Of a stretch of 38,496 bases of DNA, positions 1-38,496 are shown in pieces (the stretch's first letter is position 1; each line of letters starts with the position of its first letter). Below the pieces are notes generated by a model. The model was not told the origin of the DNA, searched no databases, and saw only the letters and a list, made by a program, of their open reading frames with translations. Source of the stretch: Gammaproteobacteria bacterium (lineage in GTDB: Bacteria > Pseudomonadota > Gammaproteobacteria > Steroidobacterales > Steroidobacteraceae). The translations under genes and the position numbers were made by a program. Location: NCBI GenBank assembly GCA_030040235.1, contig JASHUC010000008.1:1-38496 (forward strand), in the 5' to 3' direction.

Positions 1-685
1 TGTCGTCGGTGGCGGCGATCTGATCGCTCACGGAGGCGAGCTGGATCGCCTGCAGGGCCACATTGGAGGTGAGCGTCAGATAGCTCCCCTCGAGCACGAA
101 GCTCTGTTGCAGGGCCTGCGCCTCGAGCCCCTCGAGGGTGCGCCGCTCTCCGCCCCAAATATCGAAGGTGTAGGTGACCCCCAGGGCGGCCATGAAGTAT
201 TGCTCGATGAAGTTGGGAAAGCCCGGGAACACCTCCGCACCGCTTTCCTGGTATCGCGAGGCGAACACCGAGCCCTGGAACTGCGGGAAAAAGACACCGG
301 CCTCGGCCCGCACGTTCTCGCGGTACTCGCGCAGGGTCGCCTCCTGGGCGGCGATGTCCGGATAGCTCGCCATCGCCTGATCGATGAGCGCATCGAGCTT
401 GGCCGAGCCGAACAGCCTCCACCACTGCCCCGCCAGATCCTGGCCGAGCTTGAAGCTTTGCGCCTTGCCGCCCGCACCGGCCACACCGGTGGAGGCGGTC
501 TGCCCCGGCAGCCCCTCGTGGGTATACCCGTCCTGCCTCGGTGGGGCCGGCGGGTGGTAGTTCGGCCCGACCGCGCAGGCGGACAGAACGAGCGCGACCG
601 CCGCCCCCACGGAAAGAGTGAAGGCTGGTCCGGTGCAGCCCCGGACTCGGGGGAACCGTTGGAACGGAGCTCGTTTGAGTGTCAT
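1..685 (-). CDS. RND efflux outer-membrane factor lipoprotein (NodT/OprM family), partial
   Basis: This is the 5' part (about 228 codons) of an outer-membrane channel gene that continues beyond the left edge, so no stop codon is seen. The start is ATG at 685 with GAGGGG five bases upstream. The N-terminus has a signal peptide ending in the lipobox LSAC, followed by AVGPNYHPPAPP, a sequence typical of NodT/OprM lipoproteins. The segment QWWRLFGSAKLDALIDQAMASYPD is the usual first periplasmic helix region of the family, and YTFDIWGG matches the conserved FDLWG-type motif of the first beta strands. The protein would form the outer-membrane trimeric duct of a tripartite efflux pump or type I system. 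Its partners are not visible and must lie to the left. It is a paralogue of the complete outer-membrane factor at 16576-18048. Family assignment is secure; the substrate is unknown. Confidence 0.9.
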   Translation of the reverse strand, partial: MTLKRAPFQRFPRVRGCTGPAFTLSVGAAVALVLSACAVGPNYHPPAPPRQDGYTHEGLPGQTASTGVAGAGGKAQSFKLGQDLAGQWWRLFGSAKLDALIDQAMASYPDIAAQEATLREYRENVRAEAGVFFPQFQGSVFASRYQESGAEVFPGFPNFIEQYFMAALGVTYTFDIWGGERRTLEGLEAQALQQSFVLEGSYLTLTSNVALQAIQLASVSDQIAATDD

Positions 686-1005
686 CGCCCCTCAAGGTAT
701 CGGATGTCCCCCGCAGGCGATTCAGGATGCGACGAACGCCGCCTTTTTCGGATGGGCGCGCCTCGGCGCAGATGAACGGGCGAGCAAGCCGGCTCGGAAG
801 CCTCCGGCTCGACTCCCCGACTGCGAAGCGATTTTCTGCCCTAGAATGGTGCGTACGGCACTTCCCCATGAGCGGCGCATCACTCCGCGAGCCCTTGTTC
901 ATAGGCTTTGCTCCATCTCCCTGATATAGTGCGCTTTGATAGACAGCCGCACCTCGATCGGGCATCGGTGATGCTCGGGGGGTGTGGGGCATCTGAGGGG
1001 ACGCC
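686..1005. promoter_or_regulatory. Divergent intergenic region with a candidate extended -10
   Basis: These 320 bases separate the divergent outer-membrane factor and UrcA-family genes. On the plus strand TATAGT at 925-930 is preceded by TG at 922-923 (TGATATAGT), which fits an extended -10 promoter and would start the urcA-like transcript near 937. I see no good -35 for it. I see no RNA gene, strong terminator or coding sequence in the rest of the stretch. Confidence 0.3.
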
Positions 1006-1362
1006 ATGTCGATCAGCGCAAAACTGTTGCGAGGACTCTCGCTCTTGATCCTGTCGCTTGCATGCTCTGTGACCTTCGCAGATGTGCAATTTCAGCATTC
1101 CTCGCTGGTGCGATTTGCGGACCTGAATCTGCAGAAGCCGGCCGATGTCGCCAAGCTCTACGGCCGCATCACCGCCGCGGCCGATAAGCTCTGTGGGCCG
1201 CGCTCGCTTACGGGGGCCTACTCGAAGTCGGCCGTGTACGCGGGCTGCTATGCGCACACGGTCGCGCAGGCCATCGCTCGAGTCGATCAAGCTCCTCTGA
1301 CGGCGTACTACGAGGAGCGAATGCATCCCGCTTCGCGCGAGCTCTCGATCGCCCGAAAGTAA
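1006..1362 (+). CDS. UrcA family protein (small exported protein)
   Basis: A 118-residue protein that starts at ATG 1006 behind GAGGGG (995-1000). Residues 1-25 form a signal peptide (hydrophobic LLRGLSLLILSLACSVTFA, cleavage probably after FA). The mature part has the UrcA-family pattern: VRFADLNLQKPADVAKLYGRI, then AADKLC, a second cysteine in GCYAHTV, and the ending AQAIARVDQAPLTAYY. The two cysteines (about residues 63 and 84) probably form a disulfide in the periplasm. The function of UrcA proteins is not established. The gene stands alone between divergent and co-directional neighbours and is probably not part of the guanidine operon that follows, because a hairpin and a separate promoter lie between them. 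Confidence 0.88.
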   Translation: MSISAKLLRGLSLLILSLACSVTFADVQFQHSSLVRFADLNLQKPADVAKLYGRITAAADKLCGPRSLTGAYSKSAVYAGCYAHTVAQAIARVDQAPLTAYYEERMHPASRELSIARK

Positions 1363-1363
1363 A

Positions 1364-1382
1364 CGCCCCAGGCAAAGGGGCG
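1364..1382 (+). terminator. Hairpin just after the urcA-like stop codon
   Basis: CGCCCC (1364-1369), seven-base loop, GGGGCG (1377-1382) starts one base after the TAA stop. The stem is six perfect GC pairs. It has no run of T after it, so intrinsic termination is uncertain; it may instead protect the 3' end. Confidence 0.35.
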
Positions 1383-1463
1383 CCTGCGGCCCCTGCTCCC
1401 GCGTTACTCCAAATTCATTGCAATTCGCGCTGCGCGCGGCTTCGGCCGTGCGCAGTTGCGCGC

Positions 1464-1492
1464 TTGACACCGCCATGGCCGCACAGTATTAC
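1464..1492 (+). promoter_or_regulatory. Sigma-70 promoter of the guanidine catabolic operon
   Basis: A perfect -35 TTGACA (1464-1469) is followed after 17 bases by TATTAC (1487-1492), a 4/6 match to the -10. It lies 36 bases ahead of the first start codon of the operon. The -10 falls inside the left half of the 11-base inverted repeat at 1485-1514, so a bound regulator would cover the promoter, which suggests repression. Confidence 0.6.
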
Positions 1493-1514
1493 TAATACTA
1501 TACTTAGTAATACT
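1485..1514. promoter_or_regulatory. NikR-type operator (perfect inverted repeat)
   Basis: AGTATTACTAA (1485-1495), an 8-base spacer, then TTAGTAATACT (1504-1514): an 11-base perfect inverted repeat. Written as half-sites it is GTATTA-N16-TAATAC, the same length and layout as the known E. coli NikR operator GTATGA-N16-TCATAC, with one base changed per half. It sits directly in front of the gene for a NikR-like protein and overlaps the -10. A partial further copy, AATACTATA, occurs twice in the same stretch. Autoregulation by the 1528-2019 product is the straightforward inference. Confidence 0.75.
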
Positions 1515-1527
1515 ATAGGGAAGCGGC

Positions 1528-2019
1528 ATGGGCGAGGGCATCCTTCACGAGCTTGCACGGCTGAGCGTGAGCCTTCCGGGTGAGTTGCTCGCCGAGCTCG
1601 ACGCCATGGTGAGCGAGCGTGGTCTTCCGAGCCGCTCACAGATGATCGCCGAGCTCATCCGTCATGCGCTCGCCGAGCACAACGAGGGACTTGCGAATTC
1701 GGTTCTGGCGGGCACCCTCACACTCATCTATCGCGCCGACAGCGGCCGTGTGCGCCAGGCGCTCGCGCAGATTCAAACAGCGTACGTGAAGGAGGTGATC
1801 TCCTCCCAGCACGTGCTGCTCGAGGACGATCAGTCGCTCGAGGTGCTGCTCGTGCAGGGCCCCGCGCCGCGGCTGAACGCGCTGTGCGACGCTCTGCGAA
1901 AAGTGCGCGGCGTTCAGCAGATCAAGCTCGTGACGACCACTGCGCTGCTGCCCCCGCTACATTCCCACGGCGCTCTCGAGCCTGCCGCAGGCCGCCTCTC
2001 CTCCCGGGCCGCTCGATGA
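1528..2019 (+). CDS. NikR-like ribbon-helix-helix regulator with degenerate nickel site
   Basis: A 163-residue protein; ATG at 1528 behind AGGGAAG. Residues 9-52 are a ribbon-helix-helix DNA-binding domain (ARLSVSLPGELLAELDAMV, then SRSQMIAELIRHAL). Residues 60-140 match the NikR C-terminal ACT-like domain, including LEVLLVQG (LEIAVLKG in E. coli NikR) and RKVRGVQQIKLV (RGVRHGHL). Aligned by eye to E. coli NikR, the four nickel ligands H76, H87, H89, C95 correspond to T84, H95, L97, S103, so only one is kept. The C-terminal tail has an unrelated HSH. It is the first gene of the operon and overlaps the next gene by four bases (ATGA). I infer an autoregulated repressor of the guanidine operon that senses something other than nickel. 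Family assignment is good; the ligand is unknown. Confidence 0.82.
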   Translation: MGEGILHELARLSVSLPGELLAELDAMVSERGLPSRSQMIAELIRHALAEHNEGLANSVLAGTLTLIYRADSGRVRQALAQIQTAYVKEVISSQHVLLEDDQSLEVLLVQGPAPRLNALCDALRKVRGVQQIKLVTTTALLPPLHSHGALEPAAGRLSSRAAR

Positions 2020-2843
2020 CTCAGGGCACCAAGGATCCCTTCGGCGCGCAGGTCCATGCGCGAGCCATGGCGGGAACCCTGGTCGAGGCGATGCCCACGG
2101 TGCCCGCAACCGGCGCGAGCGCTCCGCCCCCCGGAGTCGCCTCCGACGCCATGCTCTGGGAGGAGACGATCGCAAGCGGCGGTTATGCCTCCAAGGAGCT
2201 CGACCGCGGCGCGCGTTTGCGCCTCACCGATCTCAGCGGGGATGGCTGCGTCTCGATGCTGCTTTTCAACGCTGAGCGACCCGTCGAGCGATTGAATGTC
2301 GCCGATACGGTGAAGGTGCAGTGGTGCGCCTACCTCTCTCGAGGACGGCTGCTGCTCTCGGACATGGGACGTGCGCTCGCGAGCATCCTCGAGGATGAGG
2401 CCGAGACTCACGATACTTTTTGCGGAGCATCGAACGAGGCGAGCAATGCCGGCAAGTACGGCAGCGGCGCCAACTGGAGCGCGCATCCGAATGCACGCGA
2501 GCGCCTGTTGCTCGGCGCGGCGAAATTCGGGCTCGGTCGCAAGGATGTGCATCCCTGCGTCAACTGGTTCAAAGCCGTCCGGATCGCCCCGGACGGCGCG
2601 ACGGTGCTGAATTACGGACCGTTCACTCCCGGCCGGAGCGTGACCGTGCGCGCGGAGATGAACCTCATCGTAGTGCTCGCCAACTGCCCGCACGTACTCG
2701 ACCCGCGGCCGCGTTACAGCGTGACACCGGTTCGCGTGAGTGCGTGGCGCGGAGCGATCACTCCCGATGATGACCCGATTCGCAACGCTAGCCCCGAGGG
2801 CAAGCGGGCCTTTCTCAACGTGGAGGAATACTTCCGCCGCTGA
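2016..2843 (+). CDS. Urea amidolyase-associated protein UAAP1 (carboxyguanidine deiminase subunit)
   Basis: A 275-residue DUF1989-family protein. The start at ATG 2016 overlaps the stop of the regulator gene (ATGA), indicating translational coupling. Family-typical stretches are MLWEETIASGGYASKEL (46-62), RLRLTDLSGDGCVSMLLFNA (67-86), ERLNVADTVKVQW (91-103), RLLLSDMGR (111-119), HDTFCGASN (132-140) and PHVLDPRPRYSVTPVRVSAW near the end. UAAP1 and UAAP2 have been shown in other bacteria to form carboxyguanidine deiminase (CgdAB), which converts carboxyguanidine to allophanate and ammonia; I cannot say from memory which letter belongs to which subunit. It is cytoplasmic. The neighbours (UAAP2, carboxylase, allophanate hydrolase) and the guanidine riboswitch nearby support this role over the older urea annotation. 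The first 40 residues are poorly conserved and a later start is possible. Confidence 0.88.
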   Translation: MTQGTKDPFGAQVHARAMAGTLVEAMPTVPATGASAPPPGVASDAMLWEETIASGGYASKELDRGARLRLTDLSGDGCVSMLLFNAERPVERLNVADTVKVQWCAYLSRGRLLLSDMGRALASILEDEAETHDTFCGASNEASNAGKYGSGANWSAHPNARERLLLGAAKFGLGRKDVHPCVNWFKAVRIAPDGATVLNYGPFTPGRSVTVRAEMNLIVVLANCPHVLDPRPRYSVTPVRVSAWRGAITPDDDPIRNASPEGKRAFLNVEEYFRR

Positions 2844-2882
2844 GAGTAACGGTAGGCACTTCTGCGCATCTCACGCGCGACA

Positions 2883-3557
2883 TTGAACGACCAGGGATTT
2901 CCGCACTCCGTGAACGACATCGCCCCTCCGATCCTTCCAGGCCGCATCGTCCTCGATGAGGTGATCCCCGCTCGCGCATCGTGGGATCACGCGCTGCGCC
3001 GGGAGGAGACGCTGCGGATCATCGATCTGGAGGGCAATCAGTCCTGCGACTTTCTGATGTACGCGCTTGCGGACGATGCCGAGCGCTACAGTGCGCAGGA
3101 CACGATCGCCGCTCAGGGCAATATATTTCTGCGCGCGGGGTCGGTACTCCTCTCGAACGAGGGCCGCCCCATGGCTCGGATCACTGGGACGAGCGTCGCG
3201 TACCACGACACGATCGGAGGTGCCTGCAGCTGCGAGAGCAACACGCTGCGCTACGGGCATCACACCAAGTCACAACACGCTTGCGTCGAGAATTTCCTGC
3301 AGGCGAACGGGCGCCACGGCCGCGGCAAGCGCGACATGGTCTCCAACATCAACTGGTTCATGAACGTGCCGGTCGAAGCGGACGGGACCCTCGGCATCGT
3401 GGACGGCATCTCGGCGGCAGGACTCTACGTCGAGCTGCTCGCGCTCATGGACGTCGTCGCGGTGATCTCGAATTGCCCGCAGGTGAACAACCCCTGCAAC
3501 GCGTTCAACCCGACGCCTCTGCGGGTGATCATCGCCGCCCGCGACCCGCCCGACTGA
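2883..3557 (+). CDS. Urea amidolyase-associated protein UAAP2 (carboxyguanidine deiminase subunit)
   Basis: A 224-residue DUF1989-family protein, partner of the preceding gene, 39 bases after its stop. Conserved family stretches are ETLRIIDLEGNQSCDFLMYA (42-61), AERYSAQDTIAAQGNIFL (66-83), GSVLLSNEGRPM (86-97), HDTIGGACSCESNTLRYGHH (108-127) with Cys115 and Cys117, and SNINWFMNVPVEADG. The start is uncertain: TTG at 2883 gives the length listed, GTG at 2910 (VNDIAPPILPGR) is a nine-residue shorter alternative, and neither has a strong ribosome-binding site. With UAAP1 it would deiminate the carboxyguanidine made by the next gene's product. The order UAAP1-UAAP2-carboxylase-allophanate hydrolase is the classic arrangement of guanidine assimilation loci. 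Confidence 0.88.
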   Translation: MNDQGFPHSVNDIAPPILPGRIVLDEVIPARASWDHALRREETLRIIDLEGNQSCDFLMYALADDAERYSAQDTIAAQGNIFLRAGSVLLSNEGRPMARITGTSVAYHDTIGGACSCESNTLRYGHHTKSQHACVENFLQANGRHGRGKRDMVSNINWFMNVPVEADGTLGIVDGISAAGLYVELLALMDVVAVISNCPQVNNPCNAFNPTPLRVIIAARDPPD

Positions 3558-3618
3558 TGCTCGCACTGTTTTCCCCGTTTTCCGGCCGCCGACCGTGCGG
3601 AGCGCTCGAGGATGAGGC

Positions 3619-6600
3619 GTGTTTCACAAGGTTCTGATCGCCAACCGCGCAACGATCGCCTGCCGGATCATCCGCACCCTGCGCCGCATGGGCATCGGTT
3701 CGGTCGCGGTGTATTCCGACGCCGATCTCGGCTCGCGGCATGTCCGTGACGCCGACGAGGCCGTGCGAATCGGTCCGGCGCCCGCCCCCGAGAGCTACCT
3801 GAACGTCGAGCAGATTCTCGCGGCCGCGCGCGAGCGGGGCGCGCAGGCGATCCATCCCGGCTATGGGTTTCTCAGCGAGAACGCGGAGTTCGCGGCGCGC
3901 TGCGAGACTCAGGGCCTTGCCTTCATCGGCCCCACCCCCGAGAACATTCGCGCCTTTGGACTCAAGCACACCGCTCGCGAGCTCGCCCGCGCCCACGCTG
4001 TGCCGCTCCTACCGGGGAGCGGTGTGCTGCCCGACTGCGCGACAGCGCTGCGGGAGGCCGAGCGGATCGGCTTTCCGGTGATGCTCAAGGCGACGGGCGG
4101 CGGAGGTGGCATCGGCATGCGCCCCTGTGCGGGACCCGCCGAGCTTCCCGAGGCCCTCGATGTGGTCCGTCGGCTCGCCGCGAGTCATTTCGCCGATTGC
4201 GGCGTGTTTCTCGAGCGCCTGGTGCCCAATGCGCGGCACATCGAGGTGCAAATCTTCGGGGATGGGCGCGGCCGGGTGATCGCATTGGGCGAGCGTGATT
4301 GCTCGCTGCAGCGGCGCCATCAGAAGGTGATCGAAGAATCCCCGGCCCCTCGACTGCCAGAGGCGACGCGCGCGCGCCTGACGGAATGTGCCGAGCGGCT
4401 CGCCTCCGCGGTGCACTACCGCTCCGCGGGCACGGTCGAGTTTCTCTACGACCCGGACCGCGACGAGTTCTTCTTCCTCGAAGTGAACGCCCGTCTTCAG
4501 GTTGAGCACGGTGTGACCGAGGAGGTCCTGGGCATCGACCTCGTCGAGTGGATGATCCGCTGCGCAGCCGGCGAGAGCGCCTTTCTCGATGCCTGGGCGG
4601 GGGCGGGCACGCGCGCGCGTGCACGCCGCGTTGCGATCGAGGCGCGGGTTTACGCGGAGGACCCCGGAGCGGCCTTTCGTCCGAGCAGCGGGACGCTGAC
4701 GCACGTCACCTTCCCTGAGGATGCGCGTACCGAGACCTGGATCTCCGGCGGAAGCGAGGTGAGTCCGCACTACGATGCGTTGCTCGCCAAGCTCATCGTC
4801 ACGGGACCCGACCGGACATCTGCCGTGGACGCTTTGCAGCGCGCACTCGATGAGACCCTCCTCGCCGGGATCGAGACCAATCTCGCCTGGCTGCGCGAGG
4901 TGGTGCGGAGCGAAATGTTCACGGCCGGCCGACCCTCTACGCATGCGCTCGCCGCAATCGACTACGCCGCCCGCTCCGTGCGCGTCTCGAGCGGCGGGGT
5001 GGCAACGAGTATCCAGGACTATCCCGGCCGTCTCGGGTTCTGGAACGTGGGGGTGCCTCCGTCGGGCCCCATGGACGGGCTTGCCTTCAGGCTCGGCAAC
5101 CGGCTTCTCGGCAATCCTCAGGGCGCCGCGGGTCTCGAGTGGACTGCCGTCGGACCCACACTCGAATTCGATCGCGCGGCGATCGTGTGTCTGGCGGGCG
5201 CCGAGAGCGATGCGACGCTCGATGGCGTCCCGGTCGAGCCGTACACGCCGCAGGCCGTTGTGCCCGGGCAGGTGCTGAGACTCGGACGGCTGCGCGGCGC
5301 CGGATTGAGGGGCTACGTGCTGTTTCGTGGCGGGCTCGATGTTGCCCCCTACCTCGCGAGTCGTGCAACGTTCACGCTCGGCGGCTTCGGAGGTCACGCG
5401 GGCCGAAATCTCGCCGCCGGCGATGTGCTGCACCTCGCTCCCGAGCCCGCTGACTCGATCGAGCCGGCACTCGAGCGATCACTGCGGCCTCGAATCGGCC
5501 GCGAGTGGACGCTGCGCGTCCTTTCGGGGCCGCACGGCGCGCCGGATTTCTTCACGACGGGGGACATCGAGACGTTCCTCGATGCACGCTGGCGCGTGCA
5601 CTACAACTCGAACCGCACCGGCGTGCGCCTTCTCGGACCGCGGCCCAAGTGGGCGCGCCGCACCGGCGGGGAGGCGGGGCTTCATCCATCAAACATCCAC
5701 GACAATGCCTACGCCGTGGGTGCAGTCGATTTCACGGGCGACATGCCCATCGTGCTCGGGCCCGACGGTCCATCGCTCGGTGGATTCGTCTGTCCGTTCG
5801 TCACGATACAGGCCGATCTGTGGAAACTCGGCCAGCTCGCGCCGCATGATACGGTGCAGTTCGAGAGCGTAGATGCCGAGGCCGCCACGCGCCTCGAACA
5901 CGCCCAGGACTCCTTCATCGCGCAGCCCGGCGCGCGCGCCCGGCGCGTGCCTGGAGTGCACGCCAGGCCCGCTCCGCGGGCGCGATGCATTCTCGATCCG
6001 CTCCTCGCCTCTATTCCGGCGCGCGGGGAGCGGCCGCAGACAGCGTATCGGCGTCAGGGCGACCGGCACCTCCTCGTCGAGTACGGGCCCATCGTGCTCG
6101 ACCTGGAGCTGCGGCTGCGGGTGCATGCGTTGATGCTCGAGCTCGAGAAGCTTTCACTGCCGGGCATCCTCGATGTGACACCCGGGATCCGCTCTTTGCA
6201 GGTGCACTACGAGAGCCGCATGCTACGACAGTCCGATCTGCTTCAGAGACTGGCCGATGCGGAAGAGCGCCTCGGCACACTCGCGGATTTTCAAGTCTCA
6301 TCGCGCGTGGTCCATCTGCCGCTCTCCTTCCGCGATCCGGCAGTCGAAGAGACGATTGCGAGATACATGGCCTCGGTGCGCGATGATGCACCCTGGTGTC
6401 CCGACAACATCGAATTCATTCGCCGCGTGAACGGCCTCGCATCGGCCGATGAGGTGCGGCGCATCGTGTTCGATGCGCGCTATCTCGTCCTCGGCCTGGG
6501 CGATGTGTATCTCGGAGCGCCGGTCGCGACACCGCTCGATCCGCGTCATCGTCTGGTCACGACGAAGTACAACCCGGCCCGCACCTGGACGCCACCCAAC

Positions 6601-7302
6601 GTGGTCGGCATCGGCGGTGCGTACCTCTGCATCTATGGCCTCGAAGGACCCGGCGGATATCAGCTGTTCGGGCGCACCGTGCAGGTGTGGAACAGCTATC
6701 GCCAGACCCAGGCGTTTCGGGACGGCAAGCCCTGGCTGCTGCGCTTCTTTGATCAGATCCGCTTCTTCCCGGTGACGCCGGCCGAGCTCGCCGAGTGGCG
6801 ACGCGAGTTTCCTTTGGGCCGCAGAGCTCTGCGCATCGACGGGGAGGTCTTTCGGCTCGCCGACTATCGGCGGCTCCTGCGCGAGGAGTGCGACTCGATC
6901 GCGGCGTTTCAGCTCCGGCGGCAGGCTGCGTTCAATGCGGAATGCGAGAACTGGGAGCAAAGCAACGAGCTCGCGCACCACGATGGCATCGCGGGCACCA
7001 ACGTGGTGCACACACCGGTGCAGACTCCCGTTGACGCGGAGGTCGTGGAGGCTCCATTGGGCGGGTATGTGTGGAAGATATACGTGAAACCCGGTGACCA
7101 CATCGAGAAAGGCACGGTCATTGCAGCGATCGAAGCCATGAAGACCGAGTGCAGCGTGCCGAGTCCCGCCGCAGGTGTCGTGCGCGCCGTGTACGTTCGC
7201 GAGCGACAGACCGTCGGGCCCGGTGCGCCGATGGTCGCGCTGGACATCGCGGCGTGCTCGCGCGCCGCAGCGAGTTCCCGAGCATGCCTCGTGCGACCCT
7301 AG
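3619..7302 (+). CDS. Biotin-dependent guanidine/urea carboxylase
   Basis: A 1227-residue single-chain carboxylase. It starts at GTG 3619 with CGAGGA (3607-3612) upstream; the ATG at 3612 is in another frame. Domains in order: biotin carboxylase (1-450) with the ATP-grasp glycine loop KATGGGGGIGMR (157-168) and EVNARLQVEH (288-297); carboxyltransferase region related to KipA/KipI (AHS2 from about 455, with QDYPGRLGFWNVGVPPSGPMD, and AHS1 from about 800) containing PGGYQLFGRT; and a C-terminal biotin carrier with EAMKTE, the biotinylated lysine being K1175. The enzyme uses ATP and bicarbonate to N-carboxylate its substrate. In other bacteria enzymes in this gene context prefer guanidine over urea. 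The two UAAP genes upstream and the nearby guanidine riboswitch favour guanidine here; sequence alone cannot exclude urea. The last 19 bases overlap the allophanate hydrolase gene. Confidence 0.93.
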   Translation: MFHKVLIANRATIACRIIRTLRRMGIGSVAVYSDADLGSRHVRDADEAVRIGPAPAPESYLNVEQILAAARERGAQAIHPGYGFLSENAEFAARCETQGLAFIGPTPENIRAFGLKHTARELARAHAVPLLPGSGVLPDCATALREAERIGFPVMLKATGGGGGIGMRPCAGPAELPEALDVVRRLAASHFADCGVFLERLVPNARHIEVQIFGDGRGRVIALGERDCSLQRRHQKVIEESPAPRLPEATRARLTECAERLASAVHYRSAGTVEFLYDPDRDEFFFLEVNARLQVEHGVTEEVLGIDLVEWMIRCAAGESAFLDAWAGAGTRARARRVAIEARVYAEDPGAAFRPSSGTLTHVTFPEDARTETWISGGSEVSPHYDALLAKLIVTGPDRTSAVDALQRALDETLLAGIETNLAWLREVVRSEMFTAGRPSTHALAAIDYAARSVRVSSGGVATSIQDYPGRLGFWNVGVPPSGPMDGLAFRLGNRLLGNPQGAAGLEWTAVGPTLEFDRAAIVCLAGAESDATLDGVPVEPYTPQAVVPGQVLRLGRLRGAGLRGYVLFRGGLDVAPYLASRATFTLGGFGGHAGRNLAAGDVLHLAPEPADSIEPALERSLRPRIGREWTLRVLSGPHGAPDFFTTGDIETFLDARWRVHYNSNRTGVRLLGPRPKWARRTGGEAGLHPSNIHDNAYAVGAVDFTGDMPIVLGPDGPSLGGFVCPFVTIQADLWKLGQLAPHDTVQFESVDAEAATRLEHAQDSFIAQPGARARRVPGVHARPAPRARCILDPLLASIPARGERPQTAYRRQGDRHLLVEYGPIVLDLELRLRVHALMLELEKLSLPGILDVTPGIRSLQVHYESRMLRQSDLLQRLADAEERLGTLADFQVSSRVVHLPLSFRDPAVEETIARYMASVRDDAPWCPDNIEFIRRVNGLASADEVRRIVFDARYLVLGLGDVYLGAPVATPLDPRHRLVTTKYNPARTWTPPNVVGIGGAYLCIYGLEGPGGYQLFGRTVQVWNSYRQTQAFRDGKPWLLRFFDQIRFFPVTPAELAEWRREFPLGRRALRIDGEVFRLADYRRLLREECDSIAAFQLRRQAAFNAECENWEQSNELAHHDGIAGTNVVHTPVQTPVDAEVVEAPLGGYVWKIYVKPGDHIEKGTVIAAIEAMKTECSVPSPAAGVVRAVYVRERQTVGPGAPMVALDIAACSRAAASSRACLVRP

Positions 7303-9095
7303 CCGGCATCGTCTCGGCGGTCTCGACGGGCGGCTCGAGCGCCGAGTACATCGCGGCGCAAACGCTCGCCGATGCGGCCGCCTACGATGCCGTTCAGCCA
7401 CAAGCCTGGATCAGCCGTTGTGCGCCGGAGGAGGTACTCGCGAGCGCGCGCCGCGTGGATGAACGCATCGCGGCGGGCGAGTCGCTGGCACTTGCCGGTG
7501 TACCCTTCGCGGTGAAGGACAACATCGACGTGGCCGGCATGGAGACGACGGCCGCATGCCCCGTGTTCGCATACACCCCGAGTGCCTCGGCGTACGTCGT
7601 CGAGCGGCTGATCGCAGCGGGCGCAATCCTCATCGGTAAGACGAATCTCGATCAGTTCGCGACGGGGCTCACCGGCACACGCAGCCCCTATGGAGCGCCC
7701 CGGTGTGTATTCAATCGGGAGTACGTGAGCGGCGGGTCGAGCTCGGGATCCGCGGTGGTCGTCGCCGCCGGGATCGTGCCTCTCGCGCTCGGGTCCGATA
7801 CGGCAGGCTCCGGACGCGTCCCCGCGGCCTTCAACGGCCTCACCGGATTCAAGCCCACGCGCGGCCGCTGGAGCACGCGCGGCCTACTTCCCGCATGCCG
7901 CTCGCTCGATTGCGTGAGCGCATTGACCGTGGCGGCCGCGGATGCGGCGCTGACCGATTCAGTCATCGCCAGTTTCGACGGCGAGGATCCCTACTCGCGT
8001 CGCTCAGCATCGCCCTCACAGCTCGGCGTGCCCTTTCGCTTCGGAATCCCGCGGGCCGGTCAGCTCGAGTTCATGGGTGATGCCGAAGCCGCGGAGCTCT
8101 ACCGTACGGCCCTCGAGCGGCTGGTCGAGGCGGGAGGCGCTGCCGTCGAGATCGATGTCGCTCCGCTTCTCGATGTGGCGCAGCTGCTGTATGCGGGTCC
8201 CTGGGTGGCCGAGCGCACCCTGGTGCTGGAGGACCTGCTGGCAACCCGTGCAAGCGCGGTTCATCCCGTCGTGCGCTCGATTGTCGAGGCGGGCAAGGGG
8301 ATCTCCGCGGTAGAGGCGTTTCGCGGATTTCACGCGCTGCAACGGCAGGCGCGCTGGACCGAGACGCTGTGGCAAAGCATCGATGTGCTCGTGCTGCCTA
8401 CGGCCCCTACGATCTATCGCGTGAGCGATGTGCTCGCCGAGCCGATCACGCTCAACACTCATCTCGGTTGGTACACCAATTTCGTGAATCTACTCGACAT
8501 GACCGCCATTGCCGTCCCGGCCGGATATCGGCGCAACGCCACTGGATTCGGCGTTAGTTTCATGGCTCCCGCCTGGGCAGATCAGGCGCTGCTCGAGCTC
8601 GCCCGGCGGCTCGAGATCGTGTGTCCGTCGCCTGCGCCGCCGGCGCTCGATGTCTCGCCCCGAACGCCCACCGTACGGCTCGCCGTGGTCGGCGCGCACC
8701 TCGAGGGACTTCCGCTCCATTTCCAGCTCGCCTCGCTGGGCGCGCGCCTGGCGCAACGCACGCGCACCGCACCGGTGTACCGGCTCTACGCGATGCGCGC
8801 ACAAACGCCGCCGAAGCCTGCGCTCGTGCACGTCGGAGCCGGCGGCGGGGCGATCGAGATCGAAGTCTATGAGCTCGAGGTGGCCGCATTCGGCACCTTC
8901 GTTGCGGAGGTGCCTGCGCCGCTCGCGATCGGGACGGTCGAGCTCGAGGACGGAACCGCCGTGCGCGGGTTCCTCGCCGAGCCGCGTGCGCTCGCGCACG
9001 CCGAAGACATCACCTCGGAGGGGGGATGGCGCGCCTACCTGGCAAGAGGTGCGCATCGGGAACGGACGCAGAGCCACGTCGAGGCCCATCAGTGA
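7284..9095 (+). CDS. atzF: Allophanate hydrolase
   Basis: A 603-residue amidase-signature enzyme that hydrolyses allophanate to two ammonia and two CO2, the last step of guanidine or urea-carboxylase breakdown. The ATG at 7284 lies inside the end of the carboxylase gene. The Ser-cisSer-Lys triad is visible: K78 in PFAVKDNID, S152 in SGGSSSGS and S176 in GSDTAGSGR, with the family spacing of 24 between the serines. FNGLTGFKPTRGRWSTRGLLPACRSLDCVS is typical of the allophanate hydrolase branch. The C-terminal part from about residue 460 (RLAVVGAHLEGLPLHFQLASLGA through AYLARG) matches the extra C-terminal domain of full-length allophanate hydrolases, so the protein is complete. Its stop overlaps the start of the transporter gene (GTGA). 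Confident on family and role. Confidence 0.93.
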   Translation: MPRATLAGIVSAVSTGGSSAEYIAAQTLADAAAYDAVQPQAWISRCAPEEVLASARRVDERIAAGESLALAGVPFAVKDNIDVAGMETTAACPVFAYTPSASAYVVERLIAAGAILIGKTNLDQFATGLTGTRSPYGAPRCVFNREYVSGGSSSGSAVVVAAGIVPLALGSDTAGSGRVPAAFNGLTGFKPTRGRWSTRGLLPACRSLDCVSALTVAAADAALTDSVIASFDGEDPYSRRSASPSQLGVPFRFGIPRAGQLEFMGDAEAAELYRTALERLVEAGGAAVEIDVAPLLDVAQLLYAGPWVAERTLVLEDLLATRASAVHPVVRSIVEAGKGISAVEAFRGFHALQRQARWTETLWQSIDVLVLPTAPTIYRVSDVLAEPITLNTHLGWYTNFVNLLDMTAIAVPAGYRRNATGFGVSFMAPAWADQALLELARRLEIVCPSPAPPALDVSPRTPTVRLAVVGAHLEGLPLHFQLASLGARLAQRTRTAPVYRLYAMRAQTPPKPALVHVGAGGGAIEIEVYELEVAAFGTFVAEVPAPLAIGTVELEDGTAVRGFLAEPRALAHAEDITSEGGWRAYLARGAHRERTQSHVEAHQ

Positions 9096-10123
9096 AGAAG
9101 CGTATCTGGCCTGCCCGAGCCGAGCGCCGGGGCGCGACTCCGATTCGCCTTCCGGCGCGAGGCACGCGGCTTGCGGCCGTGTTCCTGCTGCTCGTCTGCG
9201 GCCCCCTCGCTGCGCACGCGCAGCTGCGGGTGGGTGTGTCGGACTGGCCCGGCTGGGTCGCCTGGTACGTCGCCGAGTCTCAGGGCTACTTCAAGAAGTA
9301 CGGCGCCGACGTGAAGCTCATCTGGTTCGCAAACTACAGCGATTCGATCTCCGCTCTCTCGACCGGCCAGCTCGATGCGAACAGCCAGACCTGGTCAGAC
9401 ACGCTCGGACCGCTCGCGAAAGGCTTGCCGCTCGAGGTCGTGCTCGTCAACGACAACTCCGCAGGGAACGACGCGGTGATGGTGAGCCCGCGCATCCACT
9501 CGTTCGTCGATCTGAAGGGTCATACCGTCGCGCTCGAGCAATTCAGCGTGTCGCATTTCGTGCTTTACACGGCGCTTGCCCGCAACCATTTGACGCCGCG
9601 CGACGTGACGGTCGTCAACCTCTCTGCCGGGGACGCCGCCGCGGCCTTCATGACCGGGCGCGTGGACGCCGCCGTCGTGTGGAATCCCTGGATCAGCCAG
9701 ATCGAGAAGAGCGGGCGAGGCCGGGCGCTCTTCACCTCGCGAGAGATGCCGGGCCTCATCCCCGACCTGCTGGTCGCGCAGAGCGAGGCGATCCGGACCA
9801 AGCGTGGCGAGTTGGTCGGCATGATCAAGGCGTGGTTCGATACGGTCGCCTTCATCCACGCGCATACCGGCCAAGCGGTGCAGATCATGGCGAGGGTCGT
9901 GGGTCTCAATACCGAGCAGTACCAGGTCTTTCTCCCCGGAACGCACCTCTTCGATGCCGCTGCGAATCTGGATGCCTTCGATCCGCGCAGTCCGCGCAGC
10001 CTCGTGGCCGTCGAGCCCGCAATTGCCACCTTCCTCCTTTCCAACAAGCTGATCGACGGCCGGCCGAACGCCGCAACCGGCGTGGACCGCTCGCTCCTCG
10101 ATGAGGCTTTGAGGACTCGATGA
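9092..10123 (+). CDS. ABC transporter substrate-binding protein (NrtA/SsuA/TauA type)
   Basis: A 343-residue periplasmic binding protein. I place the start at GTG 9092, which overlaps the allophanate hydrolase stop (GTGA); the N-terminus is a long signal peptide with a basic leader and hydrophobic core RLAAVFLLLVCGPLAAHA, cleaved before QLRVG. LRVGVSDWPGWVAWYVAESQGYFKKYGADVKLIWF is the standard start of NMT1/SsuA-like binding proteins, followed by SISALSTGQLDANSQTW and the second-lobe segment FMTGRVDAAVVWNPW. The aromatic and acidic composition around W16-type positions could suit a cation, but that is a guess. Encoded between the catabolic enzymes and its permease and ATPase, it probably delivers guanidine or a related compound. 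Related loci in other bacteria carry the same transporter class. Confidence 0.9.
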   Translation: MKKRIWPARAERRGATPIRLPARGTRLAAVFLLLVCGPLAAHAQLRVGVSDWPGWVAWYVAESQGYFKKYGADVKLIWFANYSDSISALSTGQLDANSQTWSDTLGPLAKGLPLEVVLVNDNSAGNDAVMVSPRIHSFVDLKGHTVALEQFSVSHFVLYTALARNHLTPRDVTVVNLSAGDAAAAFMTGRVDAAVVWNPWISQIEKSGRGRALFTSREMPGLIPDLLVAQSEAIRTKRGELVGMIKAWFDTVAFIHAHTGQAVQIMARVVGLNTEQYQVFLPGTHLFDAAANLDAFDPRSPRSLVAVEPAIATFLLSNKLIDGRPNAATGVDRSLLDEALRTR

Positions 10124-11046
10124 GGACGAGTGAGGTCGTGATGCCGCTCGAGCGGCCCGTCGCGCGGAGCGATATCGCCTCAGCCGGTGAGGCTCAGGAG
10201 CACGCGGATGCATCGACCGCGACCGCTCTCGAGCCGCCCGCTCCCCGCAAGCTGTCCTCGACGCCGTGGACCATTCGCGGTTTCATCAGCCGGCGCCAGT
10301 ACTGGACCTTTGCGGCGATCGGCGTCGCTGTACCGCTCGCCGCATGGTTCGCGCTCACAGCGCTCGGGACGGTGAACAGAGTGTTCCTCCCGAGCCCATT
10401 CGATGTCGTCCGCCGCGTCGGCACGTGGTTCAACAACGACGACCTGCTCGGAGATGTGCGGATCAGCTGCTACCGCGTCATAGCCGGGTGGGCGCTCTCG
10501 GCGCTCATCGCGCTGCCGCTCGCGCTCCTCATCGGCACCTACCGCTTCGTGCAGGCGCTGCTCGAGCCTCTCACCGACTTCATCCGCTACATGCCCGCGG
10601 TCGCGTTCATTCCCCTCGTGATGCTCTGGATCGGCATCGACGAGGGGGCGAAGATCGCCATTATCTTCATCGGCACGTTCTTCCAAATGGTGCTGATGAT
10701 GGCCGAGGACGTGCGACGGGTGCCGATGGCGCAGATCGAGGCCGCCCAGACCATGGGCGCGACGCGCCTGGAGATCGTCGGGAAGGTGATCGTGCCATCC
10801 GCCAGGCCCGCGCTGCTCGACACGCTCAGGATCACGATGGGCTGGGCGTGGACCTACCTCGTCGTCGCGGAGCTCGTCGCGGCCAATTCCGGTCTCGGCT
10901 ACGCGATCGTCAAGGCGCAGCGCTTCCTGCAGACCGACAAGATCTTCGCGGGCATTATCCTCATCGGCGCCATAGGCCTCGCCATGGATCAGGGCTTCCG
11001 TCTCATCCACCGTCTCGCGTTCCCCTGGCTCTACAAGCGGAGCTGA
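10120..11046 (+). CDS. ABC transporter permease (NrtB/SsuC type)
   Basis: A 308-residue inner-membrane protein; the ATG at 10120 overlaps the binding-protein stop (ATGA). A second ATG at 10141 is an alternative start. After about 65 mostly polar residues come around six membrane segments, including WTFAAIGVAVPLAAWFAL, WALSALIALPLALLIGTY, AVAFIPLVMLWIGI, and IFAGIILIGAIGLAMDQGF. The cytoplasmic coupling loop EAAQTMGATRLEIVGKVIVPSARPAL carries the EAA motif that contacts the ATPase. The N-terminal polar tail is longer than usual for SsuC proteins. It would form the transmembrane channel of the guanidine-linked importer with the flanking gene products. Confidence 0.92.
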   Translation: MRTSEVVMPLERPVARSDIASAGEAQEHADASTATALEPPAPRKLSSTPWTIRGFISRRQYWTFAAIGVAVPLAAWFALTALGTVNRVFLPSPFDVVRRVGTWFNNDDLLGDVRISCYRVIAGWALSALIALPLALLIGTYRFVQALLEPLTDFIRYMPAVAFIPLVMLWIGIDEGAKIAIIFIGTFFQMVLMMAEDVRRVPMAQIEAAQTMGATRLEIVGKVIVPSARPALLDTLRITMGWAWTYLVVAELVAANSGLGYAIVKAQRFLQTDKIFAGIILIGAIGLAMDQGFRLIHRLAFPWLYKRS

Positions 11047-11048
11047 AC

Positions 11049-11885
11049 GTGGCGAGCGCGGTGCGCTGCAGCGGCGTATGGAAGATCTTCGATACGGGAT
11101 CGTCCCGAATTACCGCGCTGCAGAACCTGAGTCTCGAGATCGCCAAGGGCGAATTCGTCACGCTGGTCGGCGCATCGGGGTGCGGCAAGTCCACGTTCCT
11201 GCGCACCCTCGCCGGGCTCGAGATCCAGACGGCGGGCGAGATCGAAGCCGGCGGCTCGCCCATCGCAGGTCCCGGCGTGGATCGCGCCATGGTCTTCCAG
11301 GACTACAGTCTTTATCCCTGGCTGACGGTGACCGAGAACATCAAGTTTACGCGGAAACTCTCCGCCCATAGGCGCGATAGAACCTCCGCGGACCTGAAGA
11401 CCGCCGCCGGGCGCGCCGAGGCGCTGCTCCGTGTCATGGGGCTTGCGGCCGTGGCGGACGCCTACCCGAACCAGCTCTCGGGCGGAATGCAGCAGCGCGT
11501 CGCAATCGCGCGCGCACTGATGAGCCGTCCCCGCATTCTGCTCATGGATGAGCCCTTCGGAGCGCTCGATGCTCAGACGCGCGAGGTGATGCACGATCTG
11601 ATCCTGCACGTCTCCGAGCTCGAGCATTGCACCGTGGTCTTCGTTACACACGACGTCGAGGAGGCGATCTATCTCGCGCAACGGGTCGTGGTGATGGCCC
11701 CGAGACCGGGCCGCATCGACTCGATCTACGAGGTGCCGCTGCCCATGCAGCGCCTTCAGGACATGAAGCACACCCGTCCGTTCCTCGAGCTCAAGTCGCA
11801 AATACTCGCGCGCATCCGTGCCACCTCGGGCATGAAGACGGACAGCGACCTGCTGCAGAAGCTCTCCAGGGGCGGCGAGGTCTGA
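11049..11885 (+). CDS. ABC transporter ATP-binding protein (NrtD/SsuB type)
   Basis: A 278-residue nucleotide-binding subunit. It starts at GTG 11049, two bases after the permease stop, with GGAG (11039-11042) as ribosome-binding site inside the permease's last codons. All motifs are intact: Walker [10 protein letters not shown] (41-49), Q-loop Q84 in [12 protein letters not shown], signature LSGGMQQR (143-150), Walker B ILLMDEP (163-169), D-loop GALD and switch histidine H201 in [12 protein letters not shown]. It powers import together with the two preceding gene products and is the last gene of the operon. The 181 bases that follow, up to the candidate sigma-54 promoter, contain no obvious intrinsic terminator. 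Confidence 0.94.
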
Positions 11886-12066
11886 GACCCCGCGGATCCA
11901 CCGACACGTGCTGCTCCAGTACGGCGCAGATGCCCGACCGCGCGCGCCCGGGCGGTGCGAGCGTGCCGGGATTCGGCATCGTGCGCCGTCCACTGGCAAG
12001 GGCCCCGAGTAAGGAAACGCTGGTTTTCCAAACACTTGGAGGCGCAGCAGGCCGGATGACCGGCAC

Positions 12067-12082
12067 GGGCATGAGCCTTGCA
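12067..12082 (+). promoter_or_regulatory. Candidate sigma-54 (-24/-12) promoter
   Basis: GGGCATGAGCCTTGCA (12067-12082) has GG at 12068-12069 and GC at 12080-12081, exactly ten bases apart, and matches the sigma-54 consensus TGGCACG-N4-TTGCW at all but two positions. Transcription would begin near 12092-12093, just ahead of the conserved riboswitch core. Sigma-54 control would suit a nitrogen-scavenging gene. I could not find a convincing NtrC enhancer site upstream. Confidence 0.5.
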
Positions 12083-12086
12083 CGAT

Positions 12087-12234
12087 GACCTGCACAAATG
12101 TGCGTCTAGGGTTCCGGCCTGCATACGCGGGCGTCTGGTCCGAGAGAGGCAGTCCTGGTCGGCGCGGGAAGGCTCGCAAGTGCGCCGCTCGACCTGGATA
12201 CACGGCGGGACAAAAGCCCGGGAGATCTCAGGTC
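12087..12234 (+). ncRNA. Guanidine-I (ykkC) riboswitch aptamer
   Basis: The three conserved blocks of the ykkC/guanidine-I class are present in order: CTAGGGTTCCG (12106-12116), GGTCCGAGAG (12137-12146), and CGGCGGGACAAAAGCCCGG (12203-12221) followed by GAGA. Between the second and third blocks a long variable hairpin forms from TCC-GGTCGGCGC (12153-12165) with GCGCC-CGACC-GGA (12182-12198), as expected for P2; GGGACAAAAGCCC forms P3. GACCTG (12087-12092) is the perfect complement of CAGGTC (12229-12234) and could close the structure, although the predicted sigma-54 start would lie at its edge. The core is 12104-12225. The element is 112-121 bases ahead of the TonB receptor start codon. The match to the class consensus is strong and I regard the identification as firm. 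Confidence 0.94.
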
Positions 12235-12336
12235 GAGGAGACTTACTCATCCTCGGGACGATCTTCCGCGCAGGAGAGCTTCCCGCAGTCCATTGAGTCT
12301 CTTCGACGGTGCGACACGGCATCGAACTCGAGGAGA
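12233..12336 (+). promoter_or_regulatory. Possible riboswitch expression platform (duplicated Shine-Dalgarno sequence)
   Basis: TCGAGGAGA occurs twice: right after the aptamer (12233-12241) and as the ribosome-binding site of the receptor gene (12328-12336). TCCTCG at 12250-12255 is complementary to CGAGGA in both copies. It can therefore pair either with the aptamer-proximal copy, leaving the ribosome-binding site free, or with the ribosome-binding site, hiding it. This suggests translational control, which is inference from pairing only. No terminator hairpin with a T-run is present in the leader. Confidence 0.45.
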
Positions 12337-12345
12337 TATCGCGCT

Positions 12346-15066
12346 GTGAAGTTCAAACACGGTCGGCACGCGGCAAGCTCCACTCGTGCGGCGCGGCAAC
12401 CACTCATCGATCCGACGGCCAGGGTCATGCGGCTCGACCGGATGACCTCGCTCACCGCGGCGGTGCTCACCGCGCTTTACGGTGCGCCGTGCCTTGCCGA
12501 CGGCGGTGCAGTGGCGAGCTCCGGGACCGCGGCGATCGCCGCAACCGGCGCACCGAGCCCCGGCGCGGCGGCGCCAGCGAACGGCGGGACTGCGGCAAGC
12601 GGCGACGCCCCCGATCCCGGCGGTTTGCAGGAGGTGATGGTCACGGCGACGCGTCGAACAGTCAACGCGCAGGATCTTCCGATCAGCATCACTGCGGTCA
12701 GTGGAGCTCAGCTGCAGCAGGAGGGTATCGAGGACATCGAAGGCCTCGCGCAATCGCTGGCCGGAGTCAATTTCACGGACAAGGGTGCCTTCAACGGCGT
12801 CAACGGCTCGACGCTCATCATTCGCGGCTTGAACAGCGAGCAGACGGCCGGGCAGCTCGGGCTCGCCACGCCGGTCGTGCCGCCGGTTGCAACGTACGTC
12901 GACGACACTCCGCTTTTCTTCAACGTGCAGCTCGAGGACATCGATCGCGTCGAGATCCTGCGAGGCCCACAGGGAACCCTCTACGGTTCCGGGTCCCTCG
13001 GAGGCACCATCCGATTCGTGCAGAACGCCCCCGATCCGACGGCGTTCGACGCCCAGGTGGATGTCGGGGCGAGCGACACCGCGCACACCCATGCGCCGAA
13101 CGAGGAGGTTCATGGCCTTCTCAATATCCCGTTCTCGGAGACGGTCGCGATCCGCCTCAACGCCGGCTACTCCTACGATGCCGGATTCATCAATCAGCCG
13201 AACCTTTATGCGCTCAATTCCGCAGGCGCGCCGATCTCTGCGATGCCCGGTGATCCGTTCAGCCCGCCGGTGAAGTACTCCGAGGACGGCACGAATCACA
13301 ACACTGCCGAGAACGCACGCGTCGCGATGCTCTGGAAGCCGAACGACCAGTTTCATGCCGAATTCAACTATTACTACCAGAATATGCAGGCGGGCGGGTT
13401 TCCGTACGCGGCGACCCAGACGGCCGCATACAACAACTGGGTGAGTCCCGCGACACAGCCAACGGGAACCTTCACGAGTCCCTCTCTCGCGCTGCCGCTC
13501 TACACCGCTCCCGTGCCTCCCGGCGTGGACTCCTTGTCCAATGCGGACAATACCCTGGAAAGTGCGACCGACAAGGTTGGGCTCGGCGCGCTCGCGGTCG
13601 AATACGACTTCGGGTTCGCGACGCTCACCTCCTCGACCTCCTATGCGGACCATCTCAATCGGTCGACCGACGATCTCACCGCGCTGTACACCAATTTCTC
13701 CTTTTTCCAGAGCCTGTATGGGCAGAACCCGCGGTCGTTCGTGATCGGGAAGGACGAGCTCGACGACCGGCCCTGGGCCGAGGAGCTGCGTCTGACCTCC
13801 AGCACCGGCGGTGCCCTCGACTGGGTCGCGGGTCTCTTTTACCGCTACGAAAAGACGATCATCCAGGAGCACGAGTTTTATCCGGGCTATCTCGACTTCT
13901 ACGATGCGTGCGCGCCGATCTACGGACAGAGCAGCGGCAACGGCGTGTCGCCCTCGTACTGCGGCGTCGGAGAGACGGCATACGACCCGGCGGCCGCCAC
14001 CTACGTCGATGGCATTCCGATCATCAAGGATCAGACGTACATCGGTGACTTCGAGACGAAGTTCCGCGACATCGCCGCTTACGGAGACGTGACCTGGCAC
14101 ATCACGCACGCCTGGAGCCTCACCGGGGGGACCCGGGTGTTCAAACAGGAAGTGACCCAGGCTCAGCAGACCGGATTGCTGTTCGACGGAGGGCCCTTCT
14201 TCGGCGCCGAGCCTCCGATCGCCAATTCCTCGCTGAGCGACACCTGGAGCCGGGCACTCTGGAAGCTCAATACCTCCTACCAGCTCGACGACAAGAACCT
14301 CGTCTACGCGACCTGGTCGCAGGGATTTCGCCGCGGCGGCGTGAACGCGCTGCCCGCAGCCGAGCCCGGCGAGAGCTACGTGACACCGCCTGCGCTCACG
14401 AAGCTCTCGCCCGACACGGTCGACAATTACGAGGTCGGATTCAAGGGAGAGCTCGCGAAGCGCTTCCGCTATTCGGCGGCGGTGTTCGACATGCAGTGGC
14501 ACAACGTCCAGGAGGGTGTGCAGCTGACTCCACTCGTGCTGCCCGCATCGCTCAATGTCGGGGATGCCGTGAGCCGCGGCGCCGAGCTCGAGCTGTTCTG
14601 GCTGTTGAGCTCGCACTTCAATGTGCAGGTGGACTACACCTACGACCAGACCAAGCTCACCTCGCTCAATCCGCTCTTCGTATTCCCGAACGTCTCGGCG
14701 CCGCCGCCCGCGATCGGCAGCCCTCTGCCCGGCACTCCGAAGGAGAGCGCTGCCCTCACCCTCGAATATCTGCAAGCGAACGTCCTCGGGTGGGCGATGC
14801 GCTACGACATCACCGAGCACTACCAGAGCGCGCTGTTGCCGGCGCTCTCGGCGACGGTTCCAACGGTCCCCGGCTACAGCATGCTCGATACGCGCCTGAG
14901 CTTTCAGCGCTCGCACTGGACCTGGATGCTCTATCTCGACAATGTGACGAACACGCTCGGCATCCAGTCGTACTCGGACCCCGCGCTTTACGGAAACCGC
15001 TGGCAAGCGATCGTGTCGACGCCGCGCACCGTCGGCATGAGGATCTATTACGCGCTCAACGAGTAG
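12346..15066 (+). CDS. TonB-dependent receptor under guanidine riboswitch control
   Basis: A 906-residue outer-membrane receptor. I chose GTG 12346 because AGGAGA lies ten bases upstream; ATG 12427 (MRLDRMTSLTAAV) is an alternative that starts directly at the signal peptide. After the signal peptide (ending near APCLADGG) and an Ala/Gly-rich linker come the TonB-box-like EVMVTATRR, the plug domain (PISITAVSGAQL to GTIRFVQNAPD, with VEILRGPQGTLYGSGSLGG) and a 22-strand barrel. A cysteine-containing loop (DACAPIYGQ...PSYCGVG) is probably extracellular. The protein ends in YYALNE and so lacks the usual terminal aromatic residue. It energises uptake through TonB. The guanidine riboswitch in its leader and the guanidine operon upstream point to guanidine or a guanidino compound as substrate. 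This is inference; such receptors usually carry larger molecules than guanidine. Confidence 0.92.
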   Translation: MKFKHGRHAASSTRAARQPLIDPTARVMRLDRMTSLTAAVLTALYGAPCLADGGAVASSGTAAIAATGAPSPGAAAPANGGTAASGDAPDPGGLQEVMVTATRRTVNAQDLPISITAVSGAQLQQEGIEDIEGLAQSLAGVNFTDKGAFNGVNGSTLIIRGLNSEQTAGQLGLATPVVPPVATYVDDTPLFFNVQLEDIDRVEILRGPQGTLYGSGSLGGTIRFVQNAPDPTAFDAQVDVGASDTAHTHAPNEEVHGLLNIPFSETVAIRLNAGYSYDAGFINQPNLYALNSAGAPISAMPGDPFSPPVKYSEDGTNHNTAENARVAMLWKPNDQFHAEFNYYYQNMQAGGFPYAATQTAAYNNWVSPATQPTGTFTSPSLALPLYTAPVPPGVDSLSNADNTLESATDKVGLGALAVEYDFGFATLTSSTSYADHLNRSTDDLTALYTNFSFFQSLYGQNPRSFVIGKDELDDRPWAEELRLTSSTGGALDWVAGLFYRYEKTIIQEHEFYPGYLDFYDACAPIYGQSSGNGVSPSYCGVGETAYDPAAATYVDGIPIIKDQTYIGDFETKFRDIAAYGDVTWHITHAWSLTGGTRVFKQEVTQAQQTGLLFDGGPFFGAEPPIANSSLSDTWSRALWKLNTSYQLDDKNLVYATWSQGFRRGGVNALPAAEPGESYVTPPALTKLSPDTVDNYEVGFKGELAKRFRYSAAVFDMQWHNVQEGVQLTPLVLPASLNVGDAVSRGAELELFWLLSSHFNVQVDYTYDQTKLTSLNPLFVFPNVSAPPPAIGSPLPGTPKESAALTLEYLQANVLGWAMRYDITEHYQSALLPALSATVPTVPGYSMLDTRLSFQRSHWTWMLYLDNVTNTLGIQSYSDPALYGNRWQAIVSTPRTVGMRIYYALNE

Positions 15067-15071
15067 TCGGA

Positions 15072-16526
15072 ATGAAGTCCGCGCGATCGTTCCTGTTCCG
15101 CGCTCAGGCCTTCCTGTCGCTCGGACAGCTGACCGAGGCGCGCGCCGCCGCCGCTGCCGCCGAGCAGAGCGCCGGGGACGATGCTGAGATCCTCGATGCC
15201 GTCGGAACGCTCTTCAGCCGCGCGAATGACCAGAACCGGGCCCTCGCGGCCTACGAGCGAGCCGTCCGCCTCGCGCCGAACGAACCGCGGTTCCTTTTCA
15301 ACCGGGCGACTGCGCGCCGCTTCGTCGGGGCGCTCACCGAGGCGGAGGCCGACTACGATCGGGTGATCACCCTCGATCCCACGGACTTCGAGGCCTACCG
15401 GAATCGCGCGGACCTGCGCACGCAAACGCCGGATCGCAACCACACGTCCGAGCTCGAAGCCCTGCTCGAGCGGGGCGTCGGCGACTGGCAAGCGCAGGTT
15501 CAGCTACGCTTCGCCCTCGCCAAGGAGTACGAGGATCTCGGGGATTACTCGAGATCATTTGAACACCTCGTCTGCGGCGCACGATTGCGGCGCGCGCATC
15601 TTCGTTACGATGCGGCGGTCGACGTGGCAACCGTCGACTGGCTCATCGAGGCGTTTCCGGTACCGCCCGCCGAGGGTTCCTCAGACGGCTGTGCACCGGG
15701 CAGCGCCGCCCCCACGATGCCCGCCTTGCCAAAGGATTCGTCTCGTGAGGCGCCGATCTTCATCGTCGGTCTTCCGCGCAGCGGCTCGACTCTCGTCGAG
15801 CGCATCCTGAGCAGCCATTCGGCGGTCACTTCCGCGGGCGAGCTCACCTGCTTCGCCCTTGCACTGGTCGATGCGGTGCGCAGCCAAGGCGGCGTGGCCC
15901 GACCCACGCGCCGGGAGCTCGTCGCCCGATCCGCCCGGTTGAACTTCGCCGTGCTCGGCCAGGCCTACATCGCGCGCGCGCGGGCTACGGGTGCTGGGCG
16001 TGGTCGCTTCATCGACAAGATGCCGCTCAACCACCTCTACTGCGCCCTCATCCACCGCGCGCTGCCGCACGCGAAGATCATCCACGTGAGCCGCACTCCC
16101 ATCGCGGCCTGCTATGCAATCTACAAAACGTTGTTCGACGGAGGATACCCCTACTCGTACGATCTCGCCGAGCTCGGCCGGTACTACATTGCGTACCGGC
16201 GGCTGATGCAGCACTGGCGAGCGACGCTCGGCGGGGCCCTCTACCATCTGAGCTACGAGGCGCTCATCGCCGATCAGCGTGGCGAGACCGAGAAGCTCCT
16301 CCGATTCTGCGGGCTCGGCTGGGAGGAGGCCTGTCTGGAGTTTCATCACAATCCCGCGCCGGCGACCACGGCGAGCGCCTCGCAGGTGCGAAGTCCCCTT
16401 TACCGGAGGTCCGTCGAGCAATGGCGGCACTATCGCGCCGAGCTTCAGCCTCTGATCCGTCAACTCGAGGACGCGGGCATCACGATCGATGAGTCGTGTG
16501 CGGTAACCGGGCATCGCGAACAGTAA
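15072..16526 (+). CDS. TPR-repeat sulfotransferase
   Basis: A 484-residue protein that starts at ATG 15072, five bases after the receptor stop, and so is probably co-transcribed and under the same riboswitch. Residues 1-165 are tetratricopeptide repeats (for example ALAAYERAVRLAPNEPRFLFNRAT and AEADYDRVITLDPTDFEAYRNRA). Residues 226-475 are a sulfotransferase domain with the PAPS 5'-phosphosulfate loop PIFIVGLPRSGSTLVERIL (PRSGST 235-240), and the 3'-phosphate-binding segment HVSRTPIAACYAIYK (338-352). No signal peptide is visible. Genes of this type are found next to TonB-dependent receptors in several alpha- and gammaproteobacteria, but their substrate is not established. It would transfer sulfate from PAPS; what it modifies here cannot be told from sequence. 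Confidence 0.85.
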   Translation: MKSARSFLFRAQAFLSLGQLTEARAAAAAAEQSAGDDAEILDAVGTLFSRANDQNRALAAYERAVRLAPNEPRFLFNRATARRFVGALTEAEADYDRVITLDPTDFEAYRNRADLRTQTPDRNHTSELEALLERGVGDWQAQVQLRFALAKEYEDLGDYSRSFEHLVCGARLRRAHLRYDAAVDVATVDWLIEAFPVPPAEGSSDGCAPGSAAPTMPALPKDSSREAPIFIVGLPRSGSTLVERILSSHSAVTSAGELTCFALALVDAVRSQGGVARPTRRELVARSARLNFAVLGQAYIARARATGAGRGRFIDKMPLNHLYCALIHRALPHAKIIHVSRTPIAACYAIYKTLFDGGYPYSYDLAELGRYYIAYRRLMQHWRATLGGALYHLSYEALIADQRGETEKLLRFCGLGWEEACLEFHHNPAPATTASASQVRSPLYRRSVEQWRHYRAELQPLIRQLEDAGITIDESCAVTGHREQ

Positions 16527-16531
16527 CGCCG

Positions 16532-16572
16532 ATCCGGAGCTCGTGCGGCGTTGATCCGCCGCGATCCCGGAT
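16532..16572. terminator. Nested hairpin between convergent genes
   Basis: GCGGCG (16545-16550), loop TTGATC, CGCCGC (16557-16562) is nested inside ATCCGG (16532-16537) and CCGGAT (16567-16572). It lies in the 49-base gap between the sulfotransferase stop and the outer-membrane factor stop on the other strand, where a bidirectional terminator would be expected. There is no T-run on either strand, so this is tentative. Confidence 0.4.
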
Positions 16573-16575
16573 TGC

Positions 16576-18048
16576 TCAACGGTCTACGCCCGGATGCTGC
16601 GCATCGTGCAGCTGTGCCGCGGACCAGCCTCCGCCAAGATCACCGATCAAAGTGACGGCATCGACGAGACGGCTTTGCTCAACGGCGAGCGTGTTTTGCT
16701 CGTCGGCAAGCTCCACGGCTTGGGCCGTCGCGACCGTCGTGTAGTCGACAGTGCCGGCCAGGTACTCGTTGCGGGCGATCTCCGCACCACGCTTCGCGTC
16801 GCGTTCAGCCGCGTCGACTGCTTTGGCCTGCTGGGCGAGGATGCGCAGGCCGGCAAGATTGTCCTCCACGCCCTGGAACGCGCTCAGCACGGTCGCGCGA
16901 TAGGTCGCCACCGCCGATTGATACGCCGCCCTGGCTTCGGCCACCTGAGCCGCGCGCGCGCCAAAATCGAGGATCGTCTCGGTGCCGGTCGCACCGATCG
17001 ACCAGACCGTGTTGGCCGCTTGAAACAGCTTCCCCAACGGGGCTTGCGAGACACCGAACGCCGCGGAGAGCGATAGATCGGGATAATAGGCTGCGATCGC
17101 GACGCCGATCGCGGCATTCTGCGCCGCCATGGTTCGCTCGGCAGCCGCGATGTCCGGCCGCCGCTCGAGAAGCGTGGAGGGTACCCCGACCGGGATCCGC
17201 GGCAGTGCCGGCAGAGCGGCGCTGTGTGGAATATCGAGATCCTCCGGATTCTTGCCGATCAGCACCGCGATCGCGTGCTCGTATTGCGCGCGCGCGACAC
17301 CCAATGCGATCAGGCTCGCCTGTGCATTCTCGAGCTGAACGCGCGCGGTGACCTCATCGGACGGCGGATAGAGGCTGTAGCCGGCGTTCACCGCATTCGA
17401 GACCACGCGGAGATACTCCGTGTACTCGACGACCGTCCGGGTCAGCAGATCGATGTTGGCATCCGTCACGCGCAGATTGATCAGCGTCGTTGCGAGTGCA
17501 ACTTGGGCAGACAGCGTCGCATTGGCAAGCGTGGCTTCGCTCGCTTGTGCGTTGGCCGCATTCTCCTCGATCGTGCGGCGAAGTTTTCCCCAGATGTCGA
17601 GGTCCCAGCTGAGCGTGCCTTCGACCGTTCCCTGGTTGACCGTGTACGCCGGTCCCGCGAGGCTGACACCCCCGCTCGCGGCGCTGCTGTTCGTCCGCGA
17701 TCGCGTGACCGAACCCGTGGCGCCGATGGTCGGGAAAAGCGCCGCATCGGCCTGCCGCACCAGCGCCAGCGCCTGCTCATAGCCATAATAGTCCGCTCGA
17801 ATGGTCTGGTTCTCGACACGCACGGCGGGCTCGAGCTCATCGAGCAGCGGATCGTGGAACTGGACCCACCACTCGCCCTTGGGGGCCGTGTCAGCCGGCG
17901 CTGCCGGAGTCCAGCCCTGCAGCTCCTTGTAGCGCGCCGCCGGTGGCGATGCGGGCGGCGGGCGGTGGTAGTCAGGACCGACCGCGCAACTCGCGAGCGA
18001 CAGGACGAACGGCAACATCGCCGGGGATAATCTAACTTGGGTCGTCAT
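16576..18048 (-). CDS. RND efflux outer-membrane factor lipoprotein (NodT/OprM family)
   Basis: A complete 490-residue outer-membrane channel lipoprotein, the last gene of a four-gene efflux operon. ATG at 18048 overlaps the stop of the preceding RND gene (ATGA). The signal peptide ends in the lipobox SLASC with lipid-bearing Cys21, followed by AVGPDYHRPPP. Further family features are GEWWVQFHDPLLDELEPAV, LSWDLDIWGKLRRTIEENAANAQAS, VGVPSTLLERRPDIAAAERTMAAQNAAIGVAIAAYYPDLSLSAAFG and the repeat-equivalent helices near the C-terminus. It forms the trimeric duct through which the pump encoded upstream expels its substrates. It differs from the partial homologue at the left edge of the window, so the genome has at least two such channels. 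Confidence 0.93.
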   Translation of the reverse strand: MTTQVRLSPAMLPFVLSLASCAVGPDYHRPPPASPPAARYKELQGWTPAAPADTAPKGEWWVQFHDPLLDELEPAVRVENQTIRADYYGYEQALALVRQADAALFPTIGATGSVTRSRTNSSAASGGVSLAGPAYTVNQGTVEGTLSWDLDIWGKLRRTIEENAANAQASEATLANATLSAQVALATTLINLRVTDANIDLLTRTVVEYTEYLRVVSNAVNAGYSLYPPSDEVTARVQLENAQASLIALGVARAQYEHAIAVLIGKNPEDLDIPHSAALPALPRIPVGVPSTLLERRPDIAAAERTMAAQNAAIGVAIAAYYPDLSLSAAFGVSQAPLGKLFQAANTVWSIGATGTETILDFGARAAQVAEARAAYQSAVATYRATVLSAFQGVEDNLAGLRILAQQAKAVDAAERDAKRGAEIARNEYLAGTVDYTTVATAQAVELADEQNTLAVEQSRLVDAVTLIGDLGGGWSAAQLHDAQHPGVDR

Positions 18049-21000
18049 GCGTTGGACCCCATTTCGCCCTGGCGCCGCCAGGGCAGTGACAGTGTCGAAG
18101 CGAACTTGATCAGCTTGATCCGCAGACGCTCGAGCGAGAGGTAGATGACGGGCGTCGTGAACAGCGTGAAGATCTGGCTGAGGATCAGCCCGCCCATCAC
18201 CGTGATGCCCAGCGGCTGACGGAGCGATGCGCCCTGACCCATGCCGACGGCGAGCGGCACCGCACCCAGCACCGCTGCGGCAGTGGTCATCATGATCGGC
18301 CGCAGGCGGATCACGGCTGCCTCGTGAATGGCCTCGCTCCCCTCGCGTTTCTCGTTCCGCTCGAGATGGATCGCGACATCGATCATCATGATCGCGTTCT
18401 TCTTCACGATTCCGATGAGGAGAATGATGCCGATGAGCGCGATCATCGAGAAGGGGATACCGAACAGGAGGAGCGCCAGCGTGGCGCCGACCCCGGCGGA
18501 GGGCAGCGTCGAGAGGATGGTCAGCGGGTGGATCGTGTTCTCGTAGAGGATACCGAGCACGATGTAGACGGCGACCATCGCAGCGAGAATCAGGAGCGGG
18601 ATGGCCGCGAGCGACTGAGCGAAGACGCGCGCCGAGCCCTGAAAGCTGCGTTGCACCGAGGCGGGTACGTTGAGTTCGCGCATGACCGAATCGATCGCCG
18701 TCTGAGCGGCGCTCAAGGACCCGCCCGCCGGGAGGTTGAAGGAGATCGTCGCCGCGACCAGGCCGCTCTGATGGTTGACCTGGATGGCCGCGTGGCTGTC
18801 GACGGCGCTCGCGAGTGCGGATATCGGCACCATCGTTTCGAAGCCGGTACTGTCGGCACTGCCGCTCGACGCTCCGCCGCGGGCGTTCGAGATCGTGTTC
18901 GTCGTCTGATTCGCCTCGGCGTTGCCGTTGAGCGCGTTGGCGGCGGAGCCAGCCGTGGCCGATGAGGAGACGGACAAGAATGGGCTGACGCCGCTGACGG
19001 TTCCGGGCGGCATCTGCGTCTGTGCCGTCCCCGGGGGATCGCCTGCCGCCGTGCTGACGAAGATCCGGTTGAGCTCCTCGGGATAGTGCCAGTATTTCGG
19101 CGCGACCTCCATCACGACGAAATACTGATTGTACGGATTGTAGATCGTCGAGACGGTCCGCTGCCCGAACGCATCGTAGAGCACCTGATCGACTTGGTTC
19201 GGCGCGAAGCCGTAGCGCGCCGCCGTGCTGCGGTCGATGTTCACGTAGGTCTGCAGGCCGTCCTGCTCCATGTCCGTATTGACGTCCGTCAATTGGCCGG
19301 GATGCTTGCTGAGCGCGGCGATCACTGTCGGGACGAGCCTGTAGATCGCATCCGGATCGTCGCCGCTCAGCGTATATTGATACTCCGCCGCCGATTGCCG
19401 GCCGCCGATGTGCAGGTCCTGCTGCGCCTGCAGGAACAGCCTCGCCCCGGAGATGCTATCGAGCTGAGGACGGAGGCGGTCCACGATCCGAGCCGCCGCC
19501 GCGTGCCGCTGCGAGAGCGGTTTCAGCTCGATGAAGACATTGGCCGTGTTGGCGGCGCGGCCTGCCGAGCCCGAGCCGGCGAAACCGAAGACCGAGGCAA
19601 CGGCCGGGTCCTTCTTCACGATGGCCTGCAGTTGCGACAACTTTTGCGACATCGCCGGGAACGAGATGGCCTGATCGGCGGTGATCTGTCCCATGATGAT
19701 GCCGGTATCCTGCTCGGGGAAGAACGTCGTGGGAAGGCGCCGCGCCAGGAACAGATTCGCCACGATGATGGCGATCAGCCCGAGTCCGACCGCCAGGCTG
19801 TGGCGCAGCGCCTTCCGCAGCCCGCGCCCGTAGGCATCCCTGAAGCGCTCGAACTGGCTCTCCATCCAGAGGGTCCAGCGTGCCCGCGACTCCCGAGCGG
19901 CACGGTTCCTGAGCAGATGGGCGCACATGCAGGGTGTGATGGTGAGCGAGATCACCATCGAGAACAGGATGGCGATCGACAGCGTCACCGCGAACTCGTG
20001 GAAGACGAGGCCGACCGTTCCGGGCATGAGCAGGATCGGGATGAACACGGCGATCAGCGACAAGCTCATCGAGATGACCGTGAATCCGACCTCGGCGCTG
20101 CCGCGCAGGGCCGCCTCGTTTGGGCTCAGCCCCGAATCGAGATGACGCACGATATTCTCGAGCACGACCACGGCGTCGTCCACGACGAAGCCCGTGCCGA
20201 TGGTGAGGGCCATGAGCGAGAGATTGTCGATGCTGTAGCCGAGCAGATACATCGGCCCGAACGTGCCGATGATCGACAGCGGCAACGCCACGGCCGGTAT
20301 CCAGATCGAGCGCCCCGATTGCAGGAAGACGAAGACCACGGCGATCACCAGCGCGGCCGCAATGCACAGCGTGCGCTCCGTGTCGCCGACCGCGGCGTTC
20401 ACCGATTGCGAGCGATCCATCGCGACGTTGACGTGAACACCGTGCGGCAGCGTCGCCTCGATCGACGGCAGGAGCTTGCGGATCTGCGCGTCGGTCGCGA
20501 CGATATTCGCTCCCGGGATCGGATAGACGATGACACCCACCGCTGGTACATCGTTGTAGAGGCCGATATTGCGGAGATTCTCGTTCGAGTCGATCACCTG
20601 GGCCACGTCGTGCAGCAGCACTGGCGCGCCCTGGCGATAGGCGATGACGAGGTCCTTGTAGTCGGCGGCGACCGACGCCTGGTCGTTGGAGGTGACTTCG
20701 AATCGCTGATCGCCCTGATCGATATACCCCTTGGCGCTATCGGCGTTGGCGGCCGCAACGGCCGCCCGCACGTCCTCCATGCCGATGCCGTAGCTATTGA
20801 GCTTGTCGGGCTCGAGCTCGATGCGCACGGAGGGCAGCGCCCCGCCGCCGAGTGTGATCTGACCCACTCCGCTCACCTGTGAGAGCTGCTGCTGAATCAC
20901 CGTGTCGGCGCTGTCGTAGAGCTGCGCCTTGGTCAGGGTGTCCGAGGTCAGCGCCAGGATCATGATCGGCGAGTCAGCCGGGTTGAATTGGCGCCAGCTG

Positions 21001-21380
21001 GGGTTGCTGCGCAAAGTCGTGGGCAGGTCGGCCCGCGCCGCCTGGATCGCCGCCTGAACGTCGCGCGAGGCACCGTTGATGTCGCGGCTCACATCGAATT
21101 GGACGGCGATCCTCGTCGCGCCGACGTAGCTCGTCGAGGTGAGCTGATTCACGCCGGCAATCACGGCGAGCCGCTTCTCCAACGGTTCGGCGACCGTTGC
21201 GGCCATGATCTCGGGCGCCGCGCCGGCCATGCTCGCCTGTACGACCACCACCGGAAAGGTGATGTTCGGCAGCGGAGCGACCGGCAGATGGTAGTAGGCG
21301 AGCGCACCCGACAGGAAGATTGCAACGCCCAGCAGCGCGGTCGCGACCGGCCGCTTGATGAACAGCGCCGAGATGTTCAC
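18045..21380 (-). CDS. mdtC: RND multidrug efflux permease, MdtC/MuxC-like, with a low-complexity insertion
   Basis: A 1111-residue RND transporter, third gene of the operon; ATG at 21380 overlaps the upstream RND stop. The N-terminus MNISALFIKRPVATALLGVAIFLSGALAYYHLPVAPLPNITFPVV and the proton-relay Asp pair in GTGFVVDDAVVVLENIVRH are typical of MdtB/MdtC heteromeric pumps. Relative to family members of about 1025-1040 residues it is about 70 longer. The extra length is a Gly/Ser/Ala/Asn/Thr-rich stretch at about residues 776-848 (18835-19055) in the second periplasmic (porter) half, starting after VSTAAGDPPGTAQTQMPPG. It would form an inner-membrane trimer with the product of the next upstream gene, which in E. 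coli MdtBC has a 2:1 B:C composition. Substrates there include bile salts and novobiocin; here they are unknown. Confidence 0.93.
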   Translation of the reverse strand: MNISALFIKRPVATALLGVAIFLSGALAYYHLPVAPLPNITFPVVVVQASMAGAAPEIMAATVAEPLEKRLAVIAGVNQLTSTSYVGATRIAVQFDVSRDINGASRDVQAAIQAARADLPTTLRSNPSWRQFNPADSPIMILALTSDTLTKAQLYDSADTVIQQQLSQVSGVGQITLGGGALPSVRIELEPDKLNSYGIGMEDVRAAVAAANADSAKGYIDQGDQRFEVTSNDQASVAADYKDLVIAYRQGAPVLLHDVAQVIDSNENLRNIGLYNDVPAVGVIVYPIPGANIVATDAQIRKLLPSIEATLPHGVHVNVAMDRSQSVNAAVGDTERTLCIAAALVIAVVFVFLQSGRSIWIPAVALPLSIIGTFGPMYLLGYSIDNLSLMALTIGTGFVVDDAVVVLENIVRHLDSGLSPNEAALRGSAEVGFTVISMSLSLIAVFIPILLMPGTVGLVFHEFAVTLSIAILFSMVISLTITPCMCAHLLRNRAARESRARWTLWMESQFERFRDAYGRGLRKALRHSLAVGLGLIAIIVANLFLARRLPTTFFPEQDTGIIMGQITADQAISFPAMSQKLSQLQAIVKKDPAVASVFGFAGSGSAGRAANTANVFIELKPLSQRHAAAARIVDRLRPQLDSISGARLFLQAQQDLHIGGRQSAAEYQYTLSGDDPDAIYRLVPTVIAALSKHPGQLTDVNTDMEQDGLQTYVNIDRSTAARYGFAPNQVDQVLYDAFGQRTVSTIYNPYNQYFVVMEVAPKYWHYPEELNRIFVSTAAGDPPGTAQTQMPPGTVSGVSPFLSVSSSATAGSAANALNGNAEANQTTNTISNARGGASSGSADSTGFETMVPISALASAVDSHAAIQVNHQSGLVAATISFNLPAGGSLSAAQTAIDSVMRELNVPASVQRSFQGSARVFAQSLAAIPLLILAAMVAVYIVLGILYENTIHPLTILSTLPSAGVGATLALLLFGIPFSMIALIGIILLIGIVKKNAIMMIDVAIHLERNEKREGSEAIHEAAVIRLRPIMMTTAAAVLGAVPLAVGMGQGASLRQPLGITVMGGLILSQIFTLFTTPVIYLSLERLRIKLIKFASTLSLPWRRQGEMGSNA

Positions 21381-24300
21381 GTCGGGCTCTCGCCCGCGAG
21401 CTCATTGCCCCGGGCGCTCCGGAAGTGCCGTGCCAGCCGATCCATGACGAGATAGATCACCGGTGTGGTGAACAGCGTCAGAAGCTGGCTCAACGTGAGG
21501 CCGCCGATGATCGCGAGGCCCAACGGGCGGCGCAGCTCGGAGCCCGTGCCCGTACCGAGCAGCATCGGCAGCGCACCGAGCATCGCGGCCAGCGTCGTCA
21601 TCAGGATGGGCCGGAAGCGCAGGAGCGATGCCTCGTGGATCGACTCCTCGGGCGACTTGCCCTGCTCCCGCTCCGCTTCGAGGGCGAAGTCCACGATCAT
21701 GATCGCGTTCTTCTTGACGATGCCGATGAGCAGCACGATGCCGATGATGCCGATCACATCGAGATCCTTGCCGGCGATCATCAGCGCCAGCAACGCGCCG
21801 ATCCCGGCCGAGGGCAACGTCGAGAGAATCGTCACCGGATGGATATAGCTCTCGTAGAGCACGCCCAGGACGATATAGACGGCGACAAGCGCCGCGATCA
21901 GCAGGAACACCTCGCTCGAAAGCGAGTCCTCGAAAGCCTGAGCCGCACCTTGGAACGACCCCGTGATCGACGGTGGCAAGTGCACCGCCGCGATCGCATC
22001 GTTGATCTGGTCGACCGCCGTGCTGAGCGAGGCGTCCTCGGTCAGGTTGAACGAGAGGGTCACCGCCGGAAACTGCTCGAGGTGGCTGATCACGAGCGGC
22101 GACTTGCTCACCTTGATATCGGCGATGGCCGAGAGCGGCACCTGGCCTTGACTGCTGGTCTCGCTCGGCAGATAGAGCGTACCGAGCGACTGCAGGTTCG
22201 GCAGACGATCGCGCTTGGCGACCAGGACCACGCGGTACTGGGTCGACTGATTGAAGATCGTCGTGACGATTCGCTGCCCAAGCGCATCGTAGAGCGCATT
22301 GTCGATGGTCGCCGGCGTGATGCCGTAGCGTGCGGCGAGCTGCCGGTTGACCTCGACATTGACCGTCAGACCCGCCTCGTTGAGGTCGCTCGCGACATCG
22401 TTGATGGAGGGAATCTGCTTCATCTTGGCGATGATCTGCGGGACGTATTTGTCGAAATCCTGCGGGTTCGGTCCGCGCAGCACGAACTGGTACTGGTGCG
22501 GCGAAATCGTCGTGTTGAGGGTCAGATCCTGTTCGGGCTCGAGATAGAGCTTGATGCCGGGAACGCCTGCCACCTCGCGCTGGATGCGCCGCGCGATCTG
22601 CTGCGCGGTGCGCTTGCGGTCGTCGACCGGCTTGAGGTTGACCAGGAAGCGCCCGTTATTGAGCGTGGTGTTCGTGCCGTCAATGCCGATATATGAGGTG
22701 AGACTCGTCACATCCGGATCGCGCAGGATCACTTTGGCGAGCGCCATCTGCCTCGCCGCCATGGCCTGGTAAGACACCGAATTGTCGGCGACGCTGATTC
22801 CCTGGATGACACCGACATCCTGGACGGGAAAGAGACCCTTCGGGATCGCGACGTAGAGGAAGACCGTCAGCGCCACCGTGAGAGTGGCGATGAGGAGCGT
22901 CAGCCGCTGATGGCGCAGCACCCAGCGCAAACCCCGGTCATAGGCGCCGAGTGTCCGATTGAACACGCTCTCGCTCGCAAGCTCGAACCAGCTCAGACGA
23001 CGTTCCGCTTGGCGCCGGAGCATGCGGGCGCAGAGCATGGGCACCAGAGTCAACGACACGACGGCCGAAAGCACGATCGTGATGGAGAGCGTGACTGCGA
23101 ACTCGCTGAACAGGCGCCCAATCACCCCGCCCATGAACAGGAGCGGGATGAGCACGGCGATCAGCGACACGGTCAGCGAGACGATCGTGAAACCGATCTG
23201 TCCTGCCCCGGTGAGGGCCGCGTCGAGCGGACTCTTGCCCTCCTCGAGATAGCGCACCACATTCTCGATCATCACGATCGAGTCATCGACGACGAAACCC
23301 GTCGCAATGATCAGCGCCATGAGCGACAGGTTGTCGATGGAGTAGTTGAGCTTGTACATCAGTGCCAGCGTCCCGATCAGCGAAACCGGCACTGAGATGC
23401 TCGGTATGACCGTCGCCGGGAGATTCCTCAGAAAGACGAAAATCACCAGCACGACAAGGATGACCGCGAGCACCAGTTCGAAGAAGGCGTCGTCGACCGA
23501 CGCACGGATCACTCCGGTGCCGTCGGAAACCACCTGCACGTGCATCGATGAGGGCAGGCTTGCCTCCAGCTGCGGCAGCTGCTTGTTGATTTGGGACACT
23601 GTCTTGATGACATTGGCACCCGGCTGGCGCTCCACGTTCAGTACGATCGCGGCCGTGTTATCGAGCCAGGCACCCTGTTCGACGTCCTGCGCGGCCTCGC
23701 TGACCGTCGCCACGTCCCGCATCAGGACCGGCGAGCCATTCTGGTAGGCAACGACCGTGTTCAGATAATCCTCCGGGCTCGAAATCTGGTCGTTGTCGTT
23801 GATCGTATAGTCGAGCTCGGGACCATCGAAGTTACCCTTCGGCTGGCTGAGCGTGATGTAGCTGAGGAGCGTCCGCAGATCGTCTATGTTGAGCCCATAG
23901 GCGGCGAGCTTCTGCGGGTCGGCTTCCACCCGGATCGCCGGTACGTTGCCGCCCGCCGGGGTGACGAGACCGACGCCCGAGACCTCGGAGATTTTGGAGG
24001 CGAGTCGATTGTTCGCGATGTCCTGCAGCTGGGTGAGCGACATCGATTTGGAGGTCACGGCCAGCGTCATGATGGGCTGGTCGGCAGGATTGATCTTGGC
24101 GTAAGTCGGCGGTGCCGGCAGTCCGCTGGGCAGGAAGCTATTGGCAGCGTTGATCGCCTCCTGCACATCCTGCTCGGCGACGTCGAGGTCCATCGAGAGG
24201 TCGAACTGCAGCGTGATGATCGAAGCCGTCGCGGAGCTCGATGAAACCATTTGCTGCAGGCCCGGGATCTCCCCGAGCTGCACCTCCAGGGGAGCCGTCA

Positions 24301-24487
24301 CCGTGGTCGACATCACCTGCGGGCTCGCACCCGGATAGAAGGTCTGCACCTGGATCGACGGATAGTCGACGTCGGGAAGCGAAGAAACGGGCAGGAAGCC
24401 GAGCGAGACGAGGCCCACGAGCACCAGCGCGATCATCAGCAATGCGGTCGCCACGGGCCGCGTGATGAACAGACGCGAGATGTTCAT
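21377..24487 (-). CDS. mdtB: RND multidrug efflux permease, MdtB/MuxB-like
   Basis: A 1036-residue RND transporter of normal family length, second gene of the operon. ATG at 24487 lies 13 bases after the adaptor stop; the end overlaps the next RND gene by four bases. The N-terminus MNISRLFITRPVATALLMIALVLVGLVSLGFLPVSSLPDVDYPSIQVQTFYPGASPQVM is close to MdtB. The transmembrane-4 motif ATGFVVDDSIVMIENVVRYLEEG holds the two aspartates of the proton relay, and GIVKKNAIMIVDFALEAER is the usual transmembrane-11 region. Two adjacent, distinct RND genes behind one adaptor is the hallmark of MdtABC/MuxABC pumps, and the order adaptor-B-C-outer-membrane factor matches MuxABC-OpmB of Pseudomonas. Confidence 0.94.
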   Translation of the reverse strand: MNISRLFITRPVATALLMIALVLVGLVSLGFLPVSSLPDVDYPSIQVQTFYPGASPQVMSTTVTAPLEVQLGEIPGLQQMVSSSSATASIITLQFDLSMDLDVAEQDVQEAINAANSFLPSGLPAPPTYAKINPADQPIMTLAVTSKSMSLTQLQDIANNRLASKISEVSGVGLVTPAGGNVPAIRVEADPQKLAAYGLNIDDLRTLLSYITLSQPKGNFDGPELDYTINDNDQISSPEDYLNTVVAYQNGSPVLMRDVATVSEAAQDVEQGAWLDNTAAIVLNVERQPGANVIKTVSQINKQLPQLEASLPSSMHVQVVSDGTGVIRASVDDAFFELVLAVILVVLVIFVFLRNLPATVIPSISVPVSLIGTLALMYKLNYSIDNLSLMALIIATGFVVDDSIVMIENVVRYLEEGKSPLDAALTGAGQIGFTIVSLTVSLIAVLIPLLFMGGVIGRLFSEFAVTLSITIVLSAVVSLTLVPMLCARMLRRQAERRLSWFELASESVFNRTLGAYDRGLRWVLRHQRLTLLIATLTVALTVFLYVAIPKGLFPVQDVGVIQGISVADNSVSYQAMAARQMALAKVILRDPDVTSLTSYIGIDGTNTTLNNGRFLVNLKPVDDRKRTAQQIARRIQREVAGVPGIKLYLEPEQDLTLNTTISPHQYQFVLRGPNPQDFDKYVPQIIAKMKQIPSINDVASDLNEAGLTVNVEVNRQLAARYGITPATIDNALYDALGQRIVTTIFNQSTQYRVVLVAKRDRLPNLQSLGTLYLPSETSSQGQVPLSAIADIKVSKSPLVISHLEQFPAVTLSFNLTEDASLSTAVDQINDAIAAVHLPPSITGSFQGAAQAFEDSLSSEVFLLIAALVAVYIVLGVLYESYIHPVTILSTLPSAGIGALLALMIAGKDLDVIGIIGIVLLIGIVKKNAIMIVDFALEAEREQGKSPEESIHEASLLRFRPILMTTLAAMLGALPMLLGTGTGSELRRPLGLAIIGGLTLSQLLTLFTTPVIYLVMDRLARHFRSARGNELAGESPT

Positions 24488-24500
24488 CGGTGCGAGCGAA

Positions 24501-25691
24501 TCAAGTGCCGGTGACGATCTTGATCTTGGCCCCGTCGCTCAGCCGGTCCGTGCCGTTGATGACGACCGTGTCCCCAGTGCTGAGACCACTCGTGATCACG
24601 GTGTTCTTGCCGTCGCTGGGCCCTACCGCGACCTTGTGGACCGAAACCGTGTGGTTCTTGTTGACGAGATACACGTACGTGCCGGGAGCGCCCGTCAGAA
24701 CCGCCTGGGTCGGCACGAGCAAGGCGCCAGTCAGGGTATCCACGAGCAGTTGCACGTTGACGAACTCGTTCGGAAAGAGAGTCTCGTCATCGTTCGGAAA
24801 GGTCGCACGTAGAGTGACGGTACCGGTGCTCGTCGTCATTTGATTGTTGAGTGCGTAGAGCGATCCGCTCCCGAGCGTCTGGGTGTTATCGCTCGACAGC
24901 GCGGTCACGAGCAGCTTCGCGCCGGGGGCGTTGAACCGCGCGGCGACTTTCTCCAGGTCGTTCTGGGCAACCGTGAATTCGACTGTCGTCGGCTTCATGG
25001 TCGTGACCACGGCAAGCCCGGTGCTCGAGGACCCGGTGATATAGTTCCCGGGGTCCACCAGCCGTAGGCCTACGCGTCCGGCGACGGGCGCGGTGATGTG
25101 GCAGTAGGTGATGTCGAGCGCGTATTGAGCGATGTTCGCCTCATCGATCTTCACCGCGGCCGCGTCCTGCTGGACCAGGTATTGCTGATCGGTGTAGGTC
25201 TGCACGGCGATCGATTTCTGCTTTTGCAGCTGCTCGTAGATGGCGAGGTCGGCACGCGCCTGCGCCAGAGCTGCGGTGTCCTTGGCCAGCTGGGCTTGCG
25301 CCTGCTCTCTCAGCACCTCGTAAGGTCGCGGATCGATTTGCGCCAGCAGCTGGCCCTTCGTCACGTCCTGCCCTTCCCGGAACGGCACTTCGGTCAAGTA
25401 GCCGCTCACCGCCTGGTTCGGCACCACGGTGACGGTGGCCGTCGGCGTGACCGTACCCAGCTCGTTCAGAATCACCGGCATCTCGCCCCGAGTCGCTTGC
25501 GCGACTTCGACCACTTCCGGCGCTGCGCCTTTCGTGGACGGCGCTTCCGTGAGGAGGTGCACCGCCACGAAGCCGATGAGGATCACGGCCGCGAGCGCTA
25601 TTGCCCAGCGCAGACGATGCTTGGCCATTGCGCCGCGCGGACGGTCGGTATCGGCTTGGTCGCCCGTCTTGGGGGTTGCAACTTCGTTCAT
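24501..25691 (-). CDS. mdtA: RND efflux periplasmic adaptor, MdtA/MuxA-like
   Basis: A 396-residue membrane-fusion protein, first gene of the pump operon. The start is ATG at 25691; the ribosome-binding site is weak. A cytoplasmic N-terminus of about 30 residues is followed by a single membrane anchor (WAIALAAVILIGFVAVHLL). Then come the barrel-sandwich lipoyl half-motifs (NELGTVTPTATVTVVPNQAVSGYLTEVPFREGQDVTKGQLLAQIDPRPYE and CHITAPVAGRVGLRLVDPGNYI), the alpha-hairpin between them (EQAQAQLAKDTAALAQARADLAIYEQLQKQKSIAVQTYTDQQ), a beta-barrel (PTTVEFTVAQNDL) and the membrane-proximal domain. It links the inner-membrane RND trimer to the outer-membrane channel. No regulator gene for the pump is adjacent. 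Confidence 0.93.
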   Translation of the reverse strand: MNEVATPKTGDQADTDRPRGAMAKHRLRWAIALAAVILIGFVAVHLLTEAPSTKGAAPEVVEVAQATRGEMPVILNELGTVTPTATVTVVPNQAVSGYLTEVPFREGQDVTKGQLLAQIDPRPYEVLREQAQAQLAKDTAALAQARADLAIYEQLQKQKSIAVQTYTDQQYLVQQDAAAVKIDEANIAQYALDITYCHITAPVAGRVGLRLVDPGNYITGSSSTGLAVVTTMKPTTVEFTVAQNDLEKVAARFNAPGAKLLVTALSSDNTQTLGSGSLYALNNQMTTSTGTVTLRATFPNDDETLFPNEFVNVQLLVDTLTGALLVPTQAVLTGAPGTYVYLVNKNHTVSVHKVAVGPSDGKNTVITSGLSTGDTVVINGTDRLSDGAKIKIVTGT

Positions 25692-26324
25692 GTCACGTCC
25701 GGAATTGCGGCGCTCGCGCTATTCGAGCCAAGACGCGCGCGTGTCGTTCGGGTAACGGTATGGCGCAGCTTGCGCTTCGTCCACACAGCGGCCGCCTGTT
25801 CGGCAGGACGGGACCCTGCGGCTCGAGGCCCCAAATCGGGCCGAATAGTGGCGCGCGGTGCGTATGCGCGTCATTAACGTTTGATTATCGTTTGTTAATT
25901 CACGCATCGGTGATACGGGGCTGCGGCACCCGTAAGCAATCAGGCCGCTTCGCTACTTGATTACTTGGTTACTTGGTTACTCCGCGACACAAACATGCCG
26001 TGGCTGAACCCTTGCTCAGAACTCGCGAAACTCAGAATGCGCTTGCCGCTCACCCGGCATGCCTGTCGCAGTTTCGCGAATGCCAGGTCTCGCTGGAACC
26101 GAATCTGATCCCTACCATTCGGCCGCCTGCCGATGCTGTGCGTGTGCATCCCGCTCGGGCGTATCGCCGATGCGGCCAGGCCACAGTCCTACAAAGTTGA
26201 TTGGATCTCAACGGGGCAGCGCCCGGTTGACGCCAACATGAAGGTGACTTCGCAGCTGGAACACTGCGATGCACAGCCCGGTGGATCCCTACGGCCTCAT
26301 CGCACGAGGCGGCCGCATGCAGGA
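25692..26324. promoter_or_regulatory. Intergenic region upstream of the efflux operon, with AT-rich inverted repeat
   Basis: This 633-base gap holds no convincing gene. An AT-rich island stands out against the GC-rich background. It contains the inverted repeat ATTAAC (25873-25878) / GTTAAT (25894-25899) and the direct repeat CGTTTG at 25878-25883 and 25889-25894. Its place about 180 bases ahead of the adaptor gene makes it a candidate promoter/operator for the minus-strand pump operon. A short tandem repeat lies further on at 25954. The remaining roughly 340 bases show nothing I can interpret. Confidence 0.35.
25954..25981. repeat. Three and a half copies of an 8-base tandem repeat
   Basis: TACTTGAT, TACTTGGT, TACTTGGT, TACT run head to tail. 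It lies about 260 bases upstream of the efflux adaptor gene in non-coding DNA. It could be a slippage tract or clustered binding half-sites; there is nothing more to base a function on. Confidence 0.6.
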
Positions 26325-26870
26325 TCAACGTCCGCCGACGTTTGCGCCTCCAACGTTCACTGCACCCCCTGCGCCTGTCGCCGGAGTGAACCCCGAGTCC
26401 ATTCGCTCTATGGTCTGGCGATAATGTTCGCTTGCCGCCTGCATCTGCTGTAGCTGTCCCTGCGTGAGGCAGACCTCTTCGAAGTGAGCGCGCGAGTCCG
26501 GATCATTCTGCCTTTGGCAGAAGAACTCGTTGCCGTTGCGCACGACGCGCCGCCAGCCGGGAGGGGCTAAGAACGCTGCCTTCACCTGAACGTCCGGTTT
26601 GGCTTCGTGCGAAACCGCGGCTGTCTTTGCCCCGGACTTGGCCTGCTCGGCGGCTGTTCCCGACGAAGTGGCCGCCGCGTTCCCCTGGTTGGCGGCTGTT
26701 CCGGACGGGGTGGCCGCCACGTTTGCCTGGACGGCGGCTGTTCCGGACGGGGTGGCCGCCACGTTCGCCTGGCCGGTGCGCGTTGCGGTCGAATTCTCTG
26801 GAGCTTGCGATGCGCAACCCATGAGCACCGAGGCCGCTGTGAGGATGATGAAACTGGGCACCCACTTCAT
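26325..26870 (-). CDS. Hypothetical lipoprotein with 14-residue tandem repeats
   Basis: A 181-residue protein that I do not recognise as a named family. I start it at ATG 26870 (MKWVPSFIILTAASVLMGC) because AAGGGAG lies six bases upstream; longer starts at 26891 and 26912 lack this support. The lipobox LMGC gives a lipid-modified Cys near residue 19. Residues 20-80 are a low-complexity linker with three copies of a 14-residue unit (ANVAATPSGTAAVQ, ANVAATPSGTAANQ, GNAAATSSGTAAEQ). The C-terminal half is a compact region, APPGWRRVVRNGNEFFCQRQ to CLTQGQLQQMQAASEHYRQTIERM, with two cysteines that could pair, ending in a glycine-rich tail. The layout suggests a small periplasmic domain tethered to a membrane by a flexible, variable-length spacer. 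Confidence 0.7.
   Translation of the reverse strand: MKWVPSFIILTAASVLMGCASQAPENSTATRTGQANVAATPSGTAAVQANVAATPSGTAANQGNAAATSSGTAAEQAKSGAKTAAVSHEAKPDVQVKAAFLAPPGWRRVVRNGNEFFCQRQNDPDSRAHFEEVCLTQGQLQQMQAASEHYRQTIERMDSGFTPATGAGGAVNVGGANVGGR
26649..26774. repeat. Three tandem copies of a 42-base coding repeat
   Basis: Units at 26649-26690, 26691-26732 and 26733-26774 each begin GGCGGCTGTTCC. The second and third are nearly identical, the first has diverged. The length of 42 keeps the reading frame, so copy-number change would alter the lipoprotein's linker by 14 residues at a time. Confidence 0.85.
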
Positions 26871-26958
26871 CTCGCGCTCCCTTGCCGTCATGTGCGTGCC
26901 CCCAATGGGCACGCGCCGATTATATGAGCATTTCGGCCGGGAAAGGGGGAATCAGTGC

Positions 26959-27461
26959 CTATCGCGAGCCGTGGGGGAAACTCGGGTGGTCGTACGGGAC
27001 GTGGAGCCGGATGAGCGGTTCGATTCCGACGATGAGTTCGTTGCACCTGCCGAAGAAGGCGAGGCGGTCGAGGGTACCGTCGAAGCGGAGGTCGCCTGAG
27101 CCGTTCCGGGGGCAGTGCTTCTGGTTGACCCGTTGAGTGTACGGGCGGAGCTCGAGGACTTCGAGGAGCTCGTGTTCGCGCCGGAGGAGGCGCCGGATGA
27201 GCTCGTGCGGGTGGTCCACTGTGAGCCGTTCGCCCACAATTGCGAGCTCGCGCCACCAGTCGAGCCCGGGCTGATGCTGACTGCGATCGGCTGCGATGCG
27301 GCCGGCGTACTTTTCGGTACGTCGGGCGCCGTTGACCAGTGCCAGATCCAGTAGTGAGCCTCCGGATCATCGGTTTTCGGATCCCCCGCGAACGCCGAGA
27401 GGGTCGTCAACCAGAGAATCGTGGCGAAAACGACGACGTTGCCGAACCTGCGGGTAGCCAT
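26959..27461 (-). pseudogene. Frameshifted gene for a small exported protein
   Basis: The gene starts at ATG 27461 (MATRRFGNVVVFATILWLTTLSAFAGDPK, a clear signal peptide) and reads sensibly through DPEAHYWIWHWSTAPD. After that the same frame becomes a Ser/Thr-only low-complexity sequence, the usual sign of reading a GC-rich gene out of frame. A second frame, open from about 27369 to its stop at 26959, has normal composition and G/C-ending codons (for example NGARRTEKYAGRIAADRS, then WWRELAIVGERLTVDHPHEL, then DGTLDRLAFFGRCNELIVGI). The simplest reading is one exported protein of about 165 residues broken by a single frameshift between about 27239 and 27369, either a real mutation or a sequencing error. 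I do not recognise the family. Confidence 0.55.
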
Positions 27462-27589
27462 TGGAACTCTTCTTCTACGTTCGTGACCTAGCGCGGCGGA
27501 TTCCCGTGCCGAACGTGAAAGCATAGCCAACCGCGCACTACGGGTGTGGCTTAGGTGACAGAAGACGGGCGCTGGCTATTCAGACGCGC

Positions 27590-28084
27590 TTAAGCACAGG
27601 CCGCGGACGCGCTCGGCTCAGCAAGCAGTGCGTCGAGCTGGGGCATTGCTGCGCGTAGCCCCTCTTCCATGCCCACCGCCGTTTGCTCCATTGCTTCAAC
27701 GCTTTCGAACCACGTGACGCTGGTCATGCGCGAGCCCGTCGGCGTGGTCTCGAAGGTGAACTTCATCGACGAGGGCATGTTCGGGTCCTCGGCGTTGCCT
27801 TCGCCGTCCCGCGCCTCGAACGAGCTTATGGGATTCACCGCGGTGAACTTCCAGGAGCCGCTCCACTTTCCTCCATCCGGCAGGGTCAGAAAGTACTCGG
27901 CGCGACCGCCAACTCTAAAATCGTAACGCGTGAAGGTGGCCGGCGCGGTGGGTGGTCCCCAAAAGCGCTCGAGTTGACGCGGATCGGCAAAGGCGGCCCA
28001 AAGGCGTTTCTGCGAAACCGGATAGTCGCCCACGACGGTAAGGGTGAGCTTTGCAGCGTCTTTGGTGACAGAGGTGAGCGGCAT
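27590..28084 (-). CDS. SRPBCC/AHSA1-like START-fold protein
   Basis: A 164-residue protein; ATG at 28084, two bases after the stop of the ArsR-type gene, so the two form an operon. VVGDYPVSQKRLWAAFADPRQLERFWGPPTAPATFTRYDFRVGGRAEYFLTLPDG and KFTFETTPTGSRMTSVTWFESVEAMEQTAVGMEEGLRAAMPQLDALL are the standard features of the AHSA1 (Activator of Hsp90 ATPase homologue 1-like) branch of the SRPBCC fold, which forms a hydrophobic ligand cavity. Members beside ArsR-type regulators are common and their ligands are mostly unknown. No catalytic function can be read from the sequence. Confidence 0.87.
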   Translation of the reverse strand: MPLTSVTKDAAKLTLTVVGDYPVSQKRLWAAFADPRQLERFWGPPTAPATFTRYDFRVGGRAEYFLTLPDGGKWSGSWKFTAVNPISSFEARDGEGNAEDPNMPSSMKFTFETTPTGSRMTSVTWFESVEAMEQTAVGMEEGLRAAMPQLDALLAEPSASAACA

Positions 28085-28086
28085 AA

Positions 28087-28428
28087 TCACTTTCCTTTTG
28101 GTAGAAGGATATCGTCGAGCTGCGCCATGCGCTGGCGCCAGATGGCTTCGAAGAATTCGAGGAGCTCGCCCGCGCGCTGGAGCCGCGCGTGGTTGGTGGA
28201 GACCAGTTGCTCGCGCCCGTTTGCGCGCTTCTGAATGAGACCCGCGCGCTCTAGCACGGCGACATGCTTTTGCACGGCGGCGAAGCTCATCCTGTACCGC
28301 GCAGCAAGATCGGACACGCACGGCGTTTCCCGGAGCGATCGCGCCAAGATGTCGCGTCGCGTGCCATCGGCCAAGGCACGGAAAAGCCGGTTGAGTCCCT
28401 GTTCGCTCTCCTTTCTAAATACAACCAT
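28087..28428 (-). CDS. ArsR-family winged-helix regulator
   Basis: A 113-residue regulator of the ArsR/SmtB family. I start it at ATG 28428: MVVFRKESEQGLNRLFRALADGTRRDILARSL is the family's usual beginning, and DLAARYRMSFAAVQKHVAVLERAGLIQKRANGREQLV is the helix-turn-helix and wing. No metal-binding cysteine cluster is present, so it is not a metal sensor of the ArsR type proper. The start codon is the second half of an 18-base palindrome, and there is no clear ribosome-binding site, so the message may be leaderless or weakly translated. It probably represses itself and the AHSA1-like gene. A start further upstream would place the palindrome inside the gene, which I consider less likely. Confidence 0.85.
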   Translation of the reverse strand: MVVFRKESEQGLNRLFRALADGTRRDILARSLRETPCVSDLAARYRMSFAAVQKHVAVLERAGLIQKRANGREQLVSTNHARLQRAGELLEFFEAIWRQRMAQLDDILLPKGK

Positions 28429-28437
28429 ATGGTTGTA
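28420..28437. promoter_or_regulatory. ArsR operator: 18-base perfect palindrome on the start codon
   Basis: TACAACCATATGGTTGTA is a perfect palindrome. On the minus strand its right half is the first three codons of the ArsR-type gene (ATG GTT GTA, Met-Val-Val). A dimeric winged-helix protein bound here would block both transcription and access to the start codon. The intergenic region to the plus-strand gene at 28528 is only 99 bases, so that gene could also be affected. Confidence 0.75.
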
Positions 28438-28527
28438 CGTTAACCTCACCCGATCATTTTTGCAAGGCGGCGCTCGAGCGCACCGGATGGTATGCTCGAC
28501 CGTGCCTCCTCCCTGGCGGAGCAATGA

Positions 28528-29508
28528 GTGGCCGTTCTTTCGACTCGACTTACTCGCTTTCTGAATATTCGGCATCCGATCGTCTCAGCACCGATGGCCT
28601 TCGCCGGTGGAGGCGCATTGGCCGCAGCCGTCAGCCGAGCAGGAGGTTTAGGTCTGATCGGCGGTGGCTATGGCGATCCGGGCTGGCTTACGAAGCAATT
28701 CGATGCGGCCAATGGCGAACGGGTCGGTGTTGGCTTTATCACGTGGTCGCTACAGCGCTCGCCGTCGCTGCTGATCGATACGCTGAAGCGCCATCCGGCG
28801 GCTGTCATGCTCTCGTTTGGTGACCCGCGCCCTTTCCTCGACGACATACGGAGTGCTGGTGCGCTCCTGATTTGTCAGTGCCAGAACATTCGCCACATCG
28901 AGGAAGCGCTCCGAGCCCACGCCGACGTTGTCGTGGCGCAGGGTGCCGAAGCCGGCGGACATGGTGCCTCACGGGGGACGTTGACGTTAGTTCCCGAAGC
29001 GGCAGACCTCATCGCCGCGAGTTCCCCGGAAACATTACTGCTCGCTGCAGGTGGCATCGCCGACGGGCGCGGTCTCGCTGCGGCAATGATGCTGGGAGCG
29101 GATGGCGTACTTGTCGGCACCCGACTATGGGCATCGAATGAGGCGCTTGTTAAGGAGCGCCACCGTGCGTCTATCCTTGCGTGCAGTGGCGACGACACGC
29201 TGCGTACGCGTGTACCGGACATCGTCAGGCAGCTTCCCTGGCCCGCCGAATTCACGGCCAGGATTCGCCGAAATACGTTCACCGACCGCTGGCATGGTCG
29301 AGAAGAAGAGCTCGAGCGTAACATCGCAGTCGAGGGTCCACGCTATCAGCTCGCCTTCGAACAAGGCGACCCGGACAATACTGGGGTTTGGTTTGGCGAA
29401 TCCGCAGGTCTTGTCCACGCCATTGAGCCGGCAGGAACCCTTATCGAGCGAATGGTCACGGAAGCTGCGCTTCGACTGCGCCGTTATGCGGGTGCTAACA
29501 AGGACTGA
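28528..29508 (+). CDS. Nitronate monooxygenase / 2-nitropropane dioxygenase family flavoprotein
   Basis: A 326-residue FMN-dependent TIM-barrel protein. It starts at GTG 28528 with GGAG (28518-28521) upstream; the ATG at 28524 is in another frame. Typical features are RHPIVSAPMAFAGGGALAAAVSRAGGLGLIGGG at the N-terminus, AQGAEAGGHGAS with the catalytic-type histidine and LLAAGGIADGRGLAAAMMLGADGVLVGTRL, the FMN-phosphate-binding region. Such enzymes oxidise toxic alkyl nitronates (for example propionate-3-nitronate) to carbonyl compounds; many homologues have other or unknown substrates. It stands alone, divergent from the ArsR/AHSA1 pair and convergent with the LysR gene. Confidence 0.9.
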   Translation: MAVLSTRLTRFLNIRHPIVSAPMAFAGGGALAAAVSRAGGLGLIGGGYGDPGWLTKQFDAANGERVGVGFITWSLQRSPSLLIDTLKRHPAAVMLSFGDPRPFLDDIRSAGALLICQCQNIRHIEEALRAHADVVVAQGAEAGGHGASRGTLTLVPEAADLIAASSPETLLLAAGGIADGRGLAAAMMLGADGVLVGTRLWASNEALVKERHRASILACSGDDTLRTRVPDIVRQLPWPAEFTARIRRNTFTDRWHGREEELERNIAVEGPRYQLAFEQGDPDNTGVWFGESAGLVHAIEPAGTLIERMVTEAALRLRRYAGANKD

Positions 29509-29695
29509 GGCACTTCCGGTTTGTGCACCCGGTTAGCGGACGCTCGCCACGGTCGCCTTGGGGTCTTCGGCTCGAGCGTCCGACCGCGCCCCATCGTCGA
29601 TCGGGAAGGATGGCTTGCCGCGCCGGAGCTGGCGATCCTGTGCGACTCAGCGCTCCACGCCTGATTAGAGCGGCGGAGAAGGTTTGTGAGATCGA

Positions 29696-30601
29696 TCAAT
29701 CGGGGTGCAAGCCCGGCGGTCGCGGGAATTGGCTCGCGGTGGCCAGGAGCCACTGCCGAAAATGGGCGACTTTGGGCATTGCGAGATAAGAGTCGGGGCA
29801 GACGAAGTAGTAGGCCGATGCATCCGGCATTATCACCGTGCTCGCTAGCCCAAGCCTGCCCTGTTGCACGGCTTGTGCGACCAGGGTCCAACCCATGAGC
29901 GCAAACCCCAGGCCCTCCTGCACGGCGGCCAGCAGGCCCGCCGAATCGTCGATCGAGGGCGAGCGAACCTGCCATTCGCGATCATCAGCCTGACGCCATG
30001 CGCGCCAGGGCTCGTCGTCGCTGTCGAGCAGAGGTAGCTTCTCGAGGTCGGTGTCACGCTCGATCAATCCGTATCTCTTGATGAGCTCCGGATGTGCGAC
30101 GGGCACCATCCACTCGTCGAGAAATTTCTCGACGTGCAGACCCGGGTAATGCCCGCGTCCGAAGCGCAAAGCTACATGCATCGGAGAGCGCGAGAAATCC
30201 ACAATCTCGCGCGAGGTGTGAAACCGCAAGGTCACATCGGGATACTTGCGCCGGAATGCGCGAATGCGCGGCAGTAGCCATAACTGCAGGAACGAAGCGA
30301 AGAGAGTTATCTGCAGCGGTCCGCCGCTTCTGTGCTGCTTGATGTAGTGCAGCGCCGCCTCGAGCTCGCGCAGCCCCGCGCGCACACGGGGCAACAGCTC
30401 CAAGCCCTCCTCGCTCACCTCCACGCGGCGCCCGGTGCGGCGAAGCAGCGGCACCTGTAGGTAATCCTCGAGAGACTTGATCTGCTGGCTAACCGCCGCG
30501 GGCGTCACATTGAGTGCATCCGCTGCGGCACTGAAGCTCAGACGCGACGCGACCGCCTCGAATACACGCAGCGCGCCCAGAGGAAGGCGGTTGTGGGCCA
30601 T
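29696..30601 (-). CDS. LysR-family transcriptional regulator, GcvA-like
   Basis: A 301-residue regulator; ATG at 30601. Residues 5-65 are the LysR winged helix-turn-helix (LPLGALRVFEAVASRLSFSAAADALNVTPAAVSQQIKSLEDYLQVPLLRRTGRRVEVSEEG), with the LPPL-like start and SQQIK of the GcvA/AmpR subgroup. The rest is a periplasmic-binding-protein-like effector domain. It is divergent from a 33-codon gene and convergent with the nitronate monooxygenase gene. GcvA-like LysR proteins usually act on a neighbouring divergent gene, so its target here may be the small gene or a distant one. The effector cannot be told from sequence. Confidence 0.92.
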   Translation of the reverse strand: MAHNRLPLGALRVFEAVASRLSFSAAADALNVTPAAVSQQIKSLEDYLQVPLLRRTGRRVEVSEEGLELLPRVRAGLRELEAALHYIKQHRSGGPLQITLFASFLQLWLLPRIRAFRRKYPDVTLRFHTSREIVDFSRSPMHVALRFGRGHYPGLHVEKFLDEWMVPVAHPELIKRYGLIERDTDLEKLPLLDSDDEPWRAWRQADDREWQVRSPSIDDSAGLLAAVQEGLGFALMGWTLVAQAVQQGRLGLASTVIMPDASAYYFVCPDSYLAMPKVAHFRQWLLATASQFPRPPGLHPD

Positions 30602-30608
30602 GACGACG

Positions 30609-30623
30609 TTAAGCTCAGCTTAA
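30609..30623. promoter_or_regulatory. Likely LysR binding site
   Basis: TTAAGCT-C-AGCTTAA is a perfect 15-base inverted repeat that contains the T-N11-A core expected for LysR-type regulators. It begins eight bases ahead of the LysR start codon, in the 104-base region shared with the divergent 33-codon gene. The site is probably used for autoregulation. Confidence 0.6.
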
Positions 30624-30705
30624 TGGACCATCAGCTCTTACGTTTGTTCGGTCGATGAGTCGAGCGCATCGTTCATGCGTCGAACAATCCACAGAGGAGC
30701 AGCCC

Positions 30706-30807
30706 GTGAACGCCAAGAACGCCATCTCGAGATTGGCCGGAGTCGCGGCCGCGTTGAGCGCTACGCTCGTTGAGGCCATCATCCTCTGGGCTGTGATGCC
30801 CAAGTGA
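30706..30807 (+). CDS. Small membrane peptide, 33 residues
   Basis: A short reading frame from GTG 30706 to TGA 30805-30807, with a strong ribosome-binding site GAGGAG (30694-30699) six bases upstream. The peptide starts MNAKNAISRLAGV and has one membrane-spanning segment (LAGVAAALSATLVEAIILWAVM) ending in PK, with positive residues at the N-terminal side. It is divergent from the LysR gene and shares its regulatory region. The strong ribosome-binding site and the hydrophobic, coherent composition support translation. I do not recognise a family. The 280 bases after it, up to yheS, hold nothing clear. Confidence 0.5.
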   Translation: MNAKNAISRLAGVAAALSATLVEAIILWAVMPK

Positions 30808-31087
30808 TCTTAACGCGTCCGAGCGAGCCCCGCACGCCCGGCCAGAGGCGCTGGTCAACGTTGAATGAATCGACGTAGGCCGGCGCCGCATGCGGTGATG
30901 AAGAGGGGGTAGTGGCCAAAGAGATGTCCGCCGTTCGCTTCGCAAGCGCCTCGTATTCGGTTCGCGAGAGATTCACGGATAATGGGACTTTCACGGACTG
31001 GCTGGGCGGGGACCGGCATTGTCACGGCGCGGCGAGTCCGCGACTGGGCCGGTATCCTGCAATCCGCGCTCCACACTGATCGTACTC

Positions 31088-33106
31088 ATGCTGCGGTTCG
31101 ACGACCTATCCCTGCGCCGCGGGACGCGGCTACTCATCGCCGGCGCAACGTTCACGCTCTTCGGTGGCGAGAAGGTCGGCATCACTGGCGCGAACGGCAG
31201 CGGCAAGTCGAGCCTGCTCGCCCTCGTGCGCGGCGAGCTGCAGCCGGAGGCGGGCACGTTCGATATGCCTCCGAGCCTCGCGATCGCCCACGTGTCCCAG
31301 GACCTCGAGGCGACCGACCGCGAGGCCATCGAGCTCGTGCTGGACGGCGATGTGGAGCTACGCGCCACCGAGCGCGCCATGCAGGATGCGGAGCGTCGGC
31401 ACGACGGTGCGCGACTCGGGGAGCTGCACGCCCGCTACGAGGCGGCGGGCGGTTATGACGCGCGCAGCCGCGCCGCGCGGTTGCTGCACGGACTCGGCTT
31501 TGCGACGGAGGACGAGACACGGCCGGTGCGGGCGTTCTCGGGAGGCTGGCGCGTGCGCCTCAATCTCGCCCAGGCGCTCATGTGTCGCTCGGACCTGCTG
31601 CTGCTCGATGAGCCGACCAACCACCTCGATCTCGATGCGATTCTGTGGCTCGAGGAGTGGCTGCGGGCGTATCGCGGCACGCTGTTGCTGATCGCTCACG
31701 ACCGCGAGTTCCTCGATCGGGTGGCCGATCGCGTCGTCCACATCGAGCAGGGCGGCGCACGCGCCTATCGCGGCAACTATTCCGCCTTCGAAGAGCAGCG
31801 GGCCGCCGCACTCGCGGGGCAGGCCGCGCTCGTCGCGCGCCAGCAGCGCGAGATCGCGCACCTGCAGTCGTTCATCGACCGCTTCCGTGCGAAGGCGAGC
31901 AAGGCGCGCCAGGCGCAGAGCCGCCTCAAGGCCCTCGCCCGCATGCAGCGGATCGCGCCAGCTCACGTGGATAGGCCGCTCGAGATGTCCTTCGTGCAGC
32001 CGGAAAAGCTGCCGCGTCCGCTGCTTGCGCTCGAGCACGCGTCCGCCGGCTACGGCGGGCGCCCGGTGCTCGGTGACGTGAGCCTCACGCTTTCCCCCGG
32101 CGACCGGGTTGCGCTCCTCGGACGCAACGGCGCCGGCAAGTCCACCTGTATGAAGCTGCTCGCGGGCGAGCTGCGGGCGCTCGGTGGAACGCGCGCGGAG
32201 GCGCGGGACCTTGCGATCGGCTACTTCGCGCAGCATCAGCTCGAGCAGCTGCTCCCCGAGGAGTCGCCCATGCAGGCGCTGCGCCGGGCCGGCGCCGAGC
32301 GCGCCGCCCGCACGAGCGAGCAGGAGCTGCGCGACTATCTCGCGAGCTTCGGATTTCGTGGCGACCGAGTGTTCGAGCCCATTGCGCCGCTCTCGGGCGG
32401 GGAGAAGTCGCGGCTCGTGCTCGCGCTCATCGCGTATGGGCGGCCCAATCTGCTCCTGCTCGATGAGCCGACGAATCATCTCGACCTCGACATGCGGCAG
32501 GCCCTCGCCGTCGCGCTTCAGGACTACGACGGGGCGGTCGTGCTCGTCTCGCACGACCGTCACCTGCTGCGGACCGTCGTCGATGAGCTGTTCGTCGTGC
32601 ATGGCGGCCGTGTCGAGCGCTTCGGCGGCGATCTCGATGACTATGCCCGGTGGCTCGCGGGCGAGGCGAGCGCCGCCTCCGCGGCTACCGGACCGAATCG
32701 ATCTGCGCCGGGGCAGCGATCGGACGGTCCGGTCGAGGGAGACGGTGCAGAGGGCCGCGGGTCGGGCACCCGCGAGTCGGACAGCGCGGAGGCGCGCCGG
32801 CAGCGCAAACGTCTCGAGGCCGAGCAGCGCAATCGCCTGAGCCCGCTGCGTGCGGCGGTCGCAAGTGCGGAACGCGAGCTGGATCGGCTGCACTGCGAGC
32901 TTGCGGAGCTACAAGCGGCCCTCACGGCGCCGGAGCTGTATTCGCCCGATGGCAAGGAGCGGCTGAGGGAGCTGCTCGAGCGGCAGGCGCGGCTTGCCCG
33001 TCAAACCGAGAGTGCCGAGGCCGACTGGCTCGAGCAGTCCGAGCGGCTCGAGGCCGAAATACAGGGGCTCAGCGCAGGTGCCGAGCAAGCACCCTCATCG
33101 CGCTAG
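31088..33106 (+). CDS. yheS: ABC-F ATPase YheS
   Basis: A 672-residue cytoplasmic ABC-F protein with two ATPase domains and no membrane segments. I start it at ATG 31088 (MLRFDDLSLRRGTRLL); longer versions would need a TTG start. Domain 1 has GANGSGKSS (34-42), FSGGWRVRLNLAQALMCRSDLLLLDEPTNHLDLD; the interdomain linker contains QSFIDRFRAKASKARQAQSRLKALARM; domain 2 has GRNGAGKST (about 344-352), LSGGEKSRLVLALI and a second LLLLDEPTNHLDLDMRQAL. The C-terminal 130 residues form a charged coiled coil, longer than in E. coli YheS (637 residues). The similarity to E. coli YheS runs the whole length. ABC-F proteins act on the ribosome to relieve translation stalling; this subfamily is housekeeping and not a known resistance determinant. 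Confidence 0.95.
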   Translation: MLRFDDLSLRRGTRLLIAGATFTLFGGEKVGITGANGSGKSSLLALVRGELQPEAGTFDMPPSLAIAHVSQDLEATDREAIELVLDGDVELRATERAMQDAERRHDGARLGELHARYEAAGGYDARSRAARLLHGLGFATEDETRPVRAFSGGWRVRLNLAQALMCRSDLLLLDEPTNHLDLDAILWLEEWLRAYRGTLLLIAHDREFLDRVADRVVHIEQGGARAYRGNYSAFEEQRAAALAGQAALVARQQREIAHLQSFIDRFRAKASKARQAQSRLKALARMQRIAPAHVDRPLEMSFVQPEKLPRPLLALEHASAGYGGRPVLGDVSLTLSPGDRVALLGRNGAGKSTCMKLLAGELRALGGTRAEARDLAIGYFAQHQLEQLLPEESPMQALRRAGAERAARTSEQELRDYLASFGFRGDRVFEPIAPLSGGEKSRLVLALIAYGRPNLLLLDEPTNHLDLDMRQALAVALQDYDGAVVLVSHDRHLLRTVVDELFVVHGGRVERFGGDLDDYARWLAGEASAASAATGPNRSAPGQRSDGPVEGDGAEGRGSGTRESDSAEARRQRKRLEAEQRNRLSPLRAAVASAERELDRLHCELAELQAALTAPELYSPDGKERLRELLERQARLARQTESAEADWLEQSERLEAEIQGLSAGAEQAPSSR

Positions 33107-33291
33107 AAAAGCGAGCCGGCAGCTGGGTGGTGGTCGCGTCGCAAAACGATAACGTCCTTCCCTGGAGCCTGCTGAGGGTCAGCTGCCGAATCTGGCGATG
33201 CCGATCCCTGGACCGGCGCAGGGCAAGCGGCAGTGACTCTATCTGTCGCGCGCTCCTGCTGAGCGCACACCTCCCACAACCATCACCCACG

Positions 33292-33307
33292 CGCGCGGTA
33301 CCGCGCG
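33292..33307. repeat. 16-base perfect palindrome
   Basis: CGCGCGGTACCGCGCG lies in the 274-base gap between yheS and the toxin gene on the other strand. In sequence this rich in GC such a palindrome is less telling than an AT-rich one; it may be a hairpin that ends transcription from yheS, though no T-run follows. Confidence 0.4.
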
Positions 33308-33380
33308 AGGGCGCCGGATTGTGGAAGACGCTCGCGCGATGAATTTGGAACTGGACCGTGAGCACGGTTCCCACAAGCTT

Positions 33381-33818
33381 CTACCGATCTTCACGCTGGG
33401 AATCGGGACGGAGAACCGGAATGACCTTGCGCCCGTGCCGGCGGTAGATGTGAAAGTCGGAATCGAGCGTCAGCACGGTGCAAGAGTCGTAGAGTTCGGA
33501 CATGCGCACCAGGCATGCGTCCGCAAGCGCCGCGGGAACACTCCGGTAGCGCTCGAGAAGCTTGCGAACTGCAGAAGCCTGCTCCGCCAGGTCCATGCCG
33601 AGCCGTAGCGCCCCGGATTCCAGAAGCCGCAATACTGCGCTCGATTCCCGCTCCACGGTGCGGAGCAGATGACAAGCCTCGGTGATGACGGGCTCGCAGG
33701 TAAGAAACGGCCCCGCAAGCGTCTCGAACTGTTCCTTCGCCCACGCGTGTGCACGGTCGTCACGCGCCAATGCGGCCACCAAGGGCCCCGTATCAAGGAG
33801 GATCACACTCCGTGCCAT
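33381..33818 (-). CDS. PIN-domain toxin (VapC-like ribonuclease)
   Basis: A 145-residue PIN-domain protein, the second gene of a toxin-antitoxin pair. MARSVILLDTGPLVAAL carries the first acidic residue D9, ITEACHLL gives E47, ALADACLVRM gives D100 and LTLDSDFHIYRR gives D119 and D121, so the metal-binding acidic site of an endoribonuclease is complete. It lies 19 bases after the antitoxin gene. VapC-type toxins cleave tRNA or rRNA and are neutralised by the partner antitoxin. The target here is not predictable from sequence. Confidence 0.88.
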   Translation of the reverse strand: MARSVILLDTGPLVAALARDDRAHAWAKEQFETLAGPFLTCEPVITEACHLLRTVERESSAVLRLLESGALRLGMDLAEQASAVRKLLERYRSVPAALADACLVRMSELYDSCTVLTLDSDFHIYRRHGRKVIPVLRPDSQREDR

Positions 33819-33837
33819 CGCGCCATCGCGTCAGGCG

Positions 33838-34083
33838 CTATCGGCCCAGGTCTTTGAGATAGCGCGGATTGGAAGAGAGGTCGGGCGGCGTGCCGCGAAT
33901 ACTGCCGATCAGGTCGGCGGCGAGGTCCGCCGGGGTACGCAATCTTGGCGACTGGTCACGCCGGGTAAAGTACTGGGTCATGGCGCGCCGCACGAGCTCC
34001 GACTTGCTGACTCGGTCCTGACGCGCGACCCGGTCTATCTCCCGCTCCAACTCCTTCGAAACCTTCACGGTGAGAACCTTCAC
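33838..34083 (-). CDS. Ribbon-helix-helix antitoxin (CopG family)
   Basis: An 81-residue protein with GTG start at 34083 and GAGAGG five bases upstream. Residues 1-45 are a ribbon-helix-helix domain (MKVLTVKVSKELEREIDRVARQDRVSKSELVRRAMTQYF); the rest is a charged, likely disordered tail (PADLAADLIGSIRGTPPDLSSNPRYLKDLGR) that would wrap around the PIN toxin encoded next. In the promoter region GGTATGATCGC and GGTATTACGATCGG (minus strand, about 34095-34130) form an imperfect direct repeat, as expected for an autoregulating dimeric antitoxin. Confidence 0.86.
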   Translation of the reverse strand: MKVLTVKVSKELEREIDRVARQDRVSKSELVRRAMTQYFTRRDQSPRLRTPADLAADLIGSIRGTPPDLSSNPRYLKDLGR

Positions 34084-34292
34084 GTAGCCTCTCCGATCGT
34101 AATACCGAATGGCTTGCGATCATACCACGCACGGCACGCGGAGTTGCCCGGGGTCCCCCGTCCGCAGCTGAGCAGGCACACTGCTTTGGGGGGCTGACCG
34201 GCCAGAACCGGCCTGAGCGAAGCGCTCACTACCTCTTAGATCCTTGCAGCCCGGGCGGGATATGGTCTCCGATGAAACGGACGACCGAGTAC

Positions 34293-34392
34293 ATGCGCCG
34301 ATCTATGCGCCAATACGGCCGACTATTTGGCGCAATACTTGATTTATGCGCCAAATAAGGTGGTTTATTGGCGCATAAACTGGATTTGCGCC
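34293..34392. repeat. Array of six alternating GCGCC sites in front of the Fic gene
   Basis: ATGCGCC (34293-34299), TATGCGCCAATA (34304-34315), TATTTGGCGCAATA (34324-34337), TTTATGCGCCAAATAA (34343-34358), TTTATTGGCGCATAAA (34364-34379) and TTTGCGCC (34385-34392) are related copies of one motif, ATGCGCCAATA, in orientations +,+,-,+,-,+. From the second to the sixth, the GCGCC cores are 18-22 bases apart, about two helical turns. The 4th and 5th copies form an inverted repeat with twelve matching bases per arm. The last copy ends nine bases ahead of the Fic start codon. The pattern looks like cooperative operators for the helix-turn-helix at the N-terminus of that protein. The rest of the 34084-34401 gap shows only a small hairpin near 34212. 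Confidence 0.8.
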
Positions 34393-34401
34393 GAACCGTC
34401 G

Positions 34402-35796
34402 ATGCCAAAATTGCTTCCCGATGACCTCCTCAAGCGCGTCACGAGCGCACTTGCCGCCGACCCTCAAGGCTTGAGCCTGGCAGAGCTGCAAGAGGCGCTC
34501 AAAGGTGTCGTGAGTCGCCGGTCGCTGCAGCGCCGACTGGATGTGTGGGTGCGTTCGGGCGGGATCAAAGCCCAGGGCAACCGTCGGGGCCGTCGATACT
34601 TTCCCTCTGGCAACGACACCGTGCCGACAGCTGCCGTCGAAGTGGGATCGGTCAGCGCTTCGGAGCCAGAAGCCGTCACACCAGCCGTCGCCATCTCTAC
34701 GGCGGGCCGGCAGATCCAGGGTCTCGTTCACAGACCGATCGCCGACCGCACGCCCATCGGCCATCAGCGTGACTTCCTGGAGCGCTATGTGCCGAACGAG
34801 ACCGAATACCTTCCAAAGAACCTGCAGACGCATCTGGCGGCGTTAGGCCGCACGCCTCACGGACACCGTCCCGCGGGCACGTATGCACGAGACATCATGA
34901 ACCGGCTGCTCATCGATCTCTCCTGGGCGTCGAGCCGCCTCGAGGGGAATACCTATTCGCTGCTCGACACTCGTGAGCTCATCGAACGTGGCAAAGCCGC
35001 TCCGGGCAAGGACGCGAAGGAAACCCAGATGATCCTCAATCACAAGGCGGCAATCGAACTGCTGGTTGAATCTGCCGAAGAGATCGGGCTCAATCGCTAC
35101 ACCGTAACCAACCTGCACGCGCTCCTCGCCGACAATCTCCTCGACGATTCCCGCAACGCAGGGCGACTCCGCACTACGTCGGTTGCGATCGGCGGTACGA
35201 CATACCTGCCAACAGCGATTCCCCAGCTCATCGAGGAGCTGTTCACGCTGTTGTTAGACAAGGCCGCGGCGATCTGCGACCCCTTCGAGCAGTCCTTCTT
35301 CCTCATGGCTCAGCTCCCATATCTGCAACCCTTCGTCGACGTCAACAAGCGAACATCGCGGCTCGCAGCGAACATCCCACTGATCAAAAGCAATCTGGTG
35401 CCGTTGTCGTTCGTCGATGTCCCTGAAAAGCCCTACATCGATGGTCTGATCGGAATCTACGAGCTCAACCGGATCGAGCTTCTAAGAGATCTCTACTTGT
35501 GGGCCTATGAACGCTCGGCACGCAGATACAAAGCTGGGCGCGACTCGCTTCCGGAACCTGATGCCTTCCGCCTCAAGTATCGGAGCGAGCTCGCCGAAGT
35601 CGTACGCCAGGTCGTGCGCGAAAAGATTACGCCAACCGCGGCAGCGCTCGGTCAGCTGGCGAAATCCACGGTCTCGTCTGAAGACCTCGGTCGCTTTACG
35701 AAAATTGCTCTCGAGGAGCTCGCAGGGCTGCACGAGGGGAACATTGCGCGATTTCGGCTGCGGCCGTCCGAATTCAAGCAATGGAAGGAAGGATGA
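34402..35796 (+). CDS. HTH-Fic family protein with altered catalytic motif
   Basis: A 464-residue protein. I start it at ATG 34402 (MPKLLPDDLLKRVTS), because an earlier TTG start would translate the repeat array; no clear ribosome-binding site is seen. Residues 1-70 are a winged helix-turn-helix-like domain (LSLAELQEALKGVVSRRSLQRRLDVWVRSGGIKAQGNRRGRRYF). Residues 110-345 are a Fic domain. The autoinhibitory motif (S/T)xxxE(G/N) is present as S177-S-R-L-E181-G. The catalytic motif, normally HPFx(D/E)GN(G/K)RxxR, reads Q309-PFVDVNKRTSR, so the histidine needed for AMP transfer is glutamine and the first glycine is valine. A C-terminal helical extension follows. It may be a DNA-binding regulator or have a changed activity. 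I believe other Fic proteins share this Q-variant, so it is probably not a random mutation. Confidence 0.85.
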   Translation: MPKLLPDDLLKRVTSALAADPQGLSLAELQEALKGVVSRRSLQRRLDVWVRSGGIKAQGNRRGRRYFPSGNDTVPTAAVEVGSVSASEPEAVTPAVAISTAGRQIQGLVHRPIADRTPIGHQRDFLERYVPNETEYLPKNLQTHLAALGRTPHGHRPAGTYARDIMNRLLIDLSWASSRLEGNTYSLLDTRELIERGKAAPGKDAKETQMILNHKAAIELLVESAEEIGLNRYTVTNLHALLADNLLDDSRNAGRLRTTSVAIGGTTYLPTAIPQLIEELFTLLLDKAAAICDPFEQSFFLMAQLPYLQPFVDVNKRTSRLAANIPLIKSNLVPLSFVDVPEKPYIDGLIGIYELNRIELLRDLYLWAYERSARRYKAGRDSLPEPDAFRLKYRSELAEVVRQVVREKITPTAAALGQLAKSTVSSEDLGRFTKIALEELAGLHEGNIARFRLRPSEFKQWKEG

Positions 35797-35882
35797 GACT
35801 CCGGCACTCCGCGGCCAGCATGTTCGCGCAATCGTGCGCATCGGATCGATAGACTCTCTTGATGTGCAGCCTTCCAGAAGGT

Positions 35883-35932
35883 TGATGCCGGCTATCTGAT
35901 TCGAACAGATGACCCGCGGTTTACAAAACCGC
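35883..35932 (-). other. 3' fragment of a tRNA-Thr(UGU) gene, probable attachment site
   Basis: On the minus strand this reads as the 3' half of a tRNA: anticodon arm GCGGT-TTTGTAA-ACCGC with anticodon TGT (35932-35916), variable loop GGGTC, T-arm ATCTG-TTCGAAT-CAGAT (35910-35894), acceptor strand AGCCGGC, discriminator A (35886), then TCA in place of an encoded CCA. All stems are perfect. The sequence further upstream on that strand has no D-arm and no GCCGGCT acceptor strand, so the gene is not complete. Such 3' fragments arise when an integrase inserts an element into a tRNA gene. With this orientation the element would lie to the right, with the intact tRNA at its far end outside the window. 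Confidence 0.8.
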
Positions 35933-36050
35933 CGAGGCCGCGCAGTTCTCTGCGCCGATCTCTGCGAGATCTGAGATCGGAACCATGAACGGGTCTGGAC
36001 GGCAGGTCGAGCGAGAGGGCGCGGGTGCTGGGCGGTGCGGGGCCGGTGTC

Positions 36051-37595
36051 TCACCGAGCGCGCCGGCAGGCGAAGTTTGCCGCCACATTCGTGCTGTCCG
36101 AGCCCTTGTATGCCGCCACCTCGGGGTAGGGGCACAACGGGCGGGTCCGATCGACGCGGCCATCACGCACGCGCGAGGCGATGATCCGGTCCGGCGCGCG
36201 GCCGTGCTGCACCCACTGCTCGAGCGCAGTGAGCATCGTGGCTTCGAATTGATCGGTGCCGTCACCCCCGCGGCAATGACCCATCCCCGGGACCATGAAG
36301 AGCCGGTAGTCGTTCGCGATACGATTCGCGCCGCCCATTGCGCGCGCGACGCTCCGGTAATAGTTGATGCTGTTGAGCGGTGAGACCCCGGGATCGGCCC
36401 ATCCGTGGTATTGAATGAGCTTGCCGCCGCGCGCGAAGAAGGGACCGAGGTTCGGGTCGATGTCATTGGCGAGCGCCGCCTCGCTGCGATCGGCGCGCGC
36501 CACGGTCTGATCGATGCTCAGCGTGCGATAGTCCCAGTGCGGGTCCTGGAACACCTCGTTGCCGAAAACCCCCGTGGCGAAAGCCCCCGGTGCGGCCGGG
36601 GCCGGCCCCGCGCTCCAACCCAATTCCGATCCGGGCATCAGTCCCGGAAAGAGGATCGCGTGCGTTCGGGAATCCCTGAGAGGACCGTAGCTCACGCGCG
36701 CCGTCTCGAGTTGCGCCGCGGTGAGACAGTCGGGGCGATCGCCACCTCGGCACTCGAGCGCCTGCAGATCGATGTGGCAGCGCTCGGGGTCCTCGATCAC
36801 CCCGTCCGTCACGCCGTCGAGCGAATCGCAGGCCTTGAGCACCGCGGCGTGCAGCAGCCGGAGCTTGTCGGGCGGCAGGAAGCTCTTGGCATCTCGAAGC
36901 GCCACCTCGTAGTGCTCGAGAGCGACTGCATAAAGATGCGTGGCGTCGTTGGCCGGGGCCCCGGCAATGATGCCGTTGAAGTCGCGCGGAAACCGCTGCG
37001 CCTCCGCCAAGCCCTGCCGGCCGCCGGTCGAGCAGCCGCTCCAGTACGAGAATCTCGGCGCATTGCGATAGTAGGCCCGGATGAGGGCCTTCGACTGCAC
37101 CGTCATCTGGTGCACGGCCCGGTAGGTCCAGTCGATCCACTTCTCGGAATGCCCCAGGGCGAAGCTGGAATCGAACGGGCTGCCTTCGTGGCCGGTGTCG
37201 GTCGAGGCGGTGGCGTAGCCTCGCGTGAGCGGCGCAACCATCGCGGGATACGAAATCTCGCCCGCGAACCCGCCATTGCCGACCGCTAGGAACTTGCCGT
37301 TCCAGCCGCTCGCCGGCAGCCAGAGCTCGAACCGGATGAGCGAGTCGGGCACGGAACTCACCTGCACGGCGACGCGGCAGAAGGCCGGCAGGTGCTCGAA
37401 AGCACTGAGTTCACCAACAGGCAGCGCCGCGGATTGTGGTGCAGGCGGCCGGAAGGCGCCTGCCGCGACGATTTCGGCAGCGGTGATCGTAGTGGCCGGC
37501 AATTTCAAGGCGGTGAGGCTGGCGCAGGGTGCAGCGAACGCCGGGGCGGTCGCGAGCAGGACGCTGGCGAACAGGGCAGGTAGCATGACTCTCAT
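36051..37595 (-). CDS. Tannase/feruloyl esterase family protein
   Basis: A 514-residue secreted alpha/beta-hydrolase. ATG 37595 (MRVMLPALFASVLLATAPAFA) gives a clear signal peptide with GGAG nine bases upstream. The nucleophile elbow is GCSTGGRQGL and the catalytic histidine is in VPGMGHCRGG; the cysteines next to the serine and the histidine are the pair that in this family forms a disulfide joining the two catalytic residues. ELWLPASGWNGKFLAVGNGGFAGEISY and the calcium-binding-like ACDSLDGVTDGVIEDPERC segment are also typical. It would hydrolyse esters of gallic or hydroxycinnamic acids (or a related aryl ester; MHETase is a distant relative) outside the cytoplasm. It follows the carboxylesterase gene by 29 bases, so the two are probably one operon. 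Confidence 0.92.
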   Translation of the reverse strand: MRVMLPALFASVLLATAPAFAAPCASLTALKLPATTITAAEIVAAGAFRPPAPQSAALPVGELSAFEHLPAFCRVAVQVSSVPDSLIRFELWLPASGWNGKFLAVGNGGFAGEISYPAMVAPLTRGYATASTDTGHEGSPFDSSFALGHSEKWIDWTYRAVHQMTVQSKALIRAYYRNAPRFSYWSGCSTGGRQGLAEAQRFPRDFNGIIAGAPANDATHLYAVALEHYEVALRDAKSFLPPDKLRLLHAAVLKACDSLDGVTDGVIEDPERCHIDLQALECRGGDRPDCLTAAQLETARVSYGPLRDSRTHAILFPGLMPGSELGWSAGPAPAAPGAFATGVFGNEVFQDPHWDYRTLSIDQTVARADRSEAALANDIDPNLGPFFARGGKLIQYHGWADPGVSPLNSINYYRSVARAMGGANRIANDYRLFMVPGMGHCRGGDGTDQFEATMLTALEQWVQHGRAPDRIIASRVRDGRVDRTRPLCPYPEVAAYKGSDSTNVAANFACRRAR

Positions 37596-37624
37596 TGGTC
37601 TTGGCTCCACGGCTCGGAACACGA

Positions 37625-38496
37625 TCAGTTCGTTCGCTTCTTCTTCGCCTCCTTTCGCAGCCACGCGAAGTAGGCATCGAGCACCTTGAGCTCCTTGAGG
37701 TTCGGAACCGGGCCGGCATGGGGATGGGTGTCGAGATACATGACTCGCTGCGAGGATGCGCTGAACGTCGGCCAGTGCGGGAGTCTGGGACCGTTCGGGT
37801 TGCCCGTCTTAGCGAAGTTCACCCAATAGCTTTGCATTAAGTTCGAGAGCGCCCGACCCTGGGGCGTCGGAACATACAGTCCGAATGGGCTCGGATTGCC
37901 GAAGACGTAGCCGACGTCGGCAGCATGAATGGGTCCGAGTGGCAAGTCCGCGGAGCGGGCGGGGTCGAAGTAGTACAGGTATGCCTTGCTGTGGCCTTTC
38001 TCCGATTGCAGACGTGCCCAAGCCCAGGTCCCCCACGCCGTGATGCCGGCGTCACGAAAGAAGAGGTCCTCGCTGCTCTGTTGTGCCTGGGTGTCGGTCG
38101 CATGAGGGTAGGCCGCGAGAATCTGATCGGCAGACGGGCCGAAGGCTGCGCGGACATGGGCCTCGAACTTCTCTGGCGTCGTTCCCGCGAACTCCGCCCG
38201 AACCTCGGGGAAACCGCCCTCGTTGGCGTTCGTGCCGACGAGAATCGGCGTATCGTTAGATCGACCCGTCTGAAAGAGGCCGTACCCGTCCTCCGGGAGA
38301 ATGTCGCCGTCGAATACCGGCCAAATGTAGGCCGCGTCGGCGCCAAAATCCGACGCCGAATCAAATGCTTTTTCAATCAAATCGGCAGATAACGCGCGGG
38401 CGGACGCGATGTCTCGGCCTCCGAGCTTGGCGAGAAAGCGCTCGCCGATATCTTCGGCCGATGCCAGCGATCGGAAGGGCAAGCCCGAGTCGGTAT
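37625..38496 (-). CDS. Type-B carboxylesterase (para-nitrobenzyl esterase family), partial
   Basis: The C-terminal 290 residues of an esterase whose 5' end lies beyond the right edge; the reading frame stays open to the last base. LVGTNANEGGF contains the acid of the triad (the glutamate, as in cholinesterases) and GPIHAADVGYVFGN the catalytic histidine. The nucleophile serine must be in the missing part. LSNLMQSYWVNFAKTGNPNGPRLPHWPTF is the characteristic C-terminal motif of the family. It is immediately upstream of the tannase-like gene on the same strand, suggesting a shared role in breaking down plant-derived or aromatic esters. Confidence 0.9.
   Translation of the reverse strand, partial: TDSGLPFRSLASAEDIGERFLAKLGGRDIASARALSADLIEKAFDSASDFGADAAYIWPVFDGDILPEDGYGLFQTGRSNDTPILVGTNANEGGFPEVRAEFAGTTPEKFEAHVRAAFGPSADQILAAYPHATDTQAQQSSEDLFFRDAGITAWGTWAWARLQSEKGHSKAYLYYFDPARSADLPLGPIHAADVGYVFGNPSPFGLYVPTPQGRALSNLMQSYWVNFAKTGNPNGPRLPHWPTFSASSQRVMYLDTHPHAGPVPNLKELKVLDAYFAWLRKEAKKKRTN

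Follow-up and report, generated by a model that had tools for sequence, protein, structure and literature searches.

The closest described counterpart of the locus studied here is the guanidine carboxylase operon of Vreelandella boliviensis, whose Guanidine-I riboswitch binds guanidine with a KD of 44 uM and did not bind methylguanidine in the tested range (PMC12508155). The two loci share the aptamer class, a carboxylase, CgdA/B, AtzF and an ABC importer. In V. boliviensis, however, the riboswitch stands at the head of the operon, its action is presumably transcriptional, and no outer-membrane gene is named in the accessible part of that report. A riboswitch on a TonB-dependent receptor gene is known from E. 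coli btuB, where translation initiation is involved, but there control by adenosylcobalamin is negative, and aptamer and cargo are different (PMC11162775, as far as accessible). TonB transporters of nutrients that are not iron chelates are also known, as Caulobacter MalA and NagA carry maltodextrin and N-acetylglucosamine (PMC11658791, accessible part); their cargo differs, and the terms "riboswitch" and "guanid" are absent from the main text of that paper. A literature search found no paper in which a guanidine riboswitch is linked with a TonB receptor, and "TonB" was absent from the main texts of the guanidine papers searched for it. This agrees with an earlier note on this DNA, which knew of no outer-membrane receptor in the Guanidine-I regulon.

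We analyzed a stretch of 38,496 bases (the window) in which a Guanidine-I riboswitch precedes a TonB-dependent receptor gene and is followed by a predicted sequestor of the ribosome-binding site, in contrast to V. boliviensis. In contrast to btuB, it is predicted to turn expression on in response to the substrate or to a product of it. The explanation we favor, and regard as rather probable as a whole, is a guanidine-ON translational switch in front of a receptor that imports a guanidino compound, beside the carboxylase pathway. Established within it are the aptamer and the operon, the recurrence of the arrangement in relatives, and the covarying alternative pairing.

Aptamer, upstream operon and receptor gene

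The earlier note had placed the aptamer at 12106-12221 and proposed checking it with the Guanidine-I Rfam model. The covariance-model scan gave a slightly wider match to RF00442 at 12095-12226 on the forward strand; it scored 88.5 bits, where the gathering score is 63, with E = 9.6e-15 for the window. The alignment spanned the full model (positions 1-107 of 107), and each upper-case, conserved consensus letter was present in the printed alignment. This confirmed a Guanidine-I aptamer upstream of the receptor gene, and we infer that it binds guanidine. No other Rfam match in the window passed its threshold; when bases 1-17000 were scanned permissively, two further matches came up, both far under their own cut-offs.

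The strongest local support for a guanidine link is a guanidine carboxylase operon, overlooked in the earlier note, which ends 209 bases upstream of the aptamer and so associates it with guanidine genes. All genes described here are on the forward strand. Following a gene for a NikR-family regulator (1528-2019; PF08753 and PF01402), the operon encodes two carboxyguanidine deiminase subunits of the DUF1989 family, UAAP1 (2016-2843; TIGR03425, 299.5 bits, cut-off 205.95), whose candidate ATG overlaps the stop of the preceding gene, and UAAP2 (2883-3557; TIGR03424, 309.8 bits, cut-off 284.7). These are followed by guanidine carboxylase (3619-7302; TIGR02712, 1739.5 bits, cut-off 1303.85) and the allophanate hydrolase AtzF (7284-9095, start uncertain; TIGR02713, 731 bits, cut-off 511). 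The ABC importer comprises an SsuA-type substrate-binding protein (9026-10123; TIGR01728, 178.9 bits, cut-off 163.5), which scored 167 bits against the urea-carboxylase-associated TIGR03427, under its cut-off of 333.9; a permease (10120-11046; PF00528); and an ATPase (11040-11885, start uncertain; PF00005) that is ntrCD-like yet under the ntrCD cut-off. Asp704 of the carboxylase falls, in alignment, on Asn1330 in the urea amidolyase of K. lactis, the position used to separate guanidine from urea carboxylase (PMC11410670, accessible part). With Asp at this position and with CgdA, CgdB and allophanate hydrolase present, the set of genes corresponds to the guanidine carboxylase pathway.

Upstream of the operon (1464-1514, forward strand) lie a TTGACA at 1464-1469, which we take to be promoter-like from its resemblance to the promoter consensus, and, at 1485-1514, an inverted repeat whose 11-bp arms match perfectly, AGTATTACTAA-N8-TTAGTAATACT. 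Allowing up to two mismatches, the half-site pattern occurred five times in the window, four of them inside the repeat, against 0.37 expected. The repeat also recurs 5' of nikR-like genes in genomes G018 (three mismatches) and G068 (four mismatches). It is probably the operator of the NikR-like regulator, and a NikR-family repressor probably controls the operon promoter. The regulator itself scored 97.4 bits, under the NCBI NikR cut-off of 105, and two metal-binding residues of the motif aligned from 2bj1, a His and the Cys, are replaced. On these two grounds it is probably not a nickel sensor, and a link of this gene to nickel uptake was downgraded.

The next gene on the strand encodes a TonB-dependent receptor (12346-15066), as the earlier note had claimed, with Plug (PF07715, 3e-17) and barrel (PF00593, 1.4e-31) domains. 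Its predicted structure, a barrel whose plug was poorly modelled (mean pLDDT only 56), matched PDB entries of TonB receptors (11-15% identity) and gave no clue to the ligand. Siderophore and copper receptors were among the best structural matches, which is expected of any TonB-dependent receptor. The open reading frame start near 12087 given before precedes the aptamer; translation likely starts at GTG 12346, 119 bases past the aptamer and preceded by GAGGAGA at 12330-12336. Related leaders have an equivalent start codon 106-124 bases past the aptamer, in the receptor frame in 10 of 11 (the exception is L002). A TPR-sulfotransferase gene (15072-16526, candidate start; PF13469 and TPR repeats) begins 5 bases past the receptor stop. 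Since its homologues are found near receptor relatives both with and without the riboswitch, we rejected it as a guanidine clue.

Alternative pairings in the receptor leader

The leader could be aligned for 106-124 bases past the aptamer in 11 sequences. Three segments on the forward strand are predicted to form mutually exclusive pairings: the anti-sequestor A (12232-12242), which would pair with C (ON) or form a local hairpin (OFF); C (12297-12307); and D (12328-12337), which contains the ribosome-binding site GAGGAGA. In the absence of guanidine, C would pair with D and hide the site; when guanidine is bound, the folded aptamer would favor pairing of C with A, and the site would be released. 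Across the 11 leaders, 83.5% of 115 cells of the A-C helix were paired, against at most 56.8% in slid controls, and two-sided changes were found at 6 of its 11 pairs. The C-D pairs were less conserved than A-C (72.6% of cells), and the OFF pairing set was no better than shuffles on pair types (321/500). This covarying, mutually exclusive pairing, which would hide or free the ribosome-binding site, leads us to propose a translational ON switch.

In minimum free energy folds of the window leader, the cost of forcing A-C fell from 7.4 kcal/mol in the absence of the aptamer to 0.7 in its presence. With the aptamer forced alone, the folding model still paired the ribosome-binding site with a probability of 0.93, and the sequestered form kept an advantage of 0.7 kcal/mol over the A-C form. 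The ON state would therefore depend on ligand energy and on tertiary contacts outside the model. We infer the direction and level of control: the receptor would be produced when the cell contains free guanidine, together with the ABC importer and the carboxylase pathway. A further pairing in the window, 12188-12196 with 12230-12238, would disrupt the aptamer and was kept out of the switch model. A pairing of the start codon with the aptamer sequence CACGGCG, seen in the free folds predicted for the window, L009 and L019, is suggestive only.

Control of transcription, by intrinsic or Rho-dependent termination, would leave the biological outcome unchanged. Guanidine-I switches have been described as transcriptional (PMC12508155, PMC11410670), and the btuB riboswitch provokes Rho-dependent termination (PMC11162775), according to the accessible parts of these reports. 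However, a search for intrinsic terminators found no terminator-like site in 11800-12400, and the covarying alternative helix competes with ribosome-binding-site pairing. We consider transcriptional control fairly unlikely.

Recurrence of the aptamer-receptor pair in relatives

The genome survey proposed in the earlier note, for aptamers 5' of TonB receptors, was approached from both sides. A contig scan with the single receptor sequence found no relatives, but a scan with a receptor alignment recovered them, and the aptamer lay immediately 5' of the receptor at 8 of 21 related receptor loci. The order carboxylase-hydrolase-ABC-aptamer-receptor was repeated at L019 and L021, and in G068 a receptor only 26% identical lies between an aptamer and a NikR-Cgd-carboxylase operon; at least two receptor subfamilies are found behind the aptamer. 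Starting from 120 Guanidine-I sites elsewhere, a receptor was the next gene at 10, all in one bacterial family, and at none of the 90 sites outside that family. This survey considered reading frames starting within 900 bases and recognized receptors by the profile of the window family, so that very different ones could be missed. The pairing is more than a one-off.

Genomes with an intact aptamer-receptor pair (n = 9) had CgdA in eight cases and a urea/guanidine-type carboxylase in all nine, five over the cut-off and four split or cut by contig ends. In the 12 genomes where only a riboswitch-less receptor was found, CgdA and carboxylase occurred in two and a partial carboxylase in one more (Fisher 1.7e-3 for CgdA and 7.5e-4 for carboxylase, ignoring kinship and incomplete assemblies). 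CgdB in relatives refers to matches to the window reading frame 1884-2843 and to CgdA. Absences in relatives are weak evidence because the completeness of their genomes is unstated. In G065, with no CgdA match in the genome, the receptor behind the aptamer lacks most of its middle. The receptor occurs without a switch at 13 of the 21 loci, and G004 has both forms. Receptors L011 (G010) and L013 (G012) lack the switch, though their genomes carry CgdA and a Guanidine-I aptamer elsewhere; these two loci share their HpaB-Rid-DUF1028 genes with switch-bearing ones. The receptor family is large: the best 120 of 3692 matches were at least 61% identical over most of the query.

Cargo of the receptor

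The receptor would carry a guanidino compound over the outer membrane, either guanidine or a larger compound that releases guanidine on breakdown. Enzymes of other guanidino-group routes lie near 7 of the 13 riboswitch-less relatives and NCS1 permeases near 8 (at 13 of 21 loci overall, with and without the switch). Judging from these neighbors, a guanidino compound is the most likely cargo. A DDAH-like gene was present in 13 of 22 genomes; it lay inside the retrieved receptor locus in just five of these 13, and was rejected as a general receptor partner.

It is improbable that the receptor instead brings in a cofactor or metal of the pathway (nickel, zinc, iron or biotin), induced while the pathway runs. 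TonB receptors classically transport metal chelates, siderophore and copper receptors are among the structural matches (as for any TonB receptor), a NikR-family gene is the first of the carboxylase operon, and the guanidinase of other bacteria is nickel-dependent (PMC12186494, accessible part). However, the pathway in the window is a carboxylase rather than a nickel guanidinase, the NikR-like protein falls under the NCBI cut-offs and lacks a His and the Cys of the 2bj1 motif, and no metal-uptake gene was among the neighbors identified near relatives by partial annotation, which did include NCS1 permeases and guanidino enzymes. Passenger placement, in which the riboswitch may regulate a receptor of unrelated cargo that was captured when an aptamer-bearing segment landed alongside, also appears unlikely. 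The many switch-less loci, the two forms in G004 and the sulfotransferase neighbor kept by switch-less receptors are in its favor. Against it, more than one receptor subfamily is paired with the aptamer, the leaders align well beyond the aptamer, intact pairs were found only in genomes with a urea/guanidine-type carboxylase, and G065, the genome of the single decayed receptor, gave no CgdA match.

Against the guanidino-importer explanation stand the small size of guanidine, which would let it pass porins, the switch-less receptors L011 and L013, and the lack of receptors behind the Guanidine-I sites surveyed outside one family. NCS1 permeases and the sulfotransferase accompany switch-bearing and switch-less receptors alike, the ancestral cargo may therefore have been something other than guanidine, and the neighbors of riboswitch-less relatives fit another guanidino compound, with free guanidine as the sensed product. 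We tentatively suggest, as a possibility we would not yet favor, that this clade of receptors is dedicated to bringing a guanidino compound larger than guanidine across the outer membrane, with different catabolic modules attached in different lineages. These would be a deiminase with a carbamoylase, a ureohydrolase, or an oxidative route yielding free guanidine (HpaB-type monooxygenase, flavin reductase, Rid protein, M20 and nitrilase-type hydrolases, NCS1 permease). The switch would have been gained where guanidine is the product, then consumed by the carboxylase pathway, and would thereby report successful import. The earlier proposal of a receptor in the Guanidine-I regulon stands, and the arrangement recurs in relatives; guanidine itself is one possible cargo.

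Existing accounts of guanidine assimilation begin at the inner membrane. If our explanation is true, an energized receptor under a guanidine riboswitch adds a first, regulated step, and offers a handle on the guanidino compounds that such bacteria actually encounter. As the switch points to a particular metabolite, it would also become possible to test what this large family of receptors carries. That the aptamer-receptor wiring is kept in some relatives suggests that nitrogen compounds related to guanidine are actively pumped, beyond diffusion.

A Guanidine-I aptamer and a TonB-dependent receptor downstream of a carboxylase operon

A covariance-model scan of the whole window with cmscan placed a Guanidine-I aptamer at 12095-12226 on the plus strand (score 88.5 bits, cut-off 63), the sole Rfam family above threshold. 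The next gene on this strand, directly 3' of the aptamer and ending with a stop codon at 15066, encodes a TonB-dependent receptor with Plug and barrel domains. This confirmed both the aptamer and the receptor assignment of an earlier note made from the sequence alone. The longest receptor ORF begins upstream of the aptamer; the probable start is the in-frame GTG at 12346, nine bases after GAGGAGA at 12330-12336. A TPR-sulfotransferase gene begins with ATG at 15072, five bases past the receptor stop, and is followed by a convergent efflux-type cluster (16576-25691) encoding an outer-membrane efflux protein, an AcrB-type pump and an HlyD-type fusion protein, with a 1036-aa ORF (21377-24487) inside it. 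A Fic/DOC-domain protein is encoded at 34327-35796.

A guanidine carboxylase operon that the earlier note did not include occupies the same strand immediately upstream of the aptamer and receptor. It encodes a NikR-family regulator, two DUF1989 carboxyguanidine deiminase (Cgd) subunits, a carboxylase, an allophanate hydrolase and an ABC importer, and the deiminase (both subunits), carboxylase and hydrolase matches all exceeded the NCBI cut-offs. Carboxylase Asp704 aligns with Asn1330 of the K. lactis urea enzyme, the position at which, according to excerpts of PMC11410670, Asp rather than Asn distinguishes guanidine carboxylase. The regulator heading the operon (1464-2019 region) lacks the usual metal ligands and is probably not a nickel sensor. 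Just 5' of its gene is a perfect 11-bp inverted repeat, a palindromic candidate operator, which was found again 5' of nikR-like relatives in genomes G018 and G068 with 3 and 4 mismatches; these two lie in stretches L156 (near 11427) and L159 (near 2384). A search of 11800-12400 found no sigma-70-type promoter-like site and no intrinsic-terminator-like site. The receptor may therefore be transcribed by read-through from the operon, and the riboswitch would then supply a further layer of control.

Recurrence of the aptamer-receptor pairing

A receptor protein search gave 3692 hits, and the 120 listed were all 61% or more identical. An alignment of 35 receptor family members picked out 21 loci in a scan of genome contigs, eight of which (L001-L005, L009, L019 and L021) carried Guanidine-I directly upstream of the receptor; it was not found there in the remaining 13. 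Since these 13 had at least 640 bases (L012) or more than 1,800 bases (all others) before the receptor ORF, truncation does not explain the missing aptamer. The window's order of carboxylase, hydrolase, ABC genes, aptamer and receptor is also present in L019 and L021. On a tree of 24 receptors the switch label required 4 changes; shuffled labels required 7.9, with 4 or fewer in 2 of 500. Switch-bearing receptors are thus clustered, yet do not form one clean clade, and genome G004 has one receptor of each kind (L004 and L006).

The earlier note had suggested surveying genomes for such aptamers upstream of TonB receptors. RF00442 searches found 30 places, 29 of them above cut-off, in 26 of 217 genomes from G002's family. 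Samples at order (19 of 396, adding no place beyond the family's), class (29 of 369) and phylum (43 of 398) level were also covered, the large searches using stricter filters at the loss of weak matches. Considering ORFs starting within 900 bases, we classified 120 distinct places in 93 genomes, four of them below cut-off. A TonB receptor came next at 10, all among the 30 family places, and at none of the 90 outside the family. Eight are intact members of the window's receptor family, identical with the switch-bearing loci of the 21-locus scan, one (G065) has a receptor from which a large internal part is missing, and one (G068) has a receptor just 26% identical, with aptamer, receptor, NikR-like gene, both deiminase subunits, carboxylase and hydrolase in order on a single strand. 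Among the places surveyed, the combination is confined to one bacterial family, with at least two receptor subfamilies. Outside these 10, G010 has an aptamer, a fatty-acid hydroxylase gene and then a same-strand receptor at 27% identity (L054). The aptamer also precedes fatty-acid hydroxylase genes in G012 and G010 and a desaturase gene in G681 (L025 538-1494, L033 193-1068, L096 1451-2446), and a membrane-lipid response to guanidine is possible. In G065 (L055, near 6574-7379, minus strand), the receptor after the aptamer is missing most of its middle, and the genome has no CgdA match.

Presence of the pair was associated with the guanidine pathway. CgdA (TIGR03424) was detected in eight of nine genomes with an intact pair; in the ninth, G020, the receptor adjoins carboxylase, hydrolase and ABC genes and the contig ends inside the carboxylase. 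A carboxylase of this type scored above cut-off in five of the nine and occurred as split or cut pieces in G004, G005, G020 and G068. Among 12 genomes in which the only receptor found by the contig scan was switch-less, two (G010 and G012) had CgdA and carboxylase, and G016 had part of a carboxylase. Fisher's test, which ignores kinship and assembly gaps, gave 7.5e-4 for carboxylase and 1.7e-3 for CgdA, with G004 counted among the nine and G065 in neither group. In G001, G002 and G003, the Cgd genes and the receptor share a contig, 13 to 31 kb apart.

Both the aptamer and the receptor class are known, and their combination was not found described. The literature searched, mainly open main texts, contained no report joining a guanidine riboswitch with a TonB-dependent receptor, in agreement with the earlier note, which knew of no outer-membrane receptor in this regulon; as supplements, the founding class paper and most subscription papers lay outside the search, a receptor could be listed there. 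The main texts of PMC12186494, PMC11410670, PMC12508155 and PMC7736828 contain no mention of 'TonB', and in excerpts of PMC10119275 'ykkC' and 'TonB' belong to separate topics.

Leader folding and a proposed translational switch

The stretch from aptamer to start codon (106-124 bases) was alignable across 11 leaders, including distant G068 and decayed G065; in L002 the aligned start codon is out of the receptor's frame. A helix between segments A (12232-12242) and C (12297-12307) was paired in 83.5% of 115 cells, with slid controls at most 56.8%, and none of 500 shuffles equalled its pairing or covariation score; two-sided changes at 6 of its 11 pairs were equalled by 26 of 500. The alternative, C with segment D (the ribosome-binding site region, 12328-12337) plus two local helices, was paired in 81.8% of 280 cells with two-sided changes at 8 of 26 pairs (17 of 500 shuffles). 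On pair types this set was no better than shuffles (321 of 500), and the C-D helix itself was paired in just 72.6% of cells.

When the 11 leaders were folded one by one, the ribosome-binding region came out mostly paired in every case (mean 0.61-0.87); in L055 its partner was a different one, close to the 5' end. By MFE, moving the window leader from C-D to A-C cost 7.4 kcal/mol when free and 0.7 once the aptamer pairs were imposed, so that aptamer formation shifts the balance in the right direction; with the aptamer alone forced, the site stayed paired in the model (0.93). Based on the conserved A-C helix, the competing C-D pairing and the shifted balance, we propose that the riboswitch may act as a translational ON switch for the receptor. 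Pairing of C with the ribosome-binding site would hide it and keep translation off, and the folded aptamer would favour A-C, freeing the site and turning translation on.

Receptor neighbourhoods and candidate cargo

In switch-bearing G001-G004 the receptor is followed by genes for an ArgE-like M20 hydrolase, a Rid-family protein and a DUF1028 protein, with an HpaB-type monooxygenase in three of the four and a flavin reductase ORF in G002 and G003. Switch-less L011 and L013, whose genomes G010 and G012 have CgdA, likewise carry genes for HpaB, Rid and DUF1028 proteins. NCS1 permeases are encoded close to the receptor in five of eight switch-bearing and eight of 13 switch-less loci. Divergent from the G001 pair (L150 254-5203) are, in this order, a class II aldolase gene, a 336-aa ORF lacking any Pfam match, an NCS1 permease gene, a 275-aa ORF likewise lacking one, and a 2OG-Fe(II) oxygenase gene; the set is reminiscent of the methylguanidine demethylation pair of PMC12508155.

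Five switch-less loci (L014, L015, L016, L018 and L020) have a dimethylarginase/arginine-deiminase-like gene and a carbamoylase-type hydrolase, and two (L007 and L010), as well as switch-bearing L002, an arginase-family ureohydrolase. Going by family names, these enzymes would act on guanidino or ureido groups. L015, L016, L018 and L020 share one tree branch (support 85/78, not strong), so that four of the seven loci may represent one event, and the dimethylarginase-like gene lay outside the fetched receptor locus in eight of the 13 genomes having it. The common theme of these neighbourhoods is a guanidino compound, with the switch present where free guanidine could be a product. A more specific reading, which we hold tentatively and at somewhat under even chances, is that the receptor clade imports a guanidino compound larger than guanidine, and that the switch was gained where guanidine is a breakdown product fed to the carboxylase. 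Both this reading and our favoured one are tempered by the carboxylase being complete in only five of nine genomes and by the oxidative gene cluster in two switch-less loci. The earlier interpretation was borne out in part: the combination recurs and no description was found, and the cargo may be guanidine itself or a larger guanidino compound. Overall, we consider the best explanation, and a reasonably probable one, to be a guanidine-ON translational switch controlling a receptor that imports a guanidino compound.
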